Assembly: GCF_014356525.2 (NCBI RefSeq)
Contig: NC_052506.1
Span: 8,859,698-8,923,697, forward strand
DNA length: 64,000 bases
From: Nilaparvata lugens
Taxonomy: Eukaryota > Arthropoda > Insecta > Hemiptera > Delphacidae
Direction of reading: 5' to 3'
Shown: positions 1 through 64,000 of the stretch, one piece after another
Layout of the letters: every line of letters begins with the position of its first letter
Numbering within the stretch: the first letter of the stretch is position 1
Made by a program: the position numbers and the translations under genes
The notes under the pieces: generated by a model
What the model was told of the DNA's origin: nothing
The model's database searches: none
The model's input: the letters and a program-made list of their open reading frames with translations, nothing else

Positions 1-74
1 TAACCCCAAACTTACACAAGTAAAGCTGCGTTTACACAAAAGTTATTAACAAAATGTTAATAACTTAATCCTTA

Positions 75-1023
75 TCTCTATATATAAAAATGAATATCTG
101 TTTGTGTGTTAGTTTGTTTGTTTGTTAGTTTGTTTGTTCCCTATAGACTCGAAAACTACTTGACAGAACGGTATGAAACTTTGGAAATATGTTGTGTGAA
201 TATTGGGGATGTTTTCTGACCAGAAATCTCTATATATAAAAATTAATATCTGTTTGTGTGTTTGTTTGTTTGTTAGTTTGTTTGTTTGTTCCCTATAGAC
301 TCGAAAACTACTTGACAGAACGGTATGAAACTTTGGAAATATGTTGTGTGAATATTGGGGATGTTTTCTGACCAGAAATCTCTATATATAAAAATTAATA
401 TCTGTTTGTGTGTTTGTTTGTTTGTTAGTTTGTTTGTTTGTTCCCTATAGACTCGAAAACTACTTGACAGAACGGTATGAAACTTTGGAAATATGTTGTG
501 TGAATATTGGGGATGGTTTCTGACCAGAAATCTCTATATATAAAAATTAATATCTGTTTGTGTGTTAGTTTGTTTGTTCCCTATAGACTCGAAAACTACT
601 TGAAAGAACGGTATGAAACTTTGGAAATGTTGTGTGAATATTGGGGATGGTTTCTGACCAGAAATTTGAATAGGGGGGCTAATAATAATAATATTTATAT
701 TAATCCATTTTACAGACCCAAGTTTTCGAAATATTGTCGGTTGAGCGGCTAACGTAGAACGGGAAGATCATCATGATTCAAGATCATGTTGAGATAATAT
801 GATATAGCATATGAACTTACCAGCTGTAATAAGCACGTCACTCTGTGATAAAATTGTTTACTGGTATTAAAACGGTGGTTTTAAGCACATAGGAAGTCCG
901 TATTGAGATTTAAATAAGAATATTGATTGTCAGATAAATTTCATGATTCACCAAATAAAGTCAAGTGTGCACCACTGAGATACATTGATTTTTTGGCAAT
1001 ACTAAGTTCGCCGGGTAAGCTAG
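75..1023 (+). mobile_element. Non-autonomous Helitron with internal 152-bp tandem repeats
   Basis: Starts TCTCTATATATAAAAATGAA and ends GTTCGCCGGGTAAGCTAG, i.e. 5'-TC and 3'-CTAG (CTRR), preceded by host A and followed by host T. Uninterrupted copies of the host MITE in the same window (around 10260) read CCTTATAGATT, which equals the two flanks joined. Left part: four tandem units, the first three starting at 77, 229 and 381 (152-bp period), the fourth at 533 truncated. No RepHel coding. Confidence 0.75.
77..668 (+). repeat. Tandem repeat, 152-bp period, about 4 copies
   Basis: TCTATATATAAA starts recur at 77, 229, 381 and 533. Each unit carries a run of TTTG steps and the segment CCCTATAGACTCGAAAAC. 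The fourth is shorter. Array lies inside the Helitron. Confidence 0.9.
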
Positions 1024-1162
1024 TAGATTATATTATATAGATTGAACGGAACTTGACAAACACATGTTCTTTATGTGTATGATAAGTTACGTTCAATCTA
1101 ATAGAATCTATAAGGATTAAGTTATTAACATTTTGTTAATAGCTTTAATGTAAACGCAGCTT

Positions 1163-2150
1163 AAATAATGTTGATATCTACGAGTAGACCCCAACATCTT
1201 GACTTTATGTTTTCGATTGAATGAAAATAAGTTTTGTGAATCATTAGAATAGAATCATTCATTCAGGTCATAACAATTCAAAAAATTAATCGCATTTAAA
1301 AGCCCACAATTAACGTAATTATTTTTACTCATAACGAGCATTGATTAATTCCGTGAGCTTTTTATAAAATCAAAGAAATCGTAAGCAACATTGATGAAAG
1401 ATGTCAATTGACTCTAAATAAAGATCTGAATTGCAATTGCAATAAAGAATACATTATGGTTGGAAAATAGCTTAATAAGCCCAAATGACTGATTCATCAG
1501 AGACTTTCTTATCACAATCCAGTAGGAAGAATTACTCTTATCATAAAAGAAAAAAATCGACAATACTTTCCATTGTGATAACAAGCAATTCTATTTCATT
1601 CAAATAATCTTTATTCACACAAGAAAAAAAATACAGCACTAGAGACAATATTATGCATAATGAATATTCCCCACAAAGACGACAAGTCTAATTGTTTCAA
1701 ATTCTCTACAAAATCATCATTTATCAATTAATTAATTCAAAGATTACATAACAAATTGAAACAGATATAAGGCTAATTTTAAGGATATTTTTATTTAGAC
1801 GCGATGCGAACGAGTGCCACGAATAGCCTGCTATACGTGAGTTGTGACAATTATGTCGATAAACATGCTCTTTCGAATGTCCCCACAAATAGAAATCACT
1901 TTAGATGATTTGAAAGCAGTATACTCACTAAGGTGGCGTAGATCACTGATAATACACTGGAACGAGTGTAAAAATCTTTCTGTACATAATATAAATTTTC
2001 CTCAGGGAAGGAGAACGTCACCTTCCTAACATACTTTTCTCTACAAAAAGTAAATGGCATATACTCACAACTATTTTACTGTTTGTTTTTTATTTCTAAA
2101 ATGAAATTGTTTCTCGTGGCTAGTGGTCAACCTGTATAGATAATACGGTT
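1163..2150. other. AT-rich intronic or intergenic stretch, nothing recognised
   Basis: No supported exon or repeat structure seen. A 61-codon open frame near 1844-2029 has no recognisable features. Presumably within or beyond the next intron of the GPR180-like gene. Confidence 0.5.
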
Positions 2151-2154
2151 TCAG

Positions 2155-3360
2155 GGCCAGTTGCACGTACGTCGGTTGATGTTTAATCACGATTGAATGC
2201 TATATTTTAATCGATATTAGCGCTAACTGATGCATTTTGGTTGCACCAAACAGAAAATTCAACAGATTAAACTAACCGGCGTCAAAAAAATTAATTCTGA
2301 TTAGTTGGCACCATTTTAACGGTGATTAGCTGAAACGATGAAAATTTGGTTGCACATAGGTAGAAATCAAAAAATAACGCCGGTAAAACTAATCGACGTA
2401 AAATATTTTTAACAGGCCATTCACGGGGAAATAAATCCAATTAACGCCGGTTACCTATTGATAGCTGTCTTCCAATTGGTTTTTGGTAAAAAAAACTACA
2501 AAATTCAAAGTATGAGCTAAATATATGAGTGAATTTCATCCGTTAATAGAATAAAGAAATGTATTTAGCTGATATTAGCATTCAAAATTATATTATAATT
2601 TTTGAGGTTAGTTTTCGATCTGTTGTCGTCTGCAGATAGCAGCATAGCACTTGACACTGGCGACAGCCAGAATTTTTATGGTGCATGCCTCTGTATTGAA
2701 TGGTCAAATTCACCGCTTCAATAACATAACCTCATTTTTACCTCAATACATACCTATCATTATCAGTTGAAATTAAACTCATTTCTATTTCTAATAATAT
2801 TGGACCATGATCTCGTTTGTTAATCTTTTTTTCAGTTTTAAATTCAATAACAATCATTTTGTGCCATTTGTTCAGAATAATAACATCTGTCGGTTAAATT
2901 ACATTGTTGCCAGATTGTACTTACTTACGAAGCGCTACAGCCCTGCGTGGACCTTGGCCTCCTCAACTATTCGCCTCCAATCATCTCTCTGACATGCCTG
3001 CGTCTTCCAATTCCTCACTCCTAAGCGTGTCAGATCTTTCTCCACATCTTGCAGCCAGCGTGTTCTAGGGCGGCCTCTTCTTCTCGTTCCTTCCATTATC
3101 CCAGAAAGCATCTGTCTCTGCATTCTGTTCTCCTCCATTCTCTGTACATGACCTAGCCAGCTAATTCTTCTGGATTTTATATAACGTACAGTGTTGCCAG
3201 ATTGTGAAACCGTTAAAATCTTGGTAATTTAACCGGAAAACTTAATCGGGGTTAAATATTAACCGACCTAACGAAATAAGGAACAGAAATGAATTCGTAA
3301 AACTAACGCTGATTTGTTAATCAGCGTTAATGTCTATATTTAACAGATGTGCAAATGACC
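2155..3360. repeat. Diverged palindromic repeat of the 'ttgcac...ccggtt' MITE family, interrupted by a LINE tail
   Basis: Repeated segments built on GCCAGTTGCAC, TAATCACGATT and AACGCCGG motifs occur at 2155-2460 and again in reverse sense at 3190-3360, on either side of the LINE fragment. They resemble the cleaner copies at 23083-23234 and 32211-32349. Boundaries are uncertain. Confidence 0.45.
2919..3192 (-). mobile_element. 5'-truncated non-LTR retrotransposon tail (RT C-terminal domain)
   Basis: Minus-strand frame from 3138 reads GRPRTRWLQDVEKDL and QRDDWRRIVEEAKVH, the typical end of one insect non-LTR ORF2 family (RGRPxxRWxxDVExDL ... WRxIVxEAK). It is followed by a short TAAG-type 3' tail. 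The 13-bp direct repeat GTTGCCAGATTGT flanks it exactly (2906-2918 and 3193-3205), fixing the insertion limits. Confidence 0.8.
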
Positions 3361-3467
3361 CTCAGTCTGTTAAGTGATTGTCTAATAAAAGTAATTCAAT
3401 GAATGATCAATTGGTTGTTAAACAATGATTTTGAATTCGTCGTTTGACTAGTTCCGAGTTTACTTAC

Positions 3468-3701
3468 TCGTGATAAGATATCGAGGATATCTCCAGCCAT
3501 AGCTATCCTATGATAGCCGACTCCGTCAATGGAGAACTTGGTGACGTCTAGCAGATTGAAGAGAAGGCCGACAAACTCCAATAGCAGACTGACGGTGAAC
3601 AGCTTAGTGACGGGGTGGTGCTGACGCGTCACTGCGTACATCTGCAGAGGCACCAGCACCATGTAGCACAGAAAGAACACCAGGTACAACAGTATTGTGT
3701 T
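3468..3701 (-). CDS. GPR180-like exon 3 (first transmembrane helices)
   Basis: 234 nt (78 codons, phase 0 on both sides): acceptor TTTTCAG, donor CGA|GTAAGT. It encodes a helix TILLYLVFFLCYMVLVPLQ, a short loop (TRQHHPVTK), a second helix LFTVSLLLEFVGLLFNLL, then the IDGVG loop and the start of a third helix. Base composition is markedly more GC-rich than the flanks. The next exon is expected below position 3468 but was not recognised in 1-3467, so it probably lies outside the window. Confidence 0.85.
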
Positions 3702-6700
3702 CTGAAAAATGACATTTCAACCCTTATTAAACAACAATTAACCCTAGAAAGACAACACAAAACAAGCAACGCTTAAAGACAACATGGGGTTACACATGTT
3801 TTATTTAAAAAGCTTGGTCTATTAACTGTGCCATCTTTGTATGTATATGAAGTTGTAATGCATGTGAAAACGAGTGGTGTGATCCAGAATTCAGATGTTC
3901 ATGAGTATAATACGCGAAACAGAGCAGATTATCATATAATGGGTCACAATAGTAGGTTATTTGAACAAAAACCAGATTATATTGGTAGGAAATTTTATAA
4001 CAAGCTACCTCAAATCTTGAAAAGTAATGATGATTTAAAGATTTTCAAAAAACAAATGAAAAAATATTTAGTTGATAGAGCTTTTTATAGTGTACAAGAA
4101 TTCCTTTCAAACCTAAACTAGGTTGAACTACTTAGTGTTAGAATTATTATGTAATAACATGACTTGTCTTATACTCCATGACTGGAGTCTTTAGGACGTA
4201 ATCTAAGAAAAAAAAAACATAACCACAACGGCTAAAAATAAACTTTTTACTCGTGATATTTTTCAAAGTTTTTTGATTTGTAAATCATCAAGCTATCAAA
4301 ATGAAAAAGTTTTCCCAGGAAAACATTTTTTTCTGTACATTACTTTTTGAGATATGAGCGCCTAAAGTTTCAATTTTTGGGACAGAACATTTCAAATTCG
4401 GTAAGAGATAAATCCATGAGATTTAGAGGATAGATTTTTCATAGTATTGTTGATCGAGTGAAACAAAAATTTTCTGGAAATATCAATTTTTAAGATAGTT
4501 ATTCAATTTACTAAAAATAACCAAAAATAACTTTTAGTTGAGTTATTTTTGTTAAATTGAATAAGTTTTCCATAAGTTTATATTTTCAGAAAATTTTTGT
4601 TTTACTAGATCAACAATACCATGAAGAATCCATCCTCTAAATCTCATGGATTGATATCAATTGATACATCGATTAAATGGTTTATTAATTTTGTAAGTTA
4701 AGATTTCTAAGATTGATACTCGTTGCAGCACACAAACCTCTGGTTTTGCTGGCAACGCCTATAAGCTAATTTTGAGAAGAATTATTATTTATTTCATGTT
4801 AATGTTTAAATCAAGTTTTTAATTGTGTTTTTGTTTTGAAAAAATTGTATTGAATTATGGCAAATAAAGAATTTGAATTTGAAAATTTGAATTTGAATTT
4901 GAATTATATCGTACCGAATTTGAAATGTTCTGTCCCAAAAATTCAAACTTCAGTCGCTCATATCTCAAAAAGTAATGATCGGAAAAAATGTTTACCTGAG
5001 AAAACTTTTTCATTTTGATAGCTTGATGATATACAAATCAAAAAACTTAGAAAAATATCACGAGTAGAAAGTTTATTTTTAGCCTTTGCACAGCCTTAAT
5101 ATATCTAAAAACTACCCGTCAGGCTTGCTTCGCTCGCCGTATCCGTCTAGCCAGGACCACCGACTGGATCGTCAAAAAATGAGATCAGCGGGCTCGCTTC
5201 GCTCGCCTGCATTTTTCATTTGAGCATGCTTCACGCCGATATAGTAACAGGTGTTTTTACCAGCGTTTTTCTACGTTTTCTCAAATTTTCGAGATCAAAT
5301 TGACATAAAACATTCAAATTCAGTACAGAGGTTCCGCTGAGGTCTTCTACAAATCGAGAGGTCTTCAATATTTCGCCTATGATATGCTCAAAACTGAACA
5401 TTTTCTGTCTATTAATTGATGAAAGAACTGAGAAAACGCTGGGAAAACGCTAATTTTGGGCGTATCTTTGGCGTTATTTCAAATTCCTTCTAACACAACA
5501 TTATTACACCCTAGCTGAGATTCTGTACTAAATTTGAACAATTTCTGTTCATTTGTTCTCGATAAATCTGAGAAAAAAGCAAAAAAAAAAACGCTAATTT
5601 TGGTCGTATCTTTGACGTTATTGCAAATTCCTTCTAACACAACATTATTGACCGAGCGAAGTGAGGTCTAAGAGCTTGTTCACATGACAGCGATTTACGC
5701 TCGGTTGTCGCTCGATTGGCAAATCGCTCGGTTTGCCAGCCTCGTACACATGACAGCGATTCATGAGCGGTTTACGCTCGGTTATGATAAATAATTACTA
5801 GGTACAACATCTATGTACTCAATCTTAATATCTTAATCTATGTACTAAATCACTATATTACTCTTAAACATATATTACTGCTCTGATCGAAACCACTCGG
5901 TTGACTGAAGACATGTGTACGCTCTCATGCCTTCTCTAGTATATCGAGCCGCCTGGCAACCGAGTGACAACCGAGCGTTGTAGTCTGAGACTACAACCGC
6001 CGCGATTCGCCGGCGACTACTAAGAGCCAGTTCACATGACAGCGATTTACGTTCGGTTGTCGCGCGGTTGACAAACCGAGCGATTGCCAGGTATAGGGAA
6101 ACACATGGTGCCGTACACATGCATCGCTCGGTTTTAATAGTCGCCGGCGAATCGCGGCGGTTGTAGTCTCAGACCACAGCCGCTCGGTTGTCGCTCGGTT
6201 GCTGGCGAAACGAGCCTGAAGGCTAGTGTTTTCATTTCTACATTAACTGACAACTGTTTTTATCTTATTTCCCCATTTGCAGGTTGGATTGTACCTTCAA
6301 GATTCAAGTTGAATCCGAAAGTCAAACATGTTCAATATCTACTTGAATCAACAAAACTAGAATAAGGGTCTAAATTAGTATGGTGGATGGTGGATGGAAG
6401 TTTCTGTTCTACTCAAAACTTGAATTCAAGTTTTCAAAATACTTTCATTTTACTCAAAACTTGAATTCAAGGAAACTTGACTATTGTAAACGCCTCTTAT
6501 CCTGAACAACTTTTTCCACGTCCTTCCCAACATGTCTTCCCTTCTGGAACACTTGGTTTTTATCGTTGACATTTTTTCAACGGGAATTAAAAACAGATGG
6601 ACATATTAAACTGAAGGTCCCGGCTGACATATTAAAGTCGTGAGTTGTGAAGCCCATTGACGGCTAAAATTAAATATATATACAGACTAGGTGGGACCTT

Positions 6701-9700
6701 CCCGTAAGGGACTCCCCACTAACAAAAAGCCATATGAATCTTCTTTTTTCCAACGATTTTAATCTTAATTATGAATAGCCTATAATTTTCTTGCTTGACC
6801 TTTACGAGCACTAATTAGATACAATTACCTTGAAATAAACATCTGAATATTAGATAAATAAAAGAAGGTAAATAAATTTATTGATATTGGAAACCCCTCG
6901 TTCGGCATTCACTTACTATAATATTATTACAATAAACGTTCATTTTCTTATTTACTTTCAATTATTTTGCGAGTGTATAATTATAAAATTAAATAATGAA
7001 GCCAACAATTTCAAAGCTGTGTTTACACCAAAGTTATTAACAAAATGTTTGTTTCTCCGTCCTTATAGATTCTATTAGATTGAACATAACTTATCATACA
7101 CAGACATGATGAACATATGTTTCTGTCAAGTTCCGTTCAATCTAATCTATAGAGTCTATAAAGGACGGGAAAATAAACATTTTGTTAATAACTTGATCCT
7201 TATAGATTCTATTAGATTGAACATAACTTATCATACACAGTCAGGGCCGGAACAAGGGGGGGGGGGCAGAGGGGGCGGTTGCCCCGGGCGGCAGGGTTGA
7301 GGGGCGGCAAATTTCTGGTTGCAGAAAATTTGTTTAATACAGTTTGTAAAAGTTTTTAATGAAACGAGCCAAACGTCATAAGTAACGTCAATTAAGTAAT
7401 TTCAAAACTGCATAACGTAATAATCAAACAATAATTATAATTTTACAATAGCAATCAATATAAATCTATTGCAACGAGTAGAAAACACTGAGCGAGTGAG
7501 AGCCCTAATAGCATAATAAGCAGCACAGCAAAGTTTTTTTACAATTTTAGCTGATCGCCATCCCACTCAATGCCAGCCTCACTGCCATGCCGCCCCCAAT
7601 CAGTGTTGCCAGATGTGGGGAATTTTCGCCTAGTTGAAAGGTAAATTTTTACTCTTAGAGTAAATTTTTAAATAAAAGAATTACTCAATTTGAAAATATA
7701 TTTTACTAATTCTAAAGCTGGTGAGTTGGCAGACACATATAAGGAAGACTTGAACAAAAAGGAGTTGATATCTGAAATTGAAAGTTTCAAAGGCTTTGCA
7801 TTAGGAGTGGATAATAAATTGAAAACGTCTAGTGCTTCCACTTCATTAGAACTCATTTTAAAGAACAAGCTGGAAGAAATGTACCCAAATATCACAACAG
7901 GACTTAAAATATTCCTCACACTACCAGTATCGGTTGCTACCGGAGAAAGGAGTTTCAGCAAGCTCAAGTTGGTCAAAAATCACCTAAGAAGTTCTATGTC
8001 TCAACAAAGACTCACTGATCTTAGCATTATTACCATTGAACACAAGCGAGCCTCAAACATTAGTTTTGATAAAGTGATCAAAGAATTTGCCTCCAAAAAG
8101 AGTCGTAAAGTAATCATTACAGATTAAGTTATGATGCATCTAAAGTCTATACTACTACGACCTACATACCATTATTTATAGTGTGAATATTTGTATGAAT
8201 TAAAATACTTTATAAAAACTATCTCAACTTTTCTTAATTTATTTGTTTACCTGTTCCATTTTTGTTTAATTTGTGAGGGATTTTTTTGTGGGTGAAGAGG
8301 GGGAGGGGCGGCAAATTTTAGTTTGCCCCCCCTCAAAAATTGTCTAGATCCGGCCCTGTACACAGTCATGATGAACATATGTTTCTGTCAAGTTCCGTTC
8401 AATCTAATCTATAGAGTCTATGAGGACGGAAAAATAAACATTTTGTTAATAACTTGATCCTTATAGATTCTATTAGATTGAACGGAACTTGACAAACACA
8501 TATGTTCATCATGTGTATGATAAGTTATGTTCATTCTTATATGATCTATCCTATCATAGCCACCTCTAATACAAGGCCCCGGCCTACGATATTGTAACAT
8601 CGCAGTGTAGGCCTAGAATCTAATACATGATTGGTGAAAAAGATTTTGAAAAAATACCAGCTGATCTTTTAACATGAATAGGCAGCTGGTATTTTTTTAA
8701 ATATTTTTCACCAATCATGTATTAGATTCTAGGCCTACACTGCGACGTTGCAATATCGTAGGCCGGGGCCTTGTATTAGAGGTGGCTATGATCCTACACT
8801 ATTAAACGAGCAACTTCTGTTTTTATATTGTTTATATGTTTGTATTTCACCGGATCTCGAAAACAGCTCTAACGATTCCCACGAAATTCAGAACATAGTA
8901 GGTTTATAATATAAAGATTCGATTGAACTAGGTCTCATCCTTTGGAAAACTCGCTGAAGGACATTAAAAGGATAATTATTAATCATCCATGGAAAAACAG
9001 CTGATAATAATTATTTCGTCGTCTGTTGGTGATGGAAGTGAGTGAGAGAGTTCATGTGTTGGACTGTGTCAAAATTATGACTCAGCTGTTGAACTTTTGT
9101 AATCATTTAATCAGGAACTTGGTGCCGGTTGCAAAAAAACCGGGTTACTTTCAATCCTGATTAATTCCAGTAGATCAATCTTTTTGAAATGGTCTTCTCT
9201 GATTTGGTTCACGTGAAGTTAATCAGGATTAAAATCTAACCGGCTTTTGTGCAACTGGGCCTTTGTGAGGGAAATTTTTTGCCTTCCCTTTGGGAATTAA
9301 TCTCAATTGACTGTGATTAGATAGAACATTTCTGTATGAATGTTATTATAATTTCTTCTTTCGTAATACATTTTTTGCACTCCAGAGCGAAGCTCGGTCT
9401 CCGATATTTAGGATTAAGTTATTAACATTTTGTTAATAACTTTGGTGTAAGCGCAGCTTAAGTGGATCTAATATGTGTTTGAATGAATTTTTTAATTAAT
9501 TACTTTTCAAATGAATTATTTAGAGCAAGTATTGTTTTATGAACTGAGATGAAAGCAACGTATTGATCATCAAACTAGACGTTAGACGTAACACGTTATT
9601 GTTCTCCAAACTATAAATTGTGACAAGTTATTGTTGATCGAGCTCACGAGACTTTATTGTTCATCAGACTATTGTTCGACTTTATTGTTCATAAAAAAAG

Positions 9701-12700
9701 GTTCGTCATAAAATTATATCAAGTATACATTCAGTAATTGTGTTTCTGACAATAGGATAAAGGCATATTACCTGTCTATCAAAAGAGAATTGATAGATGA
9801 GCGGATTGAAGCTGCTAATATTTGGATTTCCATTAACAAACCAAATATCATATTCAAGTTCAGCTTCTTCATTGAAATGATGCCACTCACAGGTGGTTTC
9901 ATTTCGGTAGCATGCGACTAGACTCAGGTACCAAAATCTGAAAATAAGGAAAACGGTTAAAGATAAAATGGTCGTTACACATCATTTTTATTCTAAAGAG
10001 GAATTTAAGATAGAAGTATTTAGGATAAATTATCAATATTGAATTAATTTTAACAATTAAAGTTATTTTATTTGTAAAGTTTTTGTGGCAAAGTATTATG
10101 AGAGCTTATAGCCTATCATTCTAGAATTAATACATCACAATATGTATTACATAATTATGAAACGATATAAATGTATGTAATATGTATTAAAATATAAAGT
10201 TTACCGTTCAAAAAACATCAAACTCTTTAGCTGCGTTTACACCAAAGTTATTAGCAAAATGTTAATAACTTAATCCTTATAGATTCTATTAGATTGATAA
10301 TAACTTATCATACACATGATGAACATATGTGTTTGTCAAGCTCCGTTCAATCCAATAGAATCTATAAGGATTAAGTTATTAACATTTTGTTAATAACTTG
10401 ATCCTTATAGATTCTATTAGATTGATAATAACTTATCATACACATGATGAACATATGTGTTTGTCAAGCTCCGTTCAATCCAATAGAATCTATAAGGATT
10501 AAGTTATTAACATTTTTTAATAAGTTTGATGTAAACGCAGCTTTAGTCTGATCAGAATATTGATTGTTCATTTATCAAACATGTACAATACCGTTAATAG
10601 GCTTCTGAACTCAAAAATCATAAATAAGAACTAAATAAATAATAAAACTTTCATTTGAATAGGAGCACAACTGAAAACTGAACTGAATTGAAAACTAGAG
10701 CAATTATTTTTTACAATAAAGTTCCAATACTTCCCGAATTACATAAACATCTTGATCAAAACATTACCATAAATAGAAAGCTGATAGAGAAGTTGTTTAG
10801 CCCGATTTAGTTTTCACGGAGTCAGGTCCTTTAGCTGCATAATTTAAACCCAAAAATAAATGACTACATCAGAAGTAAAATAGAATTGAAACGCTCTTTA
10901 GACTTCCAAACTTGACAAGTAATTTTTGATTACTAAAATAAGCATGTTATACCTTGAATTGCCCAGTGAGTATAGAATGTAATATTCCATACTATTATTT
11001 TATTCCCATACTATTCCATACTATTGCCCAGTGAGTATAGAATGTATAGAATGGTATATTTCATGCTCACTGGAATTGCCAACATGTAGGCTATAATAAT
11101 ATTATTGTTCATTGCCCAGTAAAAAGGTGGATTAGTTTCAAATGAAAATTTTATTAATAACATTTCTCTTTACATCACCAAAATTAAATACATATATAGA
11201 GTTTGAGCAATAATTGTTTTTCATTCGTATACAGATTGAGTACTGACATCAAAATTATATCAATCTTTCAACAAGAAACTGAGAATAAATAACTGTTCAA
11301 ATGAAAGGTTTATAAAATTTCAGGAGAGGAACCAATGTCTAATAAAGCTGCATTACGTCAAGTTAGGCCTTCACATTACAATCTACATATTAAATTTTCT
11401 TTTAAATGTAAAGTCAACATAGAAAACGGACCTATCGGTTACTGAATTCTTACTAAATTATTTCTACTGTTTCAGAACCTAACAGAAGTAATTTTAAATA
11501 ATAAATGGATACATTGTTGAGAAGCAATAAAGGATCGTTGAAGATGTTTCTCGTGTAAAATAATTATCAAATGAGGAAAACTTGTAGGTAATATTATATT
11601 AATGATTCCAAGAAATCCGAATTCGGAGAAAATAACAATTCTGAAATTTCCTTATGGTAGGTATTTTTCAAGTTCTTATTATTGGGCGTAGTCTGTGTGG
11701 TTAGAATGAATGCAACACTTCAAATTGCAGCCTATGAACTAGACAATACAGTTTTAGTTGTAGCAACAAGGACAGTGACATGCAACCGGTTAAGAAACTG
11801 GAGTGAAGGGTTTTAGCATGACTTTCTCTGGTCGCGATCAATAACAGTCATAATCATAACGGCAGAAACACGTTCCGGACTATTCACAGCGTCTATAGTC
11901 GAATAAAGTGATCAGAGAAATCTACATGTGATAATATAACATGTAATGTTCCGTAATGATTTGATTAAAGTCAGACAAAAAGATAGGATTGTCTCATACA
12001 ACAAATAATTAAGTTTCAATTTGTGAGAGGAGATAAAATACATGCAACATTTTTCAAATATTTATTAAGACTAGAATTTTATTTAAGAATACATTTTTTA
12101 ATAATTTATTTAAATTATTGAGTTTATAATTGAAAAGTTAAAATGATTTATTGAAATATTCAAGTTTTTCATAGCTTACTAATAGTCCAGTCAAAGAAAG
12201 ATTATAGAGGGAAAAGTTTGGAACACAATTTTCAACTCCACAGCTCTTTTAAGGATAGTTAGAGGATTAACATATCAAAAGTCCTCACCCCTACCGCCTG
12301 TGGTAAAAGGGTGGGGGTGGTTTTAGTGTAAATATACATAAAATTGAAGATAATTTGATGCTCTATCAGCTCATAATCAGACGGTTTTTTTTAATCAATC
12401 GCTCAAAAATGATAAGGCCGAAAAGATGAAGATATTGGAGGCAGAAATGTTTTTTCAAAAAATGTCTCACCTTCAGGAGCGGATATCTCAGAAACTATGA
12501 GAGATATGGAAAAAATGTAGAAGACAAGACTTGTTGGTAATTTTGTAAGCTTAAATTTTGCAAAGAATACAAATGTTCATAAGATGCATAGTTCCCGAGA
12601 CATATGCGAAAAATGAGAAAATGGTACTTTCAAACCACCCCCACCCCTTAGCACAGGGTGTAGGGGTGAGGACTTTTGATATGTTAATCCTCTAACTATT

Positions 12701-14160
12701 CTTAAAAGAGCTGTGGAGTTGAAAATTGTGTTCCAAACTTTTCCCTCTATACCTTTATTTGAGCATTCGTTGCCTGGACTATAATAATAAAATCCATTGT
12801 GTGTCACATTTTCATTATACTACTAAATATCGATTTTGATTTTTCATTTTTCAACAAGTAAGATAAAATATAACTGGAATGCATTCATAATTATTGTCCT
12901 TGAACCAACTACTCTACTTGTAATTTTGTTTACATGAGCTACATTATGAGAATTCATAATACTGCTCACTAAATTCAAACACCCAATATTTCTGCAATTA
13001 TGCATAAAAAATGTTCAACGTTTTACTCAGTTGAAATCATAATTTCAAAACAGGTAATAATAACAAGGAGCAAATTCATGTTGAATAGACCTGCAGTAAT
13101 CCTATTTATAGCTTATTTTGCAGTGAAAAATTGATTATCTCACGTAAATTGTAAACAGATAGAAAACCTTCCTAATTATCAAGTACAGTAGAACTCCAAT
13201 TATCCGAACTCCGACTATACGAATCACTTTCAGAAAAAAATTTGTCCAAAAAAAGTCCAAGTGCGCTATAATTCTTCCCCCTGCGATGCCAGTGTTTGCG
13301 CGTTCGCTCACTATTATCCTTCCCTTGTACATAAGTACATTTTATTTATATTTAAAACATGTGAAACTATCATGTTTCTTTCATTTTATTCAATAAAAAA
13401 ATAGTGCAATATCAAAACGTAGCTTTTTTTCCCTCCAATGGCAATTTTTTTGAAAAAAATTCCGATTATCGGATTATTTGATTATCCGAATGGGTCCCGG
13501 TCCCCATTAATTCGGATAGTTAGAGTTCTATTGTATTTGGTTTTACTACAGCCTAATGATAGGAGTCAATATTGGGGATATTGAGATTCGATGACAAAGA
13601 GGTCTATGTTTTAACTCGGATTTTCTTTTGTCTGTCTGTATGTAACGCGATTACGGCCAAACTCGTTGATAGAATTCTATGAGATTTGGCAAGAATATTC
13701 CTTTTTCAACTGCGTAAGTACATTTTATTTATATTTAAAACATGTGAAACTATCATGTTTTTTTCATTTAATTCAATAAAAAATTAGTGCAATATCAAAA
13801 CGTAGCTTTTTTTCCCTCCAATGGCAATTTTTTTGAAAAAACTCCGATTATCCGAATGGGTCCCGGTCCCCATTAATTCGGATAGTTGAGTTACTGTATT
13901 TGGTTTTACTACAGCCAAATGATAGGAGTCAATATTGGGGATATTGAGATTCGATGACAAAGAGGTCTATGTTTTAACTCGGATTTTCTTTTGTCTGTCT
14001 GTATGTAACGCGAGTACGGCCAAACGCGTTGATAGAATTCTATGAGATTTGGCAGGAATATTCCTTTTTCAACTGCGTGTCGATATACGCAAGTTTTTTG
14101 AAATTTTGCATTTTAAGGATAATATGAAAAGGAAATGAATTCCTCCATACTCTGATATCG

Positions 14161-14220
<60 letters not shown>

Positions 14221-17200
14221 TCTACTTTGAAGATAGGATCAATCAGACTATATAATTATTTATAATCAATCAGCTGACAAGTGGATTATTCATTGCATGC
14301 ATTGCACAGATGTCTGGTCGTGTCTATTTCTATAAGGTAGGGTTTCAATATTTTTTATGATGCGTGCCCATCGGTATCGATATTCTCAAATTTGGAAAAC
14401 ACGTGCCCATCAGTATCAATATTCTCACATTTGGAAAACAAATTTAATAGGTGATTGAAAATAAAATAAAAATGATTAAATGAACTAAATAATGCTGAAG
14501 AAATTATAATATTCTTGATTGAAAAAAAAATTTTAATAGTTGAGAAATATTTTTATTAGATGGAAAGATTATCACGGAACTGGAGAATTATCATATGGTA
14601 TAAAAATTCAAACGTGAACTGAGTTTATTAACATAAGTGAGTTTTTGGTCTTGGAGAAAACAAATAACAGTTTTTAAGAGTGAATTATGATTCAACTGTG
14701 AATTATTGTGATTCAACTGAATGAGCTAGAACAAGTGACATCAGATATTTGTGAATGAGGAAACTGTGTGAGGTCTACTGTTCACTGAACTACTAGTTAT
14801 TTTTGAGTAATTTGCTCTCAAATTCTTGGCACAGGGAATAAGGGAATAGGGATTGACCTTAATTATTTATCTCTTGTTCTTATGATGAAGGTAGGTATAT
14901 AGGTGGTATATGGTAAAGTATACTCCATATAAGCAGCCAGCAAAAGTTTTAGTCTAATAAAAGTTTTTTTTTGAAATTTGTGAAGTTAATTAAGGAGCAA
15001 CCCACTGAAGAGCCAAGCGCTCGTTATAGGTATATTAAAAAATAGTGAACAGATTCGCTAAAAATTAGAAATTTATAAGTATGGACAGATAAGTCGCAGA
15101 CAACTAGGCCAATGACTCCTATATCATTAAGGCTGTGTAAAGGCTGAAAATAAACTTTCTACTCGTGATATTTTTCAAAGTTTTTCTATTTGTATATTAT
15201 CAAGCTATCAAAATGAAAAAGTTTTGTCAGGAAAACATTTTTTTCCGATCATTACTTTTTGAGATATGAGCGACTGAAGTTTGAATTTTTGGGACAGAAC
15301 ATTTCAAATTCGGTACGATATAAATCCATGCGATTTAGAGGATGGATTCTTCATGGTATTGTTGATCTAGTAAAACAAAAATTTTCTGAAATGTCAATTT
15401 TTGGAAAAGTTATTCATTTACTAAAAATAACCAAAAATAACTCAACTAAAAGTTATTTTTTGTTATTTTTAGTAAATTGAATAACTATCTTAAAAATTGA
15501 TATTTTCAGAAAATGTTTGTTTTACTAGATTAACAATTCCATGAAGAATCTATCCTCTAAATCTCATGGATTTATCTCTTACCGAATTTGAAATGTTTTG
15601 TCCCAAGAATTTAAACTTTAGTCGCTCATATCTCAAAAAGTAATGATCAGAAAAAAATGTTCTCCTGAGAAAACTTTTTCATTTTGATACGTTGATGTTA
15701 TACAAATCAAAAAACTTTGAAAAATATCACGAGTAGAAAGTTTATTTTTAGCCTCTGCACAGCCTTAAGATCCCAAATTCCAAAAATAGAGACCAATTTC
15801 CTAAATCAAATAATAATAATGTTAAAAATGTTCAATTATATTTAAAGAAAATTAGGTTTTGCTTTTATGTTAATGAGACATGATCATTTAAAAAATAAAT
15901 ACCGATAGTGCAATAAGAATTGCTGCTTACGAAAAATAAAATGTTAAAGTTGATTTTATTATCCTTGATTTGTTGTATTGTTAAATGCTGGCAATAAAGA
16001 ATTGAATTAAAATTGAATTGAATTGAAGAGTAAGCTGAAATTGATCTCATACTCAGCAAAAAAAAAAATTATAGAAATTAATATTAGTCACATTGCTGTA
16101 GGTCATTCCTCACCAGCGTAGCCTTTGATTGGTAGGTTTTTATAAAAATCGTCCTTATCATCAAATTTGTCAATTCAAACCACCATGGCGTGGCAAAGCA
16201 TCTTCTTATTCTTTGGCTAAACCTTATCCCAATCATAATATGGGATCGGCATTTCCCTCTTTCATCCGTCTCCTCTACAAAATCCTGTCCATCTCCTCCC
16301 CGCGTCACCAGTCTCACTCCCTCTGCCACTCTCTGTCTAAGCCTAAGCCACCACTCTGTCTCTCCACCTCATCATTGGCCTTCCTCGCACTCTCGTCCAC
16401 TCAGATTCAAATCCTGCGCCTGCGCCCTCCGTCCCACATAATCATCCTCAGTCTCTGCACACCTCATCCTGGCCTCCTGCATTTTTCCACCAAATGTATG
16501 GTCCCAACTGTACCTCTTATCACCTCATTACGAATCCTATCTCTTCACAAGACCCCACACATCCATCTCAGCATTCTCATCTCAGCCACTTCCATTTTCT
16601 TCTCTCGCCTCTTTGAAACAGGCTAGGTTTCAGTGCCATACAACAAAGCTGGTCTCACCACTGATCTGTACACTTTACCCTTCATCTTACAGTTTACACT
16701 CTTATAGCAGAGCACATCACTCATCCTTCTCCAGTTGAACTGACGATTCCCCGGTCACCTGACTACGGAGAAGACTAAGACAAGTAACAAGTGAGTAAGT
16801 AAGAACCATAAGCAATTACGTCTATGCTGTATTTCCGCTTCCAGCCCACCCCCCTTTGCAAACTTGGCGTGGCCAAGCATCTAATACCCCAATTATGCTC
16901 TACGGTAACAATAATTGTGGGTGAAATTTGTGCAGGCTACAACATGAGACCATTAAAAAACTCCTGTAGCAGCCGCAGCTACAGGTATGCCCGAAGTCTG
17001 CTGAACTACAGTACGCAATATTGCTGCATTTCTTCTCTAATGATGGCATAAGAATCAAATAGCTAGGCAGCAAACCGCAAACGCAATACACATTTTCGGT
17101 GTGGATAGCCGACGAGATACGTGTACTGCGGAGCATCTTCGATCTGTCACTTCATGTTTCCTCGCTAATCGATTCCAGCTGGATGAGGACAAGACCCAAA

Positions 17201-19777
17201 GGATCATCTGCAGCTTGTCAAGAGAACTGCTTGACCCTCAGAATCCAGTAAAGCTGCTGGGTTTTGTCTTGGATTGCAAACTCAGCTGGAACACTCATTT
17301 ACAGCAGGTAATCAGCCGACTCTCCCGCATTTGCTCTCTGCTGCTCAAGATGAGGGGCCTGGTGACGGAGAGGTATCTCTTAATGATGAATCACGCTCTC
17401 TTCCATTGCCACATCACTTATGGATTGCTCCTGTGGGGTCATTCGACAGGGGCTGCTGATGTCCTGAGGCTGCAAAAGAGGGCTTTAAGAATTATAACAA
17501 GCTTGCCCACTGTAAGCCCATCTTTTCTCGCCTTGGTGTACTGACTGTCTTCAGCCATTACATCCTCTTGTGCTTGGTGTATGTCAAGAAGATACAGCAT
17601 ACTCTAGCTGCCCGTATTGACATCCACCGCCACAACAGGCCAGTTACATGATTTCAGCCCTGAAATTCTACAACAAGCTTCTTAATAGTGTGAAGCAATT
17701 GAATGAGGCCGCCTTCAGGAGAACCGTCAGGAGGCTACTGTGTGACAAGGCATATTACAGTGTAAACTAATTTATGGGTAATAATTTGAATTTTTATTGA
17801 GAGCGCGAGCACTGGATTACTGCCATCTGAACTGTTAAGTTTTTTGAATGTGTGTTTTGTACGCGTTTTGATTTTTTACGCCATCGAACCCACAATTATG
17901 GGTTATGGATGAAGCTGAAGGTATTAAATGTACCGCAGTGAGAATTACACAACCACGTTCGTGTGGAATGGCCTTATTCATTCACATTCCAACGTCAAAA
18001 ACGATAAACGATTCTACAATAATTATTAGTCTACGTGGTCTATCAAATAATGATTTTACAAATTAAAGTTATAAAACACTTAGAGCCGTTTGCTCAGTCC
18101 AAGCTTAAACTGAATTTAATCAGCTGGTGGATTAAACTCAAAATGAACCAAATTATAACGAATGAAACTTGATATGGGTTCAATCCATTTTAAAATGAAA
18201 TCTAGTTTTAAACTGACGCTGTGCAGAGGGCACTAAATATATATTTAGTTAGTTTTCTAGTTAAAGTAAGCAATGAACCTCATTTTTGAAAGTGGTCTGC
18301 CGTGTTTAATAAACTAGCTTGGTGATGATCAGAAGTACAAATGCAAGGTAGACTTGGATGAGTAATAGAAACATCGACAAAGGGAATCGTATATCTAGTT
18401 GTGAATGACACAATCAACAGACGTTTAAAAAGGCTTAGTAAGCAGCTTGCCAGTTAATGAAAGTATCATTGTTGTGTTAGCATTGGAGTTTATATTCATA
18501 ATTCAGTAGACACTTTACTGAGACGTCTGTTATCTACAAGAACAAAGTCAATCATTCCGACAGAGGAACAAACTTTGAATCCAATTATGGATTAAATGCA
18601 ATCAGCCAATAATAGAATTAAAACAGTGCAATGCAGTAGAGCCCAATTCATCAAGCAGATTACAGTAGTAATAAAGCCTCGATCATTGGTTCTTTTAACC
18701 GTCACTCGCAGTAGCCTAGAACCCTTACGCACATTTGTGCAGGATGAGGGTGAACGTGGGTCTGAACCCTTCCATTGCCAGGGGTATTTTCTATTTTTTT
18801 TTCATCAAGTACCAGGGTATTTCCTATTTTTTGTTCATAGTGTGCCAGGGATATTTTTTGTTCATAGAGTGCAAGGTATTTTTCACATTTGCAAGCATGA
18901 AGTGTCTGTGGTATTTTCTATTTTTTTTTGTTCATGAAAAGCCAGGGTATTTATTACATCTGCAAGAATGAAGTGCCAGCAATCTGAGGGTTGACGGGAA
19001 GTAATAAATCCCAAGACTCTTCATGATGTGTAGGCTAGCTAATTGTTATAAACAAGCATACATATCAGCTCTATATAAGACAAAAAACTAGTTTCTTCAA
19101 ATTAATAATAACCAAAACCACCTTCATTTCTAAATAATTAAACTGACATTCAAACTTGATTGAAATTATAAATTTAAAGAATAATAGAAGTAAAATACAA
19201 TTCAAACAAGTTTTTAGAAGGAAGCCAACTTACTGTAAACTAGTTTCTTAACAAATATGAAGCAAGTTATTATACCCTCTGTTACTTACCTAGGTTCTTT
19301 AATATCAGTAACCTCAAATGTCAATTGATATCCATTTACTACACTCCCAAGCTTGTCTTCTTTACACACTTCATTTTTATCACATGGCACTTTCCTAATA
19401 AAGTCTTCACTTTGCTTATTTTCAAAACACGGCACGTCAAACGCAATTGTGCTAATCTTCCTAAACATCTTTTTACATGCTTGTTCTTTATCGTCAACAC
19501 TTCTATTACCATAGTATTCTAAGAAATAACGTCTATCAAGGACAGAAAATGTAACTAAATGCGAGAAATTAGTTCTAGAGGTAATATTACCAAAAACATA
19601 ACCTTTTGTATCTTTCTCATAATGTACGTCAGTCTTTTGAACACCAAATTTCAATAAAAATTTAAAAAAGTCTTTTGTACTCCACACTCCCTTTACATGG
19701 CTACAATTTCCACAGCACAAGACTATCAATACTATAAATAAAATTAAATTTGATCTTAAGTTTAGTTTAAAAACCAT
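3468..19777 (-). CDS. GPR180/TMEM145-family membrane protein, 5' three coding exons (partial gene)
   Basis: Gene model by hand: exons 19777-19290, 9937-9772 and 3701-3468, with introns of 9.35 and 6.07 kb. The spliced product starts with a hydrophobic signal peptide and continues through an extracellular domain with several N-glycosylation sequons (NIT, NFS, NRS, NET, NIS). It then enters a multi-helix membrane region with an IDGVG motif between helices, which resembles the DGIG of GPR180 and TMEM145. Phases match at both junctions (AG|A for Arg, then phase 0). GPR180 (intimal thickness-related receptor) and TMEM145 share the rhodopsin-like GPCR transmembrane fold; GPR180 has been linked to TGF-beta family signalling in vertebrates, but the insect role is not inferred here. 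The helix around MAGDILDILSR looks closer to GPR180 than to TMEM145. The last exons, with the rest of the seven-helix bundle, are not in the window. Family assignment rests on remembered alignment only. Confidence 0.8.
3785..4218 (+). mobile_element. Non-LTR retrotransposon 3' end with ORF2 C-terminus
   Basis: The frame to the stop at 4121 reads VPSLYVYEVVMHVK, HEYNTRNRADYH and IGRKFYNKLPQILK, then DRAFYSVQEFL. This Y-N-T-R and FYNKLP ... YSVxEFL pattern closes many insect jockey/CR1-like ORF2 proteins. A short 3' UTR and an A-rich tail (4205-4218) follow. The upstream part of ORF2 is missing. Intronic to the GPR180-like gene. Confidence 0.75.
4229..5095. mobile_element. Foldback element with TTAA target, interrupted by a retroelement tail
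   Basis: The right arm ends CACAGCC followed by TTAA (5096-5099). The left arm carries the mirror sequence (GGCTAAAAATAAAC...CTCGTGATATTTTTC) but its end is lost next to the LINE tail. Same family as 15131-15764. Confidence 0.7.
4650..4905 (+). mobile_element. Retroelement 3' tail inserted in the foldback
   Basis: Absent from the related foldback at 15131-15764. It ends AATAAAGAATTTGAATTTG followed by repeated GAATTT units, a typical polyadenylation signal plus short-repeat tail. Orientation is plus. Short GATAT/ATAT sequence at both edges may be the target duplication. Confidence 0.55.
5100..5660. repeat. AT-rich repeat with internal duplication
   Basis: Two related segments (around 5400-5510 and 5530-5655) share TGAGAAAA, GCTAATTTTGG, CGTATCTTTG and CAAATTCCTTCTAACACAAC. 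Nothing coding seen. Confidence 0.5.
5668..6215. mobile_element. CpG-rich foldback MITE cluster
   Basis: Dense repeats of CACATGACAGCGATTTACG, CTCGGTTGTCGCTCG and their complements (CCGCCGCGATTCGCCGGCGA versus TCGCCGGCGAATCGCGGCGG) form nested inverted copies. GC-rich against the surroundings. An 81-codon minus-strand frame inside it is an artefact of the repeat. Confidence 0.65.
7242..8358 (+). mobile_element. hAT-superfamily derivative with exact 8-bp target duplication
   Basis: Imperfect terminal inverted repeats: CAGGGCCGGAACAAGGGGG at the left, and the right end reads CCGGCCCTG. TACACAGT flanks it on both sides (7234-7241 and 8359-8366). Subterminal GGGGCGGCAAATTT occurs at both ends. 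It retains only the 3' part of a transposase gene (7690-8127), so it is non-autonomous. Confidence 0.85.
7690..8127 (+). pseudogene. hAT transposase C-terminal dimerisation domain (truncated)
   Basis: 145-codon open frame ending at TAA (8125-8127). MYPNITTGLKIFLTLPVSVA, then GERSFSKLKLVKNHLRSSM and RLTDLSIITIEH, are the hATC dimerisation motif of transposases close to the zinc-finger MYM/hAT group. DNA-binding and catalytic parts are gone. The frame is remarkably intact for a relic, so the insertion may be fairly young or the domain may have been retained by chance. Confidence 0.8.
8555..8790. mobile_element. Foldback MITE 'catagccacctct' family, copy 1
   Basis: CATAGCCACCTCTAATACAA at the left is mirrored by TTAGAGGTGGCTATG at the right. 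Arms include GGCCTACGATATTG and TAGGCCTAGAATCTAATACA. The loop holds a second hairpin (ACCAGCTG...CAGCTGGT). Same family as 58904-59102. Confidence 0.85.
8800..9410. mobile_element. Helitron-like or unclassified repeat, inverted partner of 31448-32395
   Basis: The segments ACCGGATCTCGAAAACAGCT, AACTAGGTCTCATCCTT and GAGCGAAGCTCGGTCTCCGATA recur in reverse orientation at 31448-32395. GAGCGAAGCTCG forms a terminal hairpin. A small MITE (9119-9262) is carried inside both copies. Confidence 0.55.
9119..9262. mobile_element. Small foldback MITE ('ttgcacaaaagccgg' family)
   Basis: GGTGCCGGTTGCAAAA...CTGATTAATTCC on the left mirrors GAAGTTAATCAG...CCGGCTTTTGTGCAACTGG on the right. Other copies: 23083-23234, 32211-32349 and 53579-53705. 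Confidence 0.8.
9772..9937 (-). CDS. GPR180-like exon 2 (ectodomain)
   Basis: 166 nt between a TTTTCAG acceptor and a CAG|GTAATA donor. It opens with the third base of an Arg codon split with exon 1, then encodes 55 residues starting FWYLSLVACYRN. That matches the W-Y-x-x-L-x-x-C stretch of TMEM145 and GPR180 ectodomains. LEYDIWFVNGNP and the FSFDRQ end correspond to the family's LEYE...TNG and FSADE region just before the first membrane helix. Too short for an ORF search; found by splice sites and family pattern. Confidence 0.8.
10229..10545. mobile_element. Foldback MITE 'agctgcgtttacacc' with core duplicated in tandem
   Basis: Left end AGCTGCGTTTACACCAAAG, right end GTAAACGCAGCT. The internal segment from CTTAATCCTTATAG to GGATTAAGTTATTAACATTT occurs twice in direct order (from about 10268 and 10388). 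It provides the empty-site sequence for the Helitron at 75-1023. Confidence 0.8.
10546..12183. other. AT-rich intron of the GPR180-like gene
   Basis: No exon recognised. Around 10965-11085 a short local repeat of CCCAGTGAGTATAGAATGTA and inverted TATTCCATACTATT occurs. Otherwise nothing structured seen. Confidence 0.5.
12184..12780. mobile_element. Foldback element 'agtccag...ctggact', about 600 bp
   Basis: AGTCCAG opens and CTGGACT closes. Arms share AGAGGGAAAAGTTTGGAACA, GGAGTTGAAAATTG and CACCCCTACxxCxTGTG in opposite sense. Related arms recur at 39430-39690, 40030-40310 and 40340-40450. Confidence 0.8.
13186..13545. mobile_element. pogo/Tigger-like MITE
   Basis: Left end TACAGTAGAACTCCAATTAT followed by CCGAA. 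Right end is the inverse (TTCGGATAGTTAGAGTTCTA, then TTGTA), flanked by TA. This CAGTAGAACxxCxATTATCCGAA terminus is characteristic of pogo-type Tc1/mariner elements. No transposase seen. Confidence 0.75.
13333..14073. repeat. Direct tandem duplication, about 380 bp per unit
   Basis: The segment beginning AAGTACATTTTATTTATATT starts at 13333 and again at 13716. Both run through GGTCCCGGTCCCCATTAATT and end in TTCCTTTTTCAACTGCG. The duplication includes the right half of the pogo-like MITE but not its left end, so it postdates that insertion. Confidence 0.85.
14164..14218. repeat. (TA)n microsatellite
   Basis: About 55 bp of uninterrupted TA dinucleotides. Confidence 0.95.
14220..15128. other. 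AT-rich intron, nothing recognised
   Basis: Contains a short repeat (GTGCCCATCxGTATCxATATTC at about 14367 and 14403) but no exon-like segment. Confidence 0.5.
15131..15764. mobile_element. 634-bp foldback with TTAA target duplication
   Basis: Nearly the whole element is one palindrome: GGCTGTGTAAAGGCTGAAAA on the left, GCCTCTGCACAGCC on the right, flanked by TTAA at 15127-15130 and 15765-15768 (piggyBac-type target). Long arms include CTCGTGATATTTTTCAAAG and AAAAGTAATGATC in both orientations. No transposase. Confidence 0.88.
15940..16060 (+). mobile_element. Retroelement 3' tail with GAATT repeat
   Basis: GCTGGCAATAAAGAATTGAA, then repeated AATTGAATTG: a polyadenylation-like signal plus a simple-sequence tail like those at 4880-4905, 33395-33427 and (reversed) 37722-37760. 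Confidence 0.5.
16180..16790 (-). pseudogene. Decayed non-LTR retrotransposon RT C-terminus
   Basis: Read on the minus strand in shifting frames: RSVVRPALLYGTET near 16640-16680, then ...KKMEVAEMRMLRWMC, and VAEGVRLVTR near 16300. This order is the C-terminal part of a common arthropod RTE/CR1-like ORF2. Several frame breaks, so non-functional. The 165-codon plus-strand frame over the same bases is antisense and not a gene. Confidence 0.65.
16810..17800 (+). pseudogene. Jockey-like reverse transcriptase 3' part, frameshifted
   Basis: 17101-17544 encodes FQLDEDKTQRIICSLSREL, VKLLGFVLDCKLSWNTHL, then MNHALFHCHITYGLLLWG and LRLQKRALRII, the conserved end of the RT and connection domain of jockey-type elements. 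After a frame change, FYNKLLNSVKQLNEAAF and LCDKAYYSVNEF (to about 17780) follow. The catalytic part is absent. It lies in intron 1 of the GPR180-like gene, antisense to it. Confidence 0.8.
17800..18770. other. AT-rich intron, nothing recognised
   Basis: No exon or clear repeat; possibly the retroelement's 3' flank at the start. Confidence 0.45.
18775..18985. repeat. Degenerate tandem repeat (CCAGGGTATTT...TTTTTGTTCAT)
   Basis: About five imperfect units of 40-60 bp with CCAGGGTATTTxxTATTTTT and GTTCATxxxGTGCC. Two also carry ACATxTGCAAGxATGAAGTG. They generate overlapping open frames without coding signs. Confidence 0.75.
19290..19777 (-). CDS. GPR180-like exon 1 (start codon, signal peptide, ectodomain)
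   Basis: ATG at 19777-19775, open for 162 codons plus 2 nt, ending CCT-AG|GTAAGT. Residues 1-25 are a signal peptide (hydrophobic run LILFIVLIVLCCG, then a small-residue cleavage region near NCSH). The mature part begins VKGVWSTKDF, resembling the GxxSS start of GPR180/TMEM145 ectodomains, and includes paired cysteines (VPCFEN, VPCDKNEVC) and sequons NIT, NFS and NRS. An upstream in-frame ATG was not seen, and the signal peptide follows directly, so this start is favoured. The open frame continues one codon past the donor; that extension is intronic. Confidence 0.85.
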
Positions 19778-20540
19778 TTTGAATTAGAACATAACCTGCT
19801 TCTACATTCTGAGAACGCGAACTCTGACTGAACTGGACTGGACTGGACTGGATTGCTGCGCTGTGATATCAATCCAAGAACTGAGCAGTTTCCAGTTCCA
19901 ACCAATCAACAACAAGCCTGGTGCAGAGCAAAATTTCCACTGCCACGCGCGGCAAAATTTAATTTAATACTGTGATAATATTCCACTGTGATTGATAAAA
20001 AATAATTGTTGTTTTTCATGGCTTTGGCTTGATATTAGTATACTTTGATAATAGTTACTAGATAAATTCAAAATCATTTAGGAACCCTAATACACGTTTT
20101 TGTGAGAAATGATAACCACAATAAACTTGAGGGAGTGTAGATTTTTCATTATTTTTTTAGATTCTTCATGTAATATTTTACATACATACTATACCTCCAT
20201 CTCCTATATCCTGTATATGTACGTATTTGATTATGATATGAGCTGTTAAACGTGTCAAGTATTTTTATTGTTTGTCACTGCATTTTAACTTATTATTTTT
20301 ATCTAATTATTTATTCATCCTTCTAAATCAATGACCAGTGAACTGGATAGATAGCTTCAAAAAAGAAATGCTTAACTTACTAGCTTACTTCAATTTTAAT
20401 CTATAAATTGTGAACGTGCGAATCTGTAACACACAATACACAACCTAATGCTTATTTCAAAAATATTATTTTTACATGAGTTTATGTTAAACTGACAAAA
20501 TTGTCAGTTGACGAGTTTGAATAAAGACTTGAAGGAATTG
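19778..20540. promoter_or_regulatory. Likely promoter and upstream region of the GPR180-like gene
   Basis: Inferred from position only, upstream of the minus-strand ATG at 19777. It includes a short GGACT pentamer run (about 19829-19850) and a slightly GC-richer block to 19960. No TATA box or initiator can be assigned with confidence. Further upstream is AT-rich and featureless. Confidence 0.3.
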
Positions 20541-20561
20541 AAAGAGAGAGAGAGAGAGAGA
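20541..20561. repeat. (AG)n microsatellite
   Basis: About ten AG dinucleotides. Confidence 0.9.
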
Positions 20562-21090
20562 TGAGGTTTTCATGAAAATTTCTAATCACCTACCGGTATG
20601 TTTTTCAATGCTTCTAAGTAAAGTTGTTTCATAATAATAAAACCAGTTTAAAAACTTGTAGTAGGTAGGGTGCCATTTTGTTAAAACATTTTAAAAACTT
20701 TAAAACATTTATTAATTTGAATGAAGTAGCCCATATTATAAGAGTGAAGTGATTTTTGTTTCATGAACCTACTTTGTAAAGTTTCATTGAGATAGGATCA
20801 GAAAATTTTTTAAAATTATGTTTGAACATACAAGAAAACTTTTGACCCATTTTCTCAAAACTAGTTTTGGACTTAAGTGCTCATGCTTATGACATATATG
20901 ACCAAGGAATTATTGTACGGTATAACGCTACTTCAATACACTGTGTACGGTACAGTGTAGCCTCAGCAAGTGTGAGTGTAGGTGCGTGCCTCACCAAGGT
21001 TTTTTACCTATATAGGCCTACGTTCCATCATATGATTTCCAGTCAATTCAGTCTTCCTGCAGAAATTTACTTCCAACACAAATATGTCAT

Positions 21091-21565
21091 CACATTGGCA
21101 AAATTCCCTCCTATTCTTGGGTTATAAGCATTTGAAGATGAGTGATTTTTCTGATCTGAGAGTGGAGGAAAGATTATTTTATGTTTCAGTGAATAACTCA
21201 CCCTGTATTGTAGCGAAACATCTCATATTATAGCACAACACTTGTTATGTCAACCTCTATCCATAGCCCGTATATCAAACAAATCTGGGATGTTTGCATT
21301 TTTCATGAAATCCATGAATAGGATTTTTGCAAAAATGGTCAAAAATTAGAATCGCTCAATCTCTAGTACTTGACGAGGGGAACAATATGTCATCATATTG
21401 GCGAGATTAGCTCCTATTCTAAGTATTTTGAGTTATAAGCATTTAAAGATGAGTGATTTTTCTGATCTGAGAGTGAAGGAAACATTTCATGTTTCAGTGG
21501 ATAACTCACTCTGTATTGTAGCGAAACGTCTCATATTATAGCACGACACCTTGTTAGGTCAACTA
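21091..21565. repeat. Two diverged direct copies, about 300-bp spacing
   Basis: Both copies share TTATAAGCATTTxAAGATGA, GTGATTTTTCTGATCTGAGA and TATTGTAGCGAAACxTCTCA, at 21091-21257 and 21390-21565. A non-coding internal duplication or dispersed repeat. Confidence 0.75.
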
Positions 21566-22332
21566 CTAACAGTAGGATACAGTTCTCACAAATCCGATCC
21601 CACAAATGATATTAATGGAACTTTTTTATAGCATATTTGACATTCCAAACTCTCTTTGAACATCCAATTTCTAGTAATTTTCACAGTTATTTTGAAGAAT
21701 AAGCTCTGAATTGTGGATAACAAGTGAGAAAAAAAATGAATGTTCATGGAATCAATTTTCTTTTTTCGTCTATAAAACTGTCATACATGACATCAAAACC
21801 CATTAAATTTTTTGAAATATTATTTTGTGAATTGGAGATCTGGTCGCGGATTTAATTATTAAATGTAATTGATAAAGCGAGAAGATCTCCAATGTACAAA
21901 TATGAAACGTGTGTTTTATCACGTTTCGTGAAGGCAATATTATGATTTTTAGCCCCATGCTACACAAACAAGAGTGAGTCGACTTTTGATCTGTGAATCA
22001 AGGCTGTTTTCTCACATAAATAGATTTTGAATTTTTCTTTCGAGGCTCGTATTCTTTGAACCGTTTGTGGAGTTAGTTGTTGAGTTAAGGCATTGGTTAC
22101 CTGAAGGATTCTGTCTTGAGAATTCAATTTTATTATAGGCTGTCACAGTTCGGGCAGTTTAAACCTACATAATAATTGTGTTTTCAGGATTTGAATCTTA
22201 TAGGGAAGCTGGTGTTTTTGATTCAATCAGCTGGCAGACGTTTTTTTTACATATTTTTTATTTAAAGTCGGGAGTGTTTTAACCTGATCTTAAGGATATC
22301 AGGCCAAGGGACAATTTTTCAAGGTAAAGTAA

Positions 22333-22529
22333 GGCGGGATGCTCACCGGAGAAACGCGTTTCGTGAATAAAGTTTCAGGAAACGTGAAACGAAAGTTGCT
22401 CGCAATCGACTGATAAGATTAAGCAGGGAACGTTTCTTTTGTATGCATGCGCGAGTGAAACGGATTGCATGAAACAAGTTTCATGAAAGAGGGCTTCACG
22501 AAATGCGTTTCTCCGGTGTGCATCACGCC
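22333..22529. mobile_element. Foldback MITE with TAA target duplication
   Basis: GGCGGGATGCTCACCGGAGA opens, and the inverse (TCTCCGGTGTGCATCACGCC) closes. TAA flanks both sides (22330-22332, 22530-22532). Internal repeats of GAAACGxGTTTC and CATGAAAC. Harbinger-type target site. Confidence 0.85.
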
Positions 22530-23082
22530 TAAGATAATTGTACATTTTTTTATTTTTCAGACCCAAAATATTCTAAATTTCAAAATAAAAAAAATCAAAA
22601 AAAAAACTGAACGATCACGGATCAGCTAAGCGAGTAGCCCTTAAATTATTATCTGATTATTATAATCAGAAATTTTGACTCTTGATTATAGTTGTAATCT
22701 TTCCTATATCTCAATTGCAATAAATTGTTTTCCATTTCGCACCGTTTCATATTGGAATATTCGTATTAAATAAATAATTTTTGATGTTCAATAAAAACCG
22801 AAATCTATAGTTTTTATTTTTCTTCCTACCATTCGCTTACATATTTGGTGAAGGCATTAGCTTACATAGTTATTGAGAAAGTGCCACCGTCTCATCTACT
22901 TTACAAAACTAAAATCGATTTATTAAACAGTGATTATCTCCCAGAAAAACGCTTTGTATCTACGTTTTATAAAACAGGTCCTGTGATATAGTTCATATCA
23001 AATAAGCTGAATTACATTCTTCCAAGGTGATATTCTTTATGTGATCCTTATTTTCTACTGTTGTTAATAAGTCCAAGTCTTA

Positions 23083-23234
23083 GTGCCGGTCGCACAAAAG
23101 CCGGTTAAATTTTAATCGTGATTAATTCCACTAGAACCAATCAGAGAAGCCGTCTTATCAAAAAGGCCTTCTCTCATTGGTTCTCGTGAAATTAATCACG
23201 GTTAAAATTTAACCGGCTTTTGTGCAACCGGACC
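23083..23234. mobile_element. Small foldback MITE ('ttgcacaaaagccgg' family)
   Basis: CACAAAAGCCGGTTAAATTT mirrored by AAATTTAACCGGCTTTTGTG, flanked by TTA (23080-23082, 23235-23237). Best-preserved copy of the family in the window. Confidence 0.88.
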
Positions 23235-23239
23235 TTAGC

Positions 23240-25490
23240 AACTTAGTACAGAAGAGTATGGTTTTGAAAAAGTGGGTATTTATAGAAGTTGATAATAACG
23301 TTAGACTTATTATAATATTATTGTAAATGCATAACAGAGTTGGTAAAATTAAAAAGAATAAAATCCAGAATACAGTTGATGGAATTTATTTCATTCAAAG
23401 AGCAACATTTTTCTCCATAAAAGATTTTATCATGTTCTGTGTACACTATACCTGCAACGTACAAGTTGCAAAACTTGTCAATAAATACAATTATATAGAT
23501 TTTCTTTTACAAATACTAAACACTTCAATACAAATGTCAAATACACATACGTAAAACTAAGCAATTCTCTTTTCAAATTAAACATTTTTTGAAGATAAGC
23601 ACATTGATTTGATAAAAAATGTTCGTGTGCGAATCACAAAAGCCAGAATCTGTTTGAATGCTGCTTAATCAAGTCTGCACTGAGCAATAGACGGTTGAAC
23701 TTAACTCTGAAATTTACATAATTTTGAATATTATGGATAAAAAGCATGTCAAGTAATAAACGTCCATCCTAAATACATGCTATGAAAATAATATGCTGCA
23801 GTCATTAATTACAATGACTTCCAGAATAAACTTCCATTTCTATTACTCTGACAGTTTGTGGCAATAGAAATTATCGTTATAGCAGAACGCCAGAATAAAT
23901 AATTTTTATTTCGATACAGTAATTGAAAAATTTATTGTCTCCAATTCAATAAACAACAATAATTGAATAGTAAACGACATTTTGTAAATGAATGAGAAGA
24001 CGCGAGTAGGTCTAATCCAGAAGTAATATAAATATTTATTTTTGATGACAGTACATAAAAATAAGAATATAGGTGAAAATATAGAGTAAGTTTGGTCAAA
24101 CGCATATAAAAAACCCAGAGCTTATCGCATGTGGGAAAAAATTCCTACCTTACATTTTCTTTAAGCTTTGCAAAATAATATATTATTTTCAAATTTCACT
24201 TTTGTTTTTATATACGAATATTTTTATGACAAAACAATTATTATACTTTTCCAATGAACAACAACAAATGAGTACAAGTACCCACCGCATCACTCAAATT
24301 TACTCAATTTCTGTACCTAACAAGTAAATTTTTAGCTAGCAAAACAAACATTCAACAACAGAATTTAAAATTTTATTTACAAAATCTAACTAAACTGTTT
24401 CAATATAATAAACACGTTTCGGCCTGTGCACCTCAAACTTCAAATCTAAGAAAACGTAATATTACTATAGGTTTTAAATTTTTGTAAGGGTCTTATTCAT
24501 AAGTGATCCATTAGCTTTCTCCAAAATATTGTAATATTTTGTTGGTGGATGAAAATAATATCAATGAATACCTGTACTTGAATGACGTGGTGTTTACATT
24601 TAGTATTAATCAACTATCCTAAAAAAAAACAGAATAAAAAACTCGCAGATCATGATATTGTAAAATTTAAATTTTTGTAGCTCTCAAAAAGTATCTAACA
24701 TTGCACTACCGTAACTAAATGATACATATAGCTTACAAGCGGAAATTCATAAACAGTTTAATTTCAAAGTTATATTATATGTTCTTGAACAATCATCATT
24801 CCTAATATTCTTTCTAAAAATCCTATATAATTACATTCTTATGCAGACTGGATAAAAAAATATTTTTTCAATTTCATAGCAATGACAATATTTCAAATTA
24901 TGCATTTTTATTGTTTACTCATTATTTATAAAATCTAGGTGATAAAAGATGTTGGACTCTGTGTTATGCTCAGATTGATTCAATCAGTTGATCAGTTTCA
25001 ATTCATTTATTTCATACACAACATTTTATTATATACAAAATACTAATCACTAATTTCCCATAAATTCTGTAATAAGAATTACTGGCTACTTGAATCTATT
25101 TGAAATGTTCACATTAAGGTAACATCACAATACTCTTAAATATTCAATTGAGACTTATCAATTGAGGATGAAAAATGAGTCAATCAAGGGATTCTGAAAT
25201 GAGTGCATTGAGAATGGTTTTCTATTAAAAAAGTAATAATGCTCTAGGGTACAGAATCTACTATGATACCCACTGATGGATAAGTATTATAATCTACCTT
25301 TTGTCAAGTGATCAAAAGACCAGGCACTTTCTAATGTTAAAAATCACTTTGAAAATATGAGTTTATTCAGAAAGAGATTAAGCCACTATTCTGTAAGACA
25401 TAATTATTCATCAGCTAAAAAAAATATGGAAGATTTAATGAAGATAGTTTGGTATCGTCCATATTATGAAAAAATCTGGTGTGGCGCACT
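23240..25490. other. AT-rich intergenic DNA, no gene recognised
   Basis: No exon-like segment on either strand. Lies between the 5' end of the GPR180-like gene and the 3' end of the RPUSD2-like gene. Confidence 0.5.
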
Positions 25491-25497
25491 CAAACAA

Positions 25498-26430
25498 CTT
25501 TCCTTGCCTTAATGAAATTTTTATTGTTCTCGTAGGTACATTATTATAATATCATCTGTGAAATTCTCTTGAAAGTTCAAATTCAGTTCCTATCAAGGTA
25601 CCTAGAATACATTTCTAGGTACATTGGTTCCTATGAATTGCATGGACTATAAAATAAACATGATACACAATGACCAGAAAATAAAATTTCATCAGGTATC
25701 TCCAGCGTAAGAGTCGAGTTTTCGGAAATATAATTTTAAATTGATAAGCTGACAAGATCAATTCTCCTATCTCTTCCAGTGAATGATTTAATAGAATCAA
25801 CAGTTGCCAACAGTTTGCAATTGAATAAGGATATTTTCTCGAATTTCGAGCTTATTTTCAATTTGAGGTGAAAATGTAACGGTACATTAATTGTAGAAAT
25901 TTTTATGCTGAATCTTTTCCACTTGATTTTTTTTTGTTTAAATTGAATCTAAAGCCTGATAATTGGAAATCTAAAATCGAACTTTGCATAGATGGGGCGG
26001 AGCTCCTGAAATTTTTACAGATATGTGACTTGCGGAAGTTGATAGAGGATATCAATGACAATCTTAGGTATAAATTTGATCAAAATCGTTGGAGCCGTTT
26101 TTGAGAAAATCGCGAAAAACCCTGTTTTTGACATCATTTTCGCCATTTCAACCGCCATCTCGAATCGCATTTGATCGAAATTTTTCGTTTCGGATCCTTA
26201 TAGTGTAAGGACATCAAGTTCCAAATTTCAAGTCATTCCGTTAATTGGGAGATGAGATATCGTGTACACAGACACACTTACACTCATACACACATACAGA
26301 CCAATACCCAAAAACCACTTTTTTGGACTCAGGGGACCTTGAAACGTATGGAAATTTAGAATTTCGTGTACCTTAATTATTTCGGGAAGCAATACTTTCC
26401 TTACCTATGGTAATAGGGCAAGGAAAGTAA
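25498..26430. mobile_element. Dispersed repeat with short inverted ends (actttccttgcc)
   Basis: Left edge ACTTTCCTTGCC, right edge GGCAAGGAAAGT. The right half contains the segment with CACACACTTACACTCATACA-type sequence and CACTTTTTTGGACTCAGGGG, which I have an impression of as a very common planthopper repeat. No coding. Boundaries and class uncertain. Confidence 0.5.
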
Positions 26431-29400
26431 AAATCAGAAGTTTATGGAATGGATCCATGACACTCAGGGAATCCGCAACAGAAAATTATTTTTCAGATGA
26501 GTGTTGAGGTATAAATTTGAGAAACATGAGAAATATACTTTTTCGTTTTTTTAAAACACCGAAAATCTTTTGAATTTATTGAAAAGCTGCAACATTATTG
26601 ATGGTTCATAGTATTATTAAATATCTTTTTGAAAGTATCAATCATCATAAATTAACCAGATGAATGGAGTGATATTTTTCGATAAAGGCTTGTCAGAAAA
26701 AAGGCACACCATTTATACTAAAGCCCTATTAACTTGATATTTATTCTACAATTATGATCTTAATTTTTTTTCATTTCAGTGGGAGCAATTTTGAGTTCCG
26801 TTTGAGAGGTTATGAAATTTAAGTTTCAATTTCAATTTTAAAATTAACAAATGTTACCTTATTCACGTTTCAATTCTTAATTTCATCGAGAGCAGTACAT
26901 TTTGTATCATTATTTGAAAACATCTTCAACAGCCTTGAATTGATTGTTCAATACTGGAATGCACTCTAATATTTAGTGAAATAGTTCATTAATGGATATT
27001 GTGATTTTGCAATAGACACTGGAGACTTCCATATTATACCAGAATCAATAGTTATAAGAGAGTTGAATTTATTTCTTTAAAAGAGATCATACAAAAAATG
27101 TTGGGCTAGGCGTCTAGGCTATTCTCAACTTTCTAATTACAAAAAAATCTAATCTGGAAAGGGAGTCAAATTGCTGCTGATGATTGATTGTAGCTATTTA
27201 AACTATACGTTTTGTATGATTCAAGATTTACCATTTATTTAGACAGTATACTGTACTCTTATACATGAGTTGTAATAGAAGCATATGCAGAAGTTTTGAG
27301 TTTCGACAAGTTTCTTAGAAGATAATATTATAGTTCAAGTAAAAATATATATCTTCATATACATAAATAAGAGATGAGTTGAATAAAATATTGTTATCAG
27401 ATCAAGCAATAAGAGTTTCTACTATAATGGCATGGAATAATTCGGTTTATTTCAGAAAGTTGATCAATCCACTTAGAAAAGGCAGGTTATGGCTCTATAG
27501 ATGCCTATACAGAGAGCTGTTTCTGAAGAACTATTCTAAATATGAACAGAAAATATGATATGTATTGAGGTTTACAAGATTATCAAATTGGAAAATACTA
27601 AACAGTATTGTACGAGAATTATGAGATATGCTATCACATAATATTTAAGCTATATGCACAGACTAGCAAACAAAACACACACGACTCCATTGACAACAGA
27701 TCAACACCAAAATGATACTTTAATCCTAAACTGCCAATATCGATAATAATTACATCATTATAAATCTTTCTGACAATGAAAGATAACTGGGAATTGGAAA
27801 AATAAATAATTACATCTTGTTTAAAAATCAACTTTTCTTTACATTTTTTGAAGAAGCGATAGGGGCAAATATTCAATGAGCATACAAATTTCATCTCTCA
27901 CTATTCATAGACAAATATATAAGGCTATTTAAAAGCAGAACAAAGTTTTATTTGGGATTCCATGAATGAAAATGGAGTAACGGTAAAGTAGCTAACATCA
28001 CATTCATTCATCAGATACGATGAAGATATAAGTTGGAAATCTTTGATTGTTGATGATGATAAGCATCTAAAAATTACAAACAATGATCACTTTTTAAAAT
28101 CTTTTAATTTTACCGGGATTGACGATTACAAAATGATGTAGAAAGATATTATTTACATTGTTATTCTGTATGCTCAAAGAAGCTCTGCTCGATTGAAGGC
28201 ACAAACTCCATGATAGAGTTCTGGCACAAAAGGCAAGGGAAGCATTCACATCATTACCATCAATCTATTCTTCAATCTTGGAGTGCTATTCACAATATGA
28301 ACAAAATAATGTAAAACTTCGAGTATTACTGATTGAGAAAAATCCAGAGTACTTGATGATATCTATCAGCATAATAGTTCTTAATCTTTGTTTGGAAAGA
28401 ACTTGAAAGAAAAGTTGTACAAAATTTCATGACTAATAAAGTAATGACATATTTATAATAAAGTGGACCCAAAACCATGATATGATTTGGAAGTTGTTAT
28501 CTATTTTAGAACGAGCATAGCAATAACGTACGGTACTCGTATGAAGCATAGCAATAACGATTTTGAGATAGATATTAATCATTTACAATTTTGGTAACAA
28601 TAACCATAGAATAACATTCAACAAGCTTGTATTTATTACACAAACTTCCTGATTTTGAAAAAATAAGGTAATAAATAATAAAAATTTAGAAATATTCCTC
28701 GAATGTTAATAATATATGATGAAGTTGGCCCATACATGGTTCGATGAATCATTTACCATAACCAGTCCAAGATTGAAGTGAATAGTGACTAACTAAAACA
28801 CTCTCAATATTTTCACAAAATTCCAACATGCCTAGAATTCATTTAAACTACTTCACAATAAACTAAACTATCCAATAATAAACTACAATCCTACAAAATG
28901 TCTTTTGTTCTCTAATAATCTTACATAGATTACACAGTTCAATTTACACAACACTTACACTTATTTCATACATAATTTATTTACCACATAATTTTTTTCC
29001 AAAGGTGTGGAGTTGGACCTTTTATCACGACACTCGATCTCACACAATTAAGCTCTGTATGATGTTCAAAAGGCAAACACTATTCATTATTCAACACTAG
29101 CTTCAATATCTATTATGAGTAAATAAGACAGTAATATGATTTAACTATCATGATCAAATTATGTATAGCAATCTTCAATGAATGTGAAAATACACGAATT
29201 GATAACTATATTCAATAACCAATGTAACAAAATTAAAGTAAATGAGAATATTATGAGGTACAATGTATCAACATTAATGAAATGTTTTTTCATTTTTAAA
29301 ACCTCACCTCAAGAAGAAACCAGGCTTAGTACATCAATATTTTATACTAAGAGACCCAAACCAATGTGCAGATGATTACTCTAAAATATAGATTAGTTTG

Positions 29401-31106
29401 AAAAGCTTTTGATAACTATACTGGATAGTCAACAGTGTAACCCTTGGATGATTGTCTCAGTATTTAGCAGTCTATTGATTGTTTTTAATGCATTGCAAAC
29501 AATTTAGAAAAATTTAAAATGAAGATGAAACCCCAATAATTATAAGAAACAAAGATACCAAGCGAACGATTATATCATGATAAAACTCAAAATTAAGAGT
29601 TAGATCAAGAAAACATGATTCATAATCATAACATCATTTCTATTTCCAAACTACAACTACATGATTGCAATTGGAAACAAAATTTCCAAGCTCATTGCTA
29701 ATACAATTCCATACAATATGTCTTTTAAATTTGTTATTACTTTCAATAAAGCGTAGCATAAGTGGGACTGGGGAAGTACTCATATTCATGTGACATGAAT
29801 ATTGGAAAAAATATGATTTTGAGATTATTAAACTGTGTGACTGTGAGAGTCAAAATTTGTTACCCATAAAAATATTCTGCAGATAGATCGTGATTATTAA
29901 TTTTTTTACAGCCATAGAGATTAATCTATTTTACTAGATATCTTTCTAACAAAATTTGTAAAAGGCTCATCAACTGACATGGAAAAATGTCTCAAGCTGT
30001 CAAGTCTACTTAGAAGTCAAGCTGTCAGAAGCTGACAGAAGTCAAGCTGGAGAAGTCAAGCTTAGAAGTCAGTTAGCTGTCAAGTCTAAAATTCTAGAAG
30101 TTTCTAGCTTGAGCTTGAAGTTAACAATTTCTTCCACAATGATTAATTTCGATTCATTCTAGAAATTCAATATTGGCATCACTCTAGAAATGATGCGATA
30201 ATATTGATGAGAAGATTCATTGATTGATATTGAATGAAAAAAATGATCAAGTTTCATTGAAATCATTCAATATTTATGTAATGTATGAGAAAAATTCAAC
30301 TCTAATGGAATCACTATTTCACTGTATTAATTTAAAAATATGAGAAGGCTATAATAAACACCTGGTACATGGTGAAAAAACCAAAGATTTGAAAACACTA
30401 CTGTTTTGGTGAATCAAAACTTCTTCAATGGTAATCCTCCACAAACTAATCAATGATTCAAGGGCTCTGTTGGTAGCTTAACTATAGGGTGAATCGAATA
30501 ATTGCGATATCTAGCTTTCATCTTATTACTACGCTTTGTAATCTATGATGATATTGTGTGCATACTGTCTCTTTTCAACTTCACTGCAAAACCAGTTCCA
30601 TCCCCTCATTAAATTGACACTTTGAAGGCCACATTATTATTGTATTGGGATAACTGTAACAATAAATCGAGTCTTTTGTCCAAAAATTGAAAATATCATT
30701 GACCAAAAAATCGGTTCAGCATTGAACGACTTATTTGAAGTCAAATATAACAACCCGTTAGATTAATAAACAATCCAATAATGAATAGTCAATATCAAAC
30801 ATAATAATAATAACTATGACTAAAAGATAAAAAATGTAAATGCTTATACATTCCTCATCAACTAAACCTGGCTTCTTTGATAAAAATGTTTTTTTTTTGT
30901 TTCAACAACCGAAATGAATGAATTACCATCTATTGAGTCAATGATGTAATAAAATAGAAGGTGATTATTATTCCAAAATACGATAGTCACATTTCTGTAA
31001 CCGATTAAACAACTATTAGGAATATTAGGAGGACAAAATGATGACTCGTCCATTTAATTGGTGGTTGAGAAAGACACACATTGGGTTGGGTTGGTTGGAC
31101 TTAGCT
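26431..31106 (-). other. Repeat-poor 4.7-kb region downstream of the RPUSD2-like stop codon
   Basis: No foldback, retroelement tail or tandem array was recognised here apart from a small AAGTCAAGCTGTC microrepeat at 29990-30110, in contrast with the rest of the window. Minus-strand AATAAA signals occur (for example near 28627 and 28979). It may contain a long 3' UTR of the RPUSD2-like gene or be simply unique intergenic DNA. No protein-coding exon was found. Confidence 0.35.
29990..30112. repeat. Short irregular repeat of AGAAGTCAAGCTGTCA
   Basis: AGTCAAGCT, AGCTGTCAAGTCTA and AGAAGTCA recur five or six times in both orders. Confidence 0.7.
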
Positions 31107-31184
31107 TCAGTCCGCTGCTTCCGATTCTGTCCAATCAACCCTGGCCCATTCTGGTAGCTCCGTCTCATAACTCCAGCCTGGTCC
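31107..31184 (-). CDS. RPUSD2: RPUSD2-like terminal coding exon
   Basis: 78 nt ending in TGA (31109-31107), acceptor TTGGCAG. It encodes GPGWSYETELPEWARVDW plus seven residues and a stop. This matches the family's closing GPGxEY...PxWA...DW. In phase with the previous exon (AGG|GGA). Too short for ORF calling and found by extending the model. The acceptor is preceded by a (TTGA)n repeat instead of a pyrimidine tract. Confidence 0.88.
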   Translation of the reverse strand, partial: GPGWSYETELPEWARVDWTESEAAD

Positions 31185-31192
31185 CTGCCAAC

Positions 31193-31235
<43 letters not shown>

Positions 31236-33152
31236 TTTCATTTAAACATCATATTATGAGCACAAAATCACACTATCCAAATTACTAGCACTGTTACAAG
31301 TGATTGTATATTCAAAGTACGTGATGAATTCCAAATCTGAAGAATAAGAATGTATATTCAGAGTACGGGATGGAATCCAAAATTAAATAATAAGAGTGTA
31401 TATTCACAGTACATGATGAAATACAATATTAATTAGAGCATAATGAAGAATATCGGGGCACCGAGCTTCGCTCGTTATTTTTATTCATTGATAAACAGAA
31501 CACAATTCTCTAAAATTATCGTGTTTATATTTTACAGCTAGCTATACGTCAGCTTATGAATTTCGGGGATGCGATATTTTGATTTTCCACAGAATTATTC
31601 GCTCACTTTTTACTATCCACAGACGACAAAAGTCTCAGCTGTTTCAGCCAACGATGAATGAAATTATCCTTTTAATGTCGTTCAGCGAGTTTTCCCAAGG
31701 ATGAGACCTAGTGCAATCGAATTTTTATATCATAAACCTACTATGCTCCAAATTTCGTGAAAATCGTTACAGCCGTTTTCGAGATCTGGTGGAAGATATT
31801 TTGATTTTCCACAGAATCATTCGCTCACTTTTTACTATCCACAGACGACGAAAGTCTCAGCTGATTCAGCCAAGGATGAGTTATCCTTTTAATGTCGTTC
31901 AGCAAGTTTTCCCAAGGATGAGACCTAGTGCAATCGAATTTTTATATCATAAATTTACTATGCTCCAAATTTCGTGAAAATCGTTACAGCCGTTTTCGAG
32001 ATCCGTTGAACATAAATAACCAGATATCGGGGACCGACCTTTGCTCTGGAGTACAAAAGCATAAAAAATTTAATACGAAAGAAGAAATTATAATAACATT
32101 CATACATGATTGAAAGAATAAGACTTTGATATTCATACAGAAATGTTCTATCTAATCACAGCAAATTGAGATTAATTCCCAGAGGAATGCAAAAATTTCC
32201 CTCACAGAGGCCCAGTTGCACAAAAGCCGGTTAAATTTTAATCCTGATTAACTTCACGTGAACCAAATCAGAGAAGACCATTATAAAAAGATGGATCTAC
32301 TGGAATTAATCAGGATTGATAATTACCCGGCTTTTTTGCAACCGGCACCAAGTACCTGATTGAATGATTACAAAAGTTCAACAGCTGACTTATTGTGCAG
32401 TTCATACACTCTTACCCGGTCAAAACAGTAAAAGTTGCGACATAAACGCCCTATACCATGGGATATCTACTTATGCTATTGTTTCTCTATGATTAAGATC
32501 ACCTCGACACATATTATTATAGTGGGGTATCATAATTAGGACTAAGTTTAGTATTGTTTCGTTTTGTTAAATATTGGTACAAATGTTTACAATATTCATA
32601 ACAAATAGTGTAAAAGTATAACACAATTGATTCAGTTTATTTTAGTTTTGTTGGAGGATTTTTTAGTTTATTTTGTTGTAGTTAGTTTTTTGTTAAGTTG
32701 AATGATATTCCGGTTTGTTTGAATGTGTTCTGGTTTATTGTACTGTAGTCCAAGATAAAGTTATTATGTTAAGCGACTCATCCCTCAGCACAAGCATTAT
32801 GCTTAAAGAGGGACGAACCATTCATATTTTTTCAAGGGCACTTACCTTTCATTGTTATTATCATTCATTATTATATCCTATTTTATTTTATTTTTTAAAT
32901 ATTGTATTATTCTATTTATTTTATCTACACATAGGATTCTGTTTATTTATTGAATGTTTAATGATTGTGAAATGCGTTTGTGTTCTTGAATGTGATTGTA
33001 ATGTAATTTATTTATTTTATTGGTTGAATAAAGCATTTATTTATTTATTATTTTATTAGCAACTTTTATATGTATAATAATATTATAATAATTATGTATA
33101 TGTTTTGTCAATAAACTCCTCTGGTTGCAATTCATTGGCAATCAGAGAAATT

Positions 33153-33205
<53 letters not shown>

Positions 33206-33426
33206 CAAGTGGTGAAAATCGGAACTTACTGTATGTCAAACTCTCAAGAATTTCCTCATTGTAGAATACATACAGTAATGATTGAATGTGAATATATTAT
33301 TATTATGTAAATGATTTTGACACTCCTCAATTAGCTATAAGCTAGAGGAGTAACTAAAAGCACTGAGTGTATTATGATTGTAATGTAATTTGAAGAAATG
33401 AATAAATTGAATTGAAATTGAATTGA

Positions 33427-33473
<47 letters not shown>

Positions 33474-36333
33474 AGCACTCACCCTGTACTTCCAGGCGTG
33501 CAGGTACATGACGAGATCGGAGGGCTTGGGGTCGCGGTACTTGACCTTGCACTCGTAGCAGTGCGGGTCGGAGGTCATGCGCTCCGCATTGAAGACGAGG
33601 TCGGGCGCCTCGTGGCCAGTCTGCGTGGCCACTGTCACCTTGGTCGACGCCGCCACGGGCGAAAGCGTCGCCAGCGCCGGCACGCTCACGGGACACGGCG
33701 GCGTCTGCTGCTGCGACTGTGGAGACACGTTCTCACACGGCGACGGCTCGCGACTCGGAACTGGAATACAACAATCGCGATAATGTTATTACTGAGCATA
33801 TTGAGATTGAGTTTATATACTGCATAATTGGCAGAAATATAAAATTAGTTAGTTTTGTAATCAATTTTATATCACCATCTCAAACAGGCCTAGTACCTCG
33901 AGATGCAAATACTCAATTGGCATTGCATTTTATTTTGTAATAGTATTTCCTCATGTTGTAACATTTGTATTGATTTTATTATGTATTTCTAAGTTGTTGT
34001 AATTTTATATTTCTGCCAATTATGCAGTATATAAACTCAATCTCAACAACTTAGAAATACATAATAAAAGCAATACAAATGTTACAACATGAGGAAATAC
34101 TATTACAAAATAAAATGCAATGCCAATTGAGTATTTGCATCTCGAGGTACTAAACCTGTTTGAGATGGTGATATAAAATTGATTACAAAACTAGCGCTAA
34201 AATGTAGTTACTGAGGCCGACAGTCGCATATGAAGTGACACATATTACATAACAGTATCGATGATTTATCAATTTTAGCTTCGAAGTATATTGTACAATA
34301 TTATGATATACAAGTCTACATGAGAATTCTAAAAAAGGTATCTATATTCTCACATTCCATTACAAATCTAAAAATAAAATTATATTAATTATTTTCTGAG
34401 TATATACTAATTCCAACTGTACACACCTCTTTTACAAAGAGATAATCAAGAAAAAAATGACAAGCAATTCAAATATTATAGTTATAAATCCTTAAAAACA
34501 CTTCACTTGTATGGGCTACTTTTGTACAAATTAATAAAAACTTGTAGTACTTGTATTTTAAAACTTTAAAATATTCCAACAATTTTTATTTTTGTTGAAA
34601 TATTTTAAAGTTTTTAATAATAAAGGATACTACAAGGTTTTTATATTGTTTTTATTAATTTGTACAAAAGTAGCCCATATAAGTAAAGTGTTTTTACTTT
34701 TAATCAGATACAAATTTGTATTATACTTGCAGCTTTATTCATTTCAAGGGGATTGTTCTTTCAGAAGAAATTTCATTTTTAACAATGTTATTAAAAAAAC
34801 CCTGCATTGTACACTCAAAAATATAATTTCCTGATTTTTTTCACTACCAATCATATTAATGAAAATGAAATTTATCCTGCTTTTGAATAATACAACAATT
34901 ACCGTAAATGCAATCAATATTTTAGGATTATACTACCAGCAATTTTATTTAGACGCTGTCAGTCTAATGATAGGTTTAATAACAAGTATTTGTTGAAATT
35001 TAATGAATGAATAAAAATTGTACATGAAAGAAAGAAAATCTATTCCGTTGAAGCCGGATTAAGAGCTTAGTAGGAACAGAACATATTGTACAGGAGAATT
35101 AAATTGCACTATATGAATGTAATCCTTAATGTAATAATCAAATCACTGAAAAACGCTGAATATGGTCTCACTCTACCAAGAATCAAGAAACAAAATAAAA
35201 ATTAAGATCTTATGTAAAAAAATTGAAGTAAATTGAAAGAGTTTTGAAGCGGTTCAGACAGAACAATAATTATTAGACTAAATTTGGGAATAGAAGACGT
35301 TTTGTGCTATAGTGAAGTCCACGTTATAATGACAGTATTTGATCAACTTTGGTTTTGCTATCATTCGACAAAGCCGGTGGTACTATCCTTTTCTAGGTCC
35401 ACAACGATACCAATTATGTTTTTGACAGTGTAGAAATATAATTAATTAATTCAGAGAATCGGCATCGCTATTTTTCTATCTTTATCCACTGCCATTATAA
35501 CGTGGACCTCACTATAGCACCTGATTTCTCATTACGCTATTGTGATTGCTATCCTTGTCTATCATTCCACAAAGCAGATAGATCTATCCTGTTTTTTATC
35601 AAATTATGGTGTTATGTATCAAGTTGAGATGATACTGTATCATATTGTGTTGATACTGTATCATAATGTCAGTATGTCGAACACAAATTGGTATAGTGAG
35701 GTCCACGTTATAATGGCAGTATTTAATCAAGATTGGTGTTGCTATCCTTGTCTATCATTCGACAAAGCAAATAGCGCTATCCTTTTCTAGCTCTGTCAAC
35801 GTTGCCAGATCGTTTTTCAATGATGTAGAAATGTAATTATTCTACAAATATTCTATCTCAATAATGGAAATTTATTATTTAATAAATAGAAAATATATTT
35901 CAAAAAGTGAAATGTTCAAAAATTTGCAATGAAATTGCAAAAACTGAAAGATAACAGAAGAGTTCTTTCCTACACGTGATTCTGTGATTCAAATTTATAA
36001 AACTGAGATTACAAATTCACTAGATAAGATATAGTGAAAAACGTAAGATTCAAAAAATACTTGAAAGAATGTCAGCCAGCCCCTACCTTTGTCGTCATCT
36101 TCGAACAGTGGTTTGAACATAGAGAGTTCAGAGTCGCCGTCCATCCCCAGCCAGTTCTCAGCGTTATGAATGCTGATCAGATCTCTTATCAATTCTTCGT
36201 CGGTTTTGCCTATTCTACCACCTTTGCCCTTCTCGGGACCGAACACTGTATGGTTATACAATGGATCGTTCACAACTGGATAGCCTGGAAGAGTGGGACA
36301 AATTATCAAACTAAATGCTTATTGAGAAATAAA

Positions 36334-36385
<52 letters not shown>

Positions 36386-39300
36386 GTTTTATTAATCATC
36401 ATTCGAGTAATCTACAGAGTGTTTCAGAAGTAGTATCTAACATTCTAGGGTATTGTTCCTGGATGATTGATTGATTGATTGAGTACTTTATTTATGTAGA
36501 TTACAATATATTATACTGGCTTATACACTTATATACAATAGCTTACAATACAGCAAAATTATAGATGAATTTACATAATATAGACTAAGAAAATAATTAT
36601 TGAACTGTATATGATATGAAAAAGTGATTTGTAATATAATAACTATAGATAATAATCATATTGTTATGCATCTACATAAATTGGCGGAGCTTTGGACTTA
36701 TCAATGTCCATTCTTCGGAAAGAATATTAAAAATATCCTCCCCACTAACTCTCTACCAAATGATAGGAGACTACAAATGTCGTATTTGAAGTGTCAAAAA
36801 CTCAGCGGTTATCCTTATAACTGACATTTTGTTTTTTTCACTTAGGAATTTTTATCTCAAGATCGAAATCTTGTATTGATCTGAAATTTTGCATGAATAT
36901 TTTTGCTAAAAAGACTCAACTAAAATAAAATAAAAAATTTTCGATATAAATTTTCAAAATGGCTGCCATTTTAAATTTTTGATTGCAAATTTCACGAAGA
37001 CCGTTCACTTTAAAAAAAATTACAAGAGACAAAAAAGTTGGCAAATTTTATCAAAATTTCAAGGATATATCTTATTTATTGAGATTGGTCAAAGAATAAC
37101 AGAGAAATTAATTCTTTTTGTACAGCATGTATGACTATGAACAAACAAGATCATCTGAAAAACATTGTAGAATCAGCTGGATGGCCATATGGAGCCATAC
37201 CGAGTTCCAAAGCTTCATCTTGAATACAATTGGAATTGGAAATTTAATTCTGATGTTTAAATGGTGACAAGTGGTCATGCATGCAGTACAAAAAGAAATA
37301 ATTTCTTTGTTATTTTTCGACCAGTTTTATTAAATAAGGTATCCTTGAAATCTTTATAAATTTTGCTAACTTTTTTGTCTCTAGTAATTTTTTTGTAAAG
37401 TGAACGGTTTTCGTGAAATTTGCAATCGAAAATTTAAAATGGCCGCCATTTTGAAAATATACATAGAAATTTTTTCATTTTATTTTTTAAAGTTGAGTCA
37501 TTTTTACAGGAAAATGGAAATCTATATAATTATCAATGCCTGGAAATTGTGAATGGAACGCAGTGTAGCCAATTAACACGTCTTAGACCAAAAATAGCAA
37601 TACATTGGAATTCAAATTCAAATTTGAATTATTGTGAAATATTTGAAAACATAAAAGTTCTAATTTAGTTTGTTTACAAACCAAATTGAATAAAAAATAA
37701 CACTCACTAATCTCTTAGAACTTTTTTTTTGAATTGAATTGAATTGAATTTATTGCCAAAAATTACAAATACATATTTTTACAATACAATATAAATAACA
37801 TTGATTGTAACTTAAGTGCATCAATAACATGACTGTAATACTTGGCACTGCCAACATAAGATTCCTTGTGTGTTGGCAGTGAGTTGCAGTTTATTTATTC
37901 TCTATCAATTCAGGTGAGTATATGAATTAATATACAATTGATAATGCTAACGAAGAAATTACAAAAAAATTTAATAATGCTAATGAAGCTATACCTATTA
38001 TACAAAAAAAACGCACAGGCTCACAGAAAAAAAATACTTGAGAATACTATACATACTATACTATGATGAAAATTTTAATCTAATTAATCACTGTGACATC
38101 TAGAGGCCATCATGACAGTGAAACTTTCTCAAAGAAAAACAAATGAACTGATACAATAAAAAGAAGTTCCTGTAATGTGACTTGGGACAATAACTTTAAA
38201 ATAATTGATTGACTTTAAAATAATGATTAACTTTGAATATTATGATATACAGCAATTAGACATGCTGTATTGCACACAAAGCATTACAGTGATAATAAAA
38301 TTGCTGATCTTAAAATTTATTCAAATGAATATTTCTTGATACTAGAAAAAATATAAACCAAACTATTTTGGCAATAATTCATTACACTTTATTACGAAGA
38401 TAACAACTAACTTACCAAGATACTGTAAATGGACCCTGATTTGATGCATGCGCCCGGAGTGAGGCAGGCACAGAACTACACTAGTATTACTCTGTGGGTT
38501 GTAGCCCAGCTTATGGAATGTGGATGAGCATTCCTTTCCCTTGGCAGACACTTTGCACACTCCAATCTTGTAGCTAACTACTTCGATCGGCTCGCAAATT
38601 TTCACAACCTCGTCCCTGCAAAAGTAATGAGAGCACATTGGATAAAAATGATGATGAAATTGATTTTTGTGATCTACTAATAGGCAACATACAATGAGAT
38701 AGTATTGGTAGGAAAGAATCAATATACCATAATTAAAATAGTTTCACCAGTAGAAAATTATGAATAAGTACAGTGAAAATACTTTGACTGAAATACTTTT
38801 TTCCTACAGTTACCTTGAAAAGTGACCATTCCTGCACTGATTACAGAACGCAAAGAATCACTTTTCCGCTCTAGTGGGCAAAGTATTACATATTAGTATT
38901 TTTTTAGTACTTTGCGTACTCTTAATACTTTGCGTATTATCTTGCAGCCATCTCAATCAGCTGTTGACATTGTTGGTGTGTATTTTGAATGCAAATTTGT
39001 TCTATCTATATTTTTTTCTGATATTCAAATAAATAAAAATGAGAACTCATTAAATTATACATTTTTAATATGATTAATTATTCATTATTTCAAATAATAT
39101 ATTTTCATTCATAAATTGATTGGTTGATTTTTTTTTAGAAATTAAGATTTACTCAAAAAGATTCAAATTAATTGGATTAATTTAATTTTTAACTTGAATA
39201 AATTATCGATTATTAATTTTTAATTAGATTATCGAGTTTAAAATAAATTAAAGTTGTTATTAATAACAAAATTATACAGACAAACATTTGATGGATTTCA

Positions 39301-42300
39301 GCCATCATTTCACCCATAATCAACCACTTCTCATATTCAATGGTGAACTGTAGGAGAAATTTAATGAGAAATACGTGCGCAAAGTTCCTCTGCTGCACTC
39401 AAGAAACCATTCCGCAAAAAAAATGTAGAGAGAAAATTTAGAGGACAAAACTTGTTGGTAATTTTGTAAGCTTCAATTTTGTACAGAACACAAATGTTCA
39501 TAAGAAGCATAGTTTCCGAGATATAAGCGAAAAATTAAAAAATGGCACTTTCAAACCACCCCCACCCCTTTAGCACAGGGGGTAGGGGTGAGGACTTTTG
39601 ATATGTTAATCCTCTTACTATCCTTAAAAGAATTGTGGAGTTGAAAATTGTGTTCCAAACTTCTCCCTCTATAATCTTTCGTTGACTGGACTGTTATGAA
39701 TGATTGGAAAAAGAACAACAGAGTTATCTCTGTTCTATTCATTAAGTACATATCACATAATTTACTACACTTTCCAATACTTACCAGTTATCATCCTATC
39801 ACTTACTTCTAGCAGAAAACGAACAATTGTTGCAGCAATGAAATTCACCCCCTACATTGAAGCTGCTATATCAATAAAAGGAAAACTTGGAATAGCTCTT
39901 GAAGGTGAAATATTTTTGAAAAACTCTTGTGCCTTCATTTTTACTATCTTTTTGGCCTTATAACTTGTGAACGATTGATGAAAAAAATCCGTGCTGATTA
40001 TGAGCTGATAGAGCATCAAATTATGAGAGACATGGAGATATGGAGAAAATGTAGAGGACAAAACTTGTTGGTAATTTTGTAAGCTTCAATTTTGCACAGA
40101 ACACAAATGTTCATAAGAAGCATAGTTTCCGAGATATAAGCGAAAAATGAAAAAAGGTACTTTCAAACCACCCCCACCCCTTTAGCACAGGGGGTAGGGG
40201 TGAGGATTTTTGATATGTTTACCTCCTTACTACCCTAAACAGAACTGCGGGGTCAAAAATTGTCTTCCCAACTTTTCCCTCTATAACCTCTTGACTGGAC
40301 TAGTAGTATATTATGTGATATGTACTTAAAGAATAGAACAGAGCTGATATGTTAATCCTCTTACTACCCTTAAAAGAGCTGTGGAGTTGAAAATTGTGTT
40401 CCAAACTTTTCCCTCAATGCTTTTATTTAAGCATTCGTTGCCTGCCTGGACTATAAATGAGAATGATATTGTATGTATCAATGTGTATCCAAATGAATAA
40501 ATTAATAAAACTCACGGAAATTGTCCTTCGACCCTGCAGACGTACTCCTTTTGCACCTGTCGATTCCTGATCTGCTGCTCCATCTGGCGCGCCTTCTTGG
40601 GCGTGCGTCCGAACAGCAACAGGCCACTGGTCAACCTGTCCAGCCGGTGGATGGTGCGCAGATTCCTCAGCTGGTACTCCTTCGCCAGGATAAACACCAC
40701 CGTGTTGTGCCTGTACCGGCCGCAAGGGTGCACCTGTCACAAATCACATGCCAACTCAATCAACCTATCCTTCTAGATAGAGGTTAAAATAAAGGCAGCC
40801 TATCCATCTATCTTCTCCTCAATCCAAATATTCTCACAAATACCAGGCCAACGTTAATACTTTTCCTCCATCGAGATATTTCGACAATTTCTATGTAAAT
40901 TTGGGAAAGGAACAGTTTTGAGCTTCAAGCCTGTTGTTCCCTCCCCAATCATTCATAGTTGAGAATTATATTGTAACCTATATGTATTAATGTATAAATA
41001 AATAAATATATATTAGATACACCGTTTAAAATATTTAGTAATTAAAATATATCTGAAACTTCTCTTCAAAAGTAATATTTATTCGATAAACCGTTCACAA
41101 AAAAACACCAACGTTGGTTATTATCTTCTAATTTGTTCAAACATTTACAAAATTATTAATATTGTTCTCTTATATAGCTTATATACGACGACCGTTTCGT
41201 GCTGGTGTTTCACATTCTCAAGCCAAACAGAATCTCTGAATTGAAACTGAGTTTCTGTTTGTCTTGAGAATGTGCAACACTACCAGCACAAAACACGTCG
41301 CCACACCAAAGAATGTGAGTGTTTTTTCACTTTTAAGTTTTATAAGAATACAATAGTAATAATTCCAGTGAAAACAAGATGGATAATCAACATCGATTTA
41401 CAAAATGTTTTTATAAGTGGTACAATGTTTCACAAATTGGTAATTTGTTGAAATAATTACAATTTACTATACAAGTGATAAATCTCAATTAATAAGGTTT
41501 TATCATTATGTATGAGTTCTTGTAAGAGTATGTAGAACTGACAGCAGATTGTAAATAATATTGTTTTGTTTTTTATGAGGAATAAAGAAGTTTTTGAATT
41601 GAATAGGTATTCTTCCTATAATAATATTTCGTTCGATACATTATTTAGAAGAAAAAAAACACTTTATTTATAGATATCCTTGATCATTATATTCGTTCTA
41701 TACAGCACTAATAAAATGTTTTCATAAAATGGTACAATGTTTTACAAAATTGGCAATTTGTTAAAGCGATTAAAATATTTCGTTCGATACATTATTTGAA
41801 AAACACTCCATTATTGTATCCTTGATCAAAATGTTCATTTGATACAGCATGATCAAAATATTTTATTTATAGTTATCCTGGATCGGAATAGATTAATGCA
41901 GTATTTAGAAAATAAGATTCCTTCTCGTTTACAATGAAATATTTATTCGAATCCCGTTTTTAATATAGTTATAATCCTATTTAATGGTATTTTTCTTTTT
42001 TCATTTTATATTGTATTTTACTTTATTTGTTTATAACCATTTTTGGAATTGTAATTATGTTTTTAGGACAAATAAAGATTTGATTTCAAATCAAATGTTT
42101 CTATTGACATTCACAATGATACATGTATCACATTGATATGTAACTATAGTTTGATAAGATTGATCAAGATTGATCAGTTTATATTCTAATTCAAATTCTA
42201 TTCAAATCAACATTTACAAAATCTTATATTTTTGTTGGTCTAAAGCGATATTATAATTCATGTCTTTGAAATAGCTTATATGATTATTCTCAAAGTATTA

Positions 42301-45300
42301 TTAATTCCATTCTTTATCGCCACATACAGCATGAACCAGCAATTCACTTGGATATTTATAAATATTTGTTGGTCTACATAGATATAATGAAGTTGAAGAT
42401 TTATTTTCTTGAAATGTTCTATGTTATGTTTATTATGAAAGTATGAATAATTCCATTATTTATTACCACCTACAGCATGAACCAGCATAATAGGCTATGA
42501 CTTTGATCTCTCTAAAAATGAGGGAACCTCAAGACAATCTTGAGAGAAACCAGTTCATAAAAATCATTGATGAATAGTGATAGAATTTCTCAGAGGTCTG
42601 TGAGAAATATTATTATAAAATCAAATTTATCATTCAACAAACGACCCAACTTTTCAATATAGTGTTCTACGTAACTATCAGTTCAATTATTAAATAGGAA
42701 TCTTCTTAGAATATTATGTTCAGAAATAATACAAAATTATTGCATAATTATATCAACGAATAAATAAATAAATAATTCTCAAGTAGTGATTGTACTGATT
42801 CAATGGTATTGAATTTCATTTTATTTCGATAGATGTGTTTGAACCAGAATTTAAGTTTGCTGGAGATTCAATAGATGAACAAAGTAATTTTATTCATGGT
42901 TTTTAACATTATTTCAAATATATATTCTATTCAACATGCTTTCTTGAATAATTTATAATATTCAATAAAAATTTGGGAAAAATAATGACAAACACGAAAT
43001 AAAAATATGCCATGCAAGATAAGCGTGAAAGAAAGCATAAGTGAAAAGCTAAAACCTAAGCGATATTTGCAATTTAATGAAATTGCACACAAGCTAGAAT
43101 GATAGTACCAGAAGATCCAACATCATACTCAGACACAATCTTTTATTTATTTATTTTTTGATAAAGTTTATTATTAAATTTTTTATCCCAATTTCAATTA
43201 AAGTTTTGAATATTGAGTCCCATCAAATACAACTGCACTGAACAATAAATTTGTTACAAAATAATATTAATCAGTGTATCTAATAATAATAGTCTAAACC
43301 TTTGTGTTTGTGAAGATGTGTCTAAACGTTTTAAATAGGTAGTGTAAAAATGTAAATAGCAATAACTGAGTTTACTGACATGTCCCATATTAGAGGAGTA
43401 GGTAATTTTCAGGGGAATGCATTGTAAAATTTACACTTTCTGAAAATAAGATGAATTTTGAATGAAATGTGATGGAATAATGTATGTTGAATTAGTTTGT
43501 ATATATTCTCGGCTCCAGAGAAATCAAGAAGTGATTGATCTGATGATTCTTAAATGAAACAAGTTGACCAGACTTCACATAACTTCGAAAAATTCCTTTT
43601 TTCTCTAATACTTTTATGATACTATTTGGTAGGTCTCCAATTATTGAAGTCGACTGAGAAGATGCGTGATATTCAAATCTAGATTTCATTTCAAGATGCT
43701 CAGAATGTTTTATTTGATTTAAACATGAAAACTTGAAACATGTAAATTGTCAGTACAGTGAACTCGGTTAGGTCTATAGCGATTGTCAAACTGATGTTCA
43801 CTGAAATGTAATATGAATTGAAGTTCAAATTCAAATTCTATATTTTTGTATAAATACAATATAGAACTATCACTATAAATATTGCTCATGCTGGATTGCA
43901 CCACCCAACATATTTTTCAGAATCAGCAGTAAGCTAGGTAAATATTATCCAGTGATTCCATATCCATTCCAATTCATCAATATACATATTAAATATTCAT
44001 CAGATTCTTCTTGATAAGTCAGCTATCGGTGATCACTCAGCAGGATGTAACTAGGGACACTACTAGTTTCTCGAAATGTTTTTAATAATATATACAGGGT
44101 GTTCTTAAAAAAGGTGCCCATAAGTCAGGGCGTGATTCCTCTCATCAAAAGAAGAAAAAAAGTTCTAATCAACATGGGTCCGAAAATTCTACCAAGTTAT
44201 ACAGGGTTAAAGATTTCGTCTGAATTTCAGTTCCCCTGCCGAAACGAAGCCCTACAGGTATATTTGTTGGCTGTTAATTAAGATGTACAATTTATAGGGT
44301 ACTTTATGTAAAATGAACTGAGAAATTGAATACAACCGTTTCCAGACCTTTAGCTACAGTATTTTTCAAGATATGTGAAGAAATACGCGGAGCTTTGTCC
44401 CAAAAAATAAGTTCCTTTAAAGTTTGGTGAAGATTAAACATGATCAATGATTTTAGACAAAATCTGTTAAGATCTCTATTTTTCATGCGTTTTGTATGTA
44501 CAGTAAATTAGGATTATTTTTTCAAGATTGCGTTTGTCTATTATAGACTTATTCTACATCTTTCTCTTCGAAATTAAATTTTCTACAAGTTCTGTAGCAA
44601 AATATTTTGTGTTTATTGTACATTTAACATAGTCAATCTGCTTCAGGAACTTATTTTTTGGAACCAAGTTTCGCGTATTTCGTCACATATCTTAAAAATT
44701 ACTGTAGCTCACGGTCTGGAAACGGTTTTATTCAATTTCTCTGTTCATTTTACATAAAGTACCCTGAGTTTATCATCTTAATTAACAGCCAAACCGTAGG
44801 GCTTCGTGTCAGCAGGGGCACAGAAATTCAGACGAAATCTTCCACTCTGTATAACTTGGTTTTTTGGACCTATGCATGTTAATTAGAACTTTTTTCTTCT
44901 TTTGACGTGAGGAATCACGCCCTGACTTATGGGCACATTTTTCAGAACACTATGTGTACTAGTGGTTGTAACAATTTCAAGTAGTTTCTACTCATAATTC
45001 TAACTCAATTGTGAAATTTCAATAAAAATTTGATAAACCACTTTGAAGATTATTAATGCAGCAAAAATGTTTGAAGAGTGTCTGCATGTTTTATAACTTA
45101 TTTGATTGAACTCCCAACCTAACCTATCCTAACCTAAACAAACCTTGAGTAAGAGTTTTTAACATAAATAAACCTTGAGTATAATCTCAGAGTTTTCAAC
45201 ATAAATTGTTTATCTAACCCAACCTATCCTAACCTAACCAAACCATGCATATAATCTCCAAGTTTTCAACATAAATTGTTTACCTATCCTAACCTAACCT

Positions 45301-48300
45301 ATCCTAACCTAACCAAACATTGAGTAGAATCTCAGAGTTTTCAATATAAATTATCTAACTAACCTAACCTAACCTAACTAAACCTTGAGTATAATCTCAG
45401 AAGAGTTTTCAACATAAATTATTAACTTATTTGATAGAGCACCTAACCTAACCAAACATTGAGTATAATCTCAGAGTTTTCAACATAAATTATTCATCTA
45501 ACCTATCCTAACCTAACCAAACATTGTGTATAATCTCAGAGTTTTCAACATAAATTATTTATCTAACCTAACCTAACCAAACCTTGAGTATAATCTCAGA
45601 GTTTTCAACATAAATGATTTATTTATCTATTTTATTTAGTAATTTATATTTTACACAATACATAAGAGAATGAATAATGGAATAAGATAGGAGTTTGATA
45701 CATTACCTTGGGGTTGATTAGTTGAGGAGCATGCTTTAGAGGTTATTGAGGTTGACTTACCGGCAATGAACAGGGTTTGTCCAAGGCGACTATGTCTTCA
45801 TCTACATGGACTAGACGCAAACGCTTTGCTAAGACAGGAGTCTCGTGTCTGCAAGGCAATTAGCACACTATACCACCAGAGCCAAGGCCAGCGCCAACCC
45901 ACAGCCCACTTCCCATCAAAGACACCACAACATGCAAATTACACCTCTTCCCCACTTTCCATCCCAGCAACGATTCAAAGTACAAGTTATGGGATTTCAA
46001 TTGTTGTTTCAAGAACATATTGGATTTGTGGTGTGATGGGCGTTTCGATTGAAGTATATACCTTACCTTACAAGCTGGCTATTCAACTTGACTTGAAAAA
46101 ATATTATAGAATGAGAGAAAATCCAACAATCATATATGAAATGAATGAATAGAAAGACAGCATTATAACAAAGACATTAGTCTGAGATATAATTTACAAT
46201 TTATTTCTATTAAAGTACGAAATGAACAGTTAATTAGTATGAGCTAGATCATAGGGTTGAGTAGGGAGGTAAGTTTTAGATTATTTTTATTATAAATAAG
46301 AAGAGAGGAAAATTGAAATATTCGAATTTAGTTGGAAAATGAGTTTGTAACAAATCCTCCTTACTTTCTACCTAACCCTTTAGCACTATACTACTTACTA
46401 GAAAAAAACTTTGAATAGATTAATAACTATAGAAAAATAATTTATTTTCAACATGATAATGGAGTCATGAATAGCTTATTATGTCTAGTAAAATAGCTCA
46501 AATGATTCTGGTCTGATCAGAATATTTACAGAAAAAAGGATAATATATAATTGAGGTTGTATTACAATATAAATCAAAACAGGAAACACACGACATAGAT
46601 AGATTAAAAACACTTGGAAACTTACATTATTGTTTGGAAATTTTTCTTCTTCAACCACTCACTACTTGGTTGAAGAAGAGGACACAGCTCCTCGGAAATT
46701 TCCAAACAATAATGTAAGTTTCTAAGTGTTTTTAATCTATCTATGTTGTGTATTTCCTGTTTTAATTTATATTATAAAACTGTAAAGTGTTTCTGTTATG
46801 TGCTTCAAATGAAGTTATATTATGATATTTGTGTACATAGATTTTAATTTTGAACTATTGTGGATCATAAACTGTATATATTATTGTATAGTTATATTAT
46901 GATATTTGTGTACATAGATTTTAATTTTGAACTATTGTGGATCATAAACTGTATATATTATTGTATAGTTATATTATGATATTTGTGTACATAGATTTTA
47001 ATTTTGAACTATTGTGGATCATAAACTGTGATTTTCGAAAGATTTGAATGAAAAACTGTCTTCTTCAAATAATAGTTACTTCCTTCAATAATAGTTTAAT
47101 TTATTGAGTAAATAAAATAGAACTTGAAATGAATAATTTTATATAGAGATGAATTGCAAGTTCAATAAGCCAGCTTAATAAGGTTAAACAATTTTATCCT
47201 TCAATCTTTTTATCTGAGTCTTAGGAGATATTTTAAAGCAGGATGGATAATCTCATTCACTCCATCACTTGAGGAGAGAGAGAGAGAGAGTGTAGTATAT
47301 AAATGAAAGTACATATTAGTTTCGTGAGAAAATTTACAAGTCATCTTCATCCATTGAAATGATATGGTTTTGGAAATACTGCAGTGTAGGCTACTTCCAA
47401 TAAAAGTATGTTATATGTTAATAATAAATAATAAATAAATAAATAATTTTATTCATGGAGGCAACAGGTAAAACCCATTTTGCCTCCTTCACACATAATG
47501 TCGTATACGAGTCACTATAAAATTGAAAACTTGTATTTTCAAAAAGAAAGTGTATGTTGAATACTTTATCCCTTCTTTTAAAGAAAAGGTTGTCCTTCTA
47601 CCGTAATTTCTGGAGAAAAAACTTGGGAAGTGAAGAGCGCAGAATGAAGCAACACTTCATGTTCAATCAATTTATGAGCAAGTTTGGTTAATTGATTATT
47701 TGAATTTCTGCAACTGAATCTTTTAACACAGGTACACATGATACTTCCAAGTTTTGTTATCTCAATGGATTGATAATTTTATTCAACTATAATCTAGTCT
47801 ATCCAAAGCTATTGAGCAGTAGATTGATTTATTATATCATTATAGAAGTATTATTGTTATTGTCTATAAATAATCAATGAAATTTGGTTAAAAAATATAA
47901 TAGTTTAGATTCTCTTCTGTGACCATAGAGAGATGATTATCACAATTATCTTTCAAAGCTTATAGAGTATTGCGAAAAAACACTAGTCTATCCAAATCTA
48001 TAGAGCAGTAGACTTTATTTATTATAGAATTATAGGAGTATTATTGTTATTGTCTATAAATAATCAATGAAATTTGGTTAAAAAATATAACAATTTTGAT
48101 TTTTTTCTGTGATCATAGAGAGATGATTGATTATCACAGTTATCTTTCAAAGCTTATAGAGTATTGCGAAAAAACACTAGTCTATCCAAAGCTATTTAGC
48201 AGTAGACTTGATTTATTATAGAATTATAGAAGTATTATTGTTATTGTCAATGAATAATCAATAAAATTTTGTTAACAAATATAACAATTTTGATTCTCTT

Positions 48301-51300
48301 CTGTGACCATGGAGAAATGATTATCACAATTATCTTTCAAAGCTTATATAGTATTGCAAAAAAAAACTTTTAAAAGAACTGTTATAAATAGAGCGTACAA
48401 ATTGTACGTATTTGTGATATTTCCCCTTGCATTGATACCTATATCAATAAAATCAAAATGACTAGAACATTCCAGGAAGAATAATTCTATTCAATCTAGG
48501 ATTTAATCATTGTTGTATACAGTAGAAATGATGCTAATCATCCTTGAAAATGTAACCTGTGTGGTCACGAAACCATGGCCTTTACAAAATAAAACTGTAT
48601 AATTTGATATGTGTGTTTTATTTCATGATGCTACTCTATAATATTTTTTCTCATTTTAACAGAAAGGTACCAGTATTGTTCCATAAGCCACTCTATTATT
48701 CTACATAATTCCCTACTATGATAAAATGTTATTGATAGACACTATTTTTGCGGGCCAGCCATAGCTATTTGAAATAGTGATCTATTGTAATAGACATTCA
48801 GTGCAGATTCCAATGAATTATGGTAGATTCAGTGAGTTTTATTTGACTACCTCAAATAGCTCTTACACGTCAGAAGAGCAGATTGAGTGGTTCAGATTCG
48901 TATCAATCCTTGTCTAAAAATTATGGATATCCAAAGAAATTGTAGAATTCATTTGAAAAAGTAAGAGAAAGTGGTATAGAACTATTCCATAATTGTTGGT
49001 ATTTTATTATTCATGGAAGAGCTTCAAAACTATGAAACTATTTATTGAATTATTGTAGAATTCATTTGAAAAAGTAAGAGAAAGGGGTATAGAACTATTC
49101 CATAATTTTTGGTATTTTATTATTCATGGAAGAGCTTCAAAACTATGAAACTAATTATTAAAACAGAACCGAAACATCAGATTTCATATCTCAAAATGCA
49201 ATTTGCGTTGCATTTATGACTTTTATATAGATTTTCAATAAACTTGGACTTTCTATTACCTGTAACTGAATATCGTACTTACTGTGCACATCAATAATAC
49301 AGTATGTGAATTCTGAAATTGATGTTGCTTTCCATGACGAAACACTATATATAATAACTTTGTTGTAGTTCATACACTGTGAAACTTGTAAATATTTGAA
49401 AAAACACTTACTTTCCTTGGAGTATTGAGGAATGCATTTGATGAGAAGCTGATGAAGCTCCTCTTCAGGAGTGAAATGCATTCCTCAATACTCCAACAAA
49501 AGTAAGTGTTTTTTCAAATATTTACAAGTTTCACAGTGTATGAACTACAACAAAGTTATGTGAATTCTGCCTGACATGAAGATTTATTTATAGGGGTGAA
49601 ATTTATCATACCTGAGCTTATATAATATATGCATTTTCTTAATGGAATCATGTTATAATCTCATATCTCACTATAATATCATGTTCTAGAATGCAATATT
49701 CAAACAAATTAACAACAGCTATTCTCAAAGACTAGAATATCAACTTTGATATTGACTCTGATTACTTTATAAAACAAAGCAATATTTTGTATTCGACTAA
49801 CGTTTATGAAGTGTTTTTTTAACTGCAATAAGTCTTGTTAAGGTAGGCGCACACAGATCGTCATCGGACGGACGGCACGCCACGGACGGATCGGACGATT
49901 AGATTTGATGCATTGTTTTCGATTGGAGTGCGCATACCTATACGATGCGGATGACGGATGCTGATCTGTGTTCGCCTACCTTTAAAGTCTCCTCTTAGCT
50001 ACTAATTTCGGTGTAGGCGAATTATAGAATTATACCCATTAAAAGAGTGTATTATTATTTGATTTCTCTGTTGACCACCCTTGGACTTAATACAGAACAC
50101 AATTGAATGTCGCTCAAGAGTTTCGTAGGTCGAACCAGGAAATCATTTTTTCATCGAGTATTCATGGTACACCGTAACAAGATCAACTAATTTTGAGTAA
50201 ATTACTTGAATGAGAAAAATACCTCATTATAATAGATATGATTGATGTTTTTGTATATTGTATTATGTGGTTGTTGTTTTTTAAAATGACTAATTAAAAA
50301 TCAATATATTTCTAGAAACCAGATTGAGATCGAAACAGCATTGGCAATTGAGATGTTGGAGGGTTTGAATTGGAGTAACGAGGTCTGTGTTGAGAAGTTA
50401 TTTAAATAAACATTTCAATTTGAAATCGATCAAATTCCGAACATTTGTGCAGCAAAACTTGAAGAATAGATTGGTTATTACAATGGAGTAGCTATCTACC
50501 ATACTACTCATGTAGAATGGAGACTAATTAATTTTACTCTATGGGATGGTGCTATAATGTTTGTGAAGTTTGTATGTAATAATTTATTACCAATACGGTA
50601 CTTTACTATCACTAGTACTTTTTACTCAGATGCAGTCTTCTCAGCATCTAGTTAAATTAAGGTTACTCTCTCAAATTAATTTGCAAAATAAACATGCGAT
50701 CAGTATAGATTGTGCAAATGAAAAAAATAGTTTACAAAGATAAAGCCCAAGAAGTTTATAATTTGTCAGGTATTTACTGAGCTAAAAACCAGTACCTAGT
50801 GGAGTATTTTATGAATATTAATATTTTTGAGGATTATAATTTTTCGAAATGGAAAATTACTTAAATGAGAAAAATACCTCATCATCATAGATATGGTTGA
50901 TGTTTTTGTATGTTATAGATGTGGTTGTTATTTTTTAAAATGACTCATTAAAAATTAATGTGCGTTTTCTAAATATTATTTTAATTCTTCAATGTTGTTT
51001 TCCATCACGAACTGCTTATTATTAAATCACTTTTTGCTATTAGAAAAAACGACTTGGTTGACAACCAAGAAGATGGCGGACCTGCCGAAAGATGTCGTTG
51101 TCACAGTGAGTGATTAATTCATTTATTGTAAAATATCTGACTGCTAGTCGTTTCTTCTAATAGCAAAAAGTATTATTTTCAGTTATTGAATCATGATTAA
51201 TTAAAATGAATGGCATTAATTTCCAAAATAATGAACAAGAAATAATGATAGAGCAAAGAGAAATAGTCGATAATTTAAATTACATTTTATTTAGTTGCAT

Positions 51301-54300
51301 TATCCACTTTGATAAACCTATAACTGTATGTGAACATTGATGAAAAAATAATAATTTAGAGGTTATAAATACCTGTTTGACCATAAGACAGGTTAGCAGC
51401 AGCTGAAGTAAGAGATTTGAATCTGCAGATTCTGAAAATAGTCCCTGAGTTCATGTAAGTCTACAGAACCAACAAAGGCATGCATATGAAGGAGCACAGT
51501 ACCTATTCTACCAACAATTTTATACTGTAAAAAGGTAGGTACTGTGAAAAGGGTGTTAAGTGGATGTGGGTGGGTAAGACCCCAAGCGATTGAAACAATG
51601 TTTGGAGGAAGTATTCAGGAAAAATCAAAGAATTCTGTATTTTTCGAAATGGTTTGTCAAAATATAGGTAAAATTTAGAAAAAATTGGTTCATGAATGAA
51701 GTAAGTTATGGCTGTTGGAGAATGTTCATTAAGTTGATATTTGATATCAAATATTCTGATAAACACAGATTTATTGATACTTAGAAAGACCGGTTCCCGG
51801 TTTATAAACAGATAATCAGTTTACCAGAGATTGACAATAGTGTAATAACCGAAACCGGTCTTTCTAAGTATCAATAAATCTGTGTTTTTTTTTTAATTTC
51901 TTAGTCTTTTCATTTAATATGAATAATTACCACAATATCAACTTCTCAACTACAAAAAAGTACTCTTTAAGTAATGGGATTCTAGAAATTTTCGGTTCCA
52001 CCTTGTACTGTAGAAAAGGTTTCAAGTGAAAGTGAGTGAGTAAGTCTTTACATTTTGACAAACAAAAATCAAACGAGACACCCATCAAGGGCCGTTTGCA
52101 CAAGGGAAGTTTAAATCAAACTAGATTAGCTACGATTATTCATCATTACAGGTATACCTATCACCTGTATTTTGAGGTGCTGATTTAGGTTCCAACTTTT
52201 ACTATGAAAAGGGTTTCAAGTGGATGTAGGAGGGCAAGTCTCTACATTTCGACAAACAAAACGAAAACTAGACACAGATCAAGGGCTGTTTGCACAAGGA
52301 AAGTTTAACCAAACCAGATTTAGTCCAGTCAATATAGACATAAAAAAGGGATGTGCTTGCAATTTATATTGTAGTTCTGATTTTTCTATATTATTATTAT
52401 TTGGGTACATAAGAGGAGTCCAGAACCTATTTCTTCATGCAAAATTTCCTTGTGTGTACAGAATGGCCCAAAAACCTCGTATTTTCGGCTCATTTTCCAG
52501 TTTTCAGCTATTTCTGTCAAATCTCTTGATCGGACAAAAAAATTTGCTCCCGTCTCTTTTTCAGATTATAAGATTCTGAATAAAATGAGATCATTCAGAA
52601 CTTTCTATCTCAAATGAGTACTGAGTTATGATTTTTCAAAAATGAGAAATTGGAGGTTAATATAAATACGAGGTTTTTGGGCCACTCTGTATCTAGCACA
52701 AGGAAATTTTGCATGAAGAAATTGGTTGTGGACTTCTCTTCTAGGTACCCAAATTAGTTATTTGTGCAACTAGTGCACAAAGTGACAGTTTGCTGCACCG
52801 AAAGAAACGTTTATGCACGAGCCGTAGGCGAGGGCGGAATGGTTTCTTGAGTGCAGCAGAGGCACGTATTTCACATTAAATCTTTCCTACAGTTACCATT
52901 GAATATGAGAAGTGGTTTGTTATGGGTAAAATGATGGCTGAAATCCATCGAATGTTTGTATAATTTTGTTACTAATAACAACTTTAATTTATTTTAAACT
53001 TGATAATCCAATTGAAAATTAATAATCGATAATTTATTCAAATTAAAAATTAAATTAATTCATTCAATTTGAAAAATTTTGAGTAAATCTCAATTTCTAA
53101 ATAATTTTTCAACCAATCAATTTATGAATGAAAAAATATTATTTGATATAATGAATAATTTATAATACCGTATTCAAAATTTATAATTTAATGAGTTCTC
53201 ATTTTTATTTATTTGGAAATCAGAAAAATATAGATAGAACAAATTTGCATTCAAAATACACGCCAACAATGTCAACAGCTGATTGGGATGGCTTCAAGAT
53301 AATACGCAAAGTATTAAGAGTACGCAAAGTAATAGAGCCGAAAAGTGATTCTTTGCGTTCTGTGATCAATGCAGGAATGGTCACTTTTCATGGTAACTGT
53401 AGGAAAAATATATTATAAAATCAGAACTACAATATAAATTGCATGCACCAATGTATATAGTGACTGGACTAATTAGCTACGGTTGGTTATGTATGATTAT
53501 TATGTGATGGCCTGTATTTTGAGATGCTATAATCCGGTTTGAACTTATACTGTGAAAAGGAGTTCTGGATGGGTAAGGCCCGGTTGCACAAAAGCCGGTT
53601 TAATTTTAACCGTGATTAATTTCCGTGAGGTCTTTCTGATAAGACTTGATTGGTTCTTGTGGAATTAATCATGGTTAAAATTTATCCAGCCTTTGTGCAA
53701 CTGGAATCAAGTGTATGAATTTGATGTGGGTGGATGGGTGGGTGTGAGTCTCAACATTTTGACAAACAAAAAGCCATCTAAACATGCATGCAGACTAGGA
53801 CTAGGTCTAGGACTGGTTCCTGGCGTCTCAGTGCCACTTACAGGAATTGAGGCCGGTTTGTTTACAACGACCACATCCTCGTCCATGTGTATTATCGCAA
53901 TCGGATCAGCTGTTACGGGAACCTCGTGTCTGCAACACAACAACACTTGATTGCAACAACGTCTTGCTCATGCACTTGCTCATCCTTGCATCCTCACAAC
54001 CTGTACGCCTACTTCAATAATCTACAAGTTGCGCCAGAGAAACTTACTTATTTGAAAGGTCAATTAAAACAAAAGTACTTTGGATATTGTTTCAATCTTT
54101 TTTTTTAAATGAGAATACAATATCTCAATTTTTTCCATGCAGTCTTGAAAATGACATCATACCAATGGCGACCCCCATTGTGCATACACTGATAAAGTCG
54201 ATTTTTGAAATTTCGTTGCAGTATATTTATTCATCAATTTACAATGCAAATGACACTAATGTAATAACATTGGTAGATAAAATAATAAGGTAGTCCTTGT

Positions 54301-57300
54301 GCTATTTTTCTTCCAAATTTATAGGTGACAAAGTCCACAATAAGGTTAGAATTTCGCGTCTACAATTTTTATAAAATTTTAGTCAAAAATAAACATGAAA
54401 ACTATAAATTTTGAATTTAGATGGCTTGAATTAGTAAATTGATTAGAAATATTCAATCGGTATGTTGGCAACGGCATCACGAATGTTGTTCTTGAGGTGT
54501 GCTATGGTCCTTGGTCCATCGACAAAAACCAGGGATTTCAAATAACCCCATAAAAAAATCGCATTGTGGAACCGCATTTTCGAATGACCGCGTCTTCAGG
54601 CAGGTTGTCAATCAGCATATCACATGCATTTTGACGGGCAACAAAATCGCATTCGTCAGTCAATTCTTGAACAACAGCCAATTTATAGGGATGAAGTTTA
54701 AGGTCTTCATGGAGAATTCGTTGAACATTGGAGTCAAAAATTGCCATTGCGAGCTGAAAGCCGGGGAAAACGCACAACTGACTGCCTCACTCTTTCAATA
54801 TTTTCTGGAGTTCTGATGGTTCGTTGAAGTCCATTTCTGGGTTTAGCGACACTTCCACACTCCTGAAATGAGTTAACCCACGATATAATCGAATTTTGGC
54901 CAGGAACGAATCTGTGGGGAGGAATTTCAAATCGAGCGCGGAAGGTGATCGACCATTAGAAAAGAAGCTCTCAACTGCGAAGGCCTGCTGCTCTCTAGAC
55001 CGGAGCATGATGGCTATTTACTTGAGGGAGGATAAATTTGAGAAATTCCCCCTCCAGATGCGTCCCTCCTGCTCTTCTACACTAACAATTCAAAGCACCG
55101 GAATTTTTTCAAATAAGTAAGTTTCTCTGGCGCGCCTATCACCACTGTTCTAATGTTTGGGGCCCTAGTGTGAAGATACAAGATCGCTTAGTCCAATGAC
55201 GAGTTACAGTGTGAATAGTTTCTAGATCCTATTTCGATTAATCAACAACTGTTCTAATGTATGGCCCTAGTGTGAAGATCCAAGATCGCTTAGTCCAATG
55301 GCGAGTTACAGTGTGAATAGTTTCTAGATCCTATTTCGATTAATCTACAACTGTCTAATGTATGGCCCTAGTGTGAAGATCCTAGATCGCTTGTTACTGG
55401 CGAGTTATTGTGTGAATAGTATCTAGATCCTATTTCAATTAATCAACAACTGTTCTAATGTATGGCCCTAGTGTGAAGATCCAAGATCGCTTAGTCCAAT
55501 GGCGAGTTACAGTGTGAATAGTTTCTAGATCCTATTTCGATTAATCTGCAAATGTTCTAATGTATGGCCCTAGTGTGAAGATACAAGATCGCTTAGTCCA
55601 ATGGCGAGTTACAGTGTGAATAGTATCTAGATCCTATTTCGATTAATCTACAACTGTTCTAATGTATGGCCCTAGTGTGAAGATCCAAGATCGCTTAGTC
55701 CAATGACGAGTTACTGTGTGAAAAGTTTCTAGATCCTATTTCGATTAATCTACAACTGTTCTAATGTATGGCCCTAGTGTGAAGATCCAAGATCGGTTAG
55801 TCCAATGGCGAGTTACTGTGTGAAAAGTTTCTAGATCCTATTTTGATTAATCAACAACTGTTCTAATGTATGGCCCTAGTGTGAAGATCCAAGATCGTTT
55901 AGTCCAATAGCCAGTTACTGTGTGAATAGTTTCTAGATCCTATTTCGATTAATCAACAACTGTTCTAATGTATGGCCCTAGTGTGAAGATCCAAGATCGC
56001 TTAATACAATGGCGAGTTACAGTGTGAATAGTTTCTAGATCTTGAAGTGAAAATTTAGGATTTTGTACTCCTGATTAATATTGGAGTCCTAATTCCAATG
56101 AAAATAATACTCTACAGTGTAATATAATATACGAATGTTCCATGAATGGTGTTAGTTTGGAATTTATGAAAATTTTCAATAAAAAGTCAATCGTTGAAAC
56201 AAAAAGTTCCAATAGTGGCAATACTCAAGAATCGCAATGTGTTCATAGTACGCTGAAAACAAGAAATATTAATTTATGCACTGTGGTTGTCATCATACAC
56301 GTATTTAGTACATATTATTATATCAACGCAATCAATCAACTATTATCATACAAAGCAGCAAAGAGCTCCAAATATATCTCAAGTAAAGATATTCACCACT
56401 TCACATTGCATGCATTATTAAGGTGCGTACAGATATACGCGCCGCGAACATGAGCAATTCATTTTTAATCAGCTGACTATATCTGAATTTTTACAGAAAA
56501 GGTAAGATACAGATATAAAAAGCTTGACATCAGCTGATTAGAAGTGAATTATTGCTCATGTTCGGACGCGTATATCTGTCCGCACCTTTACAGTGAATGA
56601 ATTCGGTCACAAAGAATCCTTATTTTTCGGGATTTTCGTTTGACCTACAAAGTATAAACCGATACAGTGCATAGTAACTCAAATATGCCATTTTATTGTC
56701 TCTTTTATTTATAGGGCTTCTTGTAATATAAATATAAATAAAAAACTTAGTACCCTTTTTTGAATTATATCACTTGAAAATGAATGGCATCAATGTTGAA
56801 ACATGTTGTGATTAAATAATTCAAAAAAGGGTACTGAGATTTTTATTTCTATTTACAGTAACTCAAATCTATAAAACATATTGAATCATTGAATATGCTT
56901 AAAATGAAAATTACTCCAATGCATTTAAATGTATAGTTAATAAGAGCCATTTCATTATATGGAACAATATAGTTAATTTAATTTCATTGACACAAACTTC
57001 TGGATTAGGCATACAGTTCAGCTTTTCCATTTCAATTTATTTCACCAAAACACAGAATACAGTACAAAGATGTTACAATCAGAAAAAAAAACAATAATTA
57101 TTATTCTAAATATCTATATCAACTATCTGTAAAATACGGCTGGAGATGAAGAACTACTGGCATAAGTGAAACACTTGTTCGCCAGTAGGAGTAGAGACTT
57201 AACTGTTTCTGAATCTTAAGCTAATAATTTAAAATGGAATCTTTTTATTCAAATAATGGTAAGTATATTTAAATACTTAAGTATAAATTGAAAAAGGATA

Positions 57301-60300
57301 CACACGACACAGATATGACCACTTCCTGTTTGATTGACAAAGGGAGCCCAGCTCTCGAAAATTTTCGTTTATAATGTAAGTTTTTAAGTGTTTTTAATCT
57401 ATCTGTGTCGTGTGTATCCTTTTTCAATTTATATTATAAAACTTTAAAGTGTTTTCTGTTATGTGCTATAAATACTTAAGTATATATTTCAATATTGCAC
57501 TGATACAGAAAATCAACTGAATTCCATTATGATATTCTTTTTCTTCTAATTATATGATAATATATGATTGATAAATGTAATCTTATTGTGGAATAAAGTT
57601 TGAGAAAGAGCAATGTTCACTCCTCATTGTGTCCTCATCTAACGAAAAAAAGGCATTACTGTTCAACACGGTACAATATTAGTCTTACATTTGAAAGGGT
57701 TTACTGTAAAGAGTTTCAACTGATCTTGGGGATTTCATAGTTCCCGGGCTGACAAATAATTTTTGAATAGTAGCGCTAATCGAATTTTCATCAAGCTGTT
57801 TACCCTGTTGTCAATATTTGGCGTAGCAGAAGTCTTCGGGGTGAATTACAGCATTTAATTTGGATTTTCGTTTAATAATAATAAGTTAAGTTGTCTTGAA
57901 ATTTCTTCTTAAATTGAAAAATGTTGTATCATGTTTTGACGAATGAGAGGAAATGATAAGAATTAATCATGACATATTTGTAACCAATATAACATACTGA
58001 TTACTTAGTTCAGACAAATAATGCACTTTGTACCACTATTGAACATTATTTAAAAGCTTTCTCTTGGTGCGTTTTTAGAGCATATGAAGATTCAATACTT
58101 AGTTGTGAATAAGTTTATAATTCAGCATCCATTATGCAGACTTCAATCGTGGAAGTTTCTAGTTGAAGGAGTTTTATGAAGCGTAGTTGTAAAAAATTGC
58201 AAAGACGAGATATTATTATATTCGACTATAGAATAACAATGTACGGTATTTATTCTCATCAAACACTCTTCATCTTTCCAAGATAACTGCCAATCAATAA
58301 ATAGGAATACCTCCCAAAAAACTATGGAACTCAAGAAGTGTTTTATTCTTACCACAGCCTCCCTAACTCTGAGAAGATCTTTGGGGATGAGAATATTAAT
58401 TAAATTCAAGATTCTACATCACAGTAACTCAAGCTGTATTAAACATGCTATTAGATTAATCTACCATGAGAGTTAAGCTATCTACAAAATGCTCATTCTG
58501 AAATGAATCTAGCATGAGATAATCCATGAGACGGCGAACAAGTTTCCAGTGCTTTCATAGGATGGAAAGATAATATTGTTACTCTTCAAGATAGAAGCTG
58601 TATGATAGGGTAAGTCTGATCATGAAAGCAAACACAATTTTCTGCAGGTATCCAAAGGAAACTGATAAGTGTGTCCCAGTCCCAACATCCTTTCAATATA
58701 AATTCTAAATCCCATCCAAAACTAACAAAATATGGCTTACCGGAAAAATCAATGTGTTCTATATGCTAAAACTGAATTGAATTCTGTGTTGGTCTAGACG
58801 AAAATCGGAGAACCAATGGCAGACAAAGTATTATGCACGTCAAAATGCAGATTTTAATTTTATTTTACGCTCAGATGGAATAGTATTATTCAAAGAGTAA
58901 TATCATAGCCACCTCTAACACAAGGCCGCGGCCTACGATATTGCAACGTCGCAGTGTAGGCCTACAATCTAATACATGATTGGTGAAAAAGATCAGCTGG
59001 TATTTTTTTTAATCTTTTTCATCAATCATGTATTAGAATCTAGGCCTACACTGCGACGTTGCAATATCGTAGGCCGCGGCCTTTTATTAGAGGTGGCTAT
59101 GGTAATATTGTTCTATTACCGGGTTCTATCAGGACCTCCTAAATACCTAATATTTAGGAGGTCCTGGTTCTATTAACAAGATAATTCAACCAGCTAGTAC
59201 AATCTAGGAATTGGAGTTAATAAATCATTTCCAATTATTGTAGGAGACAAAATTAATGTCTTGAAAAGAGAAGAGGAAATACGGACCATAAATGCTGAAA
59301 ATATGTAGATAACATAATAATAATACATGTTTGCCTATTATGGAAAATAACATATTGATCTTGCAAAATACTCAAAAAAACTCTCCCAAAAAACTCCCTG
59401 TTTAACTGATATATAATGATATCCTTCATTTCAATCTAAATTTGGGAAAGGAACAGTTTTGGGCTTTAAGCCTGTTGTTCCCTTCCCAATCATTCATAGT
59501 TGAGAATTATATTGTATCCATCAATGTATAAATAGATAAATAAAAATTAGAATTAAAAATTAAAATAGATAAATATTTTTTTAAAATTAGTTGAGTAACT
59601 ATAGTAATCTATAGTGTAACTAGAAGTGTTGAACTGATATTCTAACAGTTTTAATTTATATTATATTATCATTGATGATCTTTATTATTTTGAAATTAAT
59701 TTATTCCTCAGATGAACAATCTAATCTTTTGATTATTTATAACCTTCTCTTTCTGCTCAAAACTTTCAAGTAAGATCAGTAACCATTTAATTCTGTTATA
59801 CAGATATCCTTTTCATTTTCTCTATATGGAAATGCCAAAATAATTTTTATTTTATAATGAGACTAATACATCAAGGAAAATAACCACCAAATGGTAACAG
59901 AATTCATAGTATTTTCTACATCAAAATGCCAAAATACTTATAATTTTATAATGAGACTAATACATCAAGAAAACTAACCACCAATTGGTAACAGAATTCA
60001 TAGTAACTATACAAGTAGGCCTATAAATGAGATAATAATAACAAGTTGTACGATTTTGAGTTTGGGGTTGAAACAATCAATTCAATAAAGGGTGTAAATT
60101 CAGTAATATCACACATTTTGAAACACCAAGATTTGTACAGAAGGGAGATTATTGGTTTTTGAGAAAAATGTCAGGTAGTTCTTTGTTCCATGTTTTTATT
60201 TATGAGAGGATTATTCATATGGATTAAATAGCGTCCTCTGCCTTTCTATTCAGAAGGGTCTGAAACTTGTCAAAGCATCAGATACAGGAAAAAACGGACA

Positions 60301-62527
60301 AAAATTGAGAAAATAGAAACAAACCAATCATGAGCTCTTTCTCCGAATGAAATGAATCTTCAGTGAATTTGTATGAGTGGGGAAAAATTGTTAATCACTT
60401 TGGGCTACCAATAATGGATGGTTTTGAACGAAAAGTACAGGGTGTTTCAGAGAACGGGAGATTTTGAAAGTTGAATAATTTCAAGAAAAACAAATCTTTA
60501 AATAAAGTTTTTCATATCATTCAATAGTAAAAATAATGTCATTTTAGAATAAATACCATAACATTTATTTTTGAAGATGACATCTTGCAGGTTTGCTCCT
60601 TTTCTACGCAAACATTCCAGTAGTCTCTTCGTTATATTGTCCATGGTTTGACATAACATTAAGGTGCGTACAGATTTACGCGCCGCGAACATGAGCAAAA
60701 AAATTCACTTTTAATCAGCTGATGCCAAGCTTTTTATATCTGTATCCTACCGTTTCTGTAAAAATACAGATATAGTCAGCTGATTAAAAGTGAATTGCAC
60801 ATGTTCACGGCGCGTATATCTGTACGCACCTTTTACATCTGGAATTATTTGAAATCGCTTCTCGAATCTTGGCTTTCAATTCTGCAACAACGGAAGAATT
60901 GGAAACCAAAATTCGAGAAGCGATTTCAGTAATTCCAGTTGTAATGTTACGTCAAACCATGGACAATGTAACGACAGGAATGTTTGCATAGAAAAGGAGT
61001 ACACCTGCAAGATGTCATCTTCAAAAAATAAATGTTACGGCATTTTTCTAAAATGGCATTATTTTTACTATTGAATGATATGAAAAACTTTATTTGAAGA
61101 TTTCTTTTTCTTGAAATTATTCAACTTTCAAAATTTCCCGTTTCACTGAAACACCCGTGTATTTAGGAATTGGAATTTGGAGTTTTTGGGAGTTCTATTT
61201 GCTCTGAACGGAATAAGACCTGTTTTATTGTGTATGTTACGGTGCAAGTCAGACAGTGAATAAGATGGAGTAATATGCAGCCAACTACCGCACGCAAATA
61301 GGCCTAGGAATGATTATTGAAATGGCAGTTTAGTTTGCAAGCTTCCAATTCGTCTCACTTTCCAACAGTATTAATTATGATTACAACACAAATTCTACAT
61401 TTTCTTTGAATATCCAAATCTTTGCTCATTACAAAGTGTACACCGGCAAATGGCTGCAATGTCCTAAAAGTGAGGTTAAGTCAGGTTATCAATAGTAGTT
61501 ACTACAAACTTACCTATGAACAACATTGGCCAGGAGGTCGTTATGTTTTAGCCTATAATCCACATCCACCTTCTCATAGTTTACAGTCAATGAGCCTGTT
61601 CTTATACATCGCTCCTAGAAAACACCAGTCAAATAATTAGTTTACAATGCACAATTGAACCAAATTATACTAACAGGGAAATTGATTATGCTACTGTAAA
61701 ATATGATATAAGGAAATTATATATAATACAGACTGCTCTACCGAGAAAAAACGCATTATCTAAAAAAGTTTCACAAAATGAGTTATATAGGATATATCAA
61801 AATTCTCAGCTCATCGAGCTCTATCTATTGAGCTAAACAAGAACGCAGTATTTCCTTTTGTTTAGGAAATAATAACATCAAAAACGCAGTATCTACATGA
61901 TATTTCTTTTTTTACTAAGCAAAAACGCAGCATTTTCAATTTACTAAGGAAGAAGTAGGAAGGAGTCAGGAAATTCGCTTTCCAAAACGGGGCGTAGTCG
62001 AAGTTTTTATTTTCTCATTTCTATAATTGGAAACGTTTTTTCTTGACGAAATTAAACATTTCTAAATAATTCAAAATAGCTAAAACTTTACACTATTTTC
62101 ACATTATTTTATTTTGTGTTTAATTTTCTAGTTTTTTTGAAATTTCATTCAAATGTAACTATGACAATGACTGCGACTACGCCCCGTTTCGGAAATCCAA
62201 TTTTCTGACTCCAGCTGTTTTAAGTCTAGAACTTACTTAAATCCCGAGCTCGGAACCGGCTCTTAATGTTTTCTCAATAAGACAAAACTTCCATATTTTA
62301 TCATCCGCCTGTTCTATGTTTAAGATGTTTAAAGAGCTTGAACTAAAAAAATTGAAGACTTGTAATAAATATGGAATAAATAATAATAAATGGAATGGTA
62401 CTAACATATTCTTCAGCAGGATGTGCTCTGAATTCCCTGGCGAAGACATCAAGGATTTTCTCACCGACCCATCGGCCCTTGGTGAAGGTGGTGAACGTGA
62501 AGTAGTAGGGGTACACTTTCCGTAGCC
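31107..62527 (-). CDS. RPUSD2: RPUSD2-like RNA pseudouridine synthase (RluA family), 5' end missing
   Basis: Hand-built model in transcript order: 62527-62406, 61614-61514, one of 53929-53842 or 45848-45761, 40733-40516, 38615-38416, 36284-36087, 33760-33483 and 31184-31107 (TGA stop). All junctions keep frame, giving about 426 residues. Known role of the family: isomerises uridine to pseudouridine in RNA using a catalytic aspartate. Visible landmarks: the KGRWVG and EFRA S4-like N-terminal region, motif I (KPxSxPVHPCGR), motif II HRLDRLTSG with the catalytic Asp, motif III SGRMHQIRVHL, the NDPLYN segment, and the RPUSD2-type C-terminal tail (CYEC, DPKPSDLVMYLHAWKY, GPGW). Human RPUSD2 is longer at the N-terminus, so the 5' coding exon(s) are off-window or unseen. 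Localisation cannot be judged without the N-terminus. Confidence 0.9.
31196..31232. repeat. (CAAT)n microsatellite abutting a splice acceptor
   Basis: About nine CAAT units. On the transcript strand it reads (TTGA)n and ends about 11 nt before the first base of the terminal RPUSD2-like exon. Confidence 0.95.
31448..32395. mobile_element. Helitron-like or unclassified repeat with internal duplication, inverted partner of 8800-9410
   Basis: GGGGCACCGAGCTTCGCTCG hairpin at one edge. A roughly 220-bp internal segment (TTTGATTTTCCACAGAAT ... CGTTACAGCCGTTTTCGAGA) occurs twice (from about 31575 and 31798). It carries the small MITE at 32211-32349. Confidence 0.55.
32211..32349. mobile_element. Small foldback MITE ('ttgcacaaaagccgg' family)
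   Basis: CCAGTTGCACAAAAGCCGGT mirrored by CCGGCTTTTTTGCAACCGG. It is the reverse complement of the copy at 9119-9262, including flanks. Confidence 0.8.
32401..32505. mobile_element. Fragment of the 'gcgacataaacgccctatacc' foldback
   Basis: GTAAAAGTTGCGACATAAAC, CGCCCTATACCATGGGATAT and GCTATTGTTTCTCTATGAT match one arm of the elements at 62665-62930 and 63462-63730. Confidence 0.75.
32540..33060 (+). mobile_element. Probable non-LTR retrotransposon 3' UTR and tail
   Basis: T-rich segment ending GGTTGAATAAAGCATTTATT and a short TTTA repeat: a polyadenylation-like signal and tail. The open frame inside is low-complexity. No RT motif retained. Confidence 0.4.
33150..33206. repeat. (TTA)n microsatellite
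   Basis: About 19 TTA units with one interruption. Confidence 0.95.
33428..33472. repeat. (ATT)n microsatellite next to a splice donor
   Basis: About 15 ATT units (TAA/AAT on the transcript strand), starting about 10 nt into the intron after the donor at 33482. Confidence 0.95.
33483..33760 (-). CDS. RPUSD2: RPUSD2-like exon: low-complexity linker and cysteine-containing tail
   Basis: 278 nt: acceptor TATTCCAG, donor AAG-TAC-AGG|GTGAGT. The first part is a Ser/Pro/Gln/Ala-rich linker. The last third, DPHCYECKVKYRDPKPSD then LVMYLHAWKYR, matches the conserved C-terminal module of RPUSD2 (C-x-x-C, DPxPxDLVMxLHAxxY). It is very GC-rich, so both other strands are open for over 100 codons without coding. 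The donor is followed within about 10 nt by a 44-bp triplet microsatellite. Confidence 0.9.
33801..34190. mobile_element. Interleaved inverted repeats (order A-B-A'-B')
   Basis: A (33801-33847, TTGAGATTGAGTTTATATAC ... ATATAAAATTA) and B (about 33852-34008, GTTTTGTAATCAATTTTATA ... AAGTTGTTG) are followed by the reverse complement of A and then the reverse complement of B. Both pairs are near-identical. An ordinary foldback would be A-B-B'-A'. Just upstream of an RPUSD2-like exon. Confidence 0.85.
34492..34697. mobile_element. Foldback MITE
   Basis: TAAAAACACTTCACTTGTAT and GGGCTACTTTTGTACAAATT mirrored by AATTTGTACAAAAGTAGCCC and AAGTGTTTTTA. The centre is a second hairpin of AAACTTTAAAATATTCCAAC. 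Confidence 0.85.
35305..35520. mobile_element. Foldback MITE 'gctatagtgaggtccacgttataatggcagt'
   Basis: GTGCTATAGTGAAGTCCACG at the left mirrored by CGTGGACCTCACTATAGCAC at the right, flanked by TT/CT. A partial third arm with the same terminus lies at 35693-35800. Confidence 0.88.
36087..36284 (-). CDS. RPUSD2: RPUSD2-like exon: end of catalytic domain
   Basis: 198 nt: acceptor CTTCCAG, donor AAA-G|GTAGGG. It reads (G)YPVVNDPLYNHTVFGPEKGK, continues GGRIGKTDEELIRDLI, then an acidic tail ending LFEDDDK. YPVVNDPLYN matches the last conserved strand of RluA enzymes, and KTxEELxRDL is shared with vertebrate RPUSD2. A (TTA)n microsatellite lies about 50 bp upstream of its acceptor. Confidence 0.9.
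36337..36385. repeat. (ATT)n microsatellite
   Basis: About 16 ATT units, in the intron upstream of the exon at 36087-36284. Confidence 0.95.
36468..36620 (-). mobile_element. Retroelement tail, reverse orientation
   Basis: GATTGATTGATTGAGTACTT followed by TATTTATGTAGATTACAATA: on the minus strand this is a 3' UTR end with ATAAAG-like signal and an (AATC)n tail. Confidence 0.45.
36903..37511. mobile_element. Foldback element, about 600 bp
   Basis: Outer parts TTCAAAATGGCTGCCATTTT, CACGAAGACCGTTCACTTTA and TTTGGCAAATTTTATxAA-type sequence are mirrored in the right half (GTGAACGGTTTTCGTGAAAT, AATGGCCGCCATTTTGAAAA). Loop around 37150-37260 is unique. Confidence 0.8.
37722..37860 (-). mobile_element. 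Retroelement 3' tail, reverse orientation
   Basis: Begins with repeated GAATT units, then TTTATTGCCAAAAATTACAA: the reverse of a GCAATAAA signal with (AATTC)n tail. Confidence 0.5.
38416..38615 (-). CDS. RPUSD2: RPUSD2-like exon: motif III
   Basis: 200 nt: acceptor TTTTGCAG, donor CTT-G|GTAAGT. The first base completes a Pro codon, then 66 codons read DEVVKICEPIEVVSYKIGV and later CLPHSGRMHQIRVHLQYL. The GRxHQIRVHL block is RluA motif III, which helps position the substrate and active site. The usual Thr of G-R-T-H-Q is Met here. The exon ends with one base of the next Gly codon. Confidence 0.9.
38818..39412. mobile_element. Dispersed element, inverted partner of 52795-53415
   Basis: CCTACAGTTACCTTGAAAAG, ACTTTGCGTACTCTTAATAC, GTTCTATCTATATTTTTTTC and TTATCGATTATTAATTTTTA all recur in reverse sense at 52795-53415. 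Both copies end near GCAGCAGAGG/CCTCTGCTGC. Confidence 0.75.
39430..40450. mobile_element. Cluster of rearranged 'agtccag' foldback arms
   Basis: Three direct copies of the right arm of the 12184-12780 element (ending CCCTCTATAATC... GACTGGACT at about 39690, CCCTCTATAACC ... GACTGGACT at about 40310, and GCCTGCCTGGACT at about 40453). Between them is a unique segment bounded by GTACATATCACATAATTTAC and its inverse. Confidence 0.65.
40516..40733 (-). CDS. RPUSD2: RPUSD2-like exon: catalytic aspartate (motif II)
   Basis: 218 nt: acceptor GTGACAG, donor TTT-CC|GTGAGT. It begins VHPCGRYRHNTVVFILAKEY and contains HRLDRLTSGLLLFGRTPKKA, the RluA-family catalytic loop. The Asp codon of HRLD is at 40638-40640. 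It ends KEYVCRVEGQF plus 2 nt of a Pro codon. GC content is far above the intron background, which also creates long antisense open frames that are not genes. Both alternative exons splice to this exon in frame 0. Confidence 0.92.
40885..41015 (+). mobile_element. SINE/LINE 3' end, copy 1
   Basis: AATTTGGGAAAGGAACAGTT, CAAGCCTGTTGTTCCCTCCC, CAATCATTCATAGTTGAGAA and a TGTATAAATAAATAAA tail. Copy 2 at 59445-59560 is about 90% alike. Confidence 0.7.
41187..41301. mobile_element. Short foldback MITE
   Basis: CGACGACCGTTTCGTGCTGG and CACATTCTCAAGCCAAACAG mirrored by CTGTTTGTCTTGAGAATGTG and CCAGCACAAAACACGTCG. Confidence 0.75.
41620..42110 (+). mobile_element. Degenerate repeats and a retroelement tail
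   Basis: TTTCGTTCGATACATTATTT and CTTGATCAxxATxTTCxxTxATACAGCA recur at about 41625, 41780 and 41850. The segment closes with GGACAAATAAAGATTTGATT and repeated AAATCAAAT, a polyadenylation-like signal and tail. Confidence 0.5.
42110..44090. other. AT-rich intron, nothing recognised
   Basis: No exon of the RPUSD2-like gene or other gene seen. A weak two-copy segment (AACCAGCA, ATTTGTTGGTCTA) around 42230-42490. Confidence 0.45.
44094..44956. mobile_element. Foldback element, about 860 bp
   Basis: Left ACAGGGTGTTCTTAAAAAAG and GTGCCCATAAGTCAGGGCGT, mirrored at the right by ACGCCCTGACTTATGGGCAC and CAGAACACTATGTGT. Arms extend several hundred bases (CCCTACAGG, GACGAAATC, GAGAAATTGAAT in both senses). 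No transposase frame. Confidence 0.85.
45112..45625. repeat. Minisatellite with (AACCT) telomere-like clusters, about 8 units
   Basis: Each unit of roughly 65-80 bp has a cluster of AACCT pentamers (the insect telomere unit TTAGG on the other strand) with CTATCC variants, then AAACCTTGAGTATAATCTCA and GAGTTTTCAACATAAATTAT. It ends about 135 bp before alternative exon B. Confidence 0.9.
45761..45848 (-). CDS. RPUSD2: RPUSD2-like alternative exon B (diverged motif I)
   Basis: 88 nt between a CCTTGCAG acceptor and a CCG|GTAAGT donor, with the same phase as exon A at 53842-53929. It encodes HETPVLAKRLRL, then VHVDEDIVALDKPCSLP. Compared with exon A, 14 of 29 residues are identical (H-E-x-P-V-x-A, H-x-D-E-D-x-V, K-P-x-S-x-P), and many differences are conservative (V/I, I/L). 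No stop, no indel and intact splice sites argue for a maintained exon rather than a decayed copy. Alternative reading: a recent, unused duplicate. It sits right after an (AACCT)-rich minisatellite. Confidence 0.8.
45849..46560. other. Intron beside alternative exon B, nothing recognised
   Basis: Plus-strand frames here are antisense to the exon or chance. The first 150 bp are less AT-rich than usual and would hold any splicing enhancers upstream of exon B. Confidence 0.4.
46566..46774. mobile_element. Foldback MITE (aaaaacactt family), copy 1
   Basis: AATATAAATCAAAACAGGAA and ATAGATAGATTAAAAACACT mirrored by AGTGTTTTTAATCTATCTAT and TTCCTGTTTTAATTTATATT. A central hairpin TTCTTCAACCA...TGGTTGAAGAA is followed by GACACAGCTCCTC. 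Confidence 0.85.
46813..47032. repeat. Tandem repeat, 78-bp period, about 2.8 copies
   Basis: GTTATATTATGATATTTGTG starts at 46813, 46891 and 46969; units are identical or nearly so, implying recent expansion. Confidence 0.95.
47272..47291. repeat. (GA)n microsatellite
   Basis: About ten GA units. Confidence 0.9.
47794..48362. repeat. Tandem repeat, about 190-bp period, 3 copies
   Basis: CTAGTCTATCCAAA starts at 47794, 47983 and 48177. Each unit passes through GTATTATTGTTATTGTC and TCTTTCAAAGCTTATA. Confidence 0.92.
48940..49160. repeat. Tandem repeat, 113-bp period, 2 copies
   Basis: TTGTAGAATTCATTTGAAAA starts at 48940 and 49053; the two units are nearly identical through GGAAGAGCTTCAAAACTATG. 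Confidence 0.92.
49357..49557. mobile_element. Foldback MITE (aaaaacactt family), copy 2
   Basis: AACTTTGTTGTAGTTCATAC and CTTGTAAATATTTGAAAAAA mirrored in full on the right side. Centre: GAGGAATGCATTTGATGAGA ... GAAATGCATTCCTC. A 96-codon minus-strand frame here reads through the palindrome and is not a gene. Confidence 0.85.
49841..49981. mobile_element. Harbinger-type MITE, TTA target duplication
   Basis: AGGTAGGCGCACACAGATC at the left mirrored by GATCTGTGTTCGCCTACCT at the right. TTA at 49838-49840 and 49982-49984. Interior CpG-rich (GGACGGACGGC). Confidence 0.88.
49985..51028. other. AT-rich intron with a dispersed duplication
   Basis: GAGAAAAATACCTCATxAT, TTGATGTTTTTGTAT and TTTTTTAAAATGACT occur at both about 50212-50305 and 50862-50960. 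No exon seen. Confidence 0.5.
51030..51170 (+). mobile_element. Inverted-repeat segment carrying an ATG and a donor-like site
   Basis: CTTTTTGCTATTAGAAAAAA plus CGAC at 51030-51053 is mirrored at 51147-51170 with two mismatches. Between the arms, ATG at 51073-51075 begins 11 codons (MADLPKDVVVT) followed by GTGAGT. This may be a captured first exon, a promoter of an unknown plus-strand transcript, or chance. Confidence 0.45.
51761..51887. mobile_element. Short foldback MITE
   Basis: AACACAGATTTATTGATACT and AGAAAGACCGGTT mirrored by AACCGGTCTTTCT and AGTATCAATAAATCTGTGTT variants. Confidence 0.85.
51990..52335. repeat. Direct duplication, about 190-bp spacing
   Basis: TTTCAAGTGxAxGTxxGxGxG, ACATTTxGACAAACAAAA and AAGGGCxGTTTGCACAAGG occur in both halves. 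Related strings recur at 51530-51570 and 53540-53770, where they are split by a small MITE. Confidence 0.65.
52405..52745. mobile_element. Foldback element 'cagaatggcccaaaaacctcgtatt'
   Basis: AGTCCAGAACCTATTTCTTC, ATGCAAAATTTCCTTGTG and CAGAATGGCCCAAAAACCTC are mirrored by AAATACGAGGTTTTTGGGCC, CACAAGGAAATTTTGCATGA and GAAGAAATTGGTTGTGGACT. Confidence 0.85.
52795..53415. mobile_element. Dispersed element, inverted partner of 38818-39412
   Basis: Begins near CTGCACCGAAAGAAACG. GAGTGCAGCAGAGGCACGTA, TTTGTATAATTTTGTTACTA, ATAATCGATAATTTATTC and GTATTAAGAGTACGCAAAGT match the other copy in reverse order. Ends with TGGTAACTGTAGGAAAA. Confidence 0.75.
53579..53705. mobile_element. Small foldback MITE ('ttgcacaaaagccgg' family)
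   Basis: CCCGGTTGCACAAAAGCCGG mirrored by CCAGCCTTTGTGCAACTGG. It lies about 140 bp downstream (transcript sense) of alternative exon A and splits an older repeat. Confidence 0.82.
53842..53929 (-). CDS. RPUSD2: RPUSD2-like alternative exon A (canonical motif I)
   Basis: 88 nt between a TTGCAG acceptor and a CCT|GTAAGT donor. It encodes HEVPVTADPIAI, then IHMDEDVVVVNKPASIP. This closely follows the standard RPUSD2 sequence at this position, with the Lys-Pro of RluA motif I. It joins to the next exon to give SIP-VHPCGRYRHNT. A second exon of identical length and phase lies at 45761-45848. Since 88 is not a multiple of three, including both copies shifts frame and hits TGA after 16 codons, and skipping both also shifts frame into a stop. 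So it behaves as one member of a mutually exclusive pair. Confidence 0.88.
54028..55136 (-). mobile_element. Mariner-like element, internally deleted
   Basis: Terminal inverted repeats: GCGCCAGAGAAACTTACTTA then TTTGAAA on the left, and the inverse (TTTCAAATAAGTAAGTTTCT-like then CTGGCGCGC) on the right at 55107-55136. It carries a transposase remnant on the minus strand (54455-55008). Length about 1.1 kb. Confidence 0.75.
54455..55008 (-). pseudogene. Tc1/mariner-superfamily transposase remnant
   Basis: An N-terminal piece reads SREQQAFAVESFFSNGRS. After a deletion the frame resumes VQRILHEDLKLHPYKLAVVQ, then FVARQNACDMLIDNLPEDAV. A further frame gives FVDGPRTIAHLKNNIRDAV, the family's C-terminal end. 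The middle of the DNA-binding domain and most of the catalytic core are lost, and the frames are broken. Confidence 0.75.
55140..56045. repeat. Minisatellite, 102-bp period, about 9 copies
   Basis: GTTCTAATGTATGGCCCTAG recurs at 55251, 55352 (deleted by a base), 55452, 55554, 55656, 55758, 55860 and 55962, after a diverged first unit near 55149. Units pass through GATCCAAGATCGCTTAGTCC and TTTCTAGATCCTATTTCGAT. It begins at the right terminal repeat of the mariner-like element. Confidence 0.95.
56421..56587. mobile_element. Harbinger-type MITE 'aggtgcgtacag', copy 1
   Basis: AGGTGCGTACAGATATACGC mirrored by GCGTATATCTGTCCGCACCT. TTA at 56418-56420 and 56588-56590. Second copy at 60662-60831. 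Confidence 0.9.
56725..56865. mobile_element. Short foldback MITE
   Basis: AAATATAAATAAAAAACTTA and GTACCCTTTTTTGAATTAT mirrored by ATAATTCAAAAAAGGGTAC and TTTTTATTTCTATTT. Confidence 0.8.
57285..57433. mobile_element. Foldback MITE (aaaaacactt family), copy 3
   Basis: AAATTGAAAAAGGATACACA and CGACACAGAT mirrored by ATCTGTGTCGTGTGTATCC and TTTTTCAATTT. The left arm is shortened: the TAAAAACACTTAAAAACTTA part is present only on the right. Interior has GGGAGCCCAGCTCTCG. Confidence 0.82.
57460..58903. other. AT-rich intron, nothing recognised
   Basis: No exon or repeat structure seen. The 88-codon minus-strand frame at 58143-58409 has no family resemblance, no matching splice phase and no coding bias I can identify. 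Confidence 0.45.
58904..59102. mobile_element. Foldback MITE 'catagccacctct' family, copy 2
   Basis: CATAGCCACCTCTAACACAA and GGCCTACGATATTGCAACGT mirrored by ACGTTGCAATATCGTAGGCC and TTAGAGGTGGCTATG. Loop shorter than in the copy at 8555-8790. Confidence 0.9.
59128..59166. repeat. Short perfect hairpin
   Basis: AGGACCTCCTAAATA and TATTTAGGAGGTCCT separated by a few bases. No T-run, so not treated as a terminator. Confidence 0.8.
59445..59560 (+). mobile_element. SINE/LINE 3' end, copy 2
   Basis: Same segment as 40885-41015: AATTTGGGAAAGGAACAGTT, AAGCCTGTTGTTCCCTTCCC and a TGTATAAATAGATAAATAAA tail. Confidence 0.7.
60430..61165. mobile_element. Foldback formed by two inverted copies of a mariner-like 3' end
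   Basis: ACAGGGTGTTTCAGAGAACG, GGAGATTTTGAAAGTTGAAT at the left is mirrored at the right (ATTCAACTTTCAAAATTTCC, CACTGAAACACCCG). Each arm encodes, pointing outwards, the same transposase C-terminus: minus strand MDNITKRLLECLRRKGANLQ then DVIFKNKC, with the matching plus-strand sequence at about 60930-61040, interrupted by stops. A Harbinger-type MITE (60662-60831) sits in the left half. Confidence 0.8.
60662..60831. mobile_element. Harbinger-type MITE 'aggtgcgtacag', copy 2
   Basis: AGGTGCGTACAGATTTACGC mirrored by GCGTATATCTGTACGCACCT, with TTA at the left (60659-60661) and TTA one base after the right end. Inserted in the mariner-derived foldback; the interior includes AATCAGCTGATGCCAAGCTT. 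Confidence 0.88.
61514..61614 (-). CDS. RPUSD2: RPUSD2-like exon: S4-like RNA-binding segment
   Basis: 101 nt: acceptor TTTTCTAG, donor AG|GTAAGT. It encodes 33 residues plus 2 nt of an Arg codon. RTGSLTVN and LKHNDLLANVVHR correspond to the family's G-x-hydrophobic-T-V-N and L-K-x-N-D-hydrophobic-HRHE region. It joins in frame with the upstream exon to read AEEY-ERCIRTGS. The Arg codon is completed by the A that begins either alternative exon. Confidence 0.85.
61955..62213. mobile_element. Foldback MITE 'ggagtcaggaaattcgctttcc'
   Basis: GGAGTCAGGAAATTCGCTTT and CCAAAACGGGGCGTAGTCG mirrored by CGACTACGCCCCGTTTCGG and TCCAATTTTCTGACTCC. Lies in the intron between the exons at 61514-61614 and 62406-62527. 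Confidence 0.85.
62406..62527 (-). CDS. RPUSD2: RPUSD2-like exon: N-terminal conserved region
   Basis: 122 nt: acceptor TTTTGACAG at 62528-62530, donor TAT|GTTAGT at 62405. The first two bases complete a Gly codon from an upstream exon, then 40 codons read LRKVYPYYFTF, TKGRWVG and VFAREFRAHPAEEY. This is the conserved entry into the S4-like domain of RPUSD2 proteins (family form: GLRxVxPYYFDF ... KGRWVG ... EFRAxP). GC-rich against AT-rich flanks. The preceding exon should end in G at phase 1; none was found up to 64000. Confidence 0.88.
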
Positions 62528-62664
62528 CTGTCAAAACATTATTCCACATAATAAAACTTGGTAATACAATATTTTGGTTCGCATGCCTAAGCTCATTAGA
62601 AGATCATATAGAACAATTTTCTCAATACAGTGACAAGATAGTAAACAGTATAACAAGATGAAGC

Positions 62665-62930
62665 CATAGAGAAACAATAGCGTAAGTAGACATCCTATGG
62701 TATAGGGCGTTTATGTCGCTACTTTTTCTATTATCTCAAGCGGATTACTGTCGATTTTTAATGTTTCGACCGGGTAAGAGTGTATGAACGGCATAATGTG
62801 AGAGACTACCAGCGTCACAAAGCTTCACGGGAAAGAACTACGTGGACTATCGGCTTGAGATAACAGTAAAAGTTGCGACATAAACGCCCCATACCATGCG
62901 ATATCTACTTATGCGATTGTTTCTCTATGA
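62665..62930. mobile_element. Foldback MITE 'gcgacataaacgccctatacc', copy 1
   Basis: CATAGAGAAACAATAGCGTA and GGTATAGGGCGTTTATGTCG mirrored by CGACATAAACGCCCCATACC and GATTGTTTCTCTATG. The loop runs GGATTACTGTCGATTTTTAA ... CTACGTGGACTATCGGCTTG. Confidence 0.85.
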
Positions 62931-63094
62931 TAAAACTTAATTATTACAATTTAATTTCAAGAATTGCACTAGCCTACTAACTATCCCCAATCAGTTTAAG
63001 CTTCAGAAATGGGCTACAAGTTCCTTTTGGATTGTGAATTTTTTCAACGTTCAAAGGTTCTTTGACTGAAGAGCACATAGTAGGCTAGAATATT

Positions 63095-63252
63095 ATTAAA
63101 AACAATATAAAACATGAAGTACCCTTTTATTTAAAACATTTTAAACTTTATAACATTTCAAACAACTAGTTTCGGCCTACTTTGGCCATTTTCAAGTTTA
63201 AATTTAGAATTTAAAGCTTCACATGTTTAAATAAAAGGGTACTTCACGTTTC
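63095..63252. mobile_element. Foldback MITE with ACTAGTTTCGGCC loop
   Basis: AACATGAAGTACCCTTTTAT and TTAAAACATTTTAAACTTTA mirrored by TTTAAATTTAGAATTTAAAG and ATAAAAGGGTACTTCACGTT. The loop has CTAGTTTCGGCCTACTTTGG, then CCATTTTCAAG. Second copy starts at about 63911 and is cut by the window end. Confidence 0.82.
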
Positions 63253-63461
63253 TATATTTAAAAAAAAAATTAATAAAGTAGTCCTTATAAGTGGAGTAAT
63301 TTAAGGCTAGAGAATAGTATCACCAGAAGAAATATCAGAACTTTGAATAAAACATATGATAAATAATAATTATTGAACTGATCATTCTGCCTTCTCAGAT
63401 ATAAAATGAAATGTTTTATTGACAGAAATATAAAATTACAACATCTTAGAAATACCTCAAA

Positions 63462-63730
63462 GAACAATAGCATGAGTAGATATCCCATGGTATAGGGCGT
63501 TTATGTCGCAACTTTTACTGTTATCTCAAGCCGATAGTCCACGTAGTTCTTTCCCGTGAAGCTGTGTGACGCTGGTAGTCTCTCATACTGTGCCGTTTAT
63601 ACACTCTCATCCCAACAAGACAGTAAAAACCGACAGTAATTGATAATAATCGGTTCGAGATAACAGTAAAAGTTGCGACATGAACGCCCTATACCATGGG
63701 ATATCTACTCATGCTATTGTTTCTCTATGA
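63462..63730. mobile_element. Foldback MITE 'gcgacataaacgccctatacc', copy 2, loop inverted
   Basis: Same arms as copy 1, but the loop reads GCCGATAGTCCACGTAGTTC ... in the opposite direction to copy 1, while the flanks stay in direct order. Confidence 0.85.
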
Positions 63731-64000
63731 TAAAACTTAATTATTACAATTTAATTTCAAGAATTGCACTAGCCTACTAACTATCCCCAATCAGTTTAAG
63801 CTTCAGAAATGGGCTTCAAGTTTCTTTTGGATTGTGAATTTTTTCAACGTTCAAAGGTTCTTGACTGAAGAGCACATAGTAGGCTAGAATATTATTAAAA
63901 ACAATATAAAACATGAAGTACCCTTTTATTTAAAACATTTTAAACTTTATAACATTTCAAACAACTAGTTTCGGCCTACTTTGGCCATTTTCAAGTTTAA

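Follow-up and report, generated by a model that had tools for sequence, protein, structure and literature searches.

The minus strand of the Nilaparvata lugens window (the whole 64,000-nt stretch of DNA that was analysed) appears to carry an RPUSD2 gene, encoding an RluA-type pseudouridine synthase, with a mutually exclusive pair of exons, A and B, that probably dates back to the ancestor of insects and crustaceans, a reading to which we assign a probability of roughly 0.87 from sequence comparisons. The shared coding exon e1 (62406..62527; LRKVYPYYFTFTTFTKGRWVG...AEEY), located by tblastn with N. lugens protein P0007, is followed by e2 (61514..61614; ERCIRTGS...NDLLANVVHR), the donor of which would be joined to either A (53842..53929; HEVPVTADPIAIIHMDEDVVVVNKPASIP) or B (45761..45848; HETPVLAKRLRLVHVDEDIVALDKPCSLP), typed against homologues as A-type and B-type motif I segments respectively. 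Downstream lie the shared coding exons e3 (40516..40733; VHPCGRYRHNT...IHRLDRLTSG...), with the catalytic Asp loop, e4 (38416..38615; DEVVKICEPIEVV...GRMHQIRVHLQYLG), e5 (36087..36284; YPVVNDPLYNH...FEDDDK), and e6 (33483..33760; VPSREPSP...LHAWKYR), and the last coding exon e7 (31107..31184; GPGWSYETELPEWARVDWTESEAAD), which ends in a stop and the borders of which were set by eye. The translation of exon B is identical to residues 208-236 of P0007, and the B form of the window matches N. lugens 'isoform X3' at 400/400 residues.

The initial annotation had placed two 88-nt minus-strand exons precisely where A and B are found, and the borders and equal phase that it described are borne out, with each exon preceded by AG, followed by GTAAGT, and made up of 1 nt plus 29 codons. 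A and B share 49/88 bases and, as had been claimed, 14/29 residues. Its account of the reading frame also holds, with A or B alone leaving an open frame across the joined exons e1-e6; when both are used, a TGA is met once 16 codons of B have been read, and when both are skipped, a stop follows the 21st codon of the next exon. The pair thereby displays the frame behaviour of homologous mutually exclusive exons (one exon in frame, two or none out of frame), along with their similar length, same phase, homologous sequence, and compatible splice sites. Between the flanking exons there are 45 AG-88 nt-GT sites, 10 of which, A and B included, are open in the required frame; scored against A with BLOSUM62, A reaches 149 and B 90, and because the third best scores -24, a chance origin of the pair is ruled out. 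An open frame of this length is by itself weak evidence, since 12% of 29-codon stretches in the region are open. When both strands of the whole window were scanned without gaps and with a penalty on stops, no third exon copy emerged, as no other place scored at least 35 against A or B.

A mutually exclusive pair of Pancrustacean age is, in our view, the best reading of these sequences. Each pre-mRNA would take A or B, and any mRNA holding both or neither would terminate prematurely, with several exon junctions still to follow, and be destroyed, such that the reading frame itself would enforce the choice. Exclusion through close spacing is rejected, with A and B separated by an intron of 7,993 nt (45849..53841) that exceeds the range of steric exclusion, and exclusion by different intron classes is unlikely, with ordinary GT-AG sites at both exons. 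A search for competing RNA structures, in which a shared docking site would pair with a selector close to each exon, gave 85 inverted-repeat pairs, and two of the 25 longest span exon A: one joins 46559-46630 with 57371-57442 (72 nt, 88%), its first arm also forming half of a local hairpin and resembling a repeat element, and the other, which is AT-rich, joins 45620-45652 with 59543-59575. No cis-element that would impose exclusivity emerged clearly from this; TGCATG sites are present around exon A and might influence its use.

Database proteins, many of whose 'isoform' labels are automatic predictions, present A and B as isoforms of one gene in six other insects. Eleven A/B comparisons were made in 10 species, six of them identical at all aligned residues outside the exon (591 residues in Anopheles coluzzii, 546 in Rhynchophorus, 559 in Cydia pomonella, 544 in C. 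fagiglandana, 559 in Leguminivora, and 563 in Spodoptera frugiperda) and agreeing at 12-17/29 residues within it. The remaining five differ beyond the exon too, with 220/246, 506/543, 517/567, 513/558, and 374/377 residues identical, with gaps. The evidence favours the earlier claim of two isoforms that diverge immediately ahead of the HRLD catalytic loop, within the KP-containing motif I segment. The A form of N. lugens itself was not among the matches listed (best 120 of 409, best 120 of 452, and 90 candidates). NCBI-derived names already give isoforms of an RPUSD2-type gene in several insects; automatic isoform annotation exists, and no paper on the A/B switch was found in the literature.

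Exon B was also sought in relatives, and database proteins place it well past the hemipterans, in insects and crustaceans, with B-type segments in mayfly, thrips, bugs, beetles, moths, mosquitoes, shrimps, and copepods. Among 199 homologues fetched, 110 have an A-type segment and 72 a B-type. A 29-residue segment was obtained from 198 of them, P0197 being cut short, and scores of -30 or below were taken as A (110) and of 60 or above as B (71), with 17 between; the seeds of the score were chosen by motif, and the clean separation of A from B is therefore partly built in. The total of 72 includes P0021 (HETPVLSNPIKLIHVDEDLVVLDKPCSIP), which has an intermediate score and was assigned to B by its residues. 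The other intermediate scorers are two Daphnia segments and one similar, Eurytemora P0154, the unplaced P0198, P0199, the shortened Orchesella P0017, one spider and six spider-like segments, and one coral and one coral-like segment. The isopod record P0032 carries the source flag UNVERIFIED_CONTAM. Sixteen B-form proteins come from metagenome sources on contigs of 1.6-5.7 kb, and an unbroken frame over such short contigs suggests cDNA.

Whether sister species carry stops or indels in exon B was checked at the protein level, and the outcome favours the two-isoform reading, the segment being exactly 29 residues long in 183/189 homologues, a count that pools A- and B-types with both borders readable. 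The remaining 6/189 are predictions holding both segments. An A-type followed by a B-type segment, the same order as in the planthopper gene, occurs within one protein in 7/199 predictions, and such two-segment predictions are taken as annotation errors; in that of Nezara, only KPASIP of A is visible.

Clustering and a tree are independent of the seeds, the type labels on the tree being seed-derived. Built from 95 distinct segments of 196 proteins (P0017 and P0199 were dropped), the tree places 45/45 distinct A-types in one clade (support 0.85) and 37/37 distinct B-types in another (0.865), so that the segments group by type rather than by species. Supports near 0.86 from 29 residues are modest, and the limited tree signal of so short a segment leaves some room for the pairs having arisen by repeated independent exon duplications rather than in one old event, as do the Daphnia, spider, and coral segments lying outside both clades, among which the B residues T3 and D23 are also present. 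Such recurrence is nevertheless very unlikely, as the tree gives A-types and B-types a clade each and the residues most specific to B (L6, L22, C26, and L28) would need to have originated jointly many times.

The pattern of substitution within the planthopper pair bears on whether exon B is maintained. A and B are identical at 16/29 first, 23/29 second, and 9/29 third codon positions (Fisher p = 0.003 for positions 1 and 2 vs 3), which fits protein-level selection rather than drift. In a dN/dS comparison of the two exons, dN is 0.47 and dS is not computable, as saturation would give. The description of exon B as diverged stands in part: B does differ from A, but it is not merely diverged, as it has fixed residues of its own, with C and L of its DKPCSLP motif each present in 36/37 distinct B segments, and a mean pairwise identity of 0.745 over 14 chosen B sequences, compared with 0.785 over 13 chosen A sequences. 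In both types the exon is, in the mean, less conserved than its flanks, with 0.745 vs 0.867 and 0.810 for B, and 0.785 vs 0.866 and 0.876 for A. The minimum in the B set, 0.213, falls in the downstream flank.

Higher flies present a different distribution, with all 24 named proteins (19 from Drosophila, the others from Sarcophaga, Lucilia, Eupeodes, and two Glossina) being A-type. No B-type from higher flies or Hymenoptera occurs in the named entries of 90 candidates sharing exact words, and absences from the two protein listings (best 120 of 409 and best 120 of 452), such as that of Hymenoptera, mean little. Clustering of the protein collection at 90% identity, a level that the A and B products of a single gene exceed, means that one listed protein may conceal the other form, though several A/B pairs are listed separately, and the claim that B was lost in higher flies is weakened accordingly. 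Exon B may be dispensable in these flies. A division of the A and B types between the Drosophila genes RluA-1 and RluA-2 is rejected, as all 19 named Drosophila segments are A-type; two sequence groups are visible among them, with D. sechellia having one of each (P0134 and P0176, whose longest contigs are equal in length). The missing B-types of higher flies are what might be expected were exon B a dead or dying duplicate that is spliced in rarely or never. We regard this as scarcely credible, however, given that B-type length and a fixed consensus are kept across Pancrustacea, that agreement between A and B is so much lower at third than at second codon positions, and that database isoforms, N. 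lugens isoform X3 among them, hold B in the correct frame.

The identity of the enzyme is supported by a match of P0007, to which the window exons are identical, to PF00849 (PseudoU_synth_2) at 104.3 bits, compared with a Pfam cut-off of 26.8, and by the RluA hallmarks IHRLDRLTSG in e3 and KP in both A and B. In an alignment of 38 sequences, K231, P232, L267, and D268 are invariant, and H265 and R266 are conserved in at least 90%. The best PDB match of the structural model is RluA (2i82; E = 1.9e-14), the E. coli enzyme that shares the fold, HRLD-type loop, and motif I KP with that of the planthopper, but exists as a single bacterial form, where the planthopper gene has two exon versions. In the model, the exon spans strands 210-213, 218-222, and 226-231 of P0007, and it encodes the motif I loop together with the strands that open the catalytic domain, the catalytic Asp loop lying in the next exon. 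Around the retained KP, the changes from A to B in the planthopper gene are V22 to L, N23 to D, A26 to C, and I28 to L.

As KP is kept and the Asp loop is untouched, A and B would probably both yield active enzymes. The swapped segment does adjoin the active site, and two-exon and no-exon mRNAs both stop early, as might be seen if the B mRNA gave an inactive or dominant-negative protein, or if the choice of exon and its frame-breaking by-products mainly set the amount of enzyme. Both are unlikely, as B retains KP and joins all the catalytic exons, and residues of its own such as those of DKPCSLP would not be expected to persist in a poison exon. Under the preferred reading of a mutually exclusive pair, both mRNAs would be made in N. 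lugens, with the swap replacing the part of the catalytic domain that holds motif I and presumably adjusting, in certain cells, how active the enzyme is or which RNAs it takes as substrates. The likeliest difference between A and B would lie in target RNAs or expression domain, for which we see roughly even odds. That the enzyme has been splice-switched since the insect-crustacean ancestor, with the choice of motif I module setting which RNAs are pseudouridylated, is a more tentative proposal, and one that we hold to be somewhat doubtful.

Mutually exclusive exons are familiar from ion channels, muscle proteins, and Dscam. Among enzymes, the arginyltransferase ATE1 differs from the gene described here in having proteins as substrates and an unrelated fold. 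Like the planthopper gene, it encodes an enzyme and contains homologous exons used as alternatives, a feature present in several groups of animals; it is named in PMC9741552. Homologous (tandem-duplicated) mutually exclusive exons, as treated in PMC9741552 and PMC3228551, are often ancient and, like A and B, have equal length, the same phase, related sequence, and compatible GT-AG sites; 'pseudouridine' has 0 occurrences in the main texts of these papers, whereas the motif I segment exchanged by A and B belongs to an enzyme that modifies RNA. Drosophila RluA-1 and RluA-2 are presented in PMC7718762 as members of the RluA family, aligned with human RPUSD2, one form having restricted and one ubiquitous expression; these are two adjacent genes, in contrast to the two exons of one planthopper gene.

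The occurrence of both exon versions across insects and crustaceans points to a very old switch rather than a single-species oddity, and if higher flies are truly without B, work on Drosophila would have missed it. The motif I swap would offer a clean natural experiment on target choice by RluA-type enzymes, with one gene giving two forms that differ in a segment of 29 residues, and the A/B pair may open a direct, testable route to studying how pseudouridylation varies between arthropod tissues.

On the minus strand of the window lies an RPUSD2-type pseudouridine synthase gene in which seven shared coding exons were placed (62527-62406, 61614-61514, 40733-40516, 38615-38416, 36284-36087, 33760-33483, and 31184-31107), with two candidates, exon A (53929-53842) and exon B (45848-45761), for one further slot. 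The pair proposed in the initial annotation is borne out, with both exons measuring 88 nt, sharing the same entry phase, and carrying AG and GTAAGT borders, and with the reported identity between them confirmed at 14 of 29 residues; of their 88 bases, 49 agree. The proposed frame rule likewise holds: the frame stays open through the joined exons with A alone or B alone, inclusion of both yields a TGA 16 codons into exon B, and skipping of both yields a stop 21 codons into the next exon, each stop being followed by several exon junctions. Within the 20.8 kb that separate the flanking exons, AG and GT enclose 88 nt at 45 sites, of which ten, including A and B, are open; scored against A, B reaches 90 and the next best site -24, with no other place on either strand of the window scoring at least 35 against A or B. 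The codons of A and B are identical at position 1 in 16/29, at position 2 in 23/29, and at position 3 in 9/29 (Fisher p = 0.003; dN = 0.47, dS not computable), a pattern that reads as the signature of long selection on the protein.

The B isoform built from the window matches the N. lugens database protein 'isoform X3' (P0007) at 400/400 residues compared, with the Pfam family PF00849 scoring 104.3 bits in P0007 (cut-off 26.8). No counterpart of the N-terminal part of P0007 (residues 1-129) was found in the window, and no N. lugens A-form protein is among the matches listed in our homologue searches. Elsewhere in the window, a minus-strand open frame at 3396-3716 encodes a GPR180/TMEM145 transmembrane domain (PF10192, 47.5 bits) and is probably an exon of the next downstream gene, and a hAT transposase dimerisation region (PF05699, 39.5 bits) lies at 7672-8127 on the plus strand.

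Database searches yielded 199 homologous proteins, in which the 29 residues preceding VHPCGRY split into two types with majority residues HEVPVTSQPITIVHMDEDIVVVNKPASIP (A-type) and HETPVLAKPIRLIHVDEDLVVLDKPCSLP (B-type), 110 proteins scoring as A and 72 as B (P0021, one of the homologues, counted as B). B-type segments are present in insects including the mayfly Neocloeon, thrips, planthoppers, leafhoppers, a psyllid, a water scorpion, a stink bug, a cricket, many beetles and moths, and mosquitoes, in the collembolan Orchesella (a truncated sequence), and in crustaceans including shrimps, crayfish, copepods (Lepeophtheirus, Tigriopus, and Eurytemora), and the isopod Armadillidium, whose record is flagged as unverified by its source. 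In a tree of the 95 distinct segments, the 45 A-type segments all group in one clade (support 0.85) and the 37 B-type segments all in a second (0.865); neither clade takes in the spider, coral, or Daphnia segments. The Daphnia segment HEVPVESKIIEIVYQDDDMIVIDKPCSVP (P0130 and P0131), to which that of P0125 is similar, starts A-like and ends B-like (KPCSVP), and may be an intermediate or a B that has diverged. In A-type and B-type proteins alike, conservation is somewhat lower in the exon than in its flanks. By sequence comparison exon B is old and conserved, and the simplest reading of the two types is one duplication preceding the insect-crustacean split, more than 500 million years ago.

That A and B are forms of one gene is addressed by the database proteins of six species, in which all aligned residues outside the segment (544-591) are identical and 12-17 of 29 agree within it; five other A/B comparisons show differences outside the segment too. 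Both segments occur in one predicted protein in 7/199 cases, A first and B second, in agreement with their order in the window, most with extra sequence between them; of A, just the KPASIP end was seen in the Nezara protein. In this protein (P0038, Nezara viridula), KPASIP lies near the start and the exon B segment ~250 residues on, and a reverse-transcriptase domain label (PF00078) perhaps reflects a retroelement that lies in the intron between A and B and was taken up in the predicted gene.

The predicted P0007 model (mean pLDDT 61; blocks of 73 and 90 across residues 211-230, 47 and 52 either side) best matches E. coli RluA (2i82, E 1.9e-14). In this model the exon encodes three strands opening the catalytic domain and the poorly modelled motif I loop, with the catalytic Asp loop encoded by the next exon, common to both forms. 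Both forms are expected to be active, since the K and P are kept in each and PMC7718762 describes motif I residues as conserved and non-catalytic, and would differ in which RNAs they target or where they are used. PMC7718762 also describes two adjacent Drosophila genes, RluA-1 of sensory neurons and the ubiquitous RluA-2, and links both to nociception phenotypes. The named higher-fly proteins among our matches are A-type in 24/24 cases (19 Drosophila rows, Sarcophaga, Lucilia, Eupeodes, and two Glossina), and the named rows of a further homologue search contain no higher-fly B-type. B may have been lost in this group, one possibility being that gene duplication took the place of exon choice; the collection is clustered, however, and may hide B forms.

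The introns around the pair (7,584, 7,993, and 5,027 nt) have ordinary splice sites, making exclusion through crowding or through different intron classes unlikely. Wrong products, containing both exons or neither, would be removed through the frame rule. TGCATG, the Rbfox-type motif, occurs 45 nt upstream of exon A (53974), twice in overlap 50 and 54 nt downstream of it (53792 and 53788), and 88 nt upstream of exon B (45936), among 18 minus-strand occurrences in the 64-kb window; Rbfox-type control of exon A is a possible lead, noticed after the fact. Positions 40000-62000 also hold 85 inverted-repeat pairs, the longest of 134 nt, which are probably remnants of mobile elements. Among the 25 longest, two pairs span exon A (46559-46630 with 57371-57442, and 45620-45652 with 59543-59575) so that looping out of this exon is conceivable in principle; both resemble repeat elements or AT-rich sequence.

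NCBI automatic isoforms already include B. Among the papers listed in our literature searches none describes the switch, which may yet have a bare entry in a supplementary table; 'pseudouridine' is absent from the main texts of PMC3303723, PMC3228551, and PMC9741552, and 'mutually' and 'alternative splic' from that of PMC9997552. All the sequence evidence points to A and B as a genuine and conserved pair of mutually exclusive exons, undescribed as far as our searches show. Mutually exclusive exons are a known kind, with this pair sitting in an unusual place.
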